Made by a program: the position numbers and the translations under genes. The notes under the pieces were generated by a model. That model was not told the DNA's origin and did not search any database. It worked only from the letters and a program-made list of their open reading frames with translations. DNA of 64,000 nt from Nocardioides sp. Soil797 (GTDB taxonomy: Bacteria > Actinomycetota > Actinomycetes > Propionibacteriales > Nocardioidaceae), in NCBI GenBank assembly GCA_001429555.1, contig LMSR01000001.1, forward strand, positions 242,687 to 306,686, in the 5' to 3' direction. Shown here in pieces: positions 1 to 64,000 of the stretch (position 1 is its first letter; every line of letters begins with the position of its first letter).

Positions 1-496
1 CGGTCGCGAGCCGACGTCGTCGAGGCACCCGGGCGTGGCGGTCGCAGGGTGGAGCAGTGCCAACGACTTCCTGCCGAACGCGAAGCGGGACCCGCTCGCC
101 TTCGCCGCCACCGAGCTGGCCTGGCACCGGGCCCTGGCCGAAGCCGGCGTCGGGCTGGCGGATCTGGACCTCGTGGAGTTGCACGACTGCTTCACCATTG
201 CGGAGCTCAACCTCTATGAGGTGTTGGGGATGGCGCCACGCGGTGCCGGTCACCGAGTCGTCGACGAGGGCGCCGCCCTGCCGGGTGGTTCGTTGCCGGT
301 CAACCCCTCGGGTGGCCTGAAGTCGAAGGGACATCCGGTTGGTGCCACCGGGGTCTCCCAGCACGTGCTGGCCTCGATGCAGCTGACCGGGACGTTTCCC
401 GGCGTACAGATTCCGAATGCGCGGCGGGCTGCTGTGCACAACATGGGCGGGCTGGCGGTGGCCAACTGTGTGACGGTGCTCGAGGCGACGGAGTAG
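1..496 (+). CDS. Thiolase (acetyl-CoA acetyltransferase, SCP-x type), C-terminal part
   Basis: This is the C-terminal end of a thiolase. The frame is open from base 2, so the start lies outside the window. Thiolases cleave or form 3-ketoacyl-CoA in beta-oxidation. The visible part has the ELHDCFTIAE block typical of SCP-x/lipid-transfer-type thiolases, the [17 protein letters not shown] active-site block with the catalytic His, and a C-terminal block ending HNMGGLAVANCV. The nucleophilic Cys of the N-terminal half is not visible. The TAG stop is followed 50 bp later by a palindromic element that may end the transcript. Substrate unknown; the family call is secure. Confidence 0.88.
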   Translation, partial: GREPTSSRHPGVAVAGWSSANDFLPNAKRDPLAFAATELAWHRALAEAGVGLADLDLVELHDCFTIAELNLYEVLGMAPRGAGHRVVDEGAALPGGSLPVNPSGGLKSKGHPVGATGVSQHVLASMQLTGTFPGVQIPNARRAAVHNMGGLAVANCVTVLEATE

Positions 497-545
497 TAGA
501 GGCGTTGCGACCAGCGATGGTCGTCCAGGCGCTGTCGAGTCGGGA

Positions 546-581
546 CTGCGTCTGGTGGACCAATTGGTCCACCAGATGCAG
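546..581. repeat. Dispersed palindrome, copy 1 (core TGGACCAATTGGTCCA)
   Basis: A 36-bp inverted repeat centred at 563/564. Compared with the copy at 27807-27844, the A-T pair next to the core is replaced by a G-C pair on both arms (CTGGTGG / CCACCAG instead of CTGATGG / CCATCAG), so pairing is kept. One further pair becomes G-T. It begins 50 bp after the thiolase stop, which suits a factor-independent terminator, although there is no T-tract. Confidence 0.85.
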
Positions 582-594
582 GGGTGTCACCAGC

Positions 595-632
595 GGTTTC
601 GAGACGGTCGCACGGCGACCTCCTCAACCACC
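595..632 (+). repeat. 38-bp dispersed element, copy 1 (GGTTTCGAGACG ... CTCAACCACC)
   Basis: The ends GGTTTCGAG and CTCAACC are near-inverted, and the inside is a perfect small hairpin, GGTCGC-ACG-GCGACC. The same ends, with a different middle, recur at 20921-20958 and, in reverse, at 30540-30578. Confidence 0.75.
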
Positions 633-1109
633 GAGGTGGACGATGACGTGGTGCGGGAAGCTCTGGTTCCTCAGCGGGGATGATGGACCGACCCGCGCAC
701 GACGAGACGCCTACCGAGGATCACCGCGGCGATCGCCAGCCGGACTGCTCTCCAAGTGTTCATCGCCTTCTCCTGACATGCATGGACATGGGTGACGGAG
801 CGGAAGGGCCGCCCGAGCGACGTGGCGCCGAGCTGCGTAAGTCGGGACCGGAGACGGGCACAGGTCGGCCCTTCCGAGTCCGGACTCACGGCGGCGTCGT
901 ACGTGCCGGAGCCAGTTCCGTGATGTCTTGAAGGATGTCCTGAAGATTCATCGTGAGCGCCTCAGGTCCGATGCCAGTTCGCAGTGACTGCGAAGGGCTG
1001 TGGGCTCAACCCGCGTCTCCAAATATGCAACAGCCGCAGCGGTTTGGGCAAGAGGTCTCGATGGGCCGCTCGTTCCCCGCGACCACTCGACCTACGAGGG
1101 TGCGGGTGG

Positions 1110-1520
1110 CTACTCGACCCGCGGACTGATCGGGCCGGAGTCGTCGGAAACAGGGCCGAGCACCTCTCTCGCAACGGCTTCGGCCTCGGTGGACACCGTC
1201 GCCGACCCGGCGCCGTCACCGACCGCATCGACCATGGCCGCAGCGATGTCGCGGACCTTCACGTTGTGGTCCTGGGAGAGCCGGGTCAGCACGGCAAACG
1301 CTGCCTCCGCGTCGAGCCGGAAGCGGGCCATCAGGATGCCCTTGGCCTGGTCGATCACCGGCTGGCTCTCCAGAGCGCGGTGGAGGTCGGCCACCTCTGC
1401 TCGGAGCGCGACGATCTCTGCACGCTCCCGGCCTGTCGCGTCGGGATCGATGACCTCGGGAATGGCGCTCTGCCACGCCTCAAGACGGGTGTGGCGCTCG
1501 CGCGACAGCTCGTCGCTCAT
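1110..1520 (-). CDS. ANTAR domain-containing protein
   Basis: A 136-residue protein. Residues about 30-50 look like a short coiled coil (ERAEIVALRAEVADLHRAL). They lead into an ANTAR RNA-binding domain (about 53-100) with the typical VIDQAKGILMARF and later hydrophobic positions. ANTAR domains bind paired stem-loops in mRNA leaders and act as antiterminators. There is no receiver or GAF domain, so any signal would come through the coiled coil or a partner. It lies on the same strand 106 bp downstream of a GAF-ANTAR gene. Start ATG at 1520. Targets are unknown. Confidence 0.85.
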   Translation of the reverse strand: MSDELSRERHTRLEAWQSAIPEVIDPDATGRERAEIVALRAEVADLHRALESQPVIDQAKGILMARFRLDAEAAFAVLTRLSQDHNVKVRDIAAAMVDAVGDGAGSATVSTEAEAVAREVLGPVSDDSGPISPRVE

Positions 1521-1626
1521 CTGGAACCTCGGTGGGTGTCAGCCTGATGCATCTCCAAGGATGCCGGCTGACTGCCCAACCAAGGCGACAGGCTATACGG
1601 CCACCCGCGGCTCCCTCAACGCGACC

Positions 1627-2352
1627 TCACGACGTACGACGCCCAACGGTGCGGGCCACCAGTTCTTCGGCGACGATGCGCAGCTTCTTGTTGTTGTTCT
1701 GCGAGTGGGTGCGCAGCAACACGAAGGCCTCGTCGGCGCTGCAACCCTGCTGCCCCATCACGATCCCCAGGGCCTGGTCGATCACCGATCGGTGGGTGAG
1801 CGCCTGCTCCAGCTGCTGGGCGGTCTGGTCGCTGCGCACCTGTCGGAGCGCCAGGAACAACGCGGTCGAGGCCTGTGCGGCGAACTGCTCCGCCTCCGTG
1901 CGCGTGCCGGAGCCGAAGTCGTGGGCGGTGTCGAAACTGTAGAGGTTCAGCGCACCGATCGACTGCTCCTGCACGATGAGCGGCAGGCTCAACGACGACT
2001 GCAAACCCTGGTTGCGGGCCTCCTTCAGGAAGAGCGGCCAACGCGCCGCCTGCTCGACATCGGCCAGGTCCACCACCTCCGCCGTCCGCATCGCGTGCAG
2101 GCACGGACCTTCGTCGAGCGCGTACTGCGCCTCGTCGAGTGCCGCGGCCTTGCCGTCGCTCGAGGCGACGGTGAGCGGCTGGCCGTCGTACTGCGTCGTG
2201 ATGCCGCACGACATCGCCGGCTCGATCAGCGCGCTGCTTTGCCCGACCAGCTCCTGGAGGAAGGCCTCGATGCCGTCCGCGGTGAGCAGCAGGCTTTCCA
2301 GCAGACCGAACGACTCGGGCTGCTCACGGGTTTCATCCGGTGGCGGAACCAT
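1627..2352 (-). CDS. GAF and ANTAR domain-containing regulator
   Basis: A 241-residue protein. A GAF domain spans about residues 15-160; the DEGPCLHAMRT segment and the SSLSLPLIVQEQSIGALNLYS core are typical of actinobacterial GAF-ANTAR proteins. An ANTAR domain follows at about 175-235 (VIDQALGIVMGQQGCSADEAF). Such proteins sense a small ligand or redox state and then act on RNA. On the reverse strand TACGGT lies exactly 6 nt before the ATG, which suggests a leaderless transcript and supports this start. It is divergent from the hemerythrin-domain gene. Ligand and targets are unknown. Confidence 0.9.
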   Translation of the reverse strand: MVPPPDETREQPESFGLLESLLLTADGIEAFLQELVGQSSALIEPAMSCGITTQYDGQPLTVASSDGKAAALDEAQYALDEGPCLHAMRTAEVVDLADVEQAARWPLFLKEARNQGLQSSLSLPLIVQEQSIGALNLYSFDTAHDFGSGTRTEAEQFAAQASTALFLALRQVRSDQTAQQLEQALTHRSVIDQALGIVMGQQGCSADEAFVLLRTHSQNNNKKLRIVAEELVARTVGRRTS

Positions 2353-2358
2353 GCCGCC

Positions 2359-2364
2359 ACCGTA
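2359..2364 (-). promoter_or_regulatory. -10 element (TACGGT) of a likely leaderless promoter for the GAF-ANTAR gene
   Basis: TACGGT ends 6 nt before the ATG at 2352, so transcription would start at or next to the start codon. The same arrangement recurs at several other genes in the window. Confidence 0.5.
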
Positions 2365-2500
2365 TACGCGCTGCCCTCGCGTTCAGCCCGCGTAGGGAGC
2401 GGTGCGTTTGAGTTCGTGCTCACCCAAGCCTGTGATCGTGCCGGATGGTCGGGCGACGCCCAGCTCCACCAACGGCCTGCTTGGGCACGTGCGTTGTGGG

Positions 2501-2506
2501 TACGGT
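2501..2506 (+). promoter_or_regulatory. -10 element (TACGGT) of a likely leaderless promoter for the hemerythrin gene
   Basis: TACGGT is followed by exactly 6 nt and then the ATG at 2513, with no Shine-Dalgarno sequence between. This decides the start against longer in-frame alternatives. Confidence 0.5.
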
Positions 2507-2512
2507 CGAAGC

Positions 2513-3064
2513 ATGACCACTTCTGGAATCGACCTGGGGCGCCCCACATCGGGCGACGTCCTCGACCTGATCAGCGACGACCACCGTCGCTTCGAGCTGC
2601 TGCTCACCCAGCTGCGTCAGAACACGGCCGATCGCGATGCCGTGCGGTGGGCCTTCGCCGACGTGCTGATCGCGCACGGTGAGGCGGAGGAGGAGCTCGT
2701 CTATCCCGTCCTGCGGCGCAAGGCAGAAGACGTCGACGCCCACGACATCGAGCACGGCACGGAGGAGCACGCGGAAGGCAACGAGGCGTTGCTCGCCGTC
2801 CTGGAGCTGAAGGGAACCGACACGCAGGCCTTCGTCGACGCCGTCGAGGAGCTCAGCAACATGATCGCCCACCACGTCGCCGAGGAGGAGCTCAGCATCA
2901 TCGCGCCGGCACGCACCGAGGTGTCCGACCGGGTACGCCGCGAGCTCGGTGAGAAGTGGGCGGCTCGCCGCAACGAGCTGATCGACCAGCACTGCGGCTC
3001 GCTCGAGAACGTACGCCGGGTGGTCGCCAAGGCGGAGAAGGAAGGTCTGCTCGACGACGAGTGA
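2513..3064 (+). CDS. Hemerythrin HHE cation-binding domain protein
   Basis: A 183-residue, mostly helical and acidic protein. The HHE-type metal ligands are visible: DDHRRFE (about residues 23-29), HGEAEEELVYP (about 55-65), HGTEEHAEGNEA (about 79-90) and HHVAEEE (about 122-128). These would bind a di-iron centre for oxygen, nitric oxide or iron handling. The basic C-terminus (REKW, RRNEL and a Lys-rich end) is not part of the metal site. A longer frame runs to 2402, but the leaderless -10 just before 2513 favours this start. It is divergent from the GAF-ANTAR gene, so the two may share a stress signal; that is inference. Confidence 0.85.
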   Translation: MTTSGIDLGRPTSGDVLDLISDDHRRFELLLTQLRQNTADRDAVRWAFADVLIAHGEAEEELVYPVLRRKAEDVDAHDIEHGTEEHAEGNEALLAVLELKGTDTQAFVDAVEELSNMIAHHVAEEELSIIAPARTEVSDRVRRELGEKWAARRNELIDQHCGSLENVRRVVAKAEKEGLLDDE

Positions 3065-3091
3065 TCCGTCCACGCTCGCCCGCGGGAGCCG

Positions 3092-6089
<2,998 letters not shown>

Positions 6090-6172
6090 GGGGGCTCCTC
6101 GTGATCAGGTGGTGAAGGGTTCGGGGACCGGTCGGGCCGATCGGTGGGTCGATCAGCCATTCAGTCGGCGTT

Positions 6173-7384
6173 TCAGCTGTCGGTGAGGTCGGCGCCGCCG
6201 ACGATGCCCGAGGCGGCGAGCTTGGCGATCTCGACGTCGTCGCGGCCGAGCTCGGCGAGGATCGCGCCGGTGTGCTCGCCCAGGGCCGGCACCGCGCCCA
6301 TCGGCAGCTCGACGTCACGGAAGGTGGTCGGCGGCAGGACGGCGTCCACCGGTCCGGCCGGGGTGTCCACCGATCGCCAGCGGTCACGCTCGGAGAGCTG
6401 CGGGTGGGCGGCAAGACCGGCCATGTCGTTGACCTGGGCGGCGGCCACTCCGGCCGCGGCCAGGCGCTGGTCGAGCTCGGCGGTGGTGAAGCCACGGGTG
6501 GCCTCGGCGACGACGCGGTCGACCTCGGCCCGGTTGGCGACCCGCTGCGGGTTGGTGGCGAAGTCGGGGTGCTCGGCGAGGCCGGGCAGGTCCAGGACCT
6601 GGGTGACCAGGGCCCGCCAACCGCGGTCGTTCTGCACGCCGATCAGGATCTGGCCGTCGGCGCTGGGATACGCGTCGTACGGCGCGATCGAGGCGTGGCT
6701 CAAGCCCATCCTGGGAATCTGGACGCCGCCGTAGAGGTGCATGTAGAGCGGGTGGCCGAGCCACTCGACGGTCGAGTCGAACATGGAGATGTCGACGACG
6801 CCACCCTCGCCGGTGCGCTCGCGGCGGAACAGCGCGGCCAGCACGGCTTGGGCGGTGTAGAGCCCGGCCGCGATGTCGGCGCTGGGCACCCCGGTCTTGG
6901 TCGCGGTGTCGGGGGTGCCGGTCACGGACACCAGGCCGGACTCGGCCTGGATCAGCATGTCGTAGGCCTTGCGGTCGCGCAGCGGTCCGTCGGTGCCGTA
7001 GCCGGAGATCGAGGCGGCGACCAGGCGCGGGTGCTCGCGGACCAGTTCCTCGACGTCGAGGCCGAGCCGTGCCGCGGCACCCGGCGCCGTGTTCTGCACG
7101 AACACGTCGGCGCCGCCGATCAGCTCGCGGGCCAGGGCTAGCCCCTCGGAGTCCTTGAGGTCGAGAGCAACCGATTCCTTGCCGCGGTTGAGCCAGACGA
7201 AGTGTGAGGCCAGGCCCATCACCGCGGTGTCGTAGTTGCGGGCGAAGTCGCCCTCGCCGACGCGCTCCAGCTTGATCACGCGGGCGCCCAGGTCGGCGAG
7301 GTGTCGGGTGGCCAGGGGTGCCGCGACGGCCTGTTCGAGGGCGACCACGGTGATGCCGTCAAGCGGAAGCAGTGCGGTTGTCAT
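6173..7384 (-). CDS. CaiB/BaiF family (class III) CoA-transferase
   Basis: A 403-residue protein, the normal length. It would move CoA from a donor thioester to a carboxylic acid. Seen: an N-terminal block of the type ALEQAVAAPLATRHLADLGA, NRGKESVALDLKD, YDMLIQAESGL, and SADIAAGLYTAQA, whose Asp is in the place of the catalytic Asp of the family. As the first gene of the reverse operon it probably activates the substrate used by the dehydrogenase and crotonase. Its promoter shares an 83-bp divergent region with a LysR gene, the classical arrangement for a LysR-controlled catabolic operon. Confidence 0.9.
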   Translation of the reverse strand: MTTALLPLDGITVVALEQAVAAPLATRHLADLGARVIKLERVGEGDFARNYDTAVMGLASHFVWLNRGKESVALDLKDSEGLALARELIGGADVFVQNTAPGAAARLGLDVEELVREHPRLVAASISGYGTDGPLRDRKAYDMLIQAESGLVSVTGTPDTATKTGVPSADIAAGLYTAQAVLAALFRRERTGEGGVVDISMFDSTVEWLGHPLYMHLYGGVQIPRMGLSHASIAPYDAYPSADGQILIGVQNDRGWRALVTQVLDLPGLAEHPDFATNPQRVANRAEVDRVVAEATRGFTTAELDQRLAAAGVAAAQVNDMAGLAAHPQLSERDRWRSVDTPAGPVDAVLPPTTFRDVELPMGAVPALGEHTGAILAELGRDDVEIAKLAASGIVGGADLTDS

Positions 7385-7467
7385 GCCCCCAGCATCGTGC
7401 AGGAGTCTATTGCGCGTCCAATACCCAATGGGTCGACAATTGTTGACTCTGGCGCAATAGTGGCGGC
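7385..7467. promoter_or_regulatory. Divergent regulatory region with nested inverted repeats
   Basis: A 9-bp perfect inverted repeat (CTATTGCGC 7407-7415, GCGCAATAG 7452-7460) encloses two smaller palindromes, ACCCAATGGGT (7423-7433) and ACAATTGT (7436-7443). The region is AT-rich relative to its surroundings. The right outer arm ends 7 bp before the LysR start. This fits LysR binding sites controlling both directions, with autorepression. Confidence 0.6.
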
Positions 7468-8376
7468 ATGGAACTGCACCACCTCGAAGCCTTCCTGGCC
7501 GTCGCCGACGAGCTGCACTTCGGTCGGGCGTCCGAACGACTGCACATGGCCCAGCCGCCGTTGAGCCGGATGATCAAGCAGCTCGAGCGCGAGCTCGGCG
7601 CACCGCTCTTCGAACGCACCACCCGCAGCGTGCGGCTGACCACCGCCGGCCAGGCGCTGGTGGGTCCGGCCAACGACGTGCTCGAGGACGTGCGGGTGGC
7701 GCGTCGGGCGGTTCGTTCTGCCGGTCGTGGTGAGACCGGGCGGGTGCGACTCGGCTTCGCCGGTCCCTCGTCGCACGTGCTGGTGGGCCAGCTCGGGCGC
7801 GTCGTGCGGGAGCAGCACCCCGGCATCGAGCTGTCCCTGCGCAGTACGACGTACAACTACGAGGCGCTGCGATCCCTGGTCGACGGGGAGCTCGACCTGG
7901 TGATCGCCCGGTGGCGGATCGAGCCCGAAGGGGTGGAGCACCGTCCGATCGCCGCGGAGCGCTACGTGATCGTGGTCCCGGCCGGCCACCGCCTCGCCAC
8001 CCGCAAGCGACTGTCGATGGCCGACCTGCGCGACGAGGAGTTCGTCGCGCTGCCGGCCGATCCCGGCTCCAGCGTGCGGGACGGCATGTTCGACCTGGCC
8101 AAGGCGGCCGGCTTCCAGCCCAATGTGGTGCAGACGGCACCCGACTCGTGGACGGTGATGGCCCTGGTCGCGGCCGGGGTCGGCATCACCTTCACCCTCG
8201 ACACCGCCGTGGCCAACGTGGTGCAGAATGGCATCGTGGTGATCCCGCTCAAGGAGGGCAAGGAGGCGTCGTTCCAGCAACTCGTCTGGCGCGAGGGCGA
8301 CCGCAACCCGGCGCTCCTCGCGGTGCTCCGCTCCTCCGAGGAGGCTTTGCCCACACCGGACTCGGAATCTGCCTAG
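7468..8376 (+). CDS. LysR-family transcriptional regulator
   Basis: A 302-residue protein. The N-terminal winged helix (MELHHLEAFLAVADELHFGRAS ... QPPLSRMIKQLERELG) is unmistakable. The C-terminal periplasmic-binding-like effector domain starts near residue 90 (GRVRLGFAGPSS). It is divergent from, and presumably regulates, the CaiB-type transferase operon; the effector may be a pathway acid or CoA ester. Its last codons and its TAG stop lie inside a 13-bp tandem array shared with the convergent gene. Confidence 0.93.
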   Translation: MELHHLEAFLAVADELHFGRASERLHMAQPPLSRMIKQLERELGAPLFERTTRSVRLTTAGQALVGPANDVLEDVRVARRAVRSAGRGETGRVRLGFAGPSSHVLVGQLGRVVREQHPGIELSLRSTTYNYEALRSLVDGELDLVIARWRIEPEGVEHRPIAAERYVIVVPAGHRLATRKRLSMADLRDEEFVALPADPGSSVRDGMFDLAKAAGFQPNVVQTAPDSWTVMALVAAGVGITFTLDTAVANVVQNGIVVIPLKEGKEASFQQLVWREGDRNPALLAVLRSSEEALPTPDSESA

Positions 8377-8440
8377 CCAATCTGCCCAGCCAGTCTGCCC
8401 AGCCAATCTGCCCGGCCCATCTGGTCACCCAATCTGCCTA
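8362..8440. repeat. 13-bp tandem array spanning two convergent stop codons
   Basis: About six units of the type AGCCAATCTGCCC (clear units start at 8375, 8388, 8401, 8414 and 8427; a partial unit precedes). The LysR stop (8374-8376) and the stop of the convergent unknown gene (8438-8440) both fall in units of the array, at its two ends. Confidence 0.8.
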
Positions 8441-9157
8441 GCCCGGGGCCTTCGGATGCCGAGCGGGATCGATCGTCGTCCATTGTGCGCGAAGGGCCAT
8501 CGGCAGGTGCCGGCCGAGGAATTGCTGAAACCAGGCCGCGGGTTCTTCAAGGGTGAGGACGGCTGTCTCTCGGCCTGCGTTGTCGCGCGGTCCCGCGTGA
8601 ACGGCCGTGATCTCACCACCAATCGCCACGAATCCACCGACCATGCCGATGAACGGCATCGGTTGAAGGAGCCGGACGTGAACCGCGAGAAGTGGACGCG
8701 TTACCCAGGACATGTGCCACCCGGACTCCAGGGCCTGCAGCGCTTTCACCTCGCTGCGCTCGACTCCGTCGTCGGCTTGCAGGTCGCCGTTGCCGGCACT
8801 CAGCACGCCCTCACCGATCCTCGCGAAGAAGCACTGCGCCCGGGCCGCCTCGACCACCTCGGACGCCAGCAGTGGCGGTCGGACCAGCGTCCGGACCCGA
8901 CCTTCGTCGTAGAGCAGGCTGCCCCGAAGCCGCACCCCCGGGCCGGCGATGCCCGCCAACAGTGCACGACGAGCGGATGCTCGTGTCACTCCCATCTCGG
9001 CCAGGACCCCCGCGGCCTGGCGGGCACTGATCAGGCTGCCGCTGGCCCCTTCGATGCCGGACCTGTCGATGCCGGACCTGTCGATGCCGGACGGCCCGGT
9101 CGTGGAATTGGTGCTGTCGGGGCTGGTCGTGGCTTCTGCTGCATTCGTGGTCGTCAT
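8438..9157 (-). CDS. Hypothetical protein with helix-turn-helix-like segment
   Basis: A 239-residue protein I cannot assign to a named family. Residues 1-40 are Ser/Thr/Gly-rich and contain an IDRSG repeat from a 15-bp DNA tandem repeat near 9055-9095. Residues about 42-85 (SARQAAGVLAEMGVTRASARRALLA, then LYDEGRVRTL) resemble an excisionase/MerR-like helix-turn-helix. The C-terminal half contains FIGMVGGFVAIGGEITAVHAGP and AAWFQQFLGRHLP, a mixed alpha/beta pattern. Start chosen at 9157 because TACGGT lies 6 nt upstream (leaderless); longer open frames run through repeats and are not credible. Confidence 0.65.
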   Translation of the reverse strand: MTTTNAAEATTSPDSTNSTTGPSGIDRSGIDRSGIEGASGSLISARQAAGVLAEMGVTRASARRALLAGIAGPGVRLRGSLLYDEGRVRTLVRPPLLASEVVEAARAQCFFARIGEGVLSAGNGDLQADDGVERSEVKALQALESGWHMSWVTRPLLAVHVRLLQPMPFIGMVGGFVAIGGEITAVHAGPRDNAGRETAVLTLEEPAAWFQQFLGRHLPMALRAQWTTIDPARHPKAPG

Positions 9158-9163
9158 CGCGTC

Positions 9164-9169
9164 ACCGTA
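9164..9169 (-). promoter_or_regulatory. -10 element (TACGGT) of a likely leaderless promoter
   Basis: On the reverse strand TACGGT-GACGCG-ATG leads into the unknown protein at 9157. It decides the start of that gene. Confidence 0.45.
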
Positions 9170-9210
9170 GGAGCGAGCACCGACAAGCCTGTCGAGGAGG
9201 CATCGCGTCA

Positions 9211-9300
9211 GGGTGGTCCGGAACCGGGGGACGGGGTGGTCGGGAACCCGGGGCGGGGTGGTCGGGAACCCGGGGCGGGGTGGTTCGGAACCGGGTCGGG
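9211..9300. repeat. 22-bp tandem array (about four units)
   Basis: Units containing GGTGGTCGGGAACCCGGGG begin near 9211, 9233, 9255 and 9277. The middle two are identical and the outer two have diverged. Confidence 0.8.
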
Positions 9301-9324
9301 CGTGTGCGCCCGAGAAGCCGCTCG

Positions 9325-9368
9325 ACTCCTGTGTCTGATGGACCAATTGGTCCATCAGACACAGGGGT
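9325..9368. repeat. Dispersed palindrome, copy 2 (core TGGACCAATTGGTCCA)
   Basis: A 44-bp inverted repeat centred at 9346/9347, fully paired except one T-G wobble. The outer arms read GTGTC / GACAC where copy 4 has GCATC / GATGC, so both sides changed together. It sits in the middle of the repeat mosaic. Confidence 0.85.
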
Positions 9369-9407
9369 GAGACGACTAGGTCTCGGAGACGCCCGGCGAC
9401 CGCTCGG

Positions 9408-9500
9408 CCAGCGCCCTCGCTGTCTTTGGCGGGCCAGCGCCCTCGCTGTCCTTTGCGGGCCAGCGCCCTCGCTGTCTTCAGCGGCCGTCGCTGTCTTTGG
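9408..9500. repeat. 26-bp tandem array
   Basis: CCAGCGCCCTCGCTGTC begins at 9408, 9434 and 9460, followed by a degenerate unit (CCGTCGCTGTCTTTGG). Confidence 0.8.
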
Positions 9501-9554
9501 CAGATTGTCTTCAGCGGTTGTGGAGGTTGCGAGCGCCACGGGCCCGCAGCCCGC

Positions 9555-9620
9555 AGGCTGGCGCCTCGAGTCATGGCTGGCGCCTCGGGTCATGGCTGGC
9601 GCCTCGGGTCATGGCTGCCG
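9555..9620. repeat. 19-bp tandem array
   Basis: ATGGCTGGCGCCTCGGGTC repeats with starts at 9573, 9592 and 9611, preceded by a partial unit. Confidence 0.8.
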
Positions 9621-9624
9621 CCGG

Positions 9625-9765
9625 GCAGCCGCAGTCCCGGGCAGCCGTGGTGCCGGGCAGCCGTGGTGTCGGGAAGCCGTGGTGTCGGCTGACGTGGTGC
9701 GGGGCTGACGTGGTGCGGGGCAGACGTGGTGCGGGGCAGCCACGGTGCCGGGAAGCCGTAGCCGG
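9625..9765. repeat. Degenerate 15-18 bp repeats (GCAGCCGTGGTGCCGG / GACGTGGTGCGGGGC)
   Basis: Two related motifs alternate: GCAGCCGTGGTGCCGG three to four times, then CTGACGTGGTGCGGGG three times, then a return to the first type. Period is irregular. Confidence 0.65.
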
Positions 9766-9813
9766 CCGGAGTCTGCCGCACGGCCTGCCGGCCGCGGGTC
9801 ATACGCCGCTAGC

Positions 9814-9859
9814 CGCCTGCTGCCTGCTGCCTGCCGCCTGCCGCCTGCCGCCTGCCGCC
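9814..9859. repeat. 7-bp microsatellite-like run (GCCTGCC)
   Basis: GCCTGCT followed by several copies of GCCTGCC, ending 14 bp before the thioesterase stop codon. Confidence 0.8.
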
Positions 9860-9872
9860 AGTGGCGATCGGG

Positions 9873-10865
9873 TCAGACCGTCTTGACCAGTCCGAGCTGG
9901 GTGGTGCTGAGCACGTGCCGCCCCGAGCTGTCGAAGAGGTCGCCGTCGCCGAGGGCACGGCCGTGGGCGACGATGCCGACGTGGGTGTCGAACTGATGCC
10001 ACGTCGAGAGGTCGGGCTCGCGGTGGAAGGTGATGCCGTGGGTCAGGCTGAGGATCCGCGAGCCGGGCTTGTGCCGTGACGCACCCAGGGCGCGGTAGGC
10101 CGGCTCCAACAGGCTCATGTCGGTGACGTAGGCCGCAACCGCGGCGCGGATGACCGGGTCGTCGGGCAGGTCGGAAGTTGCCCGCAGGTGCACGGTCTGA
10201 CGGTCGGTCACCGACTCCGGAGCGAGATAGGGCGGCGGCTCGACGTGACGGAAGTGCACCGGCCGCTCGATCCGCCACCAGGCCGGGATGCGGGGGTCGT
10301 CCCGGTGACGGTCAGCGAGATCCTGCAGCGTCTCGGGGCCGGGCACCTGAGCAGGCTCCTGCGACGACCAGGACGGCAGGTCCTCGCGGGTCGTCGCCCA
10401 CCGGGTCGTCGCGGTGAAGAGCTCGCTGCCGTCGTCGGCGAGCAGGGTGCTGCGCCGGGTGCTCAGGGAACGGGCGTCGGAGACCATGTCCACCTGCCAG
10501 TGCATCGGCTGATCAGCGGGCACCCCACCAATGAAGTCTGCCTGCAGGCTGACCACGCGCTGGTCCGTCGCAGCGGTGCGGCCAGCGGCCACCAGACCTT
10601 GGGCGAGGAGCAGGCCACCGAAGGTGCGGTCGTCGGGCTGGGCCTGGGGCTGGCCACGCCAGTGCTGGGCGCCGCTGGTCACGGCGACGTCGTCGCCTGG
10701 TTCGGCAGCCTGCCCGGGACGCACTGGGTCGAGACGCACTGGGTCGGGACGCACTGGGTCGAGACGCTCGAGGTCGAGCAGCTCGAGCAAGTCGTCGAGG
10801 GTCACCGACTGCGTCGCGGCAGCGCGGACAGCGGTGTCGTTGGTCGTGGTTTCCACGTCACCCAT
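9873..10865 (-). CDS. tesB: Acyl-CoA thioesterase II (TesB family)
   Basis: A 330-residue double-hotdog thioesterase that releases free acids from acyl-CoAs. Seen: FGGLLLAQGLVAAGRT in the first hotdog, the ARSLSTRRSTL block, YVTDMSLLEPA with the likely catalytic Asp, HGITFHREPDLSTWHQFDT, and the C-terminal STTQLGL with the conserved Gln. Residues near 30-50 carry a DPVRPDPVRLDPVRPG repeat (15-bp DNA repeats near 10720-10760), a family-atypical insertion. Start ATG at 10865 precedes the conserved part; an in-frame alternative at 10976 is less likely. It may prevent CoA sequestration during acid catabolism. Confidence 0.88.
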   Translation of the reverse strand: MGDVETTTNDTAVRAAATQSVTLDDLLELLDLERLDPVRPDPVRLDPVRPGQAAEPGDDVAVTSGAQHWRGQPQAQPDDRTFGGLLLAQGLVAAGRTAATDQRVVSLQADFIGGVPADQPMHWQVDMVSDARSLSTRRSTLLADDGSELFTATTRWATTREDLPSWSSQEPAQVPGPETLQDLADRHRDDPRIPAWWRIERPVHFRHVEPPPYLAPESVTDRQTVHLRATSDLPDDPVIRAAVAAYVTDMSLLEPAYRALGASRHKPGSRILSLTHGITFHREPDLSTWHQFDTHVGIVAHGRALGDGDLFDSSGRHVLSTTQLGLVKTV

Positions 10866-11020
10866 GATGGCGAACTTTGGAACCGTTGGCGATATGTGTT
10901 TGCCGCTTCTGATGACTCGTTGAGTATCAATCGCCCACCCAAGAAGTATTGGAGTTCCAGCCCGGAACAGGAGCATCGTAGGGACTCGACACCCTTCCGT
11001 CGATCTCCGAGGAGCCCACC
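10866..11020. promoter_or_regulatory. Divergent promoter region, thioesterase / CoA-transferase operon
   Basis: 155 bp between divergent starts, with an AT-richer segment (about 10885-10960) and weak GGCGAT / ATCGCC dyads. AGGAG lies just upstream of the ATG at 11021. No operator could be fixed with confidence. Confidence 0.4.
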
Positions 11021-11959
11021 ATGACTGCCACCCAGGCCACCAAGGTGATGGACCTCTCGACCGCGATCGCGACCCACGTCGAGGACGGGATGACCGTGGC
11101 GCTGGAAGGCTTCGGCCACCTGATCCCCTTCGCCGCGGCGCACGAGATCATCCGCCAGGGACGACGCGACCTGACCGTGTGCCGGATGACGCCGGACATC
11201 ATGTATGACCAGCTCATCGGCGCTGGCTGCGTCAGCAAGCTGGTCGCCTCCTTCTTCGCCAGCGGTTCCGCAGGCTCCCTGCACGAGGTCCGCCGCCGCG
11301 TCGAGCGCGCCGACCCGGAGCCCCTGGAGATCGAGGAGTACAGCCACTACGGCATGCTGTGCCGCTATGAGGCCGGCGCCGCGAACCTGCCCTTCTTCCC
11401 GCTGCGTTCCTACGCCGGCAGCGACCTGCCGAAGCTGAACCCGAACATCCGCAAGGTCGAGGACCCGTTCGGTGGTCCGGACATCTACGTCGTACCGCCG
11501 CTCAAGCCTGACGTGACGATCGTGCACGCCCAGCGCGCCGACCGCCTCGGCAACGTGCAGATGTGGGGGATCACCGGTGCGCAGCAGGAGGCGGCGTACG
11601 CCGGCAAGCGGGTGATCGCCACCGTCGAGGAGATCGTCGACGAGCACGTGGTCCGCTCCGACCCGAACCGCACCCTGCTGCCGGCCCACGCGGTGGACGC
11701 CGTGGTCGAGGTCGCCGGCGGCGCGCACCCGTCGTACACCCATGACCACTACGTGCGCGACAACGACTTCTACCGGGAGTGGGAGCCGATCAGCAAGGAC
11801 CGCGAGGCGGTGCTGGCCTGGCTGGACGCGTGGGTGCACGGACTCCCGGACCGGGCTGCCTACCTCGCGAAGCTCGGCCACGAACGCTGGTCGGCGCTGG
11901 GCGCCGGGACCAGCACCGGTGCGACCGGAGCGACGGACCTCGAGGCGGCAACCGCATGA
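11021..11959 (+). CDS. CoA-transferase subunit A (GctA/IpdA-like)
   Basis: A 312-residue alpha subunit of a family I CoA-transferase-like enzyme. Seen: DGMTVALEGFGHLIPFAAAHEII, NLPFFPLRSYAGSDLPK, and the VDAVVEVAGGAHPS block shared by glutaconate CoA-transferase A and the steroid-ring hydrolase IpdA. It works with the beta subunit encoded next, whose ATG overlaps this stop (ATGA). Either CoA transfer to a dicarboxylic acid or C-C bond hydrolysis of an IpdAB type is possible; the sequence does not decide. It is the first gene of a forward catabolic operon. Confidence 0.85.
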   Translation: MTATQATKVMDLSTAIATHVEDGMTVALEGFGHLIPFAAAHEIIRQGRRDLTVCRMTPDIMYDQLIGAGCVSKLVASFFASGSAGSLHEVRRRVERADPEPLEIEEYSHYGMLCRYEAGAANLPFFPLRSYAGSDLPKLNPNIRKVEDPFGGPDIYVVPPLKPDVTIVHAQRADRLGNVQMWGITGAQQEAAYAGKRVIATVEEIVDEHVVRSDPNRTLLPAHAVDAVVEVAGGAHPSYTHDHYVRDNDFYREWEPISKDREAVLAWLDAWVHGLPDRAAYLAKLGHERWSALGAGTSTGATGATDLEAATA

Positions 11960-12735
11960 ACCACGCCGACGTCGCCCCCAACAGCACGGAGTTCCTCGCC
12001 ACCGTCGCCGCCCGGCAGCTGGCCGGCAAGCGTCGCGTCTTCGCCGGAGTAGGACTGCCCACCCTGGCCGTCGACCTGGCCATGCGCACGGTGAACCCGA
12101 GCGTGGAGCTGGTCTACGAGTCCGGCATCTGCGGTGCCCACCCCGACGGCCTGGCCGAGGGCATCGCCGACTCGGTGCTGGTCACCGGTGCCGAGGCCGT
12201 GCTGAGCATGCACGCGCTGTTCGGCTACGTGCTCCAAGGTGGGAACGTCGACGTCGGCTTCCTCGGTGCCGCCCAGGTGGACCGATGGGGCAGCCTGAAC
12301 ACGACCCTGATCGGTGACTGGGCCAAGCCCACCGTCCGCCTGCCCGGAGCCGGCGGCGCCGCCGAGATCGTGCCCAACGCGGGCGAGTGCATCGTGGTGC
12401 TCCGCCGTCACGACCCTGGCGCGCTCCCGGCCAAGCTCGACTTCTGCACCTCACCGAGCCCGGTCCGGGCCCGCGAGGAGGACCCCCGCATGGAGCCGCC
12501 CGGTCATGGCGTCTCGACCGTGATCACCCCGCTGGCCGTGCTGCGCCGGCCCGACAAGTTCGGTGAGCTCGAGGTCAGCGAGGTGCACCCCGGCGTCACC
12601 GTCGACCAGGTCCGCGCCGCCACCGGCTGGGACATCGCGATCGCCGACGACGTATGTGTCACCGAGCCGCCGACCGTCGAGGACGTGCGACTTCTGCGCG
12701 ACGAGATCGACACCGTGCGGCTCTACCTGAGATGA
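11956..12735 (+). CDS. CoA-transferase subunit B (GctB/IpdB-like)
   Basis: A 259-residue beta subunit. Seen: AGVGLPTLAVDLAMRTVNPSVELVYESGICGA, in which the Glu of VYESG lies where family I enzymes carry the CoA-linked Glu; QVDRWGSLNTTLIGDW; and a C-terminal GVSTVITPLAVL ... VHPGVTVDQVRAATGW block. Start ATG at 11956 overlaps the alpha-subunit stop by 4 bp, giving equal, coupled translation. The MFS gene begins in the same way at its stop. Confidence 0.87.
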   Translation: MNHADVAPNSTEFLATVAARQLAGKRRVFAGVGLPTLAVDLAMRTVNPSVELVYESGICGAHPDGLAEGIADSVLVTGAEAVLSMHALFGYVLQGGNVDVGFLGAAQVDRWGSLNTTLIGDWAKPTVRLPGAGGAAEIVPNAGECIVVLRRHDPGALPAKLDFCTSPSPVRAREEDPRMEPPGHGVSTVITPLAVLRRPDKFGELEVSEVHPGVTVDQVRAATGWDIAIADDVCVTEPPTVEDVRLLRDEIDTVRLYLR

Positions 12736-14177
12736 CCGACGCCCCCGAGATGACCAGCGAAGTTCGAACCAATTCCCACCAAGTGGAGCCACGCCGTGCT
12801 GCCTACGCGGCGCTGCTGGCGTGCTCGACGCTGGGCACCCTGTCCAGCACGATCATCAGCGCCCCGATCAACGTGATCGCCGAGTCGGTGGGCGCCAGCG
12901 CGAGCGGGATCGTGCTCGCGGTCAGCGCATTCACCCTGGCGATGGTGCTGTTCGCGCCTGCCTCCGGGTGGCTGTGCCAGAGGTTCGGCTCCCGACTGGT
13001 GCTCGGCTCCTCGCTCGGCGTGATGATGCTGGCCGGGGCAGGTGCTTCGATGAGCCAGGACCTCACCCAGCTGGTGTCGATGCGGGCCCTGCAGGGCCTG
13101 GGTTGCTCGGCACTCCCGACCGCCGTCCAGCAGGTCCTCGGCCGGCACTGGCCCGAGAATCGGGCCCGGGTGATGGCTGCGTGGGCCTCGGCGATCGGGG
13201 TCGGGCAGGCCATCGGCCCGCCCATCGGTGGCCTGATCGCCGACGGTCTCGGCTGGCGGTGGGTGTTCGTCACCCACGCCACCCTCAGCCTGCTCCTGCT
13301 GGTGCTGGTGGCCAGCCTGGTTCCCTCGGTCGCGCCCAGCCCCACCCGGTTGCACGTCTCGGGGCTGATGACGCTGGTCATCGGCGTCGGCTCCCTGGTC
13401 GGTGCCTTTGCCTGGGCCGGGCAACACCGCTCGTGGGTCGTGGGCGTGACGTTCGTCGTGGTCGGTGCCCTGGCCCTGCTGCTGCACGGGCTGATCGCCC
13501 GCCGCAGCGACCGGGCGTTCGTCGATCCCGGCCACCTGGCTGACCCGCGCTACCTGGCCAGCACCGCTGCCGCCGGCACGGTGATGTGTGCCCTCGGCGT
13601 CGCGATCACCGCGACGCCGTTGCACCTCGGCCGCGACGTCGGGCTCGGCCCCGGACACATCGGCCTGATGATGCTGAGCCTGGCCGTCCCGCTGACCCTC
13701 TTCGCCCCGATCACCTCGCGGCTCTCGGAGCGCTTCACCGCGGTGCGCACCATGCGCGTCGGCCTGGTGGTGATGTCTGCCGCGTTGGTCGCCCTCGGTG
13801 TGACCTTCGCCTTCGACCACGACTCCCTGCTGCTGGCCGCGGTCCTGCTCGCGGTCACCGGCTGCGCGATCGGGGCGGGCCAGGCCACCTCGGCCCACGT
13901 GTTGATGACGTCGTCGGCCGCGGCCCACGGGACGGCGCTCGGCGTCTCCAACATGATCCGCTTCGCCGGCCTGGCCGTCGGCTATTCCTGGGTCGCCGCC
14001 ACCTGGGCGCCGGACCGCCTCCTGCTCGTCTACTCCGCCCCCGTGGTGCTGATCGCGGCCACCTGGCTGCTCGCCGGTGCCGCCCGAACCGACCGGACCG
14101 GCCGCACTGGTTCCTGCGGTCGCCCGGGGCCCACCGGGCCCGCCCCTGAAAGGACCCTCGTCGATGACGCCCTCTGA
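12732..14177 (+). CDS. MFS transporter, 14-TM (DHA2-like)
   Basis: A 481-residue membrane protein with about 14 hydrophobic segments, the pattern of DHA2 drug:proton antiporters. The motif RFGSRLVLGSSLG follows TM2, and GVGQAIGPPIGGLIAD in TM5 resembles the antiporter motif C. It is embedded in a catabolic operon (4-bp overlap with the CoA-transferase B gene, 14-bp overlap with the CaiB-type gene). It may export a toxic intermediate or move the growth substrate. The C-terminus after TM14 is a Pro/Gly/Arg-rich tail. Direction of transport is unknown. Confidence 0.88.
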   Translation: MTDAPEMTSEVRTNSHQVEPRRAAYAALLACSTLGTLSSTIISAPINVIAESVGASASGIVLAVSAFTLAMVLFAPASGWLCQRFGSRLVLGSSLGVMMLAGAGASMSQDLTQLVSMRALQGLGCSALPTAVQQVLGRHWPENRARVMAAWASAIGVGQAIGPPIGGLIADGLGWRWVFVTHATLSLLLLVLVASLVPSVAPSPTRLHVSGLMTLVIGVGSLVGAFAWAGQHRSWVVGVTFVVVGALALLLHGLIARRSDRAFVDPGHLADPRYLASTAAAGTVMCALGVAITATPLHLGRDVGLGPGHIGLMMLSLAVPLTLFAPITSRLSERFTAVRTMRVGLVVMSAALVALGVTFAFDHDSLLLAAVLLAVTGCAIGAGQATSAHVLMTSSAAAHGTALGVSNMIRFAGLAVGYSWVAATWAPDRLLLVYSAPVVLIAATWLLAGAARTDRTGRTGSCGRPGPTGPAPERTLVDDAL

Positions 14178-15543
14178 ACCCGTGCCCGGCCCTTCCGACG
14201 CTGCCGGGTCTGCCGCACCCTCCGGGTCTGCCGCACCCTCCGGGTCTGCCGCACCCTCCCGGCCTGCCGCTACTTCCGGTGGTTCCGGCGCTTCCGGGCC
14301 GCTGGCCGGCCTCCGGATCGTCGAGGTCTCCAGCTTCGTCGCCACCCCGCTCTGCGGGCTGACCCTGGCCCAGCTCGGCGCCGAGGTGATCCGCGTGGAG
14401 CCCATCGGCGGTGGCCCCGACCGCACCCGCTGGCCGCTCACCGACGACGGCACCAGCCTCTACTGGAACGGGCTCAACCCCGGCAAGCAGGCGATCGAGG
14501 TCGACTTCACCTCCGCCGAGGGACGCGCGCTGGTCGCCGACCTGGTCGCCGACTGCGGCATCCTGGTCACCAACACCGAGCGCTGGCCCGAGCTCACCCA
14601 CGCCGCGCTGAGCGAACGCCGTCCCGACGTGATCACCGTGCTGCTCACCGGCAAGCACGACGGCGGCACCGCGGTCGACTACACGGTGCAGGCCGGCACC
14701 GGCTTCCCGCTGGTCACCGGTCCGGCCGAGCACGACGGCCCGGTCAACCACCTGCTGCCCGCGTGGGACCTGGCCGCGGGGCTCTACCTGTCCGTGGGCC
14801 TGCTGGCCGCCGAGCGGCGTCGCGTCGAGGTCGGCGAAGGCAGCGAGGTGCGCGTCGCGCTGGAGGACGTCGCTCTCGCCGCGGCCGGCCACCTCGGCTA
14901 CCTCGCGGAGGCGATGATCCACCCGGGCTCCGACCGCACATCCGACGACAACTACGTCTACGGGACGTTCGGTCGTGACTTCACCACCGCCGACGGCTCC
15001 CGCTTCATGCTGGTCGCGCTCACCCCGCGCCAGTGGTCGGACCTGCGCACGATGACCGGCCTCGGCGACGTCGTCGACACCCTCGCCGGTGCGCTCGGCG
15101 CCGACTTCGACGACGAGGGTGACCGCTACCGCCACCGCGGCGTGCTCGCCGGCCTGGTCGCCGAGTGGTTCGAGCGGCACACCACCGCCGAGGTCGAGGC
15201 GGCGCTCGCCCAGACCCGCATCCTCTGGTCGCCCTACCGCACGTTCGCCGACCTGGTCGCCGACGACGCCCGCATCCTGCGCGAGCACCCGCTCTTCGGC
15301 ACCGTCGACCAGCCCGGCGTCGGCCGGCTGCTCGCTCCCGGCTCGCCGGTGTACGTCGACCGGTCCAGCGGCCGACCGCGTCCCGCGCCCGCCGTGGGGG
15401 AACACACCCGCGACGTCCTGCGCGGCGTACTCGGCCTGAACGCCGAGGCGGTCACCGACCTGTTGGCCAGCGGCGTCGTCCGCGCACCCGTCCCCACTCT
15501 CACCACCACAACGGAGGCAACCCATGAGCACGCTCACCCCTGA
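14164..15543 (+). CDS. CaiB/BaiF family (class III) CoA-transferase
   Basis: A 459-residue protein. Residues 1-45 are an Ala/Ser/Gly/Pro-rich leader with GSAAPS repeated three times (18-bp DNA repeats at about 14205-14260), not part of the family fold. From residue 48 (GPLAGLRIVEVSSFVATPLCGLTLAQ) the class III pattern follows. LLPAWDLAAGLYLS carries the likely catalytic Asp. The start overlaps the MFS gene by 14 bp and the stop overlaps the acyl-CoA dehydrogenase by 20 bp. It probably supplies the CoA ester for the dehydrogenase. A shorter start inside the leader cannot be excluded. Confidence 0.87.
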   Translation: MTPSEPVPGPSDAAGSAAPSGSAAPSGSAAPSRPAATSGGSGASGPLAGLRIVEVSSFVATPLCGLTLAQLGAEVIRVEPIGGGPDRTRWPLTDDGTSLYWNGLNPGKQAIEVDFTSAEGRALVADLVADCGILVTNTERWPELTHAALSERRPDVITVLLTGKHDGGTAVDYTVQAGTGFPLVTGPAEHDGPVNHLLPAWDLAAGLYLSVGLLAAERRRVEVGEGSEVRVALEDVALAAAGHLGYLAEAMIHPGSDRTSDDNYVYGTFGRDFTTADGSRFMLVALTPRQWSDLRTMTGLGDVVDTLAGALGADFDDEGDRYRHRGVLAGLVAEWFERHTTAEVEAALAQTRILWSPYRTFADLVADDARILREHPLFGTVDQPGVGRLLAPGSPVYVDRSSGRPRPAPAVGEHTRDVLRGVLGLNAEAVTDLLASGVVRAPVPTLTTTTEATHEHAHP

Positions 15544-16711
15544 CGAGAAGGACATGGTCGCGCTGGTCGCGGACTTCGTCGACGACCGGGTCCGGCCCAA
15601 CGTGCGTGAGTACGAGGCCAGCGACACCTACCCCGAGGAGTTCATCGAGGAGATGAAGAAGCTCGGCTTCTTCGGGCTCCTGGTGCCGGCCGAGCACGGC
15701 GGCGTCGACGTCAGCACCGCCTGCTTCGCGCGGGTCACCGAGGAGCTGGCCCGCGGCTGGATGAGCCTGGCCGGTGCGATCGGCGGACACTCGGTGATCT
15801 CCTACCTGGTCCGCACGTTCGGCACCGAGGAGCAGAAGGCGACGTACCTCCCCGCGATGGCCGACGGCAGCATCCGGGCGACGATGGCGCTGACCGAGCC
15901 GTCCGGTGGCAGCGACCTGCAGGCGATGCGCACCCATGCCGTCCGCGACGGCGACGACTACGTCATTCGCGGCTCCAAGACCTGGATCTCCAACGCCCAG
16001 CACGCCGGCCTGATCGGCCTGCTCTGCGTCACCGACCGCGACGCCGAACCCGCCCACCGCGGGATGAGCGTCATCCTGGTCGAGCCCGGCGACGGACTCA
16101 CCGTCTCGGCGAAGATCCCCAAGCTCGGCTATCGCGGTGTCGAGGCCTGCGAGCTGGTCTTCGACTCGATGCGGGTACCGGCCAGTGCCGTGCTCGGTGG
16201 CGAGCCGAACGCCGGCTGGGGCCACATGATGCGCGGCCTCGAGGTCGGTCGGATCCAGGTCGCCGCTCGTGCCGTCGGTGTCGCCCAGGCCGCCCTCGGT
16301 GACGCGGTCACCTATGCCCAGGAGCGTGAGTCCTTCGGCAAGCCGATCTGGAAGCACCAGTCGGTCGGCAACCTGATCGCCGACATGGCCACCAAGGTCC
16401 GTGCCGCCCGGCTGATGACCGTCGACGCAGCGGAGCGTCTCGACGAGGGCAAGCGCGCCGACATGGAGGCCGGGATGGCGAAGCTGTTCGCCTCCGAGGC
16501 GGCCATGGAGGTCGCCCTCGACGCGATCCGCGTGCACGGTGGCTACGGCTACTCGCGTGAGTACGACGTCGAGCGCTACTTCCGCGACGCCCCGCTGATG
16601 ATCGTCGGCGAGGGCACCAACGAGATCCAACGCAACGTTATCGCGGCCCAGGTGGTGGCCCGCGACAAGGCTCCCCACTCTGCAACGAACAACCTGAAGG
16701 GCAAGAACTGA
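15524..16711 (+). CDS. Acyl-CoA dehydrogenase
   Basis: A 395-residue flavoprotein. Seen: the N-terminal helical domain, [29 protein letters not shown], an [13 protein letters not shown] segment, and [18 protein letters not shown] with the catalytic Glu. It is the first oxidation step of the beta-oxidation set in this operon, with electrons going to ETF. The ATG lies 20 bp inside the CaiB-type gene and the stop overlaps the SDR start (TGATG), so all are co-translated. Substrate unknown. Confidence 0.93.
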
Positions 16712-17448
16712 TGAACCTCCTCGAGAACAAGACCGCCGTCATCACCGGTGGGGCCCAGGGCATCGGCCTCTCCATCGCCGAGGCGTTCATCGCCCAGGGC
16801 GCCCGCGTCGTGCTGGCCGACCTCGACGGCGCCGCTGCCGAGGTGGCCGCGAAGAGCCTCGGTGACGGTGTCGCCGTCGGTGTCGCCTGTGACGTGGTGA
16901 AGGCCGCCGACGTCGAGGCCGCGCTCGACCTCGCGGAGTCGACGTTCGGCTCCCTCGACATCGTGGTCAACAACGCCGGCATCACCCGAGACGCCACCAT
17001 GCGCACGATGACCGAGGAGCAGTTCGACCAGGTCATCTCCGTGCACCTCAAGGGCTGCTGGAACGGCACCCGCCTTGCCGCCGCGCGGATGCGCGAGGTC
17101 AAGGCCGGCTCGATCGTGAACATCTCCTCGCTGTCGGGCAAGGTCGGCATGATCGGTCAGACGAACTACTCCGCCGCCAAGGCCGGGATCGTCGGGATGA
17201 CCAAGGCCGCCGCCAAGGAGATGGCCCACCACGGCGTACGGATCAACGCGATCCAGCCCGGCCTGATCCGCTCGGCGATGACCGAGGCCATGCCGCAGAA
17301 GGCATGGGACGGAAAGATGGCCGAGATCCCGATGGCCCGCGCGGGCGAGCCCTCCGAGGTCGCCTCGGTCGCCGTCTTCTATGCCTCCGGCCTCTCCTCC
17401 TACATGACCGGCACCGTCGCCGAGGTTACCGGCGGACGGTTCATGTGA
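16711..17448 (+). CDS. SDR family oxidoreductase (3-oxoacyl reductase / 3-hydroxyacyl-CoA dehydrogenase type)
   Basis: A 245-residue classical SDR: GGAQGIG nucleotide motif, NNAGI, catalytic Ser in NISSLSG, and YSAAKAG with the catalytic Tyr and Lys. FabG-like sequence and length. In this operon it would oxidise a 3-hydroxyacyl-CoA to the 3-keto form between the MaoC hydratase and the thiolase. It overlaps the acyl-CoA dehydrogenase stop by 1 bp. Confidence 0.92.
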
Positions 17449-17520
17449 CCCGCGGCCCGACGCCGGACCTCGCACCACCTCCCTGCACTCCCTGCTCCCC
17501 TCCTGAAAGGGCCATCTGCC

Positions 17521-18735
17521 ATGAACTCCCGCGATGTCGTCATCTGCGAAACCGTCCGCACCCCGATCGGCCGCTACGGCGGCGTGTTCAAGGACGTCAC
17601 TCCCGTCGACCTCGGTGTCACCGCGTTGCAGGGCCTGATCGCCCGCACCGGCATCGACCCCGCGCGTATCGACGACGTGATCCTCGGCCACTGCTATCCC
17701 AACGCTGAAGCTCCCGCGATCGGCCGGGTCGTCGGCCTCGACGCCGGCCTCCCGGTGACTGTCGGGGGCCAGCAGGTCGACCGACGCTGTGGCTCCGGCC
17801 TGCAGGCGGTCATCAACGCCGTGATGCAGGTCGGCAGCGGTGCCAGCGACGTCGTCGTCGCCGGTGGCGCCGAGTCGATGAGCCAGGTGGCGTTCTACTC
17901 ACTCGACATGCGTTGGGGCGGTGCGCGCTCCGGCGTACAGATCCACGACGGCCTGACCCGCGGCCGGCAGACCCCCGGCGGCCGCTTCCACCCGGTCCCC
18001 GGCGGCATGCTCGAGACCGCGGAGAACCTGCGTCGTGAGTACACCATCAGCCGCGAGGAGCAGGACGAGCTCGCCGCCCGCTCGCAGCAGCGTGCCGTGG
18101 CAGCACAGGAGTCCGGCATCCTGGCCGAGGAGATCGTGCCGGTCACCGTGCCGTCCCGGAAGGGTGACGTGGTCGTCGACACCGACGAGCACCCGCGCGC
18201 CGGCACCACTGCCGAATCACTGGCCGAGCTCAAGCCGATCCTGTCCAACGACCCCGAGTCGACCGTCACTGCCGGCAACGCCAGCGGTCAGAACGACGCG
18301 GCCGCGATGACGCTGGTGACCACTGCTGACGTCGCCGAGGACCTCGGGCTGACGCCGCTCGTGCGTCTCGTGAGCTGGTCCGCGGCCGGCGTGCGCCCCG
18401 ACGTGATGGGGATCGGACCGGTGCCGGCGACGGCAGCCGCGCTCTCACGTGCCGACCTGACGATCGCCGACATGGACGTCATCGAGCTCAACGAGGCCTT
18501 CGCCGCGCAGGCGCTCGCCGTGATGCGGGAGTGGAAGTTCACCGACGAGGACCATGAGCGCACCAACGTGCACGGCTCCGGCATCTCGCTCGGCCACCCG
18601 GTCGGCGCCACCGGCGTACGCATGCTCGGCACGCTGACCCGTGAACTGCACCGCCGCGAGGCCCGCTACGGCCTCGAGACGATGTGCATCGGCGGAGGCC
18701 AAGGCCTCGCCGCGATCTTCGAGCGGATCGCCTGA
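17521..18735 (+). CDS. Thiolase (acetyl-CoA acyltransferase)
   Basis: A complete 404-residue thiolase. The nucleophilic Cys is at residue 90 ([10 protein letters not shown]), the active-site His in [10 protein letters not shown], and the second Cys in [10 protein letters not shown]. It would cleave the 3-ketoacyl-CoA made by the SDR. GAAAGGGCC upstream of the ATG serves as ribosome binding site in a 72-bp gap after the SDR gene. The stop overlaps the MaoC start by 1 bp. Confidence 0.94.
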
Positions 18736-19208
18736 TGGCGCCCCGAGTGATCGAGCCCCGCGTGCTGGCCTCGATGGACGAGGTCCAGCAGGTCATCGAC
18801 GAACCTCTGGGCACCACGGAGTGGGTCGAGATCGACCAGGAGTCCGTGGACCGGTTCGCGGCACTGACCGGTGACGAGCAGTGGATCCACGTCGACACCG
18901 AGCGCGCCGCGTCGTCGGCCTACGGCGGCACGATCGCGCACGGCTATCTCACGCTGGCGAAGCTGCCGGCCTTCGCGGCGACCCTCTATCGGCTCGAAGC
19001 GGGGGCCTCACGGCTCAACTACGGCGTCAACAAGGTCCGGTTCCCCGCACCCGTCCCGGTCGGCTCCAGGATCCGTGCCACGCCCACGATCGTGGGCGTC
19101 CGAGAGGTCCCCGCGGGGGACCAGGTGACCGTGCGGTGGGTGGTCGAGTGCGACCGCGCCACGAAGCCCGTCTGTGTCGCAGAGACCCTGACGCTGGTCG
19201 TCAAGTAG
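18735..19208 (+). CDS. MaoC-family (R)-specific enoyl-CoA hydratase
   Basis: A 157-residue hotdog-fold protein. Seen: the hydratase motif in FAALTGDEQWIHVDTERAA (Asp and His dyad) and IAHGYLTLAK, then NYGVNKVRFPAPVPVGSRIR, all characteristic of MaoC hydratases. It would hydrate the enoyl-CoA formed by the acyl-CoA dehydrogenase two genes upstream. It starts in TGATG with the thiolase stop and is the last enzyme gene of this operon. Confidence 0.92.
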   Translation: MAPRVIEPRVLASMDEVQQVIDEPLGTTEWVEIDQESVDRFAALTGDEQWIHVDTERAASSAYGGTIAHGYLTLAKLPAFAATLYRLEAGASRLNYGVNKVRFPAPVPVGSRIRATPTIVGVREVPAGDQVTVRWVVECDRATKPVCVAETLTLVVK

Positions 19209-19300
19209 GGCGAACTGACCGGTAGGTGCCGTTCGCCTGCATTTATATCGCTACGTGCACAAATGGTGTGCGGATTTGGTGTTGGACGCGCATCACAAAA

Positions 19301-19319
19301 CGCACTTAGCGTGAGTGCG
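19301..19319. promoter_or_regulatory. Inverted repeat CGCACT-N7-AGTGCG
   Basis: A perfect 6-bp inverted repeat in the AT-richer 165-bp gap ahead of the MHS transporter, 55 bp before its start. It is a candidate operator; no dedicated regulator is adjacent. Confidence 0.4.
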
Positions 19320-19373
19320 GTCACAGGCCGGCCAGCCCCACAGAACGTCAGAATCCACCAAGGAGCCCCCACC

Positions 19374-20714
19374 ATGTCGAACACCCGGTTCAACCCCGAT
19401 GAGAGGATGGCGAGGAAGGCCGGCATCGCCGCCTTCGTCGGCACCACCATCGAGTGGTACGACTTCTACATCTACGGCACGGCCTCGGCCCTTGTCTTCG
19501 GCCCGCTGTTCTTCAGCAACGCCGACCCGGCCGTGGCAACGCTGCTGTCCTTCGCCACCTTTGCGGTCGGCTTCCTGACCCGCCCGATCGGTGGCGTCGT
19601 CTTCGGTCACCTCGGCGACAAGATCGGTCGCAAGCGGGCGCTCATCCTCACCCTGATGCTGATGGGTGTCACCACGTTCGGCGTGGGCCTGCTCCCGACG
19701 TACGCCACGATCGGCGCGCTCGCCCCGATCGGGCTGATCCTCCTGCGACTCGTGCAGGGTCTCGCCGTCGGTGGCGAATGGGGCGGCGCGGTGCTGATCG
19801 CGACCGAGCACACCACCAAGGACCGGGGCTACCTCTTCGGTGCCTTCGCCCAGCAGGGTTCGCCTGCCGGCCGCATCCTGGCCACCCTCGCCTTCCTCGC
19901 GGTCACCGGGCTGCTGCCCGAGCAGGCTCTGCTCGACTGGGCATGGCGCATCCCGTTCCTGTTCTCCGCAGTGCTCGTGATCGTGGGCCTGGTCATCCGG
20001 CTCCGCCTCGAGGAGTCGCCGGAGATGGAGAAGCTGAAGAAGAACGACGCCACCGCCAAGGTCCCGGTCCTGGAGCTGTTCCGCAGCAACCACCGCGAGG
20101 TCACCCTCGGTGTCTTCTCCATCCTCTGTGTGTTCGTGGTCGTCTACGCCCGCGACACCTTCGCCCTCTCCTGGGCGACCAAGGAGCTGGACTTCTCGCG
20201 TGACTCGTTCCTCTCGATCATCCTGGTCGCCAGCGTGCTGCAGTTCTTCGTGCAGCCCTTCGGTGCCCTGCTGACCACCAAGTTCGAGGTGCGCAAGCTG
20301 GTCACCGTCCTGCTGGCCGTCGAGATCCCGGCCCTGGCGATGATGTTCGTGCTGATGGCGACCGGCAACTACTGGCTGGCGATGCTCGGTGCCGTGATGG
20401 CCACGGTCCCCGACGTGATGTTCTACTCCGTGATGGCCGGCATGCTGGCCCAAGCCTTCCCGACCCGGGTGCGCTACACCGGAATCTCGGTCGCCTACGG
20501 CCTCTCCGGCGCCCTGTGCGGCATGACCCCGCTGATCCTGCAGTGGCTGCTGGACTCCTCCGGCACCGTCGTGCTCCCGGTCGCGTTCGGTGTGGTCACC
20601 ACGTTCATCTCGCTGATGGCCTCGCGGGCCCTGCTCAAGCGGACGTTCGGCAAGGACGCCGACGCCCCTACGACGCCCGACCTCGACCAGCGTGAGGTGA
20701 CCCCGGTCGCCTGA
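19374..20714 (+). CDS. MHS-family (metabolite:H+ symporter) MFS transporter
   Basis: A 446-residue, 12-TM carrier. Seen: GTTIEWYDFYIYGTASAL, TRPIGGVVFGHLGDKIGRKRAL and RLVQGLAVGGEWGGAVLI, the signatures of the shikimate/proline/alpha-ketoglutarate (MHS) group. These import carboxylic acids with protons. It probably takes up the substrate of the preceding operon. Start ATG at 19374 has AAGGAG upstream; a longer frame from 19263 is not supported. A strong terminator follows its stop. Confidence 0.92.
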   Translation: MSNTRFNPDERMARKAGIAAFVGTTIEWYDFYIYGTASALVFGPLFFSNADPAVATLLSFATFAVGFLTRPIGGVVFGHLGDKIGRKRALILTLMLMGVTTFGVGLLPTYATIGALAPIGLILLRLVQGLAVGGEWGGAVLIATEHTTKDRGYLFGAFAQQGSPAGRILATLAFLAVTGLLPEQALLDWAWRIPFLFSAVLVIVGLVIRLRLEESPEMEKLKKNDATAKVPVLELFRSNHREVTLGVFSILCVFVVVYARDTFALSWATKELDFSRDSFLSIILVASVLQFFVQPFGALLTTKFEVRKLVTVLLAVEIPALAMMFVLMATGNYWLAMLGAVMATVPDVMFYSVMAGMLAQAFPTRVRYTGISVAYGLSGALCGMTPLILQWLLDSSGTVVLPVAFGVVTTFISLMASRALLKRTFGKDADAPTTPDLDQREVTPVA

Positions 20715-20726
20715 TCCCGCACGAGG

Positions 20727-20763
20727 ACAGCGCCCGCCACCGTTCGTCGGTGGCGGGCGCTGT
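20727..20763 (+). terminator. Strong GC hairpin after the MHS transporter
   Basis: A 16-bp perfect stem (ACAGCGCCCGCCACCG and its complement) closes a 5-nt TTCGT loop, starting 12 bp after the stop codon. There is no T-run, as is usual in high-GC actinobacteria. Confidence 0.8.
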
Positions 20764-20845
20764 GCGTCTCCGGTGATGGGGTACGCCGGCGAGCTTGGCG
20801 GCGATCAAGCGGGTTTCCGAGGGGTCTGAAGAGACAGTCAAACGA

Positions 20846-20887
20846 GCACTGCGTCTGACGGACCAATTGGTCCATCAGACACAGTGC
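20846..20887. repeat. Dispersed palindrome, copy 3 (core TGGACCAATTGGTCC-like)
   Basis: A 42-bp inverted repeat centred at 20866/20867. Two positions are C-A mismatches in forward RNA but U-G wobbles in reverse RNA, so only the reverse transcript folds without gaps. The reverse-strand aldolase gene ends 109 bp away, consistent with a terminator for that operon. Confidence 0.82.
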
Positions 20888-20920
20888 CCGGACGACTTCG
20901 GGTCGAAGGTCGCGATGGGT

Positions 20921-20958
20921 GGTTTCGAGACGGCTCGCTCCTCGCCTCCTCAACCACC
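20921..20958 (+). repeat. 38-bp dispersed element, copy 2 (GGTTTCGAGACG ... CTCAACCACC)
   Basis: Same length and ends as the copy at 595-632, with a different interior. In both places it follows the palindrome at a similar distance. The end motif CTCAACCACCGTCAG is then repeated twice more up to 21000, touching the aldolase stop. Confidence 0.75.
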
Positions 20959-20995
20959 GTCAGGAGGCCTCAACCACCGTCAGCCTCAACCACCG

Positions 20996-22030
20996 TCAGG
21001 AGGCCTCGCGCTCCGCGACCAGGTTGAGCGCGATGTCCATGATCATGTCCTCCTGGCCACCGACCAGCCCGCGGCGACCGCACTCCATCAGGATGGCGCG
21101 CACGTCGAGGTCGTGCTGCTCGGCAGCGGTCTCGGCGTGACGCAGGAAGCTGGAGTAGACCCCGGCGTACCCGAGGGTCAGCGTGGCCCGGTCGACGCGC
21201 ACCGGCCGGTCCTGCAGCGGACGCACGATGTCGTCGGCGGCGTCCTGGAGGGCGAAGACGTCGGAGCCGTGCTTGTAGCCGTAGATGTCGGCGACCGCGA
21301 TGAACGCCTCGATCGGGCAGTTGCCGGCGCCGGCACCGTGGCCGGCCAGGGACGCGTCGACGCGGTAGATGCCGTTCTCGACGGCGACCACGGAGTTGGC
21401 CACCGACAGTGAGAGGTTCTCGTGGGCGTGGATGCCGATCTCGGTGCCCGGGTCGAGCACGTCGCGGTAGGCCTTCGCGCGGGCCTCGACGTCGGGCATG
21501 GTCAGCCGGCCGCCGGAGTCGGTGATGTAGACGCAGTGCGCGCCGTAGGACTCCATCAGCTTGGCCTGCCTGGCCAACTCCTCCGGCGGCGCCATGTGGC
21601 TCATCATCAGGAAGCCGGAGACGTCCATGCCGATCTCGCGGGCGGTCGCGATGTGCTGCGCCGACACGTCCGCCTCCGTGCAGTGCGTCGCCACGCGCAC
21701 CGAGCGGACGCCCAGTGCGTAGGCCTTCTTGAGCTCCTCGATGGTGCCGACCCCGGGGAGCAGCAGCGTGGTGAGGCGAGCGTTGACGATCGCGTCGGCC
21801 GCGGCCTCGATCCACTCCCAGTCGGTGTTGGAGCCGGGACCGTAGTTCACCGATCCGCCGGCGAGGCCGTCACCGTGGGCCACCTCGATGGCGTCCACGC
21901 CCGCGGCGTCGAGCGCGCCGACGATCCGGCGTACGTCGTCGGGGCTGATCCGGTGTCGGATCGCGTGCATGCCGTCACGCAGGGTGACGTCCTGGACGAA
22001 GATCTCTTTGGTGTCGGAGGTCTTGCTCAT
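20996..22030 (-). CDS. 4-hydroxy-2-oxovalerate (2-oxoacid) aldolase
   Basis: A 344-residue class II aldolase of the DmpG/BphI/HsaF family. It cleaves a 4-hydroxy-2-oxoacid to pyruvate and an aldehyde that is channelled to the partner dehydrogenase. Seen: [15 protein letters not shown] with the catalytic Arg-Asp, [11 protein letters not shown] with the metal His pair, and the C-terminal communication domain ending [14 protein letters not shown]. The start overlaps the stop of the acylating dehydrogenase by 1 bp, as expected for the two-protein complex. Chain length of the substrate (valerate or hexanoate) cannot be told. Confidence 0.95.
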
Positions 22031-23013
22031 CAGTTGGTCTCCTGCTGCGTGGTCTGCGTCTGCGGCTGCGTGAGCTTCTGGGCGGCGATCCGCTCGGCGA
22101 CCTGCAGGCCGGCGGAGGTCATGATGTCGAGGTTGCCGGCGTACGCCGGGAGGTAGTGGGCCGCGCCCTCGACCTCCAGCATCACCGTCACCTGATGGGT
22201 CGGGCGAGCGGTTGCCCCGTCGGCGAGGAGGGTCTCGACGGGCTGGTCGTCGGGGATCGGGTTGATCTGCACCTGCTGCTTGAGCCGGTAGCCGGGCACG
22301 TACGCCGACACGTCGCCGACCATCTTCTCGACCGACGCGCGGATTTCCTCGTGCACCGACTCATCGGGTGCGTCGACCAGGCAGAAGACCGTGTCGCGCA
22401 TGATCAGCGGCGGCTCGGCCGGGTTGAGGATGATGACGGCCTTGCCGCGCTGGGCGCCACCGACGGTGACGATCGCGTGCGACGTGGTCTCGGTGAACTC
22501 GTCGATGTTGGCGCGGGTTCCGGGACCGGCCGACTTCGAGGCGATGGACGCCACGATCTCGGCGTACTGCACCGGCACCACGCGCGAGACCGCGGCGACG
22601 ATCGGGATCGTCGCCTGCCCGCCGCAGGTCACCATGTTCACGTTCTGCGCGTCGATGTGGTCGTCGATGTTGACCGCCGGCACGACGAACGGGCCGATCG
22701 CCGCGGGAGTGAGGTCGATCATCCGCTTGCCGAGCGGCGCGAGGCGTGCGTTGTTGGCGACGTGGGCCTTGGCGGAGGTGGCGTCGAAGACGATCTCGAT
22801 GTCGTCGAAGCCGTCCATCGCGATCAGGCCCTCGACACCGTCGGAGGTGGTCGGCACGTCGAAGCGCGCCGCGCGGGCCAGGCCGTCGGAGTCGGGATCG
22901 ATGCCGACCATCGCGCCCATCTCGAGGTGCTGGGACTGGCGCATCACCTTGATCATCAGGTCGGTGCCGATGTTGCCGGAGCCGATGATGGCAACCTTCG
23001 TCTTCTCGCTCAT
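22030..23013 (-). CDS. Acetaldehyde (propionaldehyde) dehydrogenase, acylating
   Basis: A 327-residue enzyme of the DmpF/BphJ/HsaG family, turning the aldehyde from the aldolase into acyl-CoA with NAD and CoA. Seen: [16 protein letters not shown] (NAD-binding), [12 protein letters not shown] with the catalytic Cys at residue 130, and [14 protein letters not shown] near the end. The C-terminus is Gln/Thr-rich ([12 protein letters not shown]). It overlaps both neighbours by 1-4 bp within a three-gene operon. Confidence 0.95.
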
Positions 23014-23909
23014 GCGTTCTCTTCCTTTTCGACTGCGCTGTTCTCGACTGCGCTGTTCTCAAATCGGGTGGTGACCGTGCCCAGGCCGGTGATGGTGGCG
23101 GTGACGACGTCACCGGGGGAGACCGGGCGCATCGGGCCGAGGGCCCCGGAGAGGATCACCTGTCCCCTGCGCAGCGGCTCGCCGAAGGTGCGGGCCTGGT
23201 GGGCCAGCCAGGCCACCGCGTTGAGCGGGTCGCCCAGGCAGGCGGCGCCGTTGCCGGTGGAGACCTCCTCACCGTTGATGGTCATGCTCATCGTGACCTC
23301 GACCGGGTTCACCTCGTCGAGGGTGAGGTGGTCGCGGCCGAGCACGTAGAGCCCGGAGGAGGCGTTGTCGGCGACCGTGTCGGCGAACGAGATGTCCCAG
23401 TCGGTGATCCGGCTGTCGACGATCTCGAGCGCGGCGACGGCGTAGTCGATCGCGCCCCGGATCTGGGCCTCGTCCAGCGGGCCCTCGGCCAGGTCCTCCT
23501 TCAGCACGAAGGCCACCTCGGCCTCGGCCTTGGCCTGGATCAGACGACCCGCCGGGATCCCCGCGCCGTCCTCACGGCCCAGGTCGGAGAAGGCCATGTC
23601 GTCGAAGAGCACGCCGAAGTCGGGCTGGTCGACACCGAGCTGGGTCTGCACCGCCTCGGAGGTGGCACCGATCTTGCGGCCCACGACTCGTGCGCCGCGC
23701 TCGACCTTCGCTGCGTTCAGGCGTTCCTGGACCAGGTAGGCAGCGGCCACGTCGTCGCGACCGATCAGGTCGCGGACCGGCGCGCAGGCGACGCCGTCGA
23801 AGTGGGCCGTGATCAGTCGGTCGGCCGCTTCGGTGACCGTCTCCGCGGAGACGTCCGTGGTCGGGATCTCGTCCGACGCGCTCGTGACGTCGTACTTGCT
23901 CTGGGTCAT
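23010..23909 (-). CDS. 2-keto-4-pentenoate hydratase / 2-hydroxydienoate hydratase
   Basis: A 299-residue MhpD/HsaE-type hydratase that adds water to a 2-hydroxypenta(hexa)-2,4-dienoate, feeding the aldolase. Seen: [31 protein letters not shown], the metal-binding [13 protein letters not shown], and [22 protein letters not shown]. It is somewhat longer than typical members, with about 30 extra N-terminal residues, and ends in a SAVEN duplication (16-bp DNA repeat at about 23026-23060). Start ATG at 23909 is chosen; an alternative lies 39 bp upstream. First gene of the operon, divergent from the IclR gene. Confidence 0.92.
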
Positions 23910-23965
23910 GGGTTCATCGTGAGGGCTGGGTCCTGGCACCGCCATCGAACTGTCTCGCTGAGCGG

Positions 23966-23971
23966 TACGCT
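23966..23971 (+). promoter_or_regulatory. -10 element (TACGCT) of a likely leaderless promoter for iclR-type gene
   Basis: TACGCT ends 7 nt before the GTG at 23979. The divergent hydratase start is 70 bp away, so regulator binding here could control both genes. Confidence 0.4.
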
Positions 23972-23978
23972 CCCGTTT

Positions 23979-24743
23979 GTGGCGGACCAGGTCAATCTCG
24001 ACACCGTGCTCGGCAAGGCGGTCACGATCCTGCGCGCCTTCAGGGCCGACGACCACGTCGTGTCGCTGGCCGAGCTGGTTCGGCGGACGGCGCTGCGCAA
24101 GGCCACCGTGCACCGGCTCGCCGGCGAGCTCGTGACGAACCGACTGCTCGATCGCGTGCCCGGTGGGTATCGCCTCAGCGGTGGACTCTTCGAGCTCGGG
24201 ATGCTCGCCTCGGCCGAGCGCAGCCTGATCGAGGTCGCGATGCCGTTCCTCCAGGACCTCTACGAGCGCACCCACGAGACCGTCCACCTCGGCGTCCGCG
24301 ACGGCCACGAGGTGGTCTACGTCGTCAAGATCGGCGGGCACCGGCAGGCGGCCGCGCCGTCGCGGACGGGCGGGCGGATGCCGTTGCACTGCACCGCCAT
24401 CGGCAAGGCCTTGCTCGCTTGGTCGGAGGTCGAGTTGCGCCGTGAGGTGCTCGCCCGCCCCTTGTCACGGCGTACGCCGCGCACGGTGGTGGCGCCCGGC
24501 CTGTTGCGACGGCAACTCGCGACCGTCGTCGAGCGCGGTGTCGCCTACGAGCACGAGGAGTCCGCGGTCGGGCTGGTCTGCGTGGCCGCGCCGGTGCTCG
24601 ACGCCGACGATCGGCCGCTCGCCGCGGTCAGCGTCACCGGGCCGGTGACCAGGTTCCGTCCCGAGGGTCACGCCAACGAGGTCCGTGCCGCGGCTGCCGG
24701 GATCGCCGCGACCCTCGCCCGCCGGAATGACCTGGCGCCCTGA
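23979..24743 (+). CDS. IclR-family transcriptional regulator
   Basis: A 254-residue regulator. N-terminal winged helix about residues 5-65 (LGKAVTILRAF ... LRKATVHRLAGELVTNRLL). C-terminal IclR effector domain about 80-250 (ETVHLGVRDGHEVVYVVKI, LHCTAIGKALLAW, GLVCVAAPVLDADDRPLAAVSVTG). It is divergent from the hydratase-aldehyde dehydrogenase-aldolase operon and is its likely regulator. GTG start chosen from the -10 position and the beginning of the conserved domain. Confidence 0.92.
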   Translation: MADQVNLDTVLGKAVTILRAFRADDHVVSLAELVRRTALRKATVHRLAGELVTNRLLDRVPGGYRLSGGLFELGMLASAERSLIEVAMPFLQDLYERTHETVHLGVRDGHEVVYVVKIGGHRQAAAPSRTGGRMPLHCTAIGKALLAWSEVELRREVLARPLSRRTPRTVVAPGLLRRQLATVVERGVAYEHEESAVGLVCVAAPVLDADDRPLAAVSVTGPVTRFRPEGHANEVRAAAAGIAATLARRNDLAP

Positions 24744-24757
24744 ATTCTGGTGGTCGC

Positions 24758-24846
24758 GTTCGTGGCCGAAGGAAGTTCGCGTCTGGCTGCGGGGTCGTGG
24801 GCGTCTCGAGTCGACGATGACTGTCGAACTTCCTTGCGCCACGAAC
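24758..24846. terminator. Long inverted repeat downstream of the IclR gene
   Basis: 22-bp arms (24758-24779 and 24825-24846; GTTCGTGGC / GCCACGAAC and AAGGAAGTTCG / CGAACTTCCTT) with two mismatches, separated by 45 bp. It begins 15 bp after the IclR stop and lies ahead of the lipase promoter. A transcription terminator or a decayed mobile palindrome; no T-run. Confidence 0.55.
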
Positions 24847-24937
24847 GAGCCGGCGGCCATGTGTGCCTTGGGACTGCGCAGGGTGATGAGACTGGCCACC
24901 GCCCAAGCTGTCCATGGCAGCACACTTGCCCGCTAAT

Positions 24938-24951
24938 GCAAGTCGACTTGC
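24938..24951. promoter_or_regulatory. Palindromic operator GCAAGTCGACTTGC at the lipase promoter
   Basis: A perfect 14-bp palindrome directly before a -10-like TACGCT (24954-24959), 41 bp ahead of the lipase start. Size and symmetry fit a TetR-family operator. A TetR gene lies just downstream of the lipase and is the obvious candidate to bind it. Confidence 0.55.
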
Positions 24952-24991
24952 GATACGCTCCCTGCGTCACACCCCAACCCAGGGAGTCCTC

Positions 24992-26347
24992 GTGACCAGA
25001 CCCGTTGTCCTCGCCGCCTTCGGCATCGTTCTCATGCTTCTGGTGCCGACACCGGCGCCCGCGTCGCCAGCTCCCGGGCTGGTTGCTCGGACCGTGAGCC
25101 AGTCGGCCGGCGCGGACCGTCCGGTGCCGCCCCGGCAGGACCCCTTCTACCGGTATTCCGGCAAGAAGCCGCTGCGCAAGATTGCCCCCGGCGCGGTGCT
25201 GAAGACCCGGCACACCAAGCTGCACTTCGCGTCCCTGCCGCTGCCGGTGCGCGCGGAACAGCTTCTCTATCGCACCACCGACCAGCTCGGTCGGCCGACC
25301 ACCACGGTGACCACGATCCTGCACCCGGGCAAGACTGCCGACACCAAACGGTTGGTGTCCTACCAGAGTTTCTACGACTCGCTCACGCCCGACTGCGAGC
25401 CGTCGTACGTTCTCGCCGGCGGGCTCGACCGCGGCCTGATCGCCTCCGCCGAGGTGCCGATCATGGGCGCCCTGTTGGCCCAGGGCTACACCGTGGTGAC
25501 CTCCGACTTCGAGGGCCAGAAGCCGGCGTTCGCCTCCGGGAAGCAGTACGGTCGTGCCACGCTCGACGGGATTCGGGCCGCGCTGAGCTCCAAGGCCGTC
25601 GATCTGCCGAAGACGACGCGGGTCGCGATGATGGGCTACTCCGGTGGTGGCATCGCCACGGAGTGGGCCACCGAGCTGGCTCCGCGCTACGCGCCCGACG
25701 TCAACAAGCGCCTGGTCGGTTCGGCGCTCGGTGGCCTCCTGGTCCACCCTGCACACAACCTGGGGTACGTCGAGGGCTCGGCGCTGTGGGCCGGCGTGAT
25801 GCCGATGGCCATGATCGGGATGGCGCGCGGCAACAACGTCGACCTCACGCCGTACCTCAGCGAGAAGGGCCGCCAGGTCTTCGCCAAGCAGCAAGAGGCG
25901 TGCTTCTTCACTGACGTCTACGGCCAGTACCCGGGGCTGAAGTTCGCGCAGCTGGTGAAGCCGCAGTACGCCGACCCGACCAAGATCGCGCCGTACGTCC
26001 GTCTCGCCAACCAACAGATCATGGGTCGGACCGGGACGCCGACGGTGCCACTGTTCGTGCGCCAGGCGACCAATGGAATCCTCGAAGGAACGAGGAACGG
26101 CGGGCCCGGTGTCGGTTCCGGTGACGGCGTGATGATCGCCGGTGACGTGCGCACCCTCGCTCGCCAGTTCTGTGCCAATGGAGTCAAGGTCGACCACCGC
26201 GAGTACCCGTTGCTCAGTCACGTCCCAGCCGGTGTGAAGTTCACGCTTGACGCGATGCCGTGGCTGGCGCAGCGCTTCGCCGGGAAGGCTGCGTCGTCCA
26301 CCTGTGGATCGATCAAGCCGGGCAACTCTCTGGCTCCGATCAAGTAG
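24992..26347 (+). CDS. Secreted lipase (LIP family, alpha/beta hydrolase)
   Basis: A 451-residue protein with a signal peptide (residues 1 to about 25: TRPVVLAAFGIVLMLLV core, then PTPAPAS). The secretory-lipase fold follows: GYTVVTSDFEGQ, and MGYSGGGIATEWA with the nucleophilic Ser at about 217. A likely catalytic Asp and the His in LLSHVPAG lie towards the C-terminus. Several Cys (about 134 and in FFTDV, QFCANG, STCGS) suggest disulfides in the exported form. It would release fatty acids outside the cell. GTG start with AGGGAG upstream. Probably controlled by the TetR gene 27 bp downstream. Confidence 0.88.
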   Translation: MTRPVVLAAFGIVLMLLVPTPAPASPAPGLVARTVSQSAGADRPVPPRQDPFYRYSGKKPLRKIAPGAVLKTRHTKLHFASLPLPVRAEQLLYRTTDQLGRPTTTVTTILHPGKTADTKRLVSYQSFYDSLTPDCEPSYVLAGGLDRGLIASAEVPIMGALLAQGYTVVTSDFEGQKPAFASGKQYGRATLDGIRAALSSKAVDLPKTTRVAMMGYSGGGIATEWATELAPRYAPDVNKRLVGSALGGLLVHPAHNLGYVEGSALWAGVMPMAMIGMARGNNVDLTPYLSEKGRQVFAKQQEACFFTDVYGQYPGLKFAQLVKPQYADPTKIAPYVRLANQQIMGRTGTPTVPLFVRQATNGILEGTRNGGPGVGSGDGVMIAGDVRTLARQFCANGVKVDHREYPLLSHVPAGVKFTLDAMPWLAQRFAGKAASSTCGSIKPGNSLAPIK

Positions 26348-26361
26348 GCACTGCCGTGACG

Positions 26362-26367
26362 TAGGTT
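26362..26367 (+). promoter_or_regulatory. -10 element (TAGGTT) of a likely leaderless promoter for the tetR-type gene
   Basis: TAGGTT ends 7 nt before the ATG at 26375. It gives the regulator its own promoter in addition to any read-through from the lipase gene. Confidence 0.4.
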
Positions 26368-26374
26368 CACCTGC

Positions 26375-26950
26375 ATGAGCACGAACCGACTCGGACGTCG
26401 CGGCCGGGCCGTCCACGAGGCGATCCTGGCCGCGGCGATCGACGAGCTCTCCGAGCACGGCATGTCCTCGAGCGTGGCCGGGGTCGCGGAGCGGGCCGGT
26501 GTGCACGAGACGTCGGCCTATCGGCGCTTCAAGACACGGGAGAACCTGTTCGTCCAGGCCCTGTTGGGACGCAGTGGCGAACGCGTCGCCGTGCCCGACA
26601 CCGGCTCGCTGCGCGGCGACCTGCTGGCCAGCCTCCAACAGATCGTCTCGACCCTCGACGACCCGCTCGGTGTGGCGTTCCTGCGCACCCGCGCGCTGCT
26701 CGACGACCCGGCGTACGACGACGCGCGGCGCAGCTATTTCGAGGCGCGGATGGAGGCGTTCCTGCCGATGCTGGAGCGCGCCGTCGAGCGCGGTGAGCTC
26801 AGCGCGGACGTCGACCAGCTATTGCTGCTCGAAGTGCTGGTGGCGCCGGTCCACACGCGCCTGCTGGTCTCGAGCATGCCGATCGACGCGGAGCTTGCGG
26901 TGCGCATCGTGGACCTGGTGCTCGCGGGAGTGCCGGGTGCACGCACATGA
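26375..26950 (+). CDS. TetR-family transcriptional regulator
   Basis: A 191-residue regulator. Helix-turn-helix about residues 12-58 (AVHEAILAAAIDELSEHGMSSSVAGVAERAGVHETSAYRRFKTRENL). The C-terminal helical ligand domain contains LLASLQQIVSTLDDPLG and FLPMLERAVERGEL, like the TetR C-terminal domain seen in many actinobacterial members. It follows the lipase gene and overlaps the HAD gene by 4 bp. Likely target: the palindrome ahead of the lipase gene (inference). Confidence 0.9.
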   Translation: MSTNRLGRRGRAVHEAILAAAIDELSEHGMSSSVAGVAERAGVHETSAYRRFKTRENLFVQALLGRSGERVAVPDTGSLRGDLLASLQQIVSTLDDPLGVAFLRTRALLDDPAYDDARRSYFEARMEAFLPMLERAVERGELSADVDQLLLLEVLVAPVHTRLLVSSMPIDAELAVRIVDLVLAGVPGART

Positions 26951-27759
26951 CGTGGAGGCCGAAGCTCGTCGCACTCGATGTCGATGGGTGCCTGCTGGAG
27001 TGGGAGCGGGGGACCGACAAGTCGTCCGAGTTCGTTGCCCCCGCGGTCCGCGAGGCGGTTGGTCGCGTCGTGCGCGCCGGCGTACCCGTCGTACTCGCGT
27101 CGGGGCGCTCACCGCTCGGCCTGGTCGACGTCGCTCGGCTGGTCGACCTGCCCGAGCCCGGCTGGGTCGTGGGGTCGAACGGTGCGGTCATCGCGCGCAC
27201 CGGGCCGTCGTCGGTGGCGCAGGCGACCACGTTCGACGCCCGGGCGACGGTGCTGGCCGTTCTGGATCGCTTTCCTGAGGCGATGGTCGCGGTCGAGGAG
27301 CCGGGGCTGGACTACCGGGTGAGCCGGCCGTTCCCACGCGGAGAACTGTCCGGCGGCTCCGTGGTGACCGCTGCCGAGGAGCTCGGTTCTCGTCCTGCTT
27401 GTCGGGTGATGGTGCGCCGGCCCGACGACGCCTCTGCCTCGCAGGACCTGCACGCCCTGGTCTCGGAGCTTGGACTCACGGGAACCGACTACGTCGCCAA
27501 CCTGACCAGCTGGCTCGACATCTCGCCGGTGGGCGTCTCGAAGGCGTCCGCGTTGGCGTATGTCGGGTTGCAGCTGGGTGTCGCGGCTGCCGACGTACTC
27601 GCCATCGGCGACGGACGCAACGACATCGAGATGTTGCAGTGGGCCGGCCGCGGTGTGGCGATGGGGCAGGCCGTGCAGGACGTGCACGCCGCCGCCGACG
27701 CCTCGACCACGGGGGTTGGTGAGGACGGCGTGGCCGTCGAGCTGGCGCGCTGGTTCTGA
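26947..27759 (+). CDS. HAD-superfamily (Cof-type) phosphatase
   Basis: A 270-residue hydrolase. Motif I is LDVDGCLLEW (nucleophile Asp 11, acid Asp 13) with Cys where Thr is usual. Motif II is LASGRS. Motif III Lys is in PVGVSKASAL, and motif IV is AIGDGRNDIEML. The C2-type cap lies between motifs II and III, as in Cof/YidA sugar-phosphate phosphatases. It overlaps the TetR gene by ATGA. A dispersed palindrome 48 bp past the stop may end the transcript. Substrate unknown. Confidence 0.88.
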   Translation: MTWRPKLVALDVDGCLLEWERGTDKSSEFVAPAVREAVGRVVRAGVPVVLASGRSPLGLVDVARLVDLPEPGWVVGSNGAVIARTGPSSVAQATTFDARATVLAVLDRFPEAMVAVEEPGLDYRVSRPFPRGELSGGSVVTAAEELGSRPACRVMVRRPDDASASQDLHALVSELGLTGTDYVANLTSWLDISPVGVSKASALAYVGLQLGVAAADVLAIGDGRNDIEMLQWAGRGVAMGQAVQDVHAAADASTTGVGEDGVAVELARWF

Positions 27760-27806
27760 CTGGTCCCGAGCGTCGATCTCGACCCGTCCGGGGTAGTTGC
27801 TCGAGG

Positions 27807-27844
27807 ACTGCATCTGATGGACCAATTGGTCCATCAGATGCAGT
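27807..27844. repeat. Dispersed palindrome, copy 4 (core TGGACCAATTGGTCCA)
   Basis: A 38-bp perfect palindrome centred at 27825/27826, the best copy of the family. It begins 48 bp after the HAD stop, nearly the same distance as copy 1 from its upstream gene (50 bp). Confidence 0.88.
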
Positions 27845-27933
27845 GGTCGACAGGCTTCTCCGGAACGCCGGCGGAATGGGCCTGCGCCCGACCGCCGAGG
27901 CGAGGTGGCAGCCGGATCGGCGCAGCCGGTCAG

Positions 27934-27939
27934 TAGGGT
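27934..27939 (+). promoter_or_regulatory. -10 element (TAGGGT) of a likely leaderless promoter for gpgS
   Basis: TAGGGT is followed by 6 nt and the GTG at 27946, with no Shine-Dalgarno sequence. Confidence 0.45.
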
Positions 27940-27945
27940 GGCAAC

Positions 27946-28983
27946 GTGATCAACGACTGGAGCACACGGCGTACGTATCGCTGGTGCGACTGGTCGATCG
28001 CCGACCTGATGGCGGCCAAGGGCGCGACGAAGGTCAGCCTGGTGATGCCGGCGCGCAACGAGGCCGCCACCGTCGGCAGGCAGGTCACCCGCATCCGGGC
28101 GGCGCTGATGGAGACCGTGGAGTTGCTCGACGAGATCGTGGTGATCGACTCCGACTCCACCGACGACACGGCCTCGATAGCCACCGACGCCGGCGCCGTC
28201 GTGCACCGGGCTGCCGACGTCAGGCCCGACTTGGGCTGCCGATCCGGCAAGGGCGAGGCGATGTGGAAGTCGCAGTTCGTCACCTCCGGGGACCTCATCG
28301 TCTTCATGGACGCCGACCTGCTCGAGTGGGACACCCACTTCGTGCCTGGACTGCTCGGGCCGCTGCTGACCTCGCCGGATGTCCTGCTGGTCAAGGGCTT
28401 CTACGAACGGCCGTTCCTCGACGGCGCTGCCTCCGACGGCGCTGCCTCCGACGGCGCTTCTCCCAACGGGCCCGCCGCGTCGTCATACGACGGGGGCCGC
28501 GTCACCGAGCTGGTCGCCCGCCCCCTGATCGCGCTGCTGTTCCCCGAGCTGCGCGGGTTGGTGCAGCCGCTCGCTGGCGAGTGGGCGGTACGCCGCGACT
28601 GGTTCGCGCAGCTCTCCGTGCCGACCGGGTACGCCGTCGAGATCGCCGCGCTGATCGACACCCTGCGTGCTCGAGGCGTGGACGCGATCGCACAGGTGGA
28701 CCTCGGCCGTCGCGCGCACAGTCACCAGGCGTTGCTGGATCTCGGGGCGATGGCCACGCAGCTGCTCGCTGCGGTCCATGCGCGGGCGGGGCTGCCCGCG
28801 GGTTCCGGTCCCGCCGGTTCCGTGGCGCTCCAGCAGTTCGCTCCCGGGGCCGACGGCGTAGCTCCGAAGACTCGCGAGGTCGAGACCGCCGAGCGTCCGC
28901 CACTCGTGTCACTCGAGGGCGTCGGCGCTGCCACGCCCGGCGCTGCCGGCGCCGCGCTGGACCCCATGACGGAGCAGGCATGA
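27946..28983 (+). CDS. gpgS: Glucosyl-3-phosphoglycerate synthase
   Basis: A 345-residue GT-A glycosyltransferase (GT81 type). It joins glucose from an NDP-glucose to 3-phosphoglycerate, the first step towards glucosylglycerate and methylglucose lipopolysaccharides in actinobacteria. Seen: SLVMPARNEAATVG, VVIDSDSTDDT, the metal-binding FMDADL, and GFYERP with GGRVTELVARPL. Between the last two there is a low-complexity insertion (DGAASDGAASDGASPNG) from 15-bp DNA repeats at about 28420-28460. The C-terminal 60 residues are a Gly/Ala/Pro-rich tail. It overlaps the folP2-like gene by 4 bp, the same pair as Rv1208-Rv1207 in Mycobacterium. Confidence 0.92.
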   Translation: MINDWSTRRTYRWCDWSIADLMAAKGATKVSLVMPARNEAATVGRQVTRIRAALMETVELLDEIVVIDSDSTDDTASIATDAGAVVHRAADVRPDLGCRSGKGEAMWKSQFVTSGDLIVFMDADLLEWDTHFVPGLLGPLLTSPDVLLVKGFYERPFLDGAASDGAASDGASPNGPAASSYDGGRVTELVARPLIALLFPELRGLVQPLAGEWAVRRDWFAQLSVPTGYAVEIAALIDTLRARGVDAIAQVDLGRRAHSHQALLDLGAMATQLLAAVHARAGLPAGSGPAGSVALQQFAPGADGVAPKTREVETAERPPLVSLEGVGAATPGAAGAALDPMTEQA

Positions 28984-29843
28984 CGCTCAAGCTCGGCCGC
29001 CACTCGTTCACGGACGACGCGTCGCTCATGATGGCGATCGTCAACCGCACCCCCGACTCCTTCTATGACAAGGGCGCCACCTGGGCCGAGGACCGCGCCT
29101 TCGACCGGGTTGCCCAGGTGGTCGACGAGGGTGCCGAGATCGTCGACATCGGTGGCATCAAGGCCGCGCCCGGAGTCGAGATCGACGCCGCGGAGGAGAT
29201 CAACCGGGTCGGCTCGTTCGTCGGTCGCGTGCGGTCGGCGTACCCCTCACTCGTGATCTCCGTCGACACCTGGCGCGCCGAGGTCGGCCGCGTGGTGTGC
29301 AGCGAGGGGGCGGACCTGCTCAACGACGCGTGGGGTGGGGCCGATCCCGGGCTGGTCGACGTGGCTGCCGAGTTCGACGCCGCCATAATCTGCACGCACA
29401 CCGGCGGGGTCACGCCACGAACCCGCCCGCACCGCATCGAGTACGCCGACGTGGTCGCTTCTGCGATCGCCGACACCACGGCGTACGCCGAACGCGCGCT
29501 GGCCGCCGGCGTCGCCCGCGAGTCGATCGTGATCGACCCGGCGCACGACTTCGGCAAGAACACCTTCCACTCACTCGAGGTGACCCGGCGGCTCTCGGAG
29601 ATGGTCGACACCGGTTGGCCGGTGCTGGTCTCCTTGTCGAACAAGGACTTCGTCGGTGAGTCGCTCGACCTGCCCGTCGGTGAACGTCTGGTCGGAACCC
29701 TGGCTGCGACCGCGTTCTGCGCACAGGCCGGTGCCCGCATCTATCGCGTGCACGAGGTCGTCGAGACCCGGCAGGTGGTCGACATGGTTGCCACGATCAT
29801 GGGGTCTCGCCTGCCTGCCCGGGTCGTCAGGGGGCTGGCATGA
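28980..29843 (+). CDS. folP2: Dihydropteroate synthase-like protein (FolP2 type)
   Basis: A 287-residue TIM-barrel protein. Seen: MAIVNRTPDSFYDKGATW (the pterin-enzyme signature, with Arg where true FolP has Val or Leu), VDIGGIKAAPG, SVDTWRAEV, ICTHTGG, VIDPAHDFGKNT and the C-terminal YRVHEV. The pairing with gpgS and the changed signature match mycobacterial FolP2, reported not to act as a normal dihydropteroate synthase. The start overlaps gpgS (ATGA) and the stop overlaps the next gene, so this is a coupled operon. Confidence 0.88.
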   Translation: MTLKLGRHSFTDDASLMMAIVNRTPDSFYDKGATWAEDRAFDRVAQVVDEGAEIVDIGGIKAAPGVEIDAAEEINRVGSFVGRVRSAYPSLVISVDTWRAEVGRVVCSEGADLLNDAWGGADPGLVDVAAEFDAAIICTHTGGVTPRTRPHRIEYADVVASAIADTTAYAERALAAGVARESIVIDPAHDFGKNTFHSLEVTRRLSEMVDTGWPVLVSLSNKDFVGESLDLPVGERLVGTLAATAFCAQAGARIYRVHEVVETRQVVDMVATIMGSRLPARVVRGLA

Positions 29844-30529
29844 GCTCCTCGGTCTCGTGGAACGCCGTCGTCGTCCCGTCGACCCCACTGATGCTCGGGC
29901 CGCTCGGAACCGTGACCGCGCAGATCGGGACGCCAGCGTCGTCCGACGCGGAAATCACGACGCAGGTGTCCCGATCTGTGGCCGACCCGCTGGGCGAGGT
30001 GCGCGAGCTGGCCCTTGAGGCGGTTTGCTGGCTGGTCGCCGAGCACCCGTCGAGAATCCTCGTGCTCACAGCGCCCGCCGACCCGGCCAACGTGGCGCGC
30101 GGCATCACCGAGCCGCTGGGGGAGCGGGTGGCCCGGTCGTTGCTCTCGGCTGTTGGCTACTCGGGCGAGATGGCCGTGTGGGCTGGCGATGCCCCGCTTG
30201 ACCCGGCCGTTCTCGGCGATCTTGAGGGTAGCGGCGTGCTCGTGGTCGGCGACGGCTCTGCCCGGCGCGGGGAGAAGGCGCCCGGACACCTCGACGAGCG
30301 GTCGTTCGACTTCGACACGTCGGTGGAGAAGGCGCTGCGCGACTGCGATGCCGGTGCGTTGTGTGCGCTGGATGACTCGCTGGGCTCGAACCTGCTCGCT
30401 GCCGGCGTACCCGCCTTCCGGGCGCTGGGGTCCCTGCCCGGTGCATCGGAGCACTCAGCTGTCGTGGACTACGCCGATGACCCACTCGGCGTGCAGTACT
30501 GGATCGTGAGGTGGACATGCGCATCCTGA
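29840..30529 (+). CDS. Uncharacterised protein, resembles class III extradiol dioxygenase subunit B-like family
   Basis: A 229-residue protein. The N-terminal VVVPSTPLMLG, the middle GSGVLVVGDGSARRGEKAPGH and the C-terminal GALCALDDSLGSNLLAAGVPAFRALG resemble an actinobacterial family with an extradiol-dioxygenase LigB-like fold. The His ligands of real dioxygenases are not evident, so it is probably not catalytic in that sense. It lies between folP2 (4-bp overlap) and the RibD-like gene (13-bp overlap) and is surely co-translated with them. Assignment is tentative; the gene itself is real. Confidence 0.6.
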   Translation: MSSSVSWNAVVVPSTPLMLGPLGTVTAQIGTPASSDAEITTQVSRSVADPLGEVRELALEAVCWLVAEHPSRILVLTAPADPANVARGITEPLGERVARSLLSAVGYSGEMAVWAGDAPLDPAVLGDLEGSGVLVVGDGSARRGEKAPGHLDERSFDFDTSVEKALRDCDAGALCALDDSLGSNLLAAGVPAFRALGSLPGASEHSAVVDYADDPLGVQYWIVRWTCAS

Positions 30530-31218
30530 TCCCCCTCCCGGTGGTTGAGGACGGAGCGCCAGCCGGCGTCTCGAAACCACTCCAGGACGCCGACCTCCGT
30601 GAGCTGTACGCCGCCCCCGCGACACCGTGGCTCCGCGTGAACTTCGTCAGCACGGTCGACGGTGCCGCCACGGGCCCCGACGGGCGCAGCGGGTCGATCA
30701 ACAATCCCGCCGACAAGCGAGTCTTCCACCTGCTGCGCAAGCTGTGCGACGTGGTCGTCGTCGGCGCCGGCACCGCGCGCGCCGAGGGCTACAAGCCGGG
30801 GCGTACGCCGATCGTCGTGGTCAGCCTGAGTGGCTCCGTGCCCGAGACGCTGCAGGGTGGATCACCGGGCCAAGTGTTGATGGCCACGGTGTCGACCTCG
30901 CCCGGTCTTGCTGAGGCACGCTTGGTGTTGGGCGAGGACAACGTGCTCGTTGTGGGAGAGGACCGGGTCGACCTGGTCGCCCTCAAGGCAGCACTGGCCG
31001 CGCGCGGCTTCGGCGACATGCTCTGTGAGGGAGGACCGCACCTGTTCGACGGCCTGCTCACGGCCGGTGTCGTCGACGAGCTGTGTGCCACCCAGGTGCC
31101 GCGGATGATCGGCGGCACGCACACCCGGATGACCGCGGGCCTGCCCCTCGACGTACCACTCTCGCTCGCGACACTGGTCGAGGAAGACGGCACGCTCATC
31201 GCACGCTGGTTCGTCTGA
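30517..31218 (+). CDS. Pyrimidine reductase family protein (RibD C-terminal domain)
   Basis: A 233-residue protein of the RibD_C/dihydrofolate-reductase-like fold. Seen: VNFVSTVDGAATGPDGRSGSINNPADKRVFHLLR, VVVVGAGTARAEGY, and FGDMLCEGGPHLFDGLL, the usual substrate and NADPH sites. These use ribosylamino-pyrimidines in riboflavin synthesis or related reductions. Residues about 9-21 (VVEDGAPAGVSKP) are encoded by a 39-bp dispersed element that also occurs in intergenic DNA. ATG at 30517 preferred because GAGG lies 5 nt upstream; GTG at 30511 is the alternative. Last gene of the gpgS-folP2 run. Confidence 0.85.
   Translation: MRILIPLPVVEDGAPAGVSKPLQDADLRELYAAPATPWLRVNFVSTVDGAATGPDGRSGSINNPADKRVFHLLRKLCDVVVVGAGTARAEGYKPGRTPIVVVSLSGSVPETLQGGSPGQVLMATVSTSPGLAEARLVLGEDNVLVVGEDRVDLVALKAALAARGFGDMLCEGGPHLFDGLLTAGVVDELCATQVPRMIGGTHTRMTAGLPLDVPLSLATLVEEDGTLIARWFV
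30540..30578 (-). repeat. 39-bp dispersed element inside a coding sequence (copy 3, reverse)
   Basis: Read on the reverse strand it begins GGTTTCGAGACG and ends CTCAACCACC, like the intergenic copies at 595-632 and 20921-20958. It is in frame within the N-terminus of the pyrimidine reductase-like gene. Confidence 0.7.
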
Positions 31219-31238
31219 CACCTGACCGCGTCATCATC

Positions 31239-31277
31239 GTGTGGGTCCTGAGTCGCGTGGTGAGTCAAGATCCACAC
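31239..31277 (+). repeat. 39-bp hairpin element, copy A (GTGTGGGTC ... GATCCACAC)
   Basis: 9-bp arms with one G-U pair close a 21-nt loop. It starts 20 bp after the pyrimidine reductase stop, so it probably acts as its terminator. It is largely identical along its whole length to copy B at 32468-32506, on the other side of the AbiEi-like gene. Confidence 0.75.
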
Positions 31278-31433
31278 AAGGTTTGGCCCGCCAGTCAGTT
31301 CGGGCGTGGGACGTCGGACGCGCCGAGCGCCGAACGGACGTGCGTGCATCTGGCTGCACGCTTTTCACGCTCCCATCCACAGGCGATCGCGGTGGCGGAG
31401 CGGGCGACGGGCATTGCAGGCAGGGTCGAGCCC

Positions 31434-32417
31434 ATGTCGATGCCAGCAGCCGAACGCGCTCCGGGCTGGCACGCGGTCCAGCAGTTGCTCCAGCGGCAGG
31501 CCGGTGTCATCTCGCGCCGGCAGGTGCTCGCGTGCGGTCTCACGCCGAGTGACATCGCGCGGAAGCTGAGGCGCAAGGACTGGGTCCGCACTCTCGATGG
31601 CGTCTACCTCAACCACACCGGCGACCCGACGTGGCTCCAACGGGCGTGGGCTGGTGTGCTGTTCTTCGCACCCGCAGCACTGAGCCACTCCTCAGCGATT
31701 CGGGCAGTCGTCGGACCGCGCTGGCGAGCCCATGACGAGGCAGCAGAAATCGAGCTCGTCATCCCTGCACGGCGCACGGTGACTCGGGTTCCCGGCTACA
31801 AGGTCAGGCGGACCCGCGAGTTGGGCTCGATCCTCGTCGACGCCTCACCACCTCGTGTGCGACTCGAGAGGGCAGTGCTCGATGTCGCGGCTTCGGCCGG
31901 GACGGACCTCGCTGCCATCGGGGTGCTGGCCGACGCCTGCCAGTCCCGGCGCACGACCGCGGCACGGTTGCTCACGGGCATTGGCGAACGACCACGCTTG
32001 CGTCGGAGGAAGTGGTTGACCTCGATCTTGGAAGATGTCGCCGAGGGAACCTGCTCCACGTTGGAGCACGCGCACCTGACGCTCGTCGAACGTCCACATG
32101 GTCTGCCTCGTGGTCGGCGACAACGACGAGACGTGATCGGCCAGCGCCCGTTCTTCCGCGATGTCGACTACGAGGAACAGCGACTGGTCGTCGAGCTCGA
32201 CGGCCGGCTCTTCCACGACAGTGCGGCCCAGCGTGACATCGACCTGGAGCGCGACCTGGACGTGGCCGCCGATGATCGTGACAGCGTGCGTCTCGGGTGG
32301 GGGCAATGCGTCCAGCGCCCCTGCTCGACCGCGCGCAAACTCGGCCGGATACTGCAGCTGCGTGGGTGGCTCGGCCAGCCGGAGCCGTGTGGACCCGGCT
32401 GCGCCGTGGGTGATTGA
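31434..32417 (+). CDS. AbiEi-like HTH / DUF559-like nuclease-fold protein
   Basis: A 327-residue protein. Residues about 12-60 (QLLQRQAGVISRRQVLACGLTPSDIARKLRRKDWVRTLDGVY) match the winged-helix antitoxin domain of AbiEi/type IV toxin-antitoxin proteins. Residues about 235-310 (FFRDVDYEEQRLVVELDG, then HDSAAQRDIDLERD) resemble a DUF559/Vsr-like PD-(D/E)xK fold, with Asp and Glu-x-Asp in the right order. No AbiEii-type toxin gene is adjacent, so this is the solitary form frequent in Nocardioides-type genomes. It is flanked by two 39-bp hairpin elements. Start between 31434 and 31440. Function unknown. Confidence 0.72.
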   Translation: MSMPAAERAPGWHAVQQLLQRQAGVISRRQVLACGLTPSDIARKLRRKDWVRTLDGVYLNHTGDPTWLQRAWAGVLFFAPAALSHSSAIRAVVGPRWRAHDEAAEIELVIPARRTVTRVPGYKVRRTRELGSILVDASPPRVRLERAVLDVAASAGTDLAAIGVLADACQSRRTTAARLLTGIGERPRLRRRKWLTSILEDVAEGTCSTLEHAHLTLVERPHGLPRGRRQRRDVIGQRPFFRDVDYEEQRLVVELDGRLFHDSAAQRDIDLERDLDVAADDRDSVRLGWGQCVQRPCSTARKLGRILQLRGWLGQPEPCGPGCAVGD

Positions 32418-32467
32418 TCGAGCGTCGGTGGTCGGGCGCTGCGGGGCCAGTCAGGCAGCGAGTCACT

Positions 32468-32506
32468 GTGTGGGTTCTGATGCGTGTGGCGGATCAAGAC
32501 CCACAC
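32468..32506 (+). repeat. 39-bp hairpin element, copy B (GTGTGGGTT ... GACCCACAC)
   Basis: Same orientation and spacing as copy A, with 8-bp paired arms. It starts 51 bp after the AbiEi-like stop. Confidence 0.75.
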
Positions 32507-32533
32507 GATGAAGCCAGAGCCACCGGAAATGCG

Positions 32534-32571
32534 CGAGACCCCCGCTGCCCTGGTGGACGGCGGGGGTCTCG
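32534..32571. terminator. Bidirectional GC hairpin between AbiEi-like gene and cysN
   Basis: A perfect 12-bp stem (CGAGACCCCCGC and its complement) with a 14-nt loop, between two convergent genes. It is followed at about 32566-32611 by a diverged relative of the GGTTTCGAGACG element that runs up to the cysN stop. Confidence 0.75.
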
Positions 32572-32614
32572 ACGGTCTCGACACGGTCGCGGAGCGACCT
32601 ACTCGAGCAACGAA

Positions 32615-33913
32615 TCAGCTGGCGTTGTTGATCATGCCGGCACCGACGGTGACACCGGTGGCCTCGTCGATCAGGATGAACGACCCGGTGGTGCGGTTCT
32701 TCGAGTAGGGGTCGCACAGCAACGGCACGGTGGTGCGCAGCTGGACGCGGCCGATTTCGTTGACGCCGAGTTCCTTCGTCTCTTGGTCGCGGTGGAGGGT
32801 GTTGATGTCCAGGCGGTACTGGATGTCCTTCACCAGGGCGCGGCCGGTGCGGGTGGTGTGCTTGATGGCGAGCTTCTGGCGCGGGCGCAGCGGCTCGTTG
32901 GTCATCCAGCAGACCATCGCGTCGATGTCCTGTGAGGGCTTCGGCGCGTTGTTCACCCGGGCGATCATGTCTCCACGCGAGACGTCGACGTCGTCCTCGA
33001 GACGCACGGTGACCGACATCGGCGGGAACGCCTGGTCGATCTCCTTGTCGAACAGGTCGATGCCGGCGATCTTCGACGTCATCCCTGAAGGAAGCGCGAC
33101 CACCTCGTCGCCCTTCTTCAGCACGCCACCGGCGACCATGCCGGCGTACCCGCGGTAGTCGTGGAACTCGTCGGACTTGGGGCGTACGACGTACTGCACG
33201 GGGAAGCGGACGTCGACCAGGTCGCGGTCGGAGGCGACGTGGACGTGCTCGAGGTGGTGCATGAGGGTGGGACCGGAGTACCAGTCCATGTTCTCGGAGC
33301 GGGTCACCACGTTGTCGCCCTGGAGCGCCGAGATCGGGATGATCTCGAGGTCGGGGATGGCCAGCTTCGTGGCAAACGAGGTGAACTCGGCGTGGATCTT
33401 GTTGTAGATCTCCTGGTCGAAGTCGACCAGATCCATCTTGTTCACCGCGAGCACGAGGTGCGGCACCCGCAGCAGCGACAGGATCACCGCGTGGCGCCGC
33501 GACTGCTCGGTCAGGCCCTGGCGGGCGTCGACCAGCACCAGGCCGAGGTCGGCGGTGGAGGCACCGGTGACCATGTTGCGCGTGTACTGCACGTGGCCCG
33601 GGGTGTCGGCGATGATGAACTTGCGGTTCGGCGTCGCGAAGTAACGGTAGGCGACATCGATGGTGATGCCCTGCTCACGCTCGGAACGCAGGCCGTCGGT
33701 CAGCAGCGCCAGGTCGGTGTAGTCGTAGCCCTTGGACTGCGACGTCGACTCGACGGCCTCGAGCTGGTCCTCGAAGATCGACTTCGAGTCGAGCAGCAGG
33801 CGACCGATGAGGGTCGACTTGCCGTCGTCGACGGAGCCGGCCGTCGCGAATCGCAGGAGGTCCATGTCGGGGTTGATCGCCGAATGGGTGGTCTCGGGGG
33901 ACTGAGTGGCCAT
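32615..33913 (-). CDS. cysN: Sulfate adenylyltransferase subunit 1 (GTPase), without APS kinase domain
   Basis: A 432-residue translation-factor-like GTPase that drives APS formation by CysD. Seen: G1 GSVDDGKSTLIGRLLLDSK, G2 region GITIDVAYRYFAT, G3 DTPGHVQYTRNM, G4 NKMD, then two beta-barrel domains. It ends without the CysC (APS kinase) extension found in many actinobacterial CysNC fusions. The start overlaps the cysD stop by 1 bp. ATP sulfurylase begins sulfate assimilation; no APS/PAPS reductase gene is in the window. Confidence 0.95.
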   Translation of the reverse strand: MATQSPETTHSAINPDMDLLRFATAGSVDDGKSTLIGRLLLDSKSIFEDQLEAVESTSQSKGYDYTDLALLTDGLRSEREQGITIDVAYRYFATPNRKFIIADTPGHVQYTRNMVTGASTADLGLVLVDARQGLTEQSRRHAVILSLLRVPHLVLAVNKMDLVDFDQEIYNKIHAEFTSFATKLAIPDLEIIPISALQGDNVVTRSENMDWYSGPTLMHHLEHVHVASDRDLVDVRFPVQYVVRPKSDEFHDYRGYAGMVAGGVLKKGDEVVALPSGMTSKIAGIDLFDKEIDQAFPPMSVTVRLEDDVDVSRGDMIARVNNAPKPSQDIDAMVCWMTNEPLRPRQKLAIKHTTRTGRALVKDIQYRLDINTLHRDQETKELGVNEIGRVQLRTTVPLLCDPYSKNRTTGSFILIDEATGVTVGAGMINNAS

Positions 33914-34842
33914 CAGAAGTAGCCTTCCTTCTTGCGGTCTTCCATGGCTGCCTCGGAGAAGCGGTCGTCGCCTCGGGTGGCGCCTCGCTCGGTGACCTTC
34001 GCGACGGCGACCTCCTCGATGATCTCCTCGATGGTCGAGGCGGTCGACTCGACGCAACCGGTGAGCGTGATGTCGCCACAGGTGCGGAAGCGGACGACGC
34101 GCTCCTCGACGACCTCACCCTCGCGGGTCGGGTTCAGCGGCGTCTCCGACAGCAACATGCCGTCGCGCTCGAAGACCCGGCGCTTGTGGGAGAAGTAGAT
34201 CTCGGGGATCTCGATCTGCTCGCGACCGATGTAGTCCCAGATGTCCAGCTCGGTCCAGTTGGAGATCGGGAAGATGCGCATGTGCTCGCCGGCGTGGATG
34301 CGGCCGTTGTAGAGGCTCCACAGCTCGGGGCGCTGCATCTTCGGGTCCCACTGGCCGAACTCGTCGCGGTGGGAGTAGACGCGCTCCTTGGCGCGGGCCT
34401 TCTCCTCGTCACGGCGACCGCCACCGAAGGCGGCGGTGAAGCCGTTCTCCTCGATCGCGTTGATCAGCGTCGGCGTCTGCAGCCGGTTGCGGGTGGTCTT
34501 GCCGTCGTCGACCACGATGCCGCGGGCGATCGCGTCATCGATGCTGGCGACGATCAGCTTCACGCCGAGGCGCTCGACCCAGCGGGCGCGGGTCTCACCG
34601 ACCTCGTCGAAGTCCTGTCCGTTGTCGATCTGAATGATCGGGAACGGGATCTTCGCGGGATAGAACGCCTTCTCCGCCAGACGCAGCATGACGATGGAGT
34701 CCTTGCCACCGGAGAACATCAGCACCGGCTTCTCGAACTCCGCGGCAACCTCACGGAAGATGTGGATGGACTCCGCCTCCAACTGGTCAAGTTGACTCAG
34801 TTGGTAGTCGGCGTGAGTCGCGGCCTTGACCGGCTCTACCAT
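33913..34842 (-). CDS. cysD: Sulfate adenylyltransferase subunit 2
   Basis: A 309-residue catalytic subunit of ATP sulfurylase, of the PAPS-reductase-like ATP pyrophosphatase fold. Seen: the PP-loop MFSGGKDSIVMLRL, AFGGGRRDEEKARAKERVYS, and the FRTCGDITLTGCVES region, all family-typical. It makes APS from ATP and sulfate together with CysN. It lies 66 bp downstream of the TSUP permease gene on the same strand, so transport and activation of sulfate are probably co-transcribed. Confidence 0.96.
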   Translation of the reverse strand: MVEPVKAATHADYQLSQLDQLEAESIHIFREVAAEFEKPVLMFSGGKDSIVMLRLAEKAFYPAKIPFPIIQIDNGQDFDEVGETRARWVERLGVKLIVASIDDAIARGIVVDDGKTTRNRLQTPTLINAIEENGFTAAFGGGRRDEEKARAKERVYSHRDEFGQWDPKMQRPELWSLYNGRIHAGEHMRIFPISNWTELDIWDYIGREQIEIPEIYFSHKRRVFERDGMLLSETPLNPTREGEVVEERVVRFRTCGDITLTGCVESTASTIEEIIEEVAVAKVTERGATRGDDRFSEAAMEDRKKEGYF

Positions 34843-34908
34843 TTGTTTGGGACCTCTCCTCTTGGACAGCAGCCGTTATCGTATCGGTCGGCTGCGTGCG
34901 AGTCTCGT

Positions 34909-35862
34909 TCAGTCGCTTCTTTGGTCCTTGTCGGAGTGCCGCGTCACATGCCAGGCCCCCGAATTCACGTCGAAGGCGGGCAGTCCGCGGGTCTGCCGGA
35001 CGAACCCCCAGGCGAGCGGCCCGAGCAGCAGGAAGGCCGCTCCGAGCATGCCGATGATCTCCGGGCGTACGCCGAGCAGCTTCAGCCCGGTGAGGCTGAG
35101 CACGATCACGATGCCGCGTCGGATCACCGACTGGCTGACCCAGTTGGCCATCCGTGCGCCGAGGAAGGTGCCGGGGATGCCGCCGATCACCAGCGGGATC
35201 AGCACCTCCCAGTCGACGCCGCTCACGATCACGTGGCCGATCGCCGCGGCGAGCACCAACGGGACCGCCTGCACCAGGTCGGTGCCGACCAGCTTCACCG
35301 CGGAGAGCGTGGGATAGAGCAGCAGCAGGGCGACCATGATCAGCGACCCGGAGCCCACCGAGGTGACGCCGACCAGGAGCCCGCCGGTCATGCCGACCAG
35401 CAGGGTCGGGATCGGCCGGACCACCGTCTCGGCCCTGGGGGCCTCGTTGCCGCCGGTGACCTGGCGCAGCTGGATGTACATCCGGAACGTGTAGGTCGCC
35501 GCGGTGAACAGCAGCGCGCAACCGATCGCGGTCTTGACGAAGTCCTCCTGCTCCTTGGCGGCACCGAAGTGGTCGATGATGAACGCGCCGGCGAAGGCGA
35601 ACGGCACGCTCCCGGCGATCAAGTACGCCGCCAGCTTGAGGTTGGGCGAGCCGTTCCTCCAGTGCACGCCGGCACCGACCGACTTGGTGATGCTCGCGCT
35701 GACCAGGTCGTTGGCCACGGCGGCGGTCGGGTTGATGCCGAGGAAGATCAGCGCCGGTGTCATCAGGGCGCCACCTCCCATGCCGGTCAGCCCCACGACG
35801 ATGCCGACTCCGAAGGAGACGCACAGCACCGCCAGTGCGGCCGTGGTGAAGATGTCGGGCAT
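34909..35862 (-). CDS. TSUP-family (TauE/SafE) membrane permease, likely sulfate or sulfite
   Basis: A 317-residue protein with about eight membrane segments. Seen: VGIVVGLTGMGGGALMTPALIFLGI and the second-half repeat GLLVGVTSVGSGSLIMVALLLLYP, the paired motifs of the family. It is upstream of cysD-cysN, so uptake of sulfate (or export of sulfite) for assimilation is the likely role; this is inferred from context. The C-terminal 30 residues are hydrophilic. AAGGG is upstream of the ATG. Confidence 0.88.
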   Translation of the reverse strand: MPDIFTTAALAVLCVSFGVGIVVGLTGMGGGALMTPALIFLGINPTAAVANDLVSASITKSVGAGVHWRNGSPNLKLAAYLIAGSVPFAFAGAFIIDHFGAAKEQEDFVKTAIGCALLFTAATYTFRMYIQLRQVTGGNEAPRAETVVRPIPTLLVGMTGGLLVGVTSVGSGSLIMVALLLLYPTLSAVKLVGTDLVQAVPLVLAAAIGHVIVSGVDWEVLIPLVIGGIPGTFLGARMANWVSQSVIRRGIVIVLSLTGLKLLGVRPEIIGMLGAAFLLLGPLAWGFVRQTRGLPAFDVNSGAWHVTRHSDKDQRSD

Positions 35863-35878
35863 GCACGTCCCTTAAGTC

Positions 35879-35888
35879 GAGTGAACTC
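35879..35888. promoter_or_regulatory. Palindrome GAGTGAACTC upstream of the sulfate operon
   Basis: A 10-bp near-perfect dyad (GAGT-GA-ACTC) 17 bp upstream of the permease start, in an AT-richer promoter-like stretch (35875-35930). Possible binding site for a sulfur-status regulator; weak evidence. Confidence 0.3.
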
Positions 35889-36011
35889 ATAGTGATAGGC
35901 GACTGCGTGATCGTAGTAGGCACCACCGATCATGGCCCAATCAACGCGCCGGGTGGGTGACCCGCGCGGTGTGGCAGGGTACGCCGGCGTACGACTGGTG
36001 CCTGGACGCGA

Positions 36012-37142
36012 TCACGCCTCCCGATGCAGGGAGATCAGCTCGGTCCGATTGACGGCGCCGACCTTGCGCATGATGTTGCGCAGATGGGACTTGACCGTGT
36101 TCTGGCTCAGCACAAGGTCGTGCGCAATCTCGGAGTTGCTCCGTCCGAGTGCCACCATGGCCATGACGTCGTGCTCACGCGGCGTCAGTTGCTTGTTCCA
36201 CGCCGGTGTCGTCCCGACGAGAGGGAACCCGACGGACGCCACCGTGTCTGCGTGCTTGCGACCCACCAGGCGCACGAGGTCCACACCGGTGTCCAGCGAC
36301 GCCATCGTCCGGTCCATGGAGGCAAGGGCGTTGCGGATGTGCACCCGTTGGGTGCGGAAGCGTTCGTAGAGCAGTTCGCGCTCGAGCACGGCGCCCACGC
36401 CGGAGGCGAAGGTGTCGAGGTTGCCGCCCAACTCGTCATGCTCGGTGGCCGGCGACGACCGGCGTTCGGGAACGTAGAGGAGCGCGGCCACCCGTCCCGC
36501 AACGGGCATGGGCGCAATCCGCACACCGTCCTCGCGCGTCCGGACCCGCACCGGACCCGGCAGCACGGCCAGATGGAGGGGGTCGGTGAGACGCAATGGC
36601 AGTGCGGTGTGGACGATCTCGCTCTCCCACCGGAGATCGCCCAGCGGCAACGGCTCCGAGTCATCGACGGATCGGGCAGACCTCCTGCTCGGTGACTCCT
36701 CATGGGCCTGCCAGAGCGACCAGGTGTCCGTCTCGACACGTGCCGCCAGGGCCCAGCGGGCGCCGAACGCCGACGCTGCCGCGAAGCAGATGCTGTCTGA
36801 CAGCTCTGACTCGTCCTTGCAGGAACGAAGCAGCGCAAGGGAATCGGTCACCTGTCGCCGGGCACGTGAGTCAGCCCGGTCGAGATGGCGGTCCCACTCG
36901 TCGCAGAGCTGCGCAGCCTCGAAGGCGAGGTTGGAGATTTCCTCGCTCGGCGCAGATTCCAGGAGCGGAACAAGAGCCGGGATGACCACACGCAGGGAGT
37001 GAATGATGTGGTTCTCCCTCTTTGCCTGGTCCGGCCTGGACGGGGAAGTCAGCCCTGCCCGTCCGAGACGGCCCGTGAGGCTCCGGGCGTCCGCGAGGAT
37101 CTCGCGTGCCGAGCGGGTCCTCGGATGCGCCCGGCTGGTCAC
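36012..37142 (-). CDS. LuxR-family regulator with GAF-like sensor domain
   Basis: A 376-residue protein. The C-terminal LuxR helix-turn-helix (about 312-370: [52 protein letters not shown]) is clear. The middle ([22 protein letters not shown] to [13 protein letters not shown]) has the layout of a GAF domain. GTG start at 37142 overlaps the TGA of the preceding homologous regulator (GTGA); longer frames lack support. It probably acts with that regulator on the divergent acyl-CoA operon at 38363. Confidence 0.82.
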
Positions 37143-38257
37143 CGCGAACCCCGGCGTGGTGTGCTTGCACGGGACTGCAGGTGTCGGGCCACCGCTTCTG
37201 AACGGCTCGCCGCCCGCAGCTTGTGGAGAATGCTCGCGACGTGGCTCTTCACTGTCTCGGGAGAGAGAACGAGCTCCTGAGCGATGGCACGATTGCTCGC
37301 GCCGGCGGCAAGCAACGTGAGCACCTCCTCCTCGCGGCGGCTGAGCGGGGCCGGGGGATCGTCGACTTGGATCGACTCCGTCGCCTGCGCGGGACGCGTC
37401 GCCGAGTCTGTCGGCAACATCAATTGCTCGGTCTCGAGATCGGCAAGCGTCCTGGTGATGTCCCGCAGCACTTCGTCCATGCCGGCACGCTGACCCGCGA
37501 TGCGCTCGCGAAGCACCGCACACTCGAAGCGCACGCTGAACTCGGCGGCAAAGCGGTCGACGCTCTCCAGGTCACCCTGCGAGACCGGACTGTGCTGGCC
37601 CAGACGGTCGGCGTGCAGGAAGCCGATCACGCGCCGATTGGTGGTCAGTGGGGCGGCGACGTAGGAACGGCTCTGGGTCACCCGCACCAGTGGCTTGTAG
37701 GTGCGCGGGTCGGTCTCGGCGTCCTCGACGATCACCGCCACACGGTGTCGGACCATCTCAGTCTCCAACATCGAGCGAGCCAGCGGGATCTCGTTTCCGT
37801 CGTGGGCGAACTGGTCGAACTCGGCAGCGTCGGGATCGGCATGGTCCTCACGGCGCATGGTGTCCGGAAGCCAACGAGAGCCCCGGGCCGAGGAGATCAT
37901 CACCCGTGTGAACCCGCACGCATCGCGGAGCTCGGCCGGAGCGCGGCGTGACATCTCGCCGCTCGACGAGATCCGGCTGAGCCGGTCGATGGCAGAGGCC
38001 AGTCTGGCGTCCGTCTCGCGACGTGTGCAGTCGTCCTGGGCCCGGGTCGCTCGGCGCTCGTCGATGACCTCGACGAGCTCCGCGAAGGCCCGCGCCGCGA
38101 AGGCCCCCTCCGGCACTCCCCGACCCGGCGCTGCGCGAGCCCAGCTCTCCAGCTGGTCGAGCGCCTCCCAGTGCGCCGAGTTGCTGAACGCGTGCTCGTC
38201 GCGAGCACGCAACCGGGTGGCACGCAGGTGCCCGATGCTCGCTGCTACGTCGCCCAC
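37139..38257 (-). CDS. LuxR-family regulator with GAF domain
   Basis: A 372-residue protein. GAF-like domain about residues 110-260 ([16 protein letters not shown] ... [25 protein letters not shown]). LuxR helix-turn-helix about 310-362 ([43 protein letters not shown]). It is clearly paralogous to the regulator at 57272-58480: both share a (M/L)LE(T/S)E(M/V)VR block and a GFLHAD/GLLHAD block. GTG start at 38257 is supported by TAGAGT 7 nt upstream. Divergent from a six-gene catabolic operon. Confidence 0.87.
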
Positions 38258-38362
38258 GGAGCTGACTCTAACCCGGATGGGGGAAGAACATCACCCGTTA
38301 GCAGGGGGAATCCACCTCGGTTCCTGCGCAGACTGTGGCCTGCCACTCATGCAAGGAGCCTG
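38258..38362. promoter_or_regulatory. Divergent promoter region of the regulator pair and the catabolic operon
   Basis: Contains the reverse -10 ACTCTA (38265-38270, TAGAGT on the coding strand) and an interrupted dyad, TAAC...GATG (38269-38279) against CATC...GTTA (38289-38300). The dyad overlaps the regulator promoter and is a candidate binding site. AAGGAG precedes the ATG at 38363. Confidence 0.4.
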
Positions 38363-39523
38363 ATGTCCGACACCCTGAACTTCTCGATCAGCGACGACCA
38401 GCAGGCGCTGGTCGACGTCGCGCGGCGCTTTGGCGAGCAACGCCTGGCGCCGTTCTACAAACAGCGCGAGGTCGAAGGCGCGTATGACCGAACAACGTTG
38501 GTCGAGATGGGAAGGCTCGGGCTCTTCGGCGTCGAGCTGCCCGAGGAGTACGGCGGCCTGGGTCTCACCTGCACCACCGCGGGCCTGGTACTCGAGGCGA
38601 TCTGCCGGTCCGACTACAACATCGGCCAGTTGATGGTGACCATGTCGCTGAGTGCCGCGGTGCTGTCCCGGCACGGCGACCCTGACGTCGTACGGCCATG
38701 GCTCGTCGGCATGACCCGGGGCGAGGTCATCCCAGCGATCGCGTTGACCGAGCCAGGTGGTGGATCGGACGCCGCGAACCTGTCACTGCGAGCCCGTCGT
38801 GACGGCGACCACTACGTCCTGGACGGCGAGAAGACCTCGACCAGCTTCGCGGCCCAGGCCGGCTTCGCCGTGGTCTGGGCTCGGACGGGGGAGCCAGGGG
38901 CCCGCGGCATCAGTGCCTTCCTGGTGCCGCTCGACCTGCCAGGCATCACCACGAGTGAGTTCGAGGACCTGGGTGGCCGCAGTGCCGGCCGCGGGGCGAT
39001 CTCGTTCGACGGCGTGGCAGTCCCGCTCTCTCACCTTCTCGGTGAGGAGAACCAGGGGTTCGTCCAGGTCATGCAGGGCTTCGACTACAGCCGGGCCCTG
39101 ATCGGCCTGCAGTGCCTCGCGGTTGCCCAGCAGTCGTTGGACGAGACCTGGCAGTCGGCCAGCGAGCGCACCAGCATGGGCAAGCGGCTGACCGACCATC
39201 AAGGCGTCTCCTTCCCGCTGGCGGAAGCTGAGACACACCTCGAGGCGTGCCGACTGCTCTGCCTGAAGACCCTCTGGCTCAAGGACCAAGGCCTTCCGCA
39301 CACGACCGAGGCAGCCATGTGCAAGTGGTGGGGGCCGAAGCTGGCCTTCGAGACCGTCCAGACCTGTCTGCTGATCAACGGCCACGCGGCGTACACCGAG
39401 GAGCTGCCCTACGAGCAGCGGCTCCGTGACGTGCTCGGTCTCCAGATCGGCGACGGAACCGCCCAGATCATGAAACTCGTCATCGCCCGCCAGAAGGTCG
39501 GCCGCACCAGGACGTCGTCCTGA
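38363..39523 (+). CDS. Acyl-CoA dehydrogenase family protein with altered C-terminal active-site motif
   Basis: A 386-residue acyl-CoA dehydrogenase. Seen: ELPEEYGGLGLTCTTAG, IALTEPGGGSDAANLSLRAR, VLDGEKTSTSFAAQAGFAV and FDYSRALIGLQCL. Near the C-terminus, where most members have (Y)EGT-EIQ, it reads LQIGDGTAQIMKLVIARQ, so the usual catalytic Glu is Asp. This occurs in some dehydrogenases of alicyclic acyl-CoAs, so a cyclic substrate is possible. First gene of an operon with two crotonases, two SDRs and a CoA ligase. Start ATG with AAGGAG upstream. Confidence 0.87.
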   Translation: MSDTLNFSISDDQQALVDVARRFGEQRLAPFYKQREVEGAYDRTTLVEMGRLGLFGVELPEEYGGLGLTCTTAGLVLEAICRSDYNIGQLMVTMSLSAAVLSRHGDPDVVRPWLVGMTRGEVIPAIALTEPGGGSDAANLSLRARRDGDHYVLDGEKTSTSFAAQAGFAVVWARTGEPGARGISAFLVPLDLPGITTSEFEDLGGRSAGRGAISFDGVAVPLSHLLGEENQGFVQVMQGFDYSRALIGLQCLAVAQQSLDETWQSASERTSMGKRLTDHQGVSFPLAEAETHLEACRLLCLKTLWLKDQGLPHTTEAAMCKWWGPKLAFETVQTCLLINGHAAYTEELPYEQRLRDVLGLQIGDGTAQIMKLVIARQKVGRTRTSS

Positions 39524-39539
39524 GACTGGAGAAGAACCC

Positions 39540-40349
39540 GTGACCAAGGTCATCTACGAGAAGCGCGACCAGATCGCCTACATCACCCTGAACCGACCGG
39601 AGGTGCACAACGCCATCGACACGGAGACGGACGATCTCCTGTTCGAGGCGTGGACGCAGTTCAGCAAGGATGACGACGCGCGCGTCGCGATCCTCACCGG
39701 GAGCGGTGAGAAGACCTTCTGTGCCGGGGCAGACCTCAAGTCGCACGTCGACCCGTGGCTGGAGGCGGGTCCCGAGCTGGGACGCAGCCTGCTCGGCAGG
39801 GGCTTCGCCGGTGGCATCACCCGCGGGCTGCACCACATGCGCAAGCCGGTCATCGCAGCCCTCAACGGCTGGGTGATCGGAGGCGGCATCGAGCTGGCTC
39901 TGGCCTGCGACATCCGGGTCGCCTCGGAACGAGCGAACTTCGGGTTCTTCCACATGCGGCGGGGCATGCACTTCGCCGACGGCGGCATTGTCCGTCTGGT
40001 GAACACGTGCGGGGTCGGCATCGCCATGGAGCTCGAGCTGATGGGAGAGCCCATCGATGCCCAGCGAGCCAAGGAAGTGCACCTCGTCAACCGTGTGGTG
40101 CCGCATGACGACCTCATGAGCACGGCCGAGCACATCGCGTCCAAGATCCTGAGAAATCCGCGGGTCGCCGTGGAGTCGGCCAAGGAGACGATTCTCGAAG
40201 TGGTGGGCCGCCCCTTGGACGACCAGCTCCGACTCGAATGCCTCTACGGCTACTCGACCATGGGCAATCCCGAGATCGGTGAGCGCAAGCAGGACTTCAT
40301 CGACCGAAGCGACCCCGACCGGGTGACGACCGACAACCCGAGCGCGTGA
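39540..40349 (+). CDS. Enoyl-CoA hydratase family protein
   Basis: A 269-residue crotonase. Seen: the oxyanion-hole segment FCAGADLKSH, and GWVIGGGIELALACDIR, which retains the first catalytic Glu of enoyl-CoA hydratase. The second Glu position reads FGFFHMRRG (His instead of PE), so the chemistry may differ from simple hydration. GTG start 17 bp after the dehydrogenase stop with GGAGAAG upstream. In the operon it would act on the enoyl-CoA from the preceding dehydrogenase. Confidence 0.87.
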   Translation: MTKVIYEKRDQIAYITLNRPEVHNAIDTETDDLLFEAWTQFSKDDDARVAILTGSGEKTFCAGADLKSHVDPWLEAGPELGRSLLGRGFAGGITRGLHHMRKPVIAALNGWVIGGGIELALACDIRVASERANFGFFHMRRGMHFADGGIVRLVNTCGVGIAMELELMGEPIDAQRAKEVHLVNRVVPHDDLMSTAEHIASKILRNPRVAVESAKETILEVVGRPLDDQLRLECLYGYSTMGNPEIGERKQDFIDRSDPDRVTTDNPSA

Positions 40350-40386
40350 CCGCGCCGTCCGACAACGAGCCAAGGGACCACACATC

Positions 40387-41259
40387 ATGACCTACGACAG
40401 CACCTTCGCGCCGGGACTCTTCAAGGACAAGGTCGTCCTCGTCACCGGAGGCGGGAGCGGCATCGGGCGCTGCACGGCCCACGAGCTCGCCTCACTGGGT
40501 GCACACGTGGCCATCGTCGGCCGCAGCGCCGAGAAGCTGGACCGGGTGCGTGCCGAGATCCTGGACGACGGAGGCTCGGCCTCGACGCACGTGACCGACA
40601 TCCGTGACGAGGACGGCGTCATCGCGACGGTCGACACCGTCCTGAGTGACTGCGGCCGGATCGACGGGCTGGTCAACAACGCCGGCGGGCAGTACCGCGC
40701 AGAGCTGAAGACGATCTCGACCAACGGCTTCGAGGCCGTCGTGAGGAGCAACCTCACCGGAGGCTTCATCGTGATGCGCGAGGTCTACAACCGATGGATG
40801 GTCGATCACGGCGGATCGATCGTCAACATGATCGCCGACATCTGGCACGGCTGGCCGCACTTCTCACACTCGGCCGCCTCGCGCGGTGGCATGCTCACAC
40901 TCAGCGAGTCGGCCGCGACCGAGTGGGCCGAGTCGGGTGTGCGGGTCAACACCGTGGCTCCCGGATCCATTGCCTCCAGCGGGCTCGACACGTATGACGC
41001 CAAGGACACCGAGTTCATCCAGAGCGGCCTGGGCCAGCACATCCCGCTCCAACGGATGGGGACCGAGTCCGAGGTGTCGGCAGCGATCGTGTTCCTGCTC
41101 TCGCCTGCCTCCAACTTCATCACCGGATCATGCATCCGGATCGACGGCGGGGCGCCCAACGCCCGCCGCGGATGGTGGGATCTCCAACCGGCGCGGAACA
41201 ACGAGCCCTACAACGGCTTCCACCGTGCCGAGCTCCCGACCATCCTGGCGGACCGATGA
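40387..41259 (+). CDS. SDR-fold oxidoreductase, divergent active site
   Basis: A 290-residue protein with a normal SDR cofactor site (TGGGSGIGR, NNAGG). At the catalytic position, where classical SDRs have YxxxK, it reads FSHSAASRGGMLTL, so Tyr and Lys are both absent. This pattern resembles dienoyl-CoA-reductase/AtuG-like SDRs, which use other residues. The C-terminus is extended (RRGWWDLQPARNNEPYNGFH). The stop overlaps the next SDR by ATGA. A role as a reductase or dehydrogenase on a CoA thioester is inferred from the operon. Confidence 0.85.
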   Translation: MTYDSTFAPGLFKDKVVLVTGGGSGIGRCTAHELASLGAHVAIVGRSAEKLDRVRAEILDDGGSASTHVTDIRDEDGVIATVDTVLSDCGRIDGLVNNAGGQYRAELKTISTNGFEAVVRSNLTGGFIVMREVYNRWMVDHGGSIVNMIADIWHGWPHFSHSAASRGGMLTLSESAATEWAESGVRVNTVAPGSIASSGLDTYDAKDTEFIQSGLGQHIPLQRMGTESEVSAAIVFLLSPASNFITGSCIRIDGGAPNARRGWWDLQPARNNEPYNGFHRAELPTILADR

Positions 41260-42026
41260 CGACACAGATCGCCGACGCCCGGGTCGTCGTCCTGGGTGGC
41301 ACGGGAGGCGTGGGCCTGGAGACGGCAGCACAGTTCGCCGAGCGAGGCGCCCGTGTGGTCATCCTCGGACGCAACCACGAGCGTGGCGCGAGCGCCTGCG
41401 AGGCGGTTCGGGAGCGGAGCGGCGCCCGGCCCCACTTCGTGCGGGTGGATGCCATCGACCCGGAGGACGTCACCCGAGCAGCGAAGGCCTGCATCGACCA
41501 CTTGGGATCGGTCGACGTGCTCGTCAGCGCAACCGGACCCAGCCAGCCACCGCGCCTGCTGCACGACCTGGCGATCGGCGACCTGAGGGAGCGGATCAAC
41601 GAGATCATGCTCCCGCCGCTGCACATGATGCACGCCCTCCTCCCCACCATGCGGGAGCAGGGCAGCGGCGTCGTGGTCAACGTCGCGTCCGACGCCGCGA
41701 AGACGGCCACACCCGGCGAGAGCGCGATCGGTGCGGCGATGGCGGCCATCGTGATGTTCTCCAAGGCGGCCGCGCTCGAGGCCAAGCGCGAGGGAGTGCG
41801 GATCAACCTGCTCACGCCCTCGCTCATCGCGGACACGCCCGGAGCCGCCCTGATCGCGGGTGAGCCGTTCAGCGCCCGCATGTTCGAGAAGGCTGCTTCG
41901 CTCGCGCACCTCGGTGTCGCGGAGCCGAAGGACCTCGCCGCCATGGCCGTGTTTCTCGCCGGTCCCGATGCCGCGCGCATCACCGGCCAAGCCATCAGTG
42001 TCAACGGCGGCATCTCCGTTGCCTGA
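41256..42026 (+). CDS. SDR-fold protein lacking the catalytic Tyr-Lys pair
   Basis: A 256-residue SDR-fold protein. LGGTGGVGLETA is the cofactor loop, and VNVASDAAKT carries a Ser-like position. The YxxxK region reads ESAIGAAMAAIVMFSKAAALE, with Ile and Met in place of Tyr and Lys, so classical SDR catalysis is unlikely. The C-terminal AARITGQAISVNGGISV is normal. It is translationally coupled to the preceding divergent SDR, so a hetero-oligomer or a sequential reaction is possible. Start ATG at 41256. Confidence 0.83.
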   Translation: MTTQIADARVVVLGGTGGVGLETAAQFAERGARVVILGRNHERGASACEAVRERSGARPHFVRVDAIDPEDVTRAAKACIDHLGSVDVLVSATGPSQPPRLLHDLAIGDLRERINEIMLPPLHMMHALLPTMREQGSGVVVNVASDAAKTATPGESAIGAAMAAIVMFSKAAALEAKREGVRINLLTPSLIADTPGAALIAGEPFSARMFEKAASLAHLGVAEPKDLAAMAVFLAGPDAARITGQAISVNGGISVA

Positions 42027-42057
42027 CCACGTTCATGCCACCCAGCAGGAGGAAGTA

Positions 42058-42846
42058 GTGACCTACCAGACCATTGACCTACTGGTCGAGAACGGCCTTG
42101 CGCACCTCGTGCTGAACAACTCCCAGCCCGGGAATCCCATGGGCGAGGTGTTCTGCCGGGAGTTCGGCGAGGCGGCCAACGAGCTCGCCGGACGCTCCGA
42201 CGTACGGGCGGTTCTCCTGCGGGCAGAAGGGGACTTCTTCAGCGTGGGTGGGGATCTCAGCCTCTTCTCGAGAGACCTCGACAAGGCGTCCACGGAGGTC
42301 CTCAACGGCACGTACAACCTGCATATGGGCCTGGCCCGCCTGCTGCGCATGGATGCCCCGATCGTGGGCTGTGCACACGCCGGCGCAGCCGGTGGAGCGG
42401 TCTCCCTGCTCTCCAACTGTGACCTGGTCTTCGCGGCCGACACGGCCACGTTCACCGCGGCGTACGCGCGACTGGGCTTCACGTGTGACCTCGGCGCCAC
42501 GGTGGGGTTGGCTTCCCGGATGGGCATCGCCCGCGCCCGCCGTTTCCTCCTGCTCAACGAGTCACTCGATGCCGAGGAGGCAGCTGCGGCCGGACTGGTC
42601 GATCACGTCGTCACGCAGGGCGGGGTGACCGAACGGGCCTTGGCCGCGGCACGGGACCTGGCCGTCGGCCCCACCCGGGCGTACGGCGATCTGCGTCGCT
42701 TGGTCGGGAAGGCCCTGGGAACACCGCTGGAGAGCCAGCTCGAGGACGAGGCCCAGTCCCTGGCCCGGGCAGCCGCGACGGCGGACGGCCGAGAGGGCAT
42801 CACCGCTTTCACACAACGACGACGACCGCACTTCTCGGGGTCCTGA
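42058..42846 (+). CDS. Enoyl-CoA hydratase/isomerase family protein
   Basis: A 262-residue crotonase. Oxyanion segment FSVGGDLSLFS. Both hydratase Glu positions are replaced (GGAVSLLSNCD and FTAAYARLG), while GFTCDLGAT keeps the Asp position of PaaG-type isomerases. Isomerase or ring-opening type chemistry is therefore likelier than hydration. GTG start with a very good AGGAGG at 42047-42052 after a 31-bp gap. Fifth gene of the operon. Confidence 0.86.
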   Translation: MTYQTIDLLVENGLAHLVLNNSQPGNPMGEVFCREFGEAANELAGRSDVRAVLLRAEGDFFSVGGDLSLFSRDLDKASTEVLNGTYNLHMGLARLLRMDAPIVGCAHAGAAGGAVSLLSNCDLVFAADTATFTAAYARLGFTCDLGATVGLASRMGIARARRFLLLNESLDAEEAAAAGLVDHVVTQGGVTERALAAARDLAVGPTRAYGDLRRLVGKALGTPLESQLEDEAQSLARAAATADGREGITAFTQRRRPHFSGS

Positions 42847-42882
42847 CCGCACCCATCACCTCACCCGGAAAGAGGAACGACC

Positions 42883-44445
42883 ATGTGGCTCCACTCAGAG
42901 ATCCGCACCCTGGGAGACATCCCGCGTCACTACGCGCAGACCATGCCCGAGAGTCCCGCACTCATCGACGCCGCAGGCGCCGACTCATGGGCCCGACTCG
43001 ACTCCCGATCGAACCAGGTCGCCCGGGTCATGCTCGATCTCGGCATCACGCCCGGCGACCGGGTGGCCCTGCTCGGCAAGAACTTCAAGCAGTACTTCGA
43101 AGTGCTCTTCGGCGTGGGCAAGGTGTCGGCGTCGCTGGTGCCCTTGAACTGGCGCCTGGCGAAGCCCGAGCTGGTCGGCATCATCAACGATGCGCGGCCG
43201 GCGGTGCTGCTCGTCGACGAGGAGTACGCCGACACCGCGGCGGCCGTGATCGCGGCCAGCGACACCACCTGCCGAGTGATCGGCTACGACTCCGCCAACC
43301 CGGACCGGGGCGAATGGGCGGGCCTCGTCGCAGCGGCGTCCGACACGGACCCGGGCATCGAGGTGAACCCGTGGGAGACAGTCGTGCTGATGTACACCTC
43401 GGGCACCACCGGTCTGCCCAAGGGCGTGCAGCTCTCGCACCAGAACTACCTCTACCTCCGGCTGTGCGAGCACCTCGAGCCGTCCTTCAACTACACCGCT
43501 GACGACGTCATGCTCACCGTGATGCCCCTGTTCCACGCGATGGGCGTGGGGCTGTCGCTCCAGGCTCTCTACAACGGCGCGGCGGTCGCCGTCTACTCGA
43601 TGCCGACGCCGGCCGAGCTCATCGAGCTGATCGAGAGGGACCGGCCAACCATCCTCCCGCTGGTCCCGGCGGTCATCCAGATGATGCTGGAGGTGGCCGG
43701 GGAGAGCACCGAGGTCTTCGCTCCGGTTCGCGTGGTCGTCTATGCCGGGGCGGCCATGCCGATGGCTGTGCTCCAGCGCGCGCTCAAGGCGATGGACTGT
43801 GACTTCATCCAGTTCTACGGGTCCACGGAGACCGCGGCCGGCGTGACGTTTCTGCGTCCCGAGCAGCACCGTCAAGGGGCAAAGCTGGAGACCTGCGGCA
43901 GCCCCCTGCCATTGGTCGAGATCAAGATCGCTGACCCTCTCGGTGACGAGGTCCCCGACGGAGCGGTGGGCGAGTTCCTGATCCGCGCACCCTCTCTGAC
44001 GACGGGCTACTTCAATCAGCCGGAGCTGACCGCGGCAGCCTTTGCTGGTGGTTGGTACCACTCCGGTGATGCGGGTTTCCGTGACGAGGAGGGGTTCCTC
44101 CACCTGGTTGACCGGGTGAAGGACATGATCATCACGGGCGGCGAGAATGTCTACTCCACCGAGGTGGAGAACGCGCTGGGACAGGTCGACGGGGTCCAGA
44201 TGTGCGCGGCGGTCGGACTCCCCGATGACAAATGGGGCGAACGTGTGGTCGGCGTCGTGGTGGCGGACCCGTCGGCGGCACTGACAGAGGCGACCGTCAT
44301 CGCGCAGTGTCGTGAGCTCATCGCCGGCTACAAGGTGCCCAAAGAGATCAGGTTCCTCAACGAACTGCCGATGACGGCCAGCGGCAAGGTGATGAAGAAT
44401 TCTCTGCGGGAACAGATCCGCGCCAACGGTGAAGGGGCGAGCTGA
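42883..44445 (+). CDS. AMP-dependent acyl-CoA ligase
   Basis: A 520-residue adenylate-forming ligase that activates a carboxylic acid with ATP and CoA. Seen: A3 VVLMYTSGTTGLPKGV, A5 FIQFYGSTETAAG, A8 YHSGDAGFRDEEGFLHLVDRVKDMIITGGENVYSTEVE and A10 PMTASGKVMKNSLRE with the catalytic Lys. It is the last gene of the operon and probably makes its entry substrate. AAAGAGG upstream of the ATG. The acid is unknown; an alicyclic or aromatic-derived acid would fit the neighbours. Confidence 0.92.
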   Translation: MWLHSEIRTLGDIPRHYAQTMPESPALIDAAGADSWARLDSRSNQVARVMLDLGITPGDRVALLGKNFKQYFEVLFGVGKVSASLVPLNWRLAKPELVGIINDARPAVLLVDEEYADTAAAVIAASDTTCRVIGYDSANPDRGEWAGLVAAASDTDPGIEVNPWETVVLMYTSGTTGLPKGVQLSHQNYLYLRLCEHLEPSFNYTADDVMLTVMPLFHAMGVGLSLQALYNGAAVAVYSMPTPAELIELIERDRPTILPLVPAVIQMMLEVAGESTEVFAPVRVVVYAGAAMPMAVLQRALKAMDCDFIQFYGSTETAAGVTFLRPEQHRQGAKLETCGSPLPLVEIKIADPLGDEVPDGAVGEFLIRAPSLTTGYFNQPELTAAAFAGGWYHSGDAGFRDEEGFLHLVDRVKDMIITGGENVYSTEVENALGQVDGVQMCAAVGLPDDKWGERVVGVVVADPSAALTEATVIAQCRELIAGYKVPKEIRFLNELPMTASGKVMKNSLREQIRANGEGAS

Positions 44446-44542
44446 GTCACGAGTCGGGAACGATGCCTCCGGCTGTGGCGGCCCACACCCCAGCTGCCGT
44501 TCTCGGTTGTGCGGTGACAGCGCCTGCGCGCAGGATCCACCC

Positions 44543-45265
44543 ATGAGCGCATCGGACTCCCTGCACGAGCAACGCATTCGACTGTTGGAGGGCTCCTTCA
44601 ACGTGCGAGACCTCGGCGGACTGGCCACCGTGGACGGCCTGGTGGTCGCGCGGGGGCGGATCTTTCGCAGTGACTATCCCGGGTTTGCGAACGCGGCCGC
44701 GGGTGCCGGCGTACGCGAACTGGGCCTGCGGACCGTGGTCGACCTGAGGCGGAGCGCCGAGGCCGGGCTGGAGTGCGTGTCGTGGCGCGATCACGGCGTC
44801 GACTATCACCGGATCCCGCTCTCGGCCGGCGGTGAGACGTCGTGGGACGCGAAGTACCACGCCTACCTGACCCATCTCCCGGTCACCGTCGTTGCCGCCG
44901 TACGCCGGGTGATGGACGCCGCCTCGCACCCAGTGCTGTTCCACTGCGCGGCCGGGAAGGACCGCACCGGCGTCGTGGCGGCGCTGGTGCTGCTGGTGCT
45001 CGGGGTGGGGGAGGACGCGGTCGTCGCCGACTACGTGCTCACCGAGAAGGCTCTGGACTCGATCCTGGCTCGCCTCGGCGGCATTGAGCTGTACGCCGAG
45101 ATGCTGGGCGAGCGCGACCGCGAGGGCCAGCGCCCCAAGGCCGAGAACATGCGCGGCCTGCTGGCCTGGCTCGAGAGCCAGGGTGGCGCCGTGCGGTGGC
45201 TCGTCGAGAACGGAATCACGCAGCGGGAGGTGGATGACTTCCGGGTGGCAATGCTGCAGGTTTAG
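44543..45265 (+). CDS. Tyrosine-protein phosphatase (PTP, IphP/PtpB type)
   Basis: A 240-residue phosphatase. The N-terminal FNVRDLGGLATVDGLVVARGRIFRSD is the typical opening of this family. The P-loop is HCAAGKDRTG (nucleophile Cys, Arg), the lipid/tyrosine-phosphatase form found in PtpB. It may act on phosphotyrosine proteins or phosphoinositides. Start ATG at 44543 is 97 bp after the ligase stop. No clear link to the flanking catabolic operons. Confidence 0.88.
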   Translation: MSASDSLHEQRIRLLEGSFNVRDLGGLATVDGLVVARGRIFRSDYPGFANAAAGAGVRELGLRTVVDLRRSAEAGLECVSWRDHGVDYHRIPLSAGGETSWDAKYHAYLTHLPVTVVAAVRRVMDAASHPVLFHCAAGKDRTGVVAALVLLVLGVGEDAVVADYVLTEKALDSILARLGGIELYAEMLGERDREGQRPKAENMRGLLAWLESQGGAVRWLVENGITQREVDDFRVAMLQV

Positions 45266-45274
45266 GCAAACCTC

Positions 45275-45303
45275 TTGATTAAACGGTCAGACCATTCTAA
45301 TCT
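45275..45303 (+). promoter_or_regulatory. Sigma-70-type promoter with embedded GGTCAGACC operator, CoA-ligase gene 1
   Basis: TTGATT (45275-45280) and TAATCT (45298-45303) are 17 bp apart. Between them, 4 bp from each box, lies the perfect inverted repeat GGTC-A-GACC (45285-45293). The same arrangement is found at 58668-58696 ahead of the paralogous ligase. GGTCnGACC-type sites are recognised by FCD-subfamily GntR repressors. Confidence 0.72.
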
Positions 45304-45352
45304 GCGACATGTGTGATCGTCACCTCACCACGTCCTGAAAGAGGAACGCGCC

Positions 45353-47005
45353 ATGGCCGCCTTGAAGAATGTCCACGACAGGTACTCGGACGAGGAGATC
45401 GCCTCGTACTACGAGGCGGGCTTCTGGCAGAAGACCAGCTACAACGCCCTGGTCGCGCGTCAGGCCGAGGAGCGCCCCGACGCCACCTTCGTCTTCGACA
45501 GCACCACCTCCTACACCTACCGCGAGTTCGCGGAGCAGGCGTTGCGCCTGGCCGCCGGCCTGCACCGGGCCGGCGTACGTCGTGGTGAGCGGGTCGCCGT
45601 ACAGCTGCCCAACTGGACCGAGTTCGTGCTGGTCTCGGCGGCCACCTCGCGCATCGGCGCCGTGATCGTGCCGATCATGCCGATCTACCGCGACGACGAG
45701 GTCGGCTACGTCCTGCAGCACTCGGGCGCCGCGGTCGCCATCACCTGTGGTGAGATGCGCGGCTTCGACCACTCCGCGATGTTCGCCGAGCTGGCCCCGA
45801 ACTGTCCCGACCTGCGCGCCACCTACATCGCCCGTGCCGGCGCCGACCTCGACCCGGCCCTGGGCACTCCTCTCGACACCCTCTTCATCGACGGCGACCT
45901 CGACCAGCTGGCCGCCGAGATCGGCCCGGACAGCGACCCCGACGACGGGTTCCTCATCGTCTACACCTCGGGCACCACGTCACGGCCCAAGGGCTGCTTC
46001 CACACCTTCAACACCCTCCGCTCCAGCGCCGCCGCGATCGCCAAGAGCCTCGACTACGGCGTCGACGACGTGCAGTTCGGACCGTCACCGATCACCCACA
46101 GCACCGGCCTGGTCACCAGCGTCGTACTGCCCCTTCTCGTGGGCGCCCGCTCCTGCCTGATGGAGGCCTGGGACCCGACCGAGGGTCTGCGTCTGATCAA
46201 GGAGCACGGCTGCACGACCGCGGTCACCGCGACGCCCTTCCTGCAGATGCTGATGGGCGCCTACGACCCGGAGAAGCACGACGCCAGCAGCCTGCGCCGC
46301 TGGGTGTGCGCCGGCTCGCCGATCCCCGGCTCCGTCGTCGAGCAGGCCAGCAAGCTCTTCGCCGGTTGCCAGACGCTGAGTCTCTACGGCCGCTCGGAGA
46401 ACTTCCTGACCACGATGTGCACGGTCCACGACCCCGCCGAGCGCTCGGCCACCTCCGACGGCTCGGCCCTCGAGGGCGCCGCGATCAAGGTGGTCGACGC
46501 AGTGGGCAACGAGGTGCCACGGGGCGAGGAGGGCGACATCGCCTACAAGGGCCCCAGCCACATGATCGAGTACTACCGCAACGACGAGGAGACCGCCGCG
46601 CTCTTCACTCCCGAAGGCTTCTCCCGCTCCGGCGACCTCGGCAAGATGGACGACGAAGGCTTCGTGCGGGTCACCGGCCGACTCAAGGACATCGTGATCC
46701 GCGGTGGCATGAACATCAGCGCCCGCGAGCTCGAGGACCACCTCCTCGACCACCCGAAGATCGACTCGGTCGCCGTGGTCGGCATGCCCGACGAGCGCCT
46801 GGGCGAGAAGGTCTGCGTGTACGTCGTCCCGGCGGAGTCTGCGGAGATCACCCTCGACGACGTGGTCACCTACCTCAAGGAGCACAAGGTGGCCACCCAG
46901 AAGCTGCCGGAACGGCTCGAGATCATCAACGCGATGCCGATGACCGCGACCGGGAAGATCCAGAAACACGTGCTCCGCAGTGACATCGCGAAGAAGCTGT
47001 CATGA
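45353..47005 (+). CDS. AMP-dependent acyl-CoA ligase, paralogue 1
   Basis: A 550-residue adenylating ligase. Seen: FLIVYTSGTTSRPKGCFHTFNT (A3), LYGRSENFLT (A5, with Arg-Ser-Glu for the usual Thr-Glu), FSRSGDLGKMDDEGFVRVTGRLKDIVIRGGMNISARELE (A8) and MTATGKIQKHVLR (A10 Lys). It shares the opening VHDRY(S/T)DE and long identical stretches with the ligase at 58770, and both have the same promoter layout. AAAGAGG precedes the ATG. It overlaps the PucR regulator gene by 4 bp. Confidence 0.92.
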   Translation: MAALKNVHDRYSDEEIASYYEAGFWQKTSYNALVARQAEERPDATFVFDSTTSYTYREFAEQALRLAAGLHRAGVRRGERVAVQLPNWTEFVLVSAATSRIGAVIVPIMPIYRDDEVGYVLQHSGAAVAITCGEMRGFDHSAMFAELAPNCPDLRATYIARAGADLDPALGTPLDTLFIDGDLDQLAAEIGPDSDPDDGFLIVYTSGTTSRPKGCFHTFNTLRSSAAAIAKSLDYGVDDVQFGPSPITHSTGLVTSVVLPLLVGARSCLMEAWDPTEGLRLIKEHGCTTAVTATPFLQMLMGAYDPEKHDASSLRRWVCAGSPIPGSVVEQASKLFAGCQTLSLYGRSENFLTTMCTVHDPAERSATSDGSALEGAAIKVVDAVGNEVPRGEEGDIAYKGPSHMIEYYRNDEETAALFTPEGFSRSGDLGKMDDEGFVRVTGRLKDIVIRGGMNISARELEDHLLDHPKIDSVAVVGMPDERLGEKVCVYVVPAESAEITLDDVVTYLKEHKVATQKLPERLEIINAMPMTATGKIQKHVLRSDIAKKLS

Positions 47006-48336
47006 CCACCGCGCACCAGCTGCCCGACCCGGCTGACCTGCTGCGCCGGCACACGCAGCTGCAGCGCCGTCACGCCATCGAGCTCAAGCTGAGTGCCGTT
47101 GCCGCGGGCGGCGGGGGCATCGCCGGCCTGGTGCACACGGTGGCCGAGCTGACCGCCAACCCGATCTGGTTGATGGACACGCGACGCCGCGTGGTCGCCC
47201 GGTCCGCGCAGGTCCGTGGCTCCGACTTCCGTCCCCCTGAGCTCGACCTGCTCCTCGAGCGCAACGGCCCGGCCGACCTCTCCTCGCCCGAACCGCTCCT
47301 GGTGCAGGCCGAGCCGGCCCGCGGCATCGCCCGCCGCCACCTGCTGGTGCCGGTGGCCCGTGACGGTTGCCTCTTCGCCTGGTTGGTGCTCGCCGAGGTC
47401 TCCGGTCGGCTCAGCGGCTCCGACGCACACCTGGCCAAGCGGGCCGCCTTCCACCTCGCCAGCGAGTACGTCGTCCAGGGCCGCGTCGCACGCGCCTCCT
47501 GGAACGCGCGATCTGCGCTGGCCAGACAGCTGGTCCGTGGCTCGACGAGTGACGACGACGTCTCGGACGCGGCCGAATACCTCGGGGTCCAGGCCGACGC
47601 CGAGCGGGTGCTGGCCTACATCGCCGAAGGCCCGGGTGCCGAGCCACGCGACGAGGAGGCCATCTGCGAGCGCGTTGCCGCTCAACTGGGTGTCGAGGTG
47701 CTCGGCAGCCGGGGCCGCGAGGGCCTGCTGCTGTTGATCGAGTCGCCCGACGAGTCCGCCCACGTGACCTTCGTGCACGAGGTCAAGGACGTGATGCGAC
47801 GGCTGATGGTCGAGCTCGGTGAGCCCGACGGCATCGTGGGCCTCTCGGGTGTGAGCCGGCCCGGGTCCTTCCAACGTGCCTACCGCGAGACCCGCGAAGT
47901 GGTGCTCTGTGTCGACCGCTTCGCAGCCTCGGGGGAGCGGGTCATCGCCGTCGACGACCTCGGCCCTGCCCGACTCTTCGTCGCCAACAGCGACGTGGGT
48001 GCCGTGCGTCGCTACGTGCACGAGGTGCTCGGTGCACTCCTGACCGGCGCCCCGGGCACCGTCGACCTGCTGCGCACCCTGCAGTGCTTCTTCGACACGG
48101 GCCGCAGCGTGCGCGAATCCGCTGCCCGTCTGGGGATCCACGAGAACACCGTGCGGTTGCGCCTGGCCAAGGTGCACGACCTGACCGGCCTCGAGGTCGC
48201 TGCCGACGCCAACCACCAGCTCAGCGCCCAGACCGCGCTCCTGGTCCTCCGTCTGGAGGGCCACCCGGCGATTCCGTCCTTCGACGAACGGCACGCGCCC
48301 ACGGCCAAGAAGGACCGGGCGGTGGAGACTGCCTGA
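47002..48336 (+). CDS. PucR/CdaR-family transcriptional regulator
   Basis: A 444-residue regulator. A GAF-like N-terminal part (about 40-165) is followed by a GGDEF-like middle domain (about 190-330). The C-terminal PucR-type helix-turn-helix is at about 368-425 (LLRTLQCFFDTGRSVRESAARLGIHENTVRLRLAKVHDLTGL). It is translated in a coupled way between a CoA ligase (ATGA overlap) and an MDR oxidoreductase (TGATG overlap), so a regulator is buried inside an operon it may itself control. The effector may be the ligase product. Confidence 0.88.
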   Translation: MTTAHQLPDPADLLRRHTQLQRRHAIELKLSAVAAGGGGIAGLVHTVAELTANPIWLMDTRRRVVARSAQVRGSDFRPPELDLLLERNGPADLSSPEPLLVQAEPARGIARRHLLVPVARDGCLFAWLVLAEVSGRLSGSDAHLAKRAAFHLASEYVVQGRVARASWNARSALARQLVRGSTSDDDVSDAAEYLGVQADAERVLAYIAEGPGAEPRDEEAICERVAAQLGVEVLGSRGREGLLLLIESPDESAHVTFVHEVKDVMRRLMVELGEPDGIVGLSGVSRPGSFQRAYRETREVVLCVDRFAASGERVIAVDDLGPARLFVANSDVGAVRRYVHEVLGALLTGAPGTVDLLRTLQCFFDTGRSVRESAARLGIHENTVRLRLAKVHDLTGLEVAADANHQLSAQTALLVLRLEGHPAIPSFDERHAPTAKKDRAVETA

Positions 48337-49319
48337 TGCGCGGCATCCTCATCCCCGAGACGACCGGACCTGGCGCGGCCACGCACGCCGACGACCTGCC
48401 TGAGCCGACCGGAGCGCACCCGTGGGCCGACGGCGAACGCCTCCTGGTCGACGTACGTGCCGCGGCGGTGGCATTCCCCGACGTACTGCAGAGCAAGGGG
48501 CTCTACCAGCACGGCACCGAGACGCCGTACGTCACCGGCGGGGAGTACGCCGGCATCGTGCTCGACGCGCCGGCCTCCTCACGCTTCCGACCAGGCGACA
48601 GAGTTGCCGGCCTCAGCGTCTGGGGCGCCGCCGCCGAGCGTGTGCTGGGCATCCCGCGCTACACCGTGCGCCTTCCCGACCGCATGGACTGGGCCGACGG
48701 AGCCGCGTTCTTCCTCAACTACGCCACCGCCTGGTTCACCCTGCACCGCGCCGGCTTCACTGACGGCGAGTCCGTCCTGGTGCACGGCGCGGCCGGCGGA
48801 GTCGGTACGGCAACGCTCGATCTCCTGCGTGGTAAGGCGAAACCCTCCATCGCGGTGGTCTCCAGCGAGGTCAAGGCGCAGGTCGCTCGTGACTGTGGCG
48901 CGGACGAAGTGCTGCTCACCTCCGACGCCTGGGCCGCCCGCGCCCGCGAGCTGACCGACGGCAACGGCGTCGACGTGGTCGTCGACCCGGTCGGCGGTGA
49001 CCGGTTCACCGACTCGCTGCGCTCCCTCGACGTCGGCGGGCGACTGATGGTGGTCGGCTTCGCTGAGGGATCGATCCCCGAGGTGAAGGTCAACCGCCTG
49101 CTGCTGCGCAACCTGAGTGTGCTCGGGGTGGCACTCGACCCGTGGGAGAAGCGTTTCCCAGGCTATGCGCCGGAGCTGGTGGCCGGGCTCGAGGCTGCCG
49201 CAGAGGAGGGCCGGGTGCGCCCGTTCATCGGCGACCGGATCCCCTTCGACCGGGCGCACGAGGCGCTCGGGATCCTGGACCGGCGCGAAGCGCTCGGCAA
49301 GGTCGTCATCGAGTTCTGA
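48336..49319 (+). CDS. MDR-family NADPH:quinone oxidoreductase-like protein, paralogue 1
   Basis: A 327-residue medium-chain reductase without zinc ligands. Seen: TGGEYAGIVLDAP, a cofactor site [15 protein letters not shown], and VVVDPVGGDRFTDSLRSLDVGGRLMVVGFAEG. Quinone- or enoyl-reductase activity with NADPH is typical. It is closely related to the protein at 53694-54677 (GxxVARxxG core and MNRLLLRNL / VNRLLLRNL block). Third gene of the ligase-regulator operon; a 51-bp-period repeat array follows its stop. Confidence 0.88.
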   Translation: MRGILIPETTGPGAATHADDLPEPTGAHPWADGERLLVDVRAAAVAFPDVLQSKGLYQHGTETPYVTGGEYAGIVLDAPASSRFRPGDRVAGLSVWGAAAERVLGIPRYTVRLPDRMDWADGAAFFLNYATAWFTLHRAGFTDGESVLVHGAAGGVGTATLDLLRGKAKPSIAVVSSEVKAQVARDCGADEVLLTSDAWAARARELTDGNGVDVVVDPVGGDRFTDSLRSLDVGGRLMVVGFAEGSIPEVKVNRLLLRNLSVLGVALDPWEKRFPGYAPELVAGLEAAAEEGRVRPFIGDRIPFDRAHEALGILDRREALGKVVIEF

Positions 49320-49359
49320 GCGGGGCTTCGGCCTGCCCGTTTCGATCGGACAGAACGTC

Positions 49360-49480
49360 GCAGGTGCTGAGTTGTGACGGTGGTTCGGCGCTGGCTGTGG
49401 TCACGATCGTGCAGGTGCTGAGTTGTGACCTGGGATCGGCCCGTGTCGTGGTCGGAACGGCGCAGGTGCTGAGTTGTGAC
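49360..49480. repeat. 51-bp-period array, locus 1 (core GCAGGTGCTGAGTTGTGAC)
   Basis: Three identical 19-bp cores start at 49360, 49411 and 49462, exactly 51 bp apart. The two 32-bp intervals differ from each other. The array lies between convergent genes. A related core at the same 51-bp spacing occurs at 58518-58638. Confidence 0.88.
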
Positions 49481-49518
49481 GGTGGGATGGCGCGGATCAG
49501 CCGCAGATCTGCCGCGGA

Positions 49519-50055
49519 TCAGCCGTGGGTCAGCAGCACCTGCTCGGAGACCAGGGCGGGCTTCTCCTTGCCCTCGATCTCCATGACGTACTTGAACGTC
49601 AGGAACGTACGCGTACGGCCGGCGGTGTCACCGCTGCCCGCACCATCCGCGCCAGACCGGCTGCCACGCCGACCGTCAGACGGGCCATCCTTCTGGACAT
49701 CCCTCTCGGCGGAGAGCAGGCTGACGTGCAGCCGGATCCGGTCGCCGGCCGAGACGGGGGAGATGTAGCGCAGCCGGTTGGTGCCGTAGCTGAACGTCAG
49801 CCCGGGGTCGGGCACGTCGACGACCTGGTAGGAGAGCCTGGGGATCAACGAGAAGGTGAGCAGGCCGTGGGCGATGGGGCGTCCGCCGTCGAGCTCCCTG
49901 GCCGCCCGCTCCGGGTCGGAGTGCACCCACATGTGGTCACCGGTGAGGTCGGCGAAGCGATCGATGAGGTCCTGGTCGACGGTCATCCACCCACTGGCGC
50001 CGAAGTCCTCACCGACGCGGTGGGCGAGGTCGGCGTAGCGGTCCGCAGTGATCAT
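49519..50055 (-). CDS. MaoC-family dehydratase (hotdog fold) with inserted linker
   Basis: A 178-residue protein. RFADLTGDHMWVHSDPERAA and IAHGLLTFSLIP carry the Asp/His hydratase motif; YGTNRLRYISPVSAGDRIRLH follows. Between about residues 127 and 148 there is a hydrophilic Gly/Ser/Asp/Arg-rich insert (DGPSDGRRGSRSGADGAGSG) not found in typical members. Start ATG at 50055 overlaps the ligase stop by 4 bp. It probably hydrates an enoyl-CoA in the pathway of the ligase and SDR in the same reverse operon. Confidence 0.87.
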   Translation of the reverse strand: MITADRYADLAHRVGEDFGASGWMTVDQDLIDRFADLTGDHMWVHSDPERAARELDGGRPIAHGLLTFSLIPRLSYQVVDVPDPGLTFSYGTNRLRYISPVSAGDRIRLHVSLLSAERDVQKDGPSDGRRGSRSGADGAGSGDTAGRTRTFLTFKYVMEIEGKEKPALVSEQVLLTHG

Positions 50056-51581
50056 CGTCCTGCTCCTTGTGACGCTTCTTCCAACATCAGGACCTGTTCG
50101 CGCAAGTCGGCCTTGAGCACCTTGCCGGTTGGCCCGAGTGGCAGGGTCGCCATGGTGTGGATCTCGCGGGGGACCTTGTAGGCAGCAATGCGCTCGCGGC
50201 AGTGGTCGGTGATCGACCGCGCGCTGGCCTCGCGTCCATGCTGTGGCACCACGACGGCGACCGGGACCTCGCCGAGGCGGTCGTGCGGCAGCCCGATGAC
50301 GGCGCAGGTGGAGACGTCCGGATGCTCGGCGATCACCGCCTCGACCTCGGCCGGATAGATGTTGTTGCCGCCGCAGATGACCATCTCCTTCAGGCGATCG
50401 ACCAGGTAGAAGAATCCGTCCTCGTCGACATAGCCGATGTCGCCGCTGTGCCACCCGTCGGCGGTGATCGCCTTCTGTGCCTCGGGATCCTCGAAGTAGC
50501 CGGGGCTGACCGAGTCGCCACGGATCACCATCTCGCCCGGCTGCCCGGTCGGGACGGGGCGGCCGTCGGGGTCGAGCACCTGGATCTCCATGCTGCCGAT
50601 CGCCCGCCCGATCGACCCGATGCGGGGCCGGCCGCCGTGGGGCTCACCCGTGACGATCGCGGTCGTCTCGGTGGCGCCGTAGATCTGGCTCAACCGCACG
50701 CCAGTGATCTCCCGGAACCGGTCGATGAGTGCCGGAGGCGCGGCCGCACCCGCGGTCACCGCGGTCCTGATGTGGGAGAGGTCGTGGTGGGCGGGGTCGT
50801 AGAGCTCGCACAGGTCGACGTACATGGTGGGAGAGCCGAGAACCACGGTGACCCGGTGCCGGGTGATCAGCTCCAGGGCCTCGGCGGCGTTCCACCGCTC
50901 GAGGTGCACCATCGTGGCGCCGGCGAAGACGCTGGTGTTCATCACCCCGCTGGCGCCGAAGTTGTTGAAGAGGGGCATCACGTTGAGCATGACCTCGGCG
51001 CCGAACCGGAGCCGGTTGTGCACGAACATCGCGACGAGGCCACTCTGCTGGCCGCGTTCGGTCTGGATGACCGCCTTCGGCTGGCCCGTGGTGCCTGAGG
51101 TGAAGAACATGCAGACCGGGTCTTCCGGCCCGCGCACGACGTCCTCGAAGGTTTCGGATGCGGTGGCCAGCTCTGCCTCGATGCCCGCGTCTCCCACGCC
51201 TTCCCACACCAGCAGCTCCGCCGGCGGCTGCTCCATGCGGGCGACCTCGTCGCGACCCGCCGGATCGGTGACCACCCGTCGCATCCGGGTCTTGGAGGTC
51301 ACCCGGAACACCTCCGGAGCCCGGAACATCGGGTTGATCGGCACCGCAACAGCGCCGACCTTCTGCAGTGCCCAATAAGTCAGCGCGAGCTCGAGATTGC
51401 TGGGCAGGAGGATGCCGACCGGCTCGCCCTTGGCGACGCCGTGCTCGGTGAGGACGGTGGCCAGACAGCTGGCGCGCCGGTCGAACTCGGCATAGCTGAG
51501 CGTCGCGTCATCGGTGACGAAGAACGGCCGGTCGGGGTGAGCCGCGACCGCCGAGGAGAGCATCCGGGAGAGGGTCTGCAC
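50052..51581 (-). CDS. AMP-dependent acyl-CoA ligase
   Basis: A 509-residue adenylate-forming enzyme. Seen: A3 VCMFFTSGTTGQPKAVIQT, A5 LSQIYGATETTAIV, A8 WHSGDIGYVDEDGFFYLVDRLKEMVICGGNNIYPAEVE, and A10 LPLGPTGKVLKADLRE with the catalytic Lys. A GTG start at 51581 is used; it lies 43 bp downstream of the SDR stop. It makes a CoA ester in an operon with an SDR and a MaoC hydratase. Acid unknown. Confidence 0.92.
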   Translation of the reverse strand: MQTLSRMLSSAVAAHPDRPFFVTDDATLSYAEFDRRASCLATVLTEHGVAKGEPVGILLPSNLELALTYWALQKVGAVAVPINPMFRAPEVFRVTSKTRMRRVVTDPAGRDEVARMEQPPAELLVWEGVGDAGIEAELATASETFEDVVRGPEDPVCMFFTSGTTGQPKAVIQTERGQQSGLVAMFVHNRLRFGAEVMLNVMPLFNNFGASGVMNTSVFAGATMVHLERWNAAEALELITRHRVTVVLGSPTMYVDLCELYDPAHHDLSHIRTAVTAGAAAPPALIDRFREITGVRLSQIYGATETTAIVTGEPHGGRPRIGSIGRAIGSMEIQVLDPDGRPVPTGQPGEMVIRGDSVSPGYFEDPEAQKAITADGWHSGDIGYVDEDGFFYLVDRLKEMVICGGNNIYPAEVEAVIAEHPDVSTCAVIGLPHDRLGEVPVAVVVPQHGREASARSITDHCRERIAAYKVPREIHTMATLPLGPTGKVLKADLREQVLMLEEASQGAGR

Positions 51582-51624
51582 GAGGTTCCTTCGGGTGTGG
51601 GTCGGTTGACCGGAGAAGAGTTGC

Positions 51625-52416
51625 TCAGAAGAGGAGTACGCCGCCGTCGACCGGCACGCCGACGCCGGTGATGTAGGAAGAGGCTGGGCTGGCCAGGAAC
51701 ACCGCGGTACTGGCGATCTCGACGGGGTCGCCGAGCCGGCCGCCCGGCACCCGTGCCTTGACGATCTTGGCCTGGTAGTTGGGGCTGTAGTTGGCGGTGG
51801 CCTCGGTCAGGAAGACGCCGGGCAGGATCGCGTTGACCCGGATGCCCTTCTCGCCCCACTGGGCGGCGAGGTCGCGGGTCATGCCGAGTACTCCGGCCTT
51901 GGCCGCGCTGTAGCCGGCGGCCGGCATCTTTGCGGTGGTCACCGCCATCACGCTGGAGAGGTTCACCACCGCGCCGCCTTCCGGCATCACGCGGCCGGCG
52001 GCCTGGGCCATCCAGTAGGAGCCCATCAGGTTGACGTCGACTACTTGGCGGAAGTGATCGGGCGGGTCCTCGGTGGCGGCGTGGTACTCGCCGCCGATGC
52101 CGGCGTTGTTCACCAGCACGTCGCAGCCGCCGAGCTCGTCGACCGCGGATTGCACGAGGCGGTTGCAGTCCTCGACCTTGGTCACGTCGGTCTCGACGGC
52201 GATGCAGCGGCGGCCGAGCCCTTCGACCAGTTGCCGGGTCTCGTCGAGCATCTCGACGCGCCGCGCGCCGATGGCCACGTCGGCACCTGCTGCCGCGAGG
52301 CCCTGGGCGATCGCGACGCCCAGGCCGCTGGAGGCGCCGGTGACGATGGCGACCTTGCCGTCGAGGCGGAACCGGTCCTGCCACGCGGTGAATTCCTGTG
52401 ATGTCTGGGGGAGCAT
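51625..52416 (-). CDS. SDR-family oxidoreductase
   Basis: A 263-residue classical SDR: TGASSGLG, NNAGIGG, Ser in NLSSVMAVTT, and GYSAAKAGVLGMTR with the Tyr and Lys, then ILPGVFLTEAT. Likely a 3-hydroxyacyl-CoA or alcohol dehydrogenase. First gene of a reverse operon (SDR, ligase, MaoC), divergent from the kinase-like gene 124 bp away. Confidence 0.91.
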   Translation of the reverse strand: MLPQTSQEFTAWQDRFRLDGKVAIVTGASSGLGVAIAQGLAAAGADVAIGARRVEMLDETRQLVEGLGRRCIAVETDVTKVEDCNRLVQSAVDELGGCDVLVNNAGIGGEYHAATEDPPDHFRQVVDVNLMGSYWMAQAAGRVMPEGGAVVNLSSVMAVTTAKMPAAGYSAAKAGVLGMTRDLAAQWGEKGIRVNAILPGVFLTEATANYSPNYQAKIVKARVPGGRLGDPVEIASTAVFLASPASSYITGVGVPVDGGVLLF

Positions 52417-52539
52417 GAGCCTGTTCTACTCCGGTTCCCGGGCCAGTCACGACGACCGACCTCGAGGACGGTGTGGGCCCCTCCATCGCGGTGTTCCTTG
52501 CCTGTTGCCGCTGTTGGGCCGGGTGCGCAGAGTGGTGGC

Positions 52540-53604
52540 GTGCGAGAACTTGATCCAGACGACCTGATCCAGCGAGCTACCGCGGCTGCCCGGCGTACGA
52601 CGCCCTCGGCGCGGGTGCGTGGCCTGCGGGCGCTCGAGGGAGGCGTCTCGAGCCTCACCTATGCCTCCGAGCTCGCCGACGGCGACGGGTCCCAGCCGAT
52701 CGTGCTCAAGGTGGCGCCGCCCGACCTCGAGCCGGTGCGCAACCGTGACGTGCTGCGCCAGGCACGGGTGCTGCACCAGTTGGCCGATCTCCCCGGATTC
52801 CCGGTGCCGGCGGTGCTCTTCGAGGACGCCGGCGATCCTCCCGGCGTACCCCCGTTGTTCGCGATGCAGTTGCGACCGGGCGACTCCTACGAGCCCCTGC
52901 TCGACGTCTCGCCGACGCCGCCGACCCCCGAGGTGGCCGCCGAGCGGATGCGGGTCGCGGCCCGCGCGCTGGCCCGGTTGCAGCACGAGACGCCGGAGTC
53001 GGTCGGGCTGGGCGACGAGCCGGTCTCGCCGGTGACGGAGGAACTGGAGCGGTGGCAGCGACTGTTCGCCACCGTCGATGCCGACATCGGCGTCGGCCAC
53101 GAGAAGCTCTACGGGCGGTTGAGCCAGGGCGCCCCCGAGGGGATCGCGCCGCGCGTGCTGCATGGTGACTACCGGCTGGCCAACATGCTATTCACCGACA
53201 CGACGCTCGAGGCCGTCATCGACTGGGAGATCTGGTCGGCCGGCGACCCGCGCTCTGACCTGGCGTGGTTGCTGATGCACGCCGAGGCTGCTCATGTCTT
53301 CCACGAGGACCGCTCCGAGGCCGACCTGGCCTCCGGGTCGCTCCTGCCGTCACAGGCCGAGCTGGTCGAGGTGTACGCCGCCGCGCGGCGCGAGCTCGGC
53401 GCGAGTGAGGGCGAGGTCTCGGCCGCCACCTCGGAGCTGGAGTGGTTCCTCGGCGTCTGCTACTACAAGACCGCCTCGACGATCGCGGTGATCTGGAAGC
53501 GAGAGCGGAAGCGGGAAAGTCCGGCGCTCAAGCTCGAGATCGCGGCCCGGCATCTCGGCGAGGTGCTCGATGCCGGGCACGCGGTCCTCGACCGACTGAC
53601 CTGA
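52540..53604 (+). CDS. Phosphotransferase family protein (APH/choline kinase fold)
   Basis: A 354-residue kinase-like protein. Seen: GGVSSLTYASEL (nucleotide loop), IVLKVAP with the ATP-site Lys, VLHGDYRLANMLF (catalytic Asp and Asn) and VIDWEIWSAGDPRSDLAWLL (metal Asp). Close relatives are the APH-like proteins that accompany acyl-CoA dehydrogenases and the N-terminal kinase domain of ACAD10/11, proposed to phosphorylate 4-hydroxyacyl-CoAs. It lies among acyl-CoA genes here, so that role is possible. GTG start chosen at the beginning of the conserved region. A hairpin follows its stop. Confidence 0.87.
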   Translation: MRELDPDDLIQRATAAARRTTPSARVRGLRALEGGVSSLTYASELADGDGSQPIVLKVAPPDLEPVRNRDVLRQARVLHQLADLPGFPVPAVLFEDAGDPPGVPPLFAMQLRPGDSYEPLLDVSPTPPTPEVAAERMRVAARALARLQHETPESVGLGDEPVSPVTEELERWQRLFATVDADIGVGHEKLYGRLSQGAPEGIAPRVLHGDYRLANMLFTDTTLEAVIDWEIWSAGDPRSDLAWLLMHAEAAHVFHEDRSEADLASGSLLPSQAELVEVYAAARRELGASEGEVSAATSELEWFLGVCYYKTASTIAVIWKRERKRESPALKLEIAARHLGEVLDAGHAVLDRLT

Positions 53605-53617
53605 CCTCGTCTCCGTG

Positions 53618-53677
53618 CCGTTACCGAACAGTCCGCATGATCTGGGCGCGCAAAACATGCGGACTGTTCGGTAGCGG
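53618..53677. terminator. Bidirectional terminator between convergent genes
   Basis: 22-bp arms (ACCGAACAGTCCGCATG and its complement inside) with a single T-G wobble and a 16-nt loop. It is placed 14 bp after the kinase-like stop and 17 bp before the end of the convergent MDR gene. Confidence 0.78.
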
Positions 53678-53693
53678 CTGACGAGGAGGCCGG

Positions 53694-54677
53694 TCAGTGG
53701 GGGACGGTGACGACGACCTTGCCGACGGCGGTGCGGTCCTCGAGCGCGGCGAGCGCGTCGGAGGCCTTCTCCATCGGGTAGGTGGCACCGATCTCGGGTC
53801 GCAGCCGGCCGGCGTCCAGCAGTTCCTGGACACCGAGGCGGACGTGGTCGAGGGTGCCGGGGAACTCGGTCTCCATCACGTCCATCGTGATGCCGGTGAC
53901 GGTGAGATTGCGCAGCAGCAGCCGGTTCATCTTCAGAGACGGGATGGATCCACCGGCGAAGCCGACGATCACGCCGCGGCCACCGATGCGCAGCGAGCGC
54001 ACGACGTCGAGGAACCCGTCACCGCCGACCATGTCGACGAAGACCTGCACGCCACCGCCGGTGAGCTCGCGGACCTCGTCGAGCCAGCCCTCCTCTGTGC
54101 GTACGACGTGGGTGGCGCCCGCGGCCTTCGCGGTGGCGGCCTTGGCGTCGCTGGAGACCAGGCCGATCGAGTCGATCCCGGCGATGCGGCACAGGTCGTG
54201 GACGCAGGTGCCGACACCACCGGCGGCGCCGGTCACCAGCACCGTCTCGCCGGACTTGGCGCCGGCCCGGTCCAGCGCATACCAGGCGGTCGCGTAGTTC
54301 ATGTAGATCCCGGCGCCCTCCTCGTAGGACATGTCGTCGGGCAGTCGCACCAGGAAGTCGTCGATCGCCAACGCCTGCTCGGCCATCGCGCCCTGCCAGA
54401 CGATCCCGGCCACCCGGTCGCCGGGCTTCACCCACGAGTCCTCGGGAGCCTCCAACACCTTCCCGGACAGCTCCGACCCGCAGACGTACGGCGCATCGAC
54501 GCCGGCCTGGTACTTCCCTCGCGTCTGCAACGGGTCGATGAAGGAGAGCCCCACAGCATGGACCTCCACCAGCACCCGTCGGCCCGCGGCGCGGCGGTGC
54601 GCGCCCTCCGGCTCAGGGACCTCGCGGACCTTCGCGGCCCCGGGTCCGTCCAGCGTCTCGACGACGACTGCCAACAT
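53694..54677 (-). CDS. MDR-family NADPH:quinone oxidoreductase-like protein, paralogue 2
   Basis: A 327-residue protein, exactly the length of the paralogue at 48336-49319. Seen: CGSELSGKVLEAP, VTGAAGGVGTCVHDLC, and VFVDMVGGDGFLDVVRSLRIGGRGVIVGFAGG. No zinc ligands. AGGAGAAG precedes the ATG. It probably shares a transcript with the MaoC gene 72 bp upstream. Reductase or dehydrogenase on an enoyl-CoA or quinone; substrate unknown. Confidence 0.88.
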   Translation of the reverse strand: MLAVVVETLDGPGAAKVREVPEPEGAHRRAAGRRVLVEVHAVGLSFIDPLQTRGKYQAGVDAPYVCGSELSGKVLEAPEDSWVKPGDRVAGIVWQGAMAEQALAIDDFLVRLPDDMSYEEGAGIYMNYATAWYALDRAGAKSGETVLVTGAAGGVGTCVHDLCRIAGIDSIGLVSSDAKAATAKAAGATHVVRTEEGWLDEVRELTGGGVQVFVDMVGGDGFLDVVRSLRIGGRGVIVGFAGGSIPSLKMNRLLLRNLTVTGITMDVMETEFPGTLDHVRLGVQELLDAGRLRPEIGATYPMEKASDALAALEDRTAVGKVVVTVPH

Positions 54678-54749
54678 GTTCTTCTCCTCTGGTCAGCTCA
54701 GGTGGGTGGTGCCGCGGCTCAGCCTCCAGGGCCGGAGCCGGAAAGTACG

Positions 54750-55214
54750 TCAGTCGAAGTAGGCGAAGACTGATTCGGCCACACAGGCCGGCTTCTCCTG
54801 GCCCTCGATCTCGAAGGTCTGGCGGGTGCGGAACTTCGAGCCGCCGTCGAGCGGCTCCACGGCGAGCAGCTCCTGGGTCATCCGCAACCGGGCGCCGAGC
54901 TTGACCGGGGAGATGAACCGGACCTTCTCGAAGCCGTAGTTGAGAGCCAAGGAGTGGCCGCTCATCGTGAAGATCTCGTACTGGAACTTCGGGCCGAGCG
55001 AGAGCGTGTAGAGCCCGTGGGCGATGTTGGTGCCGAACGGGGAGTTGGCGCCCCGCTCGGGGTTCATGTGGATCTCCTCCCAGTCCTCGGTGGCGTCGGC
55101 AAAGCCGGTGATCCGCTCGCGGGTGATCTCGAACCAGTCGGTCGTGCCGAGCACCTGCCCCTCGAGGGCCCGGAGCTCGTCAACGCTGGTCATCACCTTG
55201 GTCTCAGTCTTCAT
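54750..55214 (-). CDS. MaoC-family dehydratase
   Basis: A 154-residue hotdog protein: DATEDWEEIHMNPERGA and IAHGLYTLSLGPKF carry the hydratase motif, and NYGFEKVRFISPVKLGARLR follows. GGGGAC precedes the ATG at 55214; the much longer open frame upstream belongs to the complement of the acyl-CoA dehydrogenase and is rejected. It would hydrate the product of the divergent acyl-CoA dehydrogenase (start 55368). Confidence 0.88.
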   Translation of the reverse strand: MKTETKVMTSVDELRALEGQVLGTTDWFEITRERITGFADATEDWEEIHMNPERGANSPFGTNIAHGLYTLSLGPKFQYEIFTMSGHSLALNYGFEKVRFISPVKLGARLRMTQELLAVEPLDGGSKFRTRQTFEIEGQEKPACVAESVFAYFD

Positions 55215-55367
55215 GTCCCCATCGAACCTCGCGGATCGCACGCCGGCGACCCTTCGCGCCGAGGCCGGTGGAGAACTCGACAGCGGCCGAGAACGTACGA
55301 CGCGGCCGACGGCAGGCGGCAGACCTACCGTCGGTGACATCAGGAAATAACTAGCTGGAGGAACACC

Positions 55368-56624
55368 ATGGACTGGTCCATCCCCGAGGACGTCACGTCC
55401 TTCATTGCCGACCTCGACGACTTCATCGACACCAAGATAAAGCCGATCGAGGAGGCCAACCCGGAGCACTTCGACCACCGGCGCGAGTTCACCCGCACGG
55501 ACCTGGAGCGGGGCGGCATCCCGACGCGGCGCTGGCGCGAGATCATGCTCGAGGCCCGCAAGCTGGCCGACGCGGCCGGCTTCTACCGCTACCCGCTGCC
55601 GAAGGAGCTCGGTGGTCAGGACGGCTCCAACGTCGCGATGGCCGTGATCCGTGAGCACCTGGCCCGTCGCGGTCCGGGCTTGCACGCGGAGCTGAGCCAC
55701 GAGGCCTCGATGGTGGCGAACGTGCCGCTGGCGCTGGTGCTGCACGAGTACGGCACACCGGAGCAGAAGGAGCAGTACCTCGAGCGGCTGGTCTCCGGCG
55801 ACATGGAGATGGCCTTCGGGCTCACCGAGCCCAACCACGGCAGCGATGTCACGTGGCTCGAGACCAAGGCGGTGCGGGACGGGGACGACTGGATCATCAC
55901 CGGCGCCAAGCGCTGGAACAGTGTCGTCGACGTCTCCGAGGTTGACCTGGTCTTCGCCCGCACCAGTGGTGAGGACGGCAAGGCCGAGGGCATCTCCGCC
56001 TTCCTGGTGCCGACGAACGCCGAGGGCTTCGAGGTGCCGTTCTACTGGTGGACCTTCAACATGCCCACCGACCACGCCGAGGTGAAGCTCAACGGGGTCC
56101 GTGTTCCGGGTGCCGCCATGGTCGGCGAGGAGGGTCGTGGCCTGGACTGTGCGCAGCTCTTCGTGCACGAGAACCGGATCCGTCAGGCGGCCAGCTCGCT
56201 CGGGGCCGCCCAGTTCTGCATCGACAAGTCGATCGAGTACACCGAGGAGCGCAGGCTCTTCGGCCAGCAGATGCGTGACTACCAGGGCGTCCAGTGGCAG
56301 CTCGTCGAGCTGCAGACCGAGGCCGAGCTGGTGCGCAACACCATCATGAAGACCGCCTGGGAGATGGATGAGCACGGCAAGACCGCGGTGAGCGACAAGG
56401 TGGCCATGGTCAACGTGCGCGGAAACCAGTTGGCCTGCAACGCGGCCGACCGGGCGATGCAGATCCACGGTGGGGTCGGCTACAGCCGGCACTACCCCTT
56501 CGAGCACATCTACCGCCACCACCGCCGCTACCGCATCACCGAGGGCTCCGACGAGCTGCAGTACCGCCGGATCGCGGCCGGCATGTGGAACTTCCGATCC
56601 GAGCCGAAGAGCTCAGCTCGCTGA
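55368..56624 (+). CDS. Acyl-CoA dehydrogenase
   Basis: A 418-residue flavoprotein. Seen: FGLTEPNHGSDVTWLETKAV, WIITGAKRWNSVV, HENRIRQAASSLG, and YRITEGSDELQYRRIAAG with the catalytic Glu. Slightly long at the N-terminus, with a helical segment (DDFIDTKIKPIEEANP). GGAGG upstream of the ATG is strong. It is divergent from the MaoC-MDR pair, and its 3' end overlaps the convergent TetR gene by 12 bp. Confidence 0.93.
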   Translation: MDWSIPEDVTSFIADLDDFIDTKIKPIEEANPEHFDHRREFTRTDLERGGIPTRRWREIMLEARKLADAAGFYRYPLPKELGGQDGSNVAMAVIREHLARRGPGLHAELSHEASMVANVPLALVLHEYGTPEQKEQYLERLVSGDMEMAFGLTEPNHGSDVTWLETKAVRDGDDWIITGAKRWNSVVDVSEVDLVFARTSGEDGKAEGISAFLVPTNAEGFEVPFYWWTFNMPTDHAEVKLNGVRVPGAAMVGEEGRGLDCAQLFVHENRIRQAASSLGAAQFCIDKSIEYTEERRLFGQQMRDYQGVQWQLVELQTEAELVRNTIMKTAWEMDEHGKTAVSDKVAMVNVRGNQLACNAADRAMQIHGGVGYSRHYPFEHIYRHHRRYRITEGSDELQYRRIAAGMWNFRSEPKSSAR

Positions 56625-57173
56625 ACCGCGGTCGCCGTACAACCCATGAAGGGTCAGTTCCAGGAGCAACTCCGCGACGGCGGGGGCAGCCAGTGCGCGC
56701 TCGGGCCACACGGCCACGGAGAACACCGTGCCGAGGCAGGCCTGGGTGGTGGCCGCCACCGTCGGCGCGGGGAGTCCCGGGAAACGGGCGGCGACCAATG
56801 CCTCCCAGCTGCGGGTGTACTGCCCGCGGCGACGGGTGAAGGCCTTCGACCACGGCTCAGCCAGCGAACGCACCTCGCGCTGGTGGAGCGTGACCAGCTG
56901 CCGGTTCTCCAAGGCGAAGTCGATGTGGTGACGGATCGCGCGTCGCAACTCGGTGTCGGGGTCCTCGCCGGTGGGGCGGGTGGCCGCCAGCAGCTCGTCC
57001 ATCGCCTCGTTGAGCAGGGTGGCCAGGATCTCGTCCTTGCCGGAGAAGTGCCGATAGATCGAGGGGCCGCTCAGGCCGGCGCGCTTGCCGAGCTCGTCGA
57101 CGCCGACGCCGTGGAAGCCCTTCTCATGAAAGGCCGTGGCGGCCGCGTCGAGAATTGTCCGGTGGCGTCCCAC
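56613..57173 (-). CDS. TetR-family transcriptional regulator
   Basis: A 186-residue regulator: HTH about residues 4-50 (HRTILDAAATAFHEKGFHGVGVDELGKRAGLSGPSIYRHFSGKDEIL), then a helical ligand domain typical of acyl-CoA-responsive actinobacterial TetR proteins. GTG start at 57173 is supported by TACGGT 6 nt upstream; an in-frame alternative at 57281 is less likely. The palindrome GAACGATCGTTC just upstream is its probable autoregulatory site. It may control the convergent or divergent acyl-CoA genes. Confidence 0.88.
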   Translation of the reverse strand: MGRHRTILDAAATAFHEKGFHGVGVDELGKRAGLSGPSIYRHFSGKDEILATLLNEAMDELLAATRPTGEDPDTELRRAIRHHIDFALENRQLVTLHQREVRSLAEPWSKAFTRRRGQYTRSWEALVAARFPGLPAPTVAATTQACLGTVFSVAVWPERALAAPAVAELLLELTLHGLYGDRGSAS

Positions 57174-57179
57174 GGCGGC

Positions 57180-57185
57180 ACCGTA
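57180..57185 (-). promoter_or_regulatory. -10 element (TACGGT) of a likely leaderless promoter for the tetR-type gene
   Basis: TACGGT-GCCGCC-GTG on the reverse strand. Decides the start of the TetR gene. Confidence 0.5.
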
Positions 57186-57196
57186 GCATGGTCCCG

Positions 57197-57208
57197 GAAC
57201 GATCGTTC
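57197..57208. promoter_or_regulatory. Palindromic operator GAACGATCGTTC
   Basis: A perfect 12-bp palindrome 11 bp upstream of the reverse -10 and 64 bp upstream of the LuxR-type start, so bound TetR could repress both directions. Confidence 0.6.
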
Positions 57209-57271
57209 GCATGAGGCGTACGTCGTCCCGGTGCCGGGGGCGGTCGCCGCCCGGAGTCAGGAGGGAAGCTG

Positions 57272-58480
57272 ATGCAGTCATCGTCCGCGGACGCGTCCCG
57301 GCGGCGCTCGGAGCTGGTCGTCCAGGGCAAGGCCGCCTTCACGACCGCGATCCGCCTGGTCGAGTCGATGCCGATGACCGAGCATGCCGCGGACGAGTTC
57401 GCCGAGCTGGAGCACACACCTTCGGGTGAGCTGCGGACGCTGGACGGACAGTTGACGATCGTCGCGGGCATGATGCGCGAGCGGCTGGGGGACCCTGCCC
57501 ATGAAGTCAGCAGGAAGCAGGTCGTGGAGTTGAGCGAGACGCTGCATGCGGTCCACCAGGTCCGATTCTCGATCCATGACGTCCTGGGCCATGAGCGGCT
57601 GCGTCGTCTCGATCAGCTCGACGGCGAGCTGGCCAAGCTGCGTCGGATCACCGACCAGGACGAGCTGCTCGAGAGGGTCTGCGAGTCGGCGGCGGCGGGT
57701 GGGGGCTTCGAGGGCGTGATGCTCTCGCGCGTGGAGGAAGGAATGTGGCGCCCGTGGCGCGCCCACTCGATCCGCAACGGTCCGCCCGAGCGTGCCTTCG
57801 CCGCCTGGATCAAGGAAGTGCCAGAGATCCAGCTCTCCCACATGCTCCTGGAGAGCGAGGTCGTACGCCGTCGCGAGCCGGCCATGGTTGCCGACGCAAG
57901 CAGCGACAGTCGGGTCTACCAACCGCTGGCGCAGGCGGCCGCGCAGACGTCGTACGTCGTCGCGCCGCTGATCGCGGGAGACCGGGTGATCGGGCTGTTG
58001 CACGCCGACAACCGGGGCCATGACGTCGTCGAGCTCGACCGCGACATCCTGTGGTTCTATGCGGTCGGGTTCGCCCAGATCTTCGAGCGTGCCGTGCTGC
58101 TCGGTCGGTTGCGCGACCAGCGTGCGGAGGTGATGCGGGTGATGCAGACGGTCGAGGCGGTGCTCGATGACCTCGCCTCCAGTGAGATCGACCTCGCCAC
58201 GCGGCAGGAGACAACCGTCCTGGCAGTCAGTCGTCCGCTGCGCCCGGTCGCGATCGACCGTCCGGCCGTGCTCGAGGGGCTGCTGACCAGCCGCGAGCTC
58301 GAGGTGCTGGCGTTGATGGCGACCGGGGCCACCAACGAACGCATCGGACAGCGGCTGGTGATCGCCGTGGGAACGGTGAAGTCACACGTCAAGCAGATCC
58401 TGCGCAAGCTGCGGGTCGAGAACCGTGCCGAGGCGATCTCGCAGTACCTCCGGTTGACGATCGGTGCCCGCGAGGACTGA
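57272..58480 (+). CDS. LuxR-family regulator with GAF domain
   Basis: A 402-residue protein. GAF-like domain about residues 130-275 (FEGVMLSRVEEGMWRPWRAHS ... TSYVVAPLIAGDRVIGLLHADNRG). LuxR helix-turn-helix about 335-390 (LTSRELEVLALMATGATNERIGQRLVIAVGTVKSHVKQILRKL). It is a clear paralogue of the regulator at 37139-38257. AGGAGGG precedes the ATG. It is upstream of a CoA ligase-acyl-CoA dehydrogenase operon, separated by a repeat array, and may respond to its substrate. Confidence 0.88.
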   Translation: MQSSSADASRRRSELVVQGKAAFTTAIRLVESMPMTEHAADEFAELEHTPSGELRTLDGQLTIVAGMMRERLGDPAHEVSRKQVVELSETLHAVHQVRFSIHDVLGHERLRRLDQLDGELAKLRRITDQDELLERVCESAAAGGGFEGVMLSRVEEGMWRPWRAHSIRNGPPERAFAAWIKEVPEIQLSHMLLESEVVRRREPAMVADASSDSRVYQPLAQAAAQTSYVVAPLIAGDRVIGLLHADNRGHDVVELDRDILWFYAVGFAQIFERAVLLGRLRDQRAEVMRVMQTVEAVLDDLASSEIDLATRQETTVLAVSRPLRPVAIDRPAVLEGLLTSRELEVLALMATGATNERIGQRLVIAVGTVKSHVKQILRKLRVENRAEAISQYLRLTIGARED

Positions 58481-58493
58481 TCCGGCTTCTGGG

Positions 58494-58650
58494 GGTTGGT
58501 CCCGGGGCCCGAAGCCCGCAGGTGCGTGGTTGTGACGGTGTGCGGGGGTTGGTGGGGGCCCGAAGCCCGCAGGTGCGTGGTTGTGACGGTGTGCGGGGGT
58601 TGGTGGGGGCCCGAAGCCCGCAGGTGCGTGGTTGTGACCGGCCCGGGGCC
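58494..58650. repeat. 51-bp-period array, locus 2 (core GCAGGTGCGTGGTTGTGAC)
   Basis: Three cores start at 58518, 58569 and 58620, exactly 51 bp apart. Here the 32-bp intervals are also identical. The core matches that of the array at 49360 in 16 of 19 positions and the period is the same, so the two arrays are related. Confidence 0.88.
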
Positions 58651-58667
58651 CGCCCTCGCGGCAGCCA

Positions 58668-58696
58668 TTGCCTATTCGGTCTGACCATTGTAATGT
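58668..58696 (+). promoter_or_regulatory. Sigma-70-type promoter with embedded GGTCTGACC operator, CoA-ligase gene 2
   Basis: TTGCCT (58668-58673) and TAATGT (58691-58696) are 17 bp apart, and GGTC-T-GACC (58678-58686) sits 4 bp from each. The positions are identical to those at 45275-45303. Confidence 0.72.
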
Positions 58697-58769
58697 CAAG
58701 ACCAGTTGTGTTGCCGTTCTCCCGGCCGGCAGCACCCCATCGCATTCGGCTTCCGATCAGGAGGAACCC

Positions 58770-60443
58770 ATGGCGCTCGCCACGGTGCACGACCGCTACA
58801 CCGACGAACAGATCGCCGAGTTCCATGAGCAGGGCTTGTGGACCGACGACACACTCTTCTCCCTGATCGAGAAGCAGGCAGACTCCCAGCCGGACAAGGT
58901 GTTCGGCACAGACGGCACGTCGTCGCTGACCTACCACGAGCTCCGCGAGCGGGTGCTGGCCCTGGCCGTCGGCCTGCGTCGCCGCGGAATCGGGCCCGGT
59001 GACCGGGTCGCCGTACAGCTGCCGAGCTGGACCGAGTTCTTCGTGATCAGCGCCGCGATCGCGCGCATCGGGGCGATCGTCGTGCCGATCATGCCGATCT
59101 ATCGTCGCGAGGAAGTCGCCTACATGGTCCAGAAGGCCGGCGCCAAGGCTGCCTTCACCGCCTCGAACTACCGCGGTTTCGACCACGCCAAGATGTTCCA
59201 CGACGTGGCCACCGGCTCCGGCCTCCTCGACACCGTCGTCGTCGTACGCCGTGAGGGCGAGCTGCACGGCGACTCGGTCGACCTCGACGACCTGATGGTC
59301 AGCCTGCCCCGTGCCGAGGCAGACGCCGAGATCGGCGAGGGCGTGGGCGCCGACGAGCCGTTCGTGATCGTGTTCAGCTCCGGCACCACCTCACGCCCCA
59401 AGGGCTGTCTGCACACCTTCAACACGATGGCCTGCGGCGCGCGACTGCTCGGCAAGGGGTGGAACTACACCGACCAGGACGTGCAGTTCGGCCCGTCCCC
59501 CGTCACCCACACCACCGGCCTCGTCACCAGCTTCCTGCTGCCGCTCACCCACGGCGCCGCCAGCCACCTGATGGAGCGCTGGGAGCCCAAGGAGGGCCTG
59601 GCCCGGATCGCGAAGTTCAAGTGCACCGCGTGCGTGAGCGCGACGACGTTCCTGCAGATGGTGCTCGACGTCTATGACCCCGAGGTCCACGACGCCACCA
59701 GCATGAGGTTCTGGACGTCGGCCGGAGCGCCGATCCCGGCCAGCTTCGTCGAGGCCGCCCGCACCGCGATCCCCAACATGGCCGTGCTCAGCCTCTATGG
59801 CCGGACCGAGAACATCACCACCACGATGTGCACCCTCGACGACGACCCGGCCCGCTCGCTCACCTCCGACGGCAAGGCCCTGCCGATGCAGGAGGTCGCC
59901 GTCGTCGACCAGTTCGGTGAGGAGCTCCCGCGCGGTGAGGAGGGTGACATCGCCTATCGCGGAGCGATGAACTGCCTCGAATACATCGGCCAGCCCGAGG
60001 AGACCGCGGCGAACTACACGGCCGCCGGCTTCCACAAGTCCGGTGACCTGGGCCGCATGGACGACGACGGCTACGTCCGGGTCACCGGCCGGCTCAAGGA
60101 CATCGTGATCCGCGGAGGGATGAACATCAGCGTGCGCGCCGTCGAGGACTCCCTCTCGGCCCGGCCCGACGTCAACCAGGTCGCGCTGGTGGCCATGCCT
60201 GACCCCCACCTGGGTGAGAGGGTCTGCTGCTACCTCGTGATGCACGAGGGCAACCCGGTGCTGACCCTCGAGCAGATCCGCGAGCACCTCCTCGGCGAGG
60301 GCATGGCGATCCAGAAGGTGCCCGAGCGCCTCGAGATCATCGATGCGTTGCCCACCACGGCGACGGGCAAGATCCAGAAGCACGTGCTTCGCGCCGACAT
60401 CGCCGCGAAGCTCGAGGCCGACCAGACGGACGAGGCTGTCTGA
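58770..60443 (+). CDS. AMP-dependent acyl-CoA ligase, paralogue 2
   Basis: A 557-residue adenylating ligase. Seen: FVIVFSSGTTSRPKGCLHTFNT (A3, with Ser for Thr), LYGRTENITTTMC (A5), FHKSGDLGRMDDDGYVRVTGRLKDIVIRGGMNISVRAVE (A8) and TTATGKIQKHVLR (A10 Lys). Paralogue of the ligase at 45353 along its whole length. AGGAGG lies at 58759-58764. The stop overlaps the acyl-CoA dehydrogenase start by 1 bp. Confidence 0.93.
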   Translation: MALATVHDRYTDEQIAEFHEQGLWTDDTLFSLIEKQADSQPDKVFGTDGTSSLTYHELRERVLALAVGLRRRGIGPGDRVAVQLPSWTEFFVISAAIARIGAIVVPIMPIYRREEVAYMVQKAGAKAAFTASNYRGFDHAKMFHDVATGSGLLDTVVVVRREGELHGDSVDLDDLMVSLPRAEADAEIGEGVGADEPFVIVFSSGTTSRPKGCLHTFNTMACGARLLGKGWNYTDQDVQFGPSPVTHTTGLVTSFLLPLTHGAASHLMERWEPKEGLARIAKFKCTACVSATTFLQMVLDVYDPEVHDATSMRFWTSAGAPIPASFVEAARTAIPNMAVLSLYGRTENITTTMCTLDDDPARSLTSDGKALPMQEVAVVDQFGEELPRGEEGDIAYRGAMNCLEYIGQPEETAANYTAAGFHKSGDLGRMDDDGYVRVTGRLKDIVIRGGMNISVRAVEDSLSARPDVNQVALVAMPDPHLGERVCCYLVMHEGNPVLTLEQIREHLLGEGMAIQKVPERLEIIDALPTTATGKIQKHVLRADIAAKLEADQTDEAV

Positions 60444-61642
60444 TGGAGCTCATCGACACACCGGAAGAGGCGGAGTTCCGCCAGCGGGTGCGTGGCTTCC
60501 TCGACGAGGCCCTGCCGCAGCTGGCCTGGCCGGAGCCCAGCGACCTGACCGAGAAGGTGCCGTTCTGGCAGCAGTGGCAACGGCTGCTCTTCGACGCCGG
60601 GCTGGCCGGCATCACCTGGCCGAAGGAGTACGGCGGACAGGGCCTCGGCGAGAGCCTGCGGGCCATCTTCGCCGAGGAGTGCGACCGCGCCGGCGCACCC
60701 GAGCGACTCAACATCATCGGTGAGGACTTCTGCGGGCCGACCATCGCCCACTTCGGCACCGACGGCCAGAAGCAGCGACTGCTCGAGCCGATCCTCAAGG
60801 GTGAGGAGATCTGGTGCCAGCTCTTCTCCGAGCCGGACGCCGGCTCCGACCTGGCCAGCCTGCGCACCAAGGCGGTCAAGGTCGAGGGCGGCTGGAAGAT
60901 CAACGGACAGAAGATCTGGACCAGCCGGGCCCAGATCGCCGCCCATGCGATCCTGCTGGCCCGCACCGGTGGCAGCGACCCGGACAAGAGGCGACACAAG
61001 GGCATCACGTTCTTCCTGCTGCCGATGGACTCCGAGGGCGTCACGGTGCGTCCGCTGCGGCACATGCTCGGCGAGGCGGAGTTCAACGAGGTGTTCCTCG
61101 ACGACGTCTTCGTCCCCGACGAACTCGTCGTGGGCGAGATCGACGGCGGCTGGAAGGTCACCATGGGCACGCTCGCCTTCGAGCGGGTCGCCATCGCCAC
61201 CGGCCGGGTGAACACCACCAAGGCAGTCGCCGACATCATCGACGACGTACGTCACCTGCGTGACGACGACGGCGAGCCGCTGGGTGCCAAGCCCGCCGTG
61301 CGCCAGAAGGTTGCCGACCTGTGGTCGCGGGCGATGATCCACAACGCCATCGGCCAGCGGGTGATCACGGGCGTCGACGCCGGGGCCCCTCCCGGCCCGG
61401 TGACCTCGATCGGCAAGCTCTGGTTCTGCCCCCTGGTCGAGGATCTGGCCGACTTCCGGCTCTCGCTGGCGCCCCTGGGCGGCCAGTTCGACCTGCACGA
61501 CGAGGCAGCCACCGGGCTCGACGACGTCCGTTCCTGGCTGCGACTCGCCAACCAGTCGCGCGGCACCGCGATCGCCGGCGGCTCGACCTACATCCAGCGC
61601 AACATCGCAGCCGAGCGCATTCTCGGCATGCCCCGCTCCTGA
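60443..61642 (+). CDS. Acyl-CoA dehydrogenase
   Basis: A 399-residue member. Seen: FSEPDAGSDLASLRTKAV, KINGQKIWTSRAQ, and the C-terminal IAGGSTYIQRNIAAERILGMPR. That last motif is the AGGT-EIQRNI form of the long-/branched-chain and ACAD10-like group, where the catalytic acid comes from another helix; the usual Glu of EIQ is Tyr here. It is coupled to the ligase by TGATG, so it probably oxidises the ligase product. Confidence 0.92.
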   Translation: MELIDTPEEAEFRQRVRGFLDEALPQLAWPEPSDLTEKVPFWQQWQRLLFDAGLAGITWPKEYGGQGLGESLRAIFAEECDRAGAPERLNIIGEDFCGPTIAHFGTDGQKQRLLEPILKGEEIWCQLFSEPDAGSDLASLRTKAVKVEGGWKINGQKIWTSRAQIAAHAILLARTGGSDPDKRRHKGITFFLLPMDSEGVTVRPLRHMLGEAEFNEVFLDDVFVPDELVVGEIDGGWKVTMGTLAFERVAIATGRVNTTKAVADIIDDVRHLRDDDGEPLGAKPAVRQKVADLWSRAMIHNAIGQRVITGVDAGAPPGPVTSIGKLWFCPLVEDLADFRLSLAPLGGQFDLHDEAATGLDDVRSWLRLANQSRGTAIAGGSTYIQRNIAAERILGMPRS

Positions 61643-61652
61643 GGAGATCCCG

Positions 61653-63596
61653 ATGACCTACGTGTGGCAGCCGGACGACGACTACCTGACGAACTCCAAC
61701 GTGGCAAGGCTCATGCGCACCTTGGGTGTCACCACGGCCGACGAGCTCCGAGCAGCCTCGGTGGCCGACATCGGTGCCTTCTGGGACACCGTGGTCACCG
61801 ACCTCGAGATCCCGTTCCACACCCCCTACACCCGGCCCGTCGATCTCAGCCGCGGGATCAAGTGGCCCGAGTGGTTCGTCGACGGCGGACTCAACGCGGT
61901 CGACGCCTGCCTCGGCAAGTGGGTGGCGCGCACTCCTGACGCGCCCGCCGTGGTGCACGAGGCCGAGGACGGCACGACCCACACGCTGAGCTACGCCGAG
62001 CTCGCCGACCGTGTGGCCCGGGTCCGCGGTGGGCTCCGGTCGCTGGGCATCGGCAAGGGCGATGCCGTGGCGATCTACCTCCCCATGACACCCGAGGCCG
62101 TGGTGGCGACGTACGCCGTCGCGAGCCTCGGGGCTCTACTCGTGCCGCTGTTCTCCGGATTCGCGGCCCCGGCGATCGCCAGCCGGATCCAGGACGCGGC
62201 GGCCAAGGCGGTGATCACCGCCGACGGCACCATCCGCCGCCGCAAGGAGGCCGCGATGCTGCCCCAGCTGCGGACCGCGATGGCCGGCTGCCCGAGCGTC
62301 GAGCACGTGGTGGTCGTCGACAACCTCGGCGCCGGCCTCGAGCTGGGCGAGGGTGAAGTGGCGTGGGCCGACCTGGTCGCCGGTGAGCCGGACGACGTCG
62401 TCGAGCCGACCGCGGCCGGAGACGTGCTGCTGCTCGCCTACACCTCCGGCACCACCGGCAAGCCCAAGGGTGCCGTGCACACCCACGCCGGCTTCGTGGC
62501 GAAGACCGCGTCCGAGGTCTCCTACGGCTTCGAGATGGGCCCGGGGCGCACGTTCTGCTGGATCACCGACATGGGCTGGATCATGGGCCCCCTCTCGATC
62601 TTCGGCACCCACGGCACCGGCGGCACCCTGCTGCTCTACGAGGGCTCGCCCGACGTGCCCGACACCGGCCGGCTCTGGGAGCTGGTCGAGCGACACCGGG
62701 TGTCGATGCTGGGCGTCAGCCCCACGCTGATCCGCACCCTACGTGCGGCCGGGGGAGTCCCCGAGCGCGATCTGTCGAGCGTGCGGGTGCTGGGTTCCAC
62801 CGGTGAGCCCTGGGATCCGGAGTCCTACGAGTGGCTGGCCCGCGACGTCTTCGGCAGCCGAGTGCCGATCATCAACTTCTCCGGCGGCACCGAGGTGGGC
62901 GGCTCGTTCCTGTGCCCCTACCCGGTCGAGGAGATCCGCAGCTGCTCACTCGGTGGACCGGCTCTGGGCATGGACGTCGACGTGGTCGACGACGACGCCC
63001 AGTCGGTGCGTGGACAGATCGGTGAGCTGGTCTGCCGCCAGCCGTGGCCGTCGATGACCCGCGGCGTCTGGAACGACAACGCCGAGGGGGAGCGCTTCCA
63101 CGAGGCCTACTTCTCCACGTTCCCCGACCTGTGGCGCCACGGTGACTTCGCGCTCGTCGACGACGAGGGCAGCTGGTTCATCCTGGGCCGCTCCGACGAC
63201 GTGATGAACGTGGCCGGCAAGCGCGTCGCGCCCGCTGAGATCGAGTCCGTCGTCGCCGTCGACGCCGCCATCGCTGAGTCGGCCGTGGTCGGCATCCCCG
63301 ACGCCACCAAGGGCGAGGCGGTCTGGGTCTTCTACGTCGCCAAGGGCGACGTGGACCCGGCGCAGGACGCCGAGGTCGCAACCCGGGTGCGCGGCCTGGT
63401 GGCCGACGGTGTGGGCAAGCCGTTCGCACCCAGCCAGGTGGTGCGCGTGGAGCGCCTGCCCAAGACCCGCTCGGCGAAGATCCTGCGCCGCGCGATCCGG
63501 GCGGCCGTGCTCGACACCGACGCCGGCGACCTTTCCGGAGCCGAGAACCCCCAGGCCGTCGACGAGATCCGTGAACTGGTCAAGGACCTGCGGTGA
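61653..63596 (+). CDS. Acetyl-CoA synthetase-like AMP-dependent ligase
   Basis: A 647-residue adenylating enzyme of the acetyl/propionyl-CoA synthetase branch. Seen: an N-terminal ACS-type domain (residues 1-85, FWDTVVTDLEIPF), A3 LLAYTSGTTGKPKGAVHTHAGF, WITDMGWIMGPL, INFSGGTEVGGSF, A8 WRHGDFALVDDEGSWFILGRSDDVMNVAGKRVAPAEIE and A10 KTRSAKILRRAIR with the catalytic Lys. It lies 10 bp after the acyl-CoA dehydrogenase stop, with GAGGAG upstream. It could activate a short acid released or used by the pathway. Confidence 0.92.
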   Translation: MTYVWQPDDDYLTNSNVARLMRTLGVTTADELRAASVADIGAFWDTVVTDLEIPFHTPYTRPVDLSRGIKWPEWFVDGGLNAVDACLGKWVARTPDAPAVVHEAEDGTTHTLSYAELADRVARVRGGLRSLGIGKGDAVAIYLPMTPEAVVATYAVASLGALLVPLFSGFAAPAIASRIQDAAAKAVITADGTIRRRKEAAMLPQLRTAMAGCPSVEHVVVVDNLGAGLELGEGEVAWADLVAGEPDDVVEPTAAGDVLLLAYTSGTTGKPKGAVHTHAGFVAKTASEVSYGFEMGPGRTFCWITDMGWIMGPLSIFGTHGTGGTLLLYEGSPDVPDTGRLWELVERHRVSMLGVSPTLIRTLRAAGGVPERDLSSVRVLGSTGEPWDPESYEWLARDVFGSRVPIINFSGGTEVGGSFLCPYPVEEIRSCSLGGPALGMDVDVVDDDAQSVRGQIGELVCRQPWPSMTRGVWNDNAEGERFHEAYFSTFPDLWRHGDFALVDDEGSWFILGRSDDVMNVAGKRVAPAEIESVVAVDAAIAESAVVGIPDATKGEAVWVFYVAKGDVDPAQDAEVATRVRGLVADGVGKPFAPSQVVRVERLPKTRSAKILRRAIRAAVLDTDAGDLSGAENPQAVDEIRELVKDLR

Positions 63597-63619
63597 CGGC
63601 CGCGGCGGTGCGGCCGGGC

Positions 63620-64000
63620 TCAGTGCTCGGTCACCTGGATGGCGGTTCGTTCGTCGACCTCGAGCACCGCTTCGGCGTAGCTGTGCACGTGCCGCTGCAT
63701 CCGGCGTACGGCGGCAGCGGGGTCCTGGTTGCGGATCGCATCGGTGATGGACTTGTGGGCCTTGACCGTCGTCTTGCGGACCGTGTCGTCGATGAAGCCC
63801 TTGTTGTCGGTGGACTCGTAGATCGCGCGGGAGAGGGCGAGCATGAAGCCGTTGAGCAAGTCGTTGTGTGAGGCGACCGCGACCGCCACGTGCCACTCGA
63901 CGTTGGCGGTCAGGAACTCCGAGAGCGGACCGGCCCCTGCGATGGCGTCGTTGGCCAGCTCGAGCCGCTCGACATCGGCGGAGGTGCGGTACTGCGCGGC
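63620..64000 (-). CDS. GntR-family regulator, FCD-domain C-terminal part (5' end outside window)
   Basis: The C-terminal about 126 residues of an FCD-type GntR regulator. Seen: NVEWHVAVAVASHNDLLNGFMLALSRAIY with the metal-binding His, and ITDAIRNQDPAAAVRRMQRHVHSYAEAVL with the His pair. The DNA-binding domain is beyond the window edge. It converges on the ligase-dehydrogenase-synthetase operon. FCD-type GntR proteins bind GGTCnGACC-like sites, and two such sites lie in the two ligase promoters, so it is the best candidate regulator (inference). Confidence 0.88.
   Translation of the reverse strand, partial: AAQYRTSADVERLELANDAIAGAGPLSEFLTANVEWHVAVAVASHNDLLNGFMLALSRAIYESTDNKGFIDDTVRKTTVKAHKSITDAIRNQDPAAAVRRMQRHVHSYAEAVLEVDERTAIQVTEH

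What the first reader, a model, noticed from the sequence alone, without database searches (positions are those of the whole stretch)
45275..58696. Two paralogous CoA-ligase operons share one promoter-operator design
At 45275-45303 and 58668-58696 the order is -35 box, 4 bp, GGTC(A/T)GACC, 4 bp, -10 box, always with 17 bp between boxes, although other bases differ. The downstream genes are paralogous ligases. An FCD-type GntR regulator ends at 63620. Together this suggests a two-operon regulon blocked by one repressor bound between -35 and -10.
Basis: partly seen in the sequence, partly recalled or inferred. Interest (0 to 1): 0.72.

Follow-up and report, generated by a model that had tools for sequence, protein, structure and literature searches.

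The report
Shared repressor switch, acid-breakdown genes
Two neighbouring gene sets for breaking down organic acids carry the same short mirror-image DNA site inside their predicted start signals; genome comparisons show that the site travels with the regulator gene next door, which likely binds it and would hold these and at least two further gene starts shut until an acid arrives.

Summary
It is not chance. The composite occurs twice in this genome and 19 times in 12 of 293 relatives (reversed control: 1 match). 18 of the 19 precede orthologues of these two operons, and 11 of the 12 genomes are the very 11 genus members that carry the 63620 regulator (GntR-A). The 9-mer is 0.90-0.98 identical between species against about 0.30 in the upstream flank. 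Of 79 actinobacterial GntR-A genes, 72 have a GGTMNKACC-type palindrome upstream (controls 2 and 13); in 52 of 62 distinct cases a TANNNT box ends 1 bp before it. So GntR-A very probably owns the operator and represses itself. Corrections: the regulon is larger (gntR-A/ACAD78 divergon and ACAD79 promoter at least); the promoters, not the ligases, are the constant part; the operator matches published FadR-subfamily and E. coli LldR boxes; invariant pocket residues hint at a free carboxylate rather than a CoA ester. A paralogue 10 kb away (GntR-B) may share sites. Binding, start sites and effector are untested.

The parts
45275..45280 (+). -35 box TTGATT of promoter 1 (predicted)
   Evidence: TTG kept at this distance in 9 of 10 orthologous promoters examined, 1 bp further away in G136
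45285..45293 (.). operator GGTCAGACC of promoter 1 (predicted)
   Evidence: mean pairwise identity 0.90 across 10 genomes against about 0.30 upstream; exact GGTCWGACC in 7 of 10
45298..45303 (+). -10 box TAATCT of promoter 1 (predicted)
   Evidence: TANNNT in 10 of 10
45353..47005 (+). acyl-CoA ligase LIG1 (AMP-binding)
47002..48336 (+). PucR-type regulator, second gene of operon 1
   Evidence: first gene behind promoter 1 in genomes without LIG1
58668..58673 (+). -35 box TTGCCT of promoter 2 (predicted)
   Evidence: TTG in 11 of 11
58678..58686 (.). operator GGTCTGACC of promoter 2 (predicted)
   Evidence: GGTCWGACC in 11 of 11 genomes
58691..58696 (+). -10 box TAATGT of promoter 2 (predicted)
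   Evidence: TANNNT in 11 of 11
58770..60443 (+). acyl-CoA ligase LIG2 (AMP-binding)
60443..61642 (+). acyl-CoA dehydrogenase (ACAD75), second gene of operon 2
   Evidence: first gene behind promoter 2 where LIG2 is absent
61653..63596 (+). acetyl-CoA-synthetase-like ligase, third gene of operon 2
63620..64000 (-). GntR-A, FCD-type GntR regulator (cut by the window end; full gene C1:306306-307079)

Best explanation
GGTCWGACC at 45285-45293 and 58678-58686 is likely the operator of the FCD-type GntR protein encoded from 63620 (GntR-A), which is predicted to sit between the predicted -35 and -10 boxes of both operons and so would keep RNA polymerase off until a substrate-derived acid, as inferred from its pocket, releases it. 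The same protein is predicted to repress itself and the divergent acyl-CoA dehydrogenase operon through GGTCATACC at C1:307116-307124, and a second acyl-CoA dehydrogenase operon through GGTCGTACC at C1:308314-308322; three more exact sites (C1:318164, 329711, 369343) are candidate members. Shown here: the sites, their phase to the predicted boxes, their conservation, and their co-occurrence with gntR-A. Inferred: binding, repression, transcription starts. Weakest step: the effector, for which three invariant histidines and an asparagine in the FCD pocket suggest a metal-bound free carboxylate.
For: Composite motif in 12 of 293 relatives, 18 of 19 matches before orthologues of these two operons; GntR-A (E <= 1e-90) in 12 of 293, overlapping in 11 (hypergeometric 5e-18, not corrected for shared ancestry). 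Phylogenetic footprint: 9-mer identity 0.90 and 0.98, upstream flank about 0.30, downstream 0.37-0.40. Autoregulation: 72 of 79 actinobacterial GntR-A genes have GGTCNKACC or GGTMNGACC between -300 and +30 against 2 and 13 of 79 for two control patterns, GGTCWGACC itself in 33 of 79 (some loci are near-duplicates); a TANNNT box ends 1 bp before the operator in 52 of 62 distinct cases. Specificity: GGTCWGACC upstream of ACAD75 in 27 of 39 loci, but 0 of 58, 2 of 57, 0 of 54, 0 of 36 and 0 of 39 for SDR80, THL81, SDR86, HMGL85 and ACS76. The core fits the FadR-subfamily consensus GTM-N0-1-KAC (PMC4494728) and the E. coli LldR box AAnTGGTCnGACCAnTT (PMC10272880). The residues aligned with FadR's G-contacting arginines, R53 and R63, are invariant in 81 of 81 (contacts).
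Against: No binding or expression data. GntR-B, a paralogue 10 kb away, has an exact GGTCTGACC at its own promoter, whereas GntR-A's is GGTATGACC. 7 of 79 GntR-A genes lack an upstream site of this type, 12 of 39 ACAD75 genes and 13 of 18 LIG2 homologues lack GGTCWGACC, and only 15 of 64 ACAD79 genes have the palindrome. G251 has no site at gntR-A and G136 none at ACAD79. Outside Nocardioides the exact -35/4/operator/4/-10 order was seen in only two of the 80 loci, L151 and L166; the -10 register before ACAD75 elsewhere is ambiguous. The -35 hexamer as a whole is less conserved (0.59 and 0.78) than the operator. One composite hit (G006) is at an unrelated locus. The -10 boxes match TATAAT in only 3 of 6 positions.
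Confidence: 0.85

Rival explanations
1. GntR-B (C1:317274-318038), not GntR-A, is the repressor that uses GGTCWGACC in this genome; GntR-A keeps only the variant sites.
For: Of the genome's 7 FCD regulators, GntR-B is the only one with exact GGTCWGACC at its own promoter. It carries Ala instead of Thr at the recognition-helix position that correlates with the bases flanking the centre (position from PMC4494728).
Against: Among the 11 genus genomes with the two promoters, a GntR-B orthologue (76% or more) was found only in G000 and G150 (the genome-wide GntR-B search covered 116 relatives, the rest were seen only in the fetched stretches), while GntR-A is in all 11 and exact GGTCWGACC serves GntR-A itself in 33 of 79 loci. 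The Ala/Thr argument fails in G008, whose GntR-A also has Ala.
Confidence: 0.08
2. Both paralogues bind the same operators in this genome, a two-repressor node formed after GntR-B arrived with its own gene set.
For: 43% identical proteins sharing the residues aligned with FadR's DNA-contact arginines; sites of the same core at both regulator genes.
Against: No test of cross-binding; specificity may differ.
Confidence: 0.3
3. The palindrome is bound by an activator or by another local regulator (PucR at 47002, LuxR at 57272).
For: Both regulators lie inside the same gene region.
Against: A site between -35 and -10 is a repressor position, and the palindrome is the FadR-subfamily motif. PucR and LuxR73 homologues (55% identity or more, complete upstream) were seen in only 1 and 4 of the 80 loci of up to 21 kb, whereas the palindrome was upstream of 72 of 79 GntR-A genes.
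Confidence: 0.04
4. Chance similarity of two promoters.
For: The 9-mer alone is frequent (62 sites).
Against: Composite control 0 in this genome and 1 match in 293 genomes against 19; footprint conservation.
Confidence: 0.01

Closest known systems
E. coli LldR (FCD/FadR-subfamily GntR), box AAnTGGTCnGACCAnTT (PMC10272880)
   Same: Same core palindrome GGTCnGACC; NCBIfam LldR, PdhR and NanR models are the three best hits of GntR-A.
   Different: Scores far below the family cut-offs (LldR 95.6 of 311, PdhR 96.2 of 330, NanR 107.1 of 260); sites at acyl-CoA catabolic operons instead of lactate genes. Compared with the solved C. glutamicum relative 2DI3, Asn stands in place of a pocket Asp.
FadR-subfamily regulons described by comparative genomics (PMC4494728)
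   Same: GTM-N0-1-KAC core; a single site in a divergon, which that paper says usually serves both sides.
   Different: I recognised this regulator and its regulon in none of the listings of my literature searches (several lists were capped).
BadR (MarR) of cyclohexane-carboxylate clusters (PMC9795900)
   Same: Repressor of a ligase/dehydrogenase operon; operator overlaps the predicted -35 box; recognises the first pathway intermediate (CHC-CoA).
   Different: Other protein family and operator (CAAN4TTG); Gram-positive bad-ali clusters carry TetR-like regulators according to that paper.
chcpca cluster of Rhodococcus aetherivorans BCP1 (PMC5906575)
   Same: CoA ligase, acyl-CoA dehydrogenase, BadH-like dehydrogenase and enoyl-CoA hydratase set.
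   Different: Two TetR-like regulators; the word GntR does not occur in the text.

Membership tests
FadR subfamily (GntR HTH + FCD domain) | N-terminal GntR winged HTH and C-terminal FCD domain over the curated cut-offs | tested here: met
   PF00392 66.4 bits (cut-off 27), PF07729 85.9 bits (cut-off 24.3); best structural matches include 6AZ6 (GntR), 6ON4 (NanR) and 2DI3, with low TM-scores (0.36-0.57 of the query in the first ten) and a model of moderate quality (pLDDT 75.7, pTM 0.57)
FadR subfamily (GntR HTH + FCD domain) | Operator with GTM-N0-1-KAC core | tested here: met
   GGT-CAG-ACC, GGT-CTG-ACC, GGT-CAT-ACC, GGT-CGT-ACC in this genome; consensus from PMC4494728
FadR subfamily (GntR HTH + FCD domain) | DNA-contact arginines equivalent to E. 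coli FadR Arg35 and Arg45 | tested here: met
   R53 and R63 invariant in 81 of 81; equivalence by alignment to the table
Metal-binding FCD regulators | Asp plus three His in the effector pocket (recalled) | tested here: inconclusive
   H168, H213, H235 invariant in 81 of 81, but the Asp position is Asn in 81 of 81; no metal was tested
LldR / PdhR / NanR orthologues | Score over the NCBIfam equivalog or subfamily cut-off | tested here: not met
   All far below cut-off
Acyl-CoA-binding FadR of E. coli | Effector is an acyl-CoA | not testable with these tools
   No ligand data

The most novel reading that the evidence does not exclude
One undescribed FCD regulator runs an actinobacteria-wide acid-catabolism regulon in which the repressor site is welded to the promoter in a fixed phase - between -35 and -10 at the catabolic operons, 1 bp after the -10 box at its own gene - while the first gene behind the promoter (either ligase, PucR or a dehydrogenase) is freely swapped; it senses the free acid through a metal held by Asn and three His, and in two species a captured paralogue has plugged into the same operators.
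Probability: 0.25. Interest if true: 0.55.

Novelty: new member of a known kind. Interest (0 to 1): 0.42.

Why it matters
A pair of look-alike promoters turns out to be part of a regulon whose regulator can be followed from Nocardioides to Rhodococcus, Nocardia, Amycolatopsis, Gordonia, Pseudonocardia, Frankia and Streptomyces. It gives an apparently uncharacterised, widespread regulator a predicted operator, target list and repression geometry that can be tested directly, and supplies candidate acid-responsive promoters of natural design. It also shows that a promoter-operator unit can stay in place while the first gene behind it comes and goes.

Tried and rejected
GntR-B as sole regulator: considered seriously because only its promoter among 7 FCD genes has the exact 9-mer; weakened because it was not found in most genomes that keep the operators. 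Recognition-helix position 39 (Thr in GntR-A, Ala in GntR-B) as a discriminator: dropped, since G008's GntR-A also has Ala. The 9-mer alone as regulon marker: rejected (62 sites; a crude GC3-based ORF test puts 56 of them under an open frame, but that test also counts promoter sites such as 301364, 329711 and 369343 as coding because mechanical frames extend upstream, so I do not use it). A genome-contig scan with GntR-B found no relative. Pathway identity: NCBIfam hits to the cyclohexanecarboxylate-CoA ligase (429.5 of 792.3), BadH (306.4 of 431.2) and PimC (199.2 of 623.9) models are below cut-off, so the substrate stays open. The strict promoter scan does not call these promoters. In one search the G000 row of the gntR-A promoter set was entered one base off, so I cite no identity values for that set; one search repeats that promoter for the 12 cluster genomes by gene start.
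Full report
Observation. The genes behind them are AMP-binding acyl-CoA ligases, 295 of 548 residues identical. Operon 1 is LIG1 (45353-47005) followed by a PucR-type regulator (47002-48336); operon 2 is LIG2 (58770-60443), an acyl-CoA dehydrogenase (ACAD75, 60443-61642) and an acetyl-CoA-synthetase-like ligase (ACS76, 61653-63596). The FCD regulator (here GntR-A) is convergent with operon 2, ends at 63620 and continues past the window to C1:307079 (the window is C1:242687-306686).

Chance. The 9-mer occurs 62 times in the genome against 23 for the reversed control, so alone it is weak. The composite TTGN7GGTCWGACCN4TANNNT occurs only at these two places in the genome (reversed control 0). In 293 relatives (own genome included) it occurs 19 times in 12 genomes, reversed control 1 match in 1 genome. 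Downstream of the 19 matches lie LIG1 (3), LIG2 (5), ACAD75 (6), PucR (4) and one unrelated locus in G006 (zinc-alcohol-dehydrogenase and histidine-phosphatase genes nearby). So 18 of 19 stand before these two operons or their orthologues.

Co-occurrence with the regulator. GntR-A (E <= 1e-90) is present in 12 of 293 relatives: 11 of the window's genus, the window's own among them, and one of another family (G178). The 11 genus genomes are the same 11 in which the composite precedes one or both operons; hypergeometric 5e-18, which ignores shared ancestry.

Footprint. Promoter 1 was compared in 10 genomes (that of G008 lies outside the stretch I fetched) and promoter 2 in 11. Mean pairwise identity is 0.90 and 0.98 in the 9-mer, 0.90 and 0.84 in the -10 hexamer, 0.59 and 0.78 in the whole -35 hexamer, 0.29-0.31 further upstream and 0.40 and 0.37 downstream. 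Promoter 2 has GGTCWGACC in 11 of 11; promoter 1 has it in 7 of 10, with GGTCCAACC, GGTCATACC and GGTCCGACC at the same place in G136, G230 and G251. A TTG-headed hexamer lies 4 bp before the operator in 9 of 10 and 11 of 11 (5 bp in G136), TANNNT 4 bp after it in 10 of 10 and 11 of 11.

The ligases are not the constant. In the stretches examined, LIG1 is present in 6 of 11 genus genomes, LIG2 in 5 of 11, both in 3, neither in 3 (G137, G033, G222). Where a ligase is missing, the same promoter stands directly before PucR or ACAD75, both of which are present in all 11. The design therefore belongs to the operon promoters, not to a duplicated ligase.

The regulon is larger than two operons. In this genome GGTMNKACCAW has 22 distinct places (24 matches; reversed control 13), three of them copies of one contig-end sequence (C1:74, C12:74, C16:47); 7 of the 22 fall in C1:287971-369351, 1.9% of the genome (binomial 1e-7). 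They are the two given promoters; GGTCATACC at C1:307116-307124 between gntR-A and the divergent dehydrogenase ACAD78; GGTCGTACC at C1:308314-308322 before dehydrogenase ACAD79; and GGTCTGACC or GGTCAGACC at C1:318164 (between GntR-B and a 799-aa PEP-utiliser-domain gene), C1:329711 (before an enoyl-CoA hydratase) and C1:369343 (before a PPDK-like gene). In the 12 cluster genomes (11 genus members and G178), a GGTNNNACC site lies within 200 bp upstream of gntR-A in 11 (not G251) and of ACAD79 in 11 (not G136; 9 of them in the stricter form).

Phylum-wide test. A scan with seven GntR-A orthologues returned 117 relatives, of which the best 80 were kept: Nocardioides, Amycolatopsis, Kribbella, Nocardia, Rhodococcus, Gordonia, Pseudonocardia, Frankia, Streptomyces and others; six of them are records already met above, and some are near-duplicates. 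Of 79 loci with a complete upstream region, 72 have GGTCNKACC or GGTMNGACC between -300 and +30 of gntR-A; control patterns gave 2 and 13; GGTCWGACC itself is there in 33. GGTCWGACC lies upstream of ACAD75 in 27 of 39 loci and of LIG2 homologues in 5 of 18, but in 0 of 58, 2 of 57, 0 of 54, 0 of 36 and 0 of 39 for SDR80, THL81, SDR86, HMGL85 and ACS76. The stricter palindrome is upstream of ACAD78 in 9 of 11, ECH99 in 24 of 53 and ACAD79 in only 15 of 64, so membership varies. In A/T-rich context there are 193 GGTN3ACC against 24 CCAN3TGG, with centre CAG/CTG the commonest (78). At the gntR-A gene a TANNNT box ends exactly 1 bp before the operator in 52 of 62 distinct cases, so the repressor would cover the start. 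At ACAD75 a TANNNT lies 4-5 bp after the operator in 20 of 25, but boxes at 0 and 2 bp fit 12 sequences each, so that register is ambiguous. The exact TTG-4-operator-4-TANNNT order appears outside Nocardioides only in two of the 80 loci, Amycolatopsis saalfeldensis (L151, before both a LIG1 and an ACAD75 homologue) and Citricoccus zhacaiensis (L166).

Which regulator. The genome has 7 FCD regulators. GntR-B (C1:317274-318038), 43% identical to GntR-A, has GGTCTGACC in its own divergent promoter. Among the 11 genus genomes a GntR-B orthologue was found only here and in G150; a genome-wide search for it covered 116 relatives, the others were seen in the fetched stretches only. Because the operators persist where GntR-B was not found and accompany GntR-A across the phylum, GntR-A is the best owner; shared use in this genome is possible and untested.

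Mechanism. A dimer on GGTCWGACC between -35 and -10 would block RNA polymerase (inference from position; BadR on ligase operons is an analogue whose operators overlap predicted -35 boxes, PMC9795900). The core equals the FadR-subfamily consensus GTM-N0-1-KAC (PMC4494728) and the centre of the E. coli LldR box (PMC10272880); the arginines aligned with those that contact G in FadR are invariant in 81 of 81. N164, H168, H213 and H235 are invariant in 81 of 81; N164 aligns with an Asp of C. glutamicum 2DI3 and the histidines with its histidines, which I recall as the metal site; NanR, a relative, holds zinc with histidines (PMC8012715). This suggests a metal-held free carboxylate as effector, but no ligand evidence exists. 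The predicted structure is of moderate quality (pLDDT 75.7, pTM 0.57) and its best PDB matches are GntR/FCD regulators at low TM-scores.

Pathway. Ligases, four acyl-CoA dehydrogenases, thiolase, HMG-CoA-lyase-family and BadH-like genes, and in G150 an acetyl-CoA hydrolase/transferase-family gene between the thiolase and lyase genes, suggest beta-oxidation of a branched or cyclic acid; the ring-acid equivalog models tested stayed below their cut-offs, so the substrate is open.

Literature seen: PMC4494728 (abstract, two sections), PMC10272880, PMC8012715, PMC9795900, PMC5906575 and PMC4591350 (passages only). In the listings I recognised no paper that describes this regulator or regulon; two searches showed 20 of 104 and 20 of 583 papers, and the library lacks most subscription journals.

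Noticed in passing
58491-58638: Tandem repeat of a 51-bp G-rich unit, 2.9 copies, directly upstream of promoter 2 and after the LuxR-type gene.
   Followed up: partly
C1:317274-320624 (L032:11275-14625): A second FCD regulator (GntR-B) divergent from a 799-aa protein whose only Pfam hit is a PEP-utiliser mobile domain, next to P450 and aldehyde dehydrogenase genes; among the 11 genus genomes with the cluster this set was found only here and in G150.
   Followed up: partly
47002-48336: A PucR-type regulator is the second gene of operon 1, so a GntR-to-PucR regulatory cascade is possible.
   Followed up: no
C1:74, C12:74, C16:49: Three contig ends share one sequence that contains GGTCTGACC, probably a repeat that broke the assembly.
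   Followed up: no
G225:C1:1648350-1650081: LIG2 is found in pieces in different frames in this relative while its promoter-operator matches the full composite pattern.
   Followed up: no
G008:C30:174904, G137:C1:215889, G033:C10:431440, G222:C24:114512: A third paralogue, 51-57% identical to GntR-A, sits 29-39 kb away in four relatives beside homologues of branched-chain-type ABC transporter genes.
   Followed up: no
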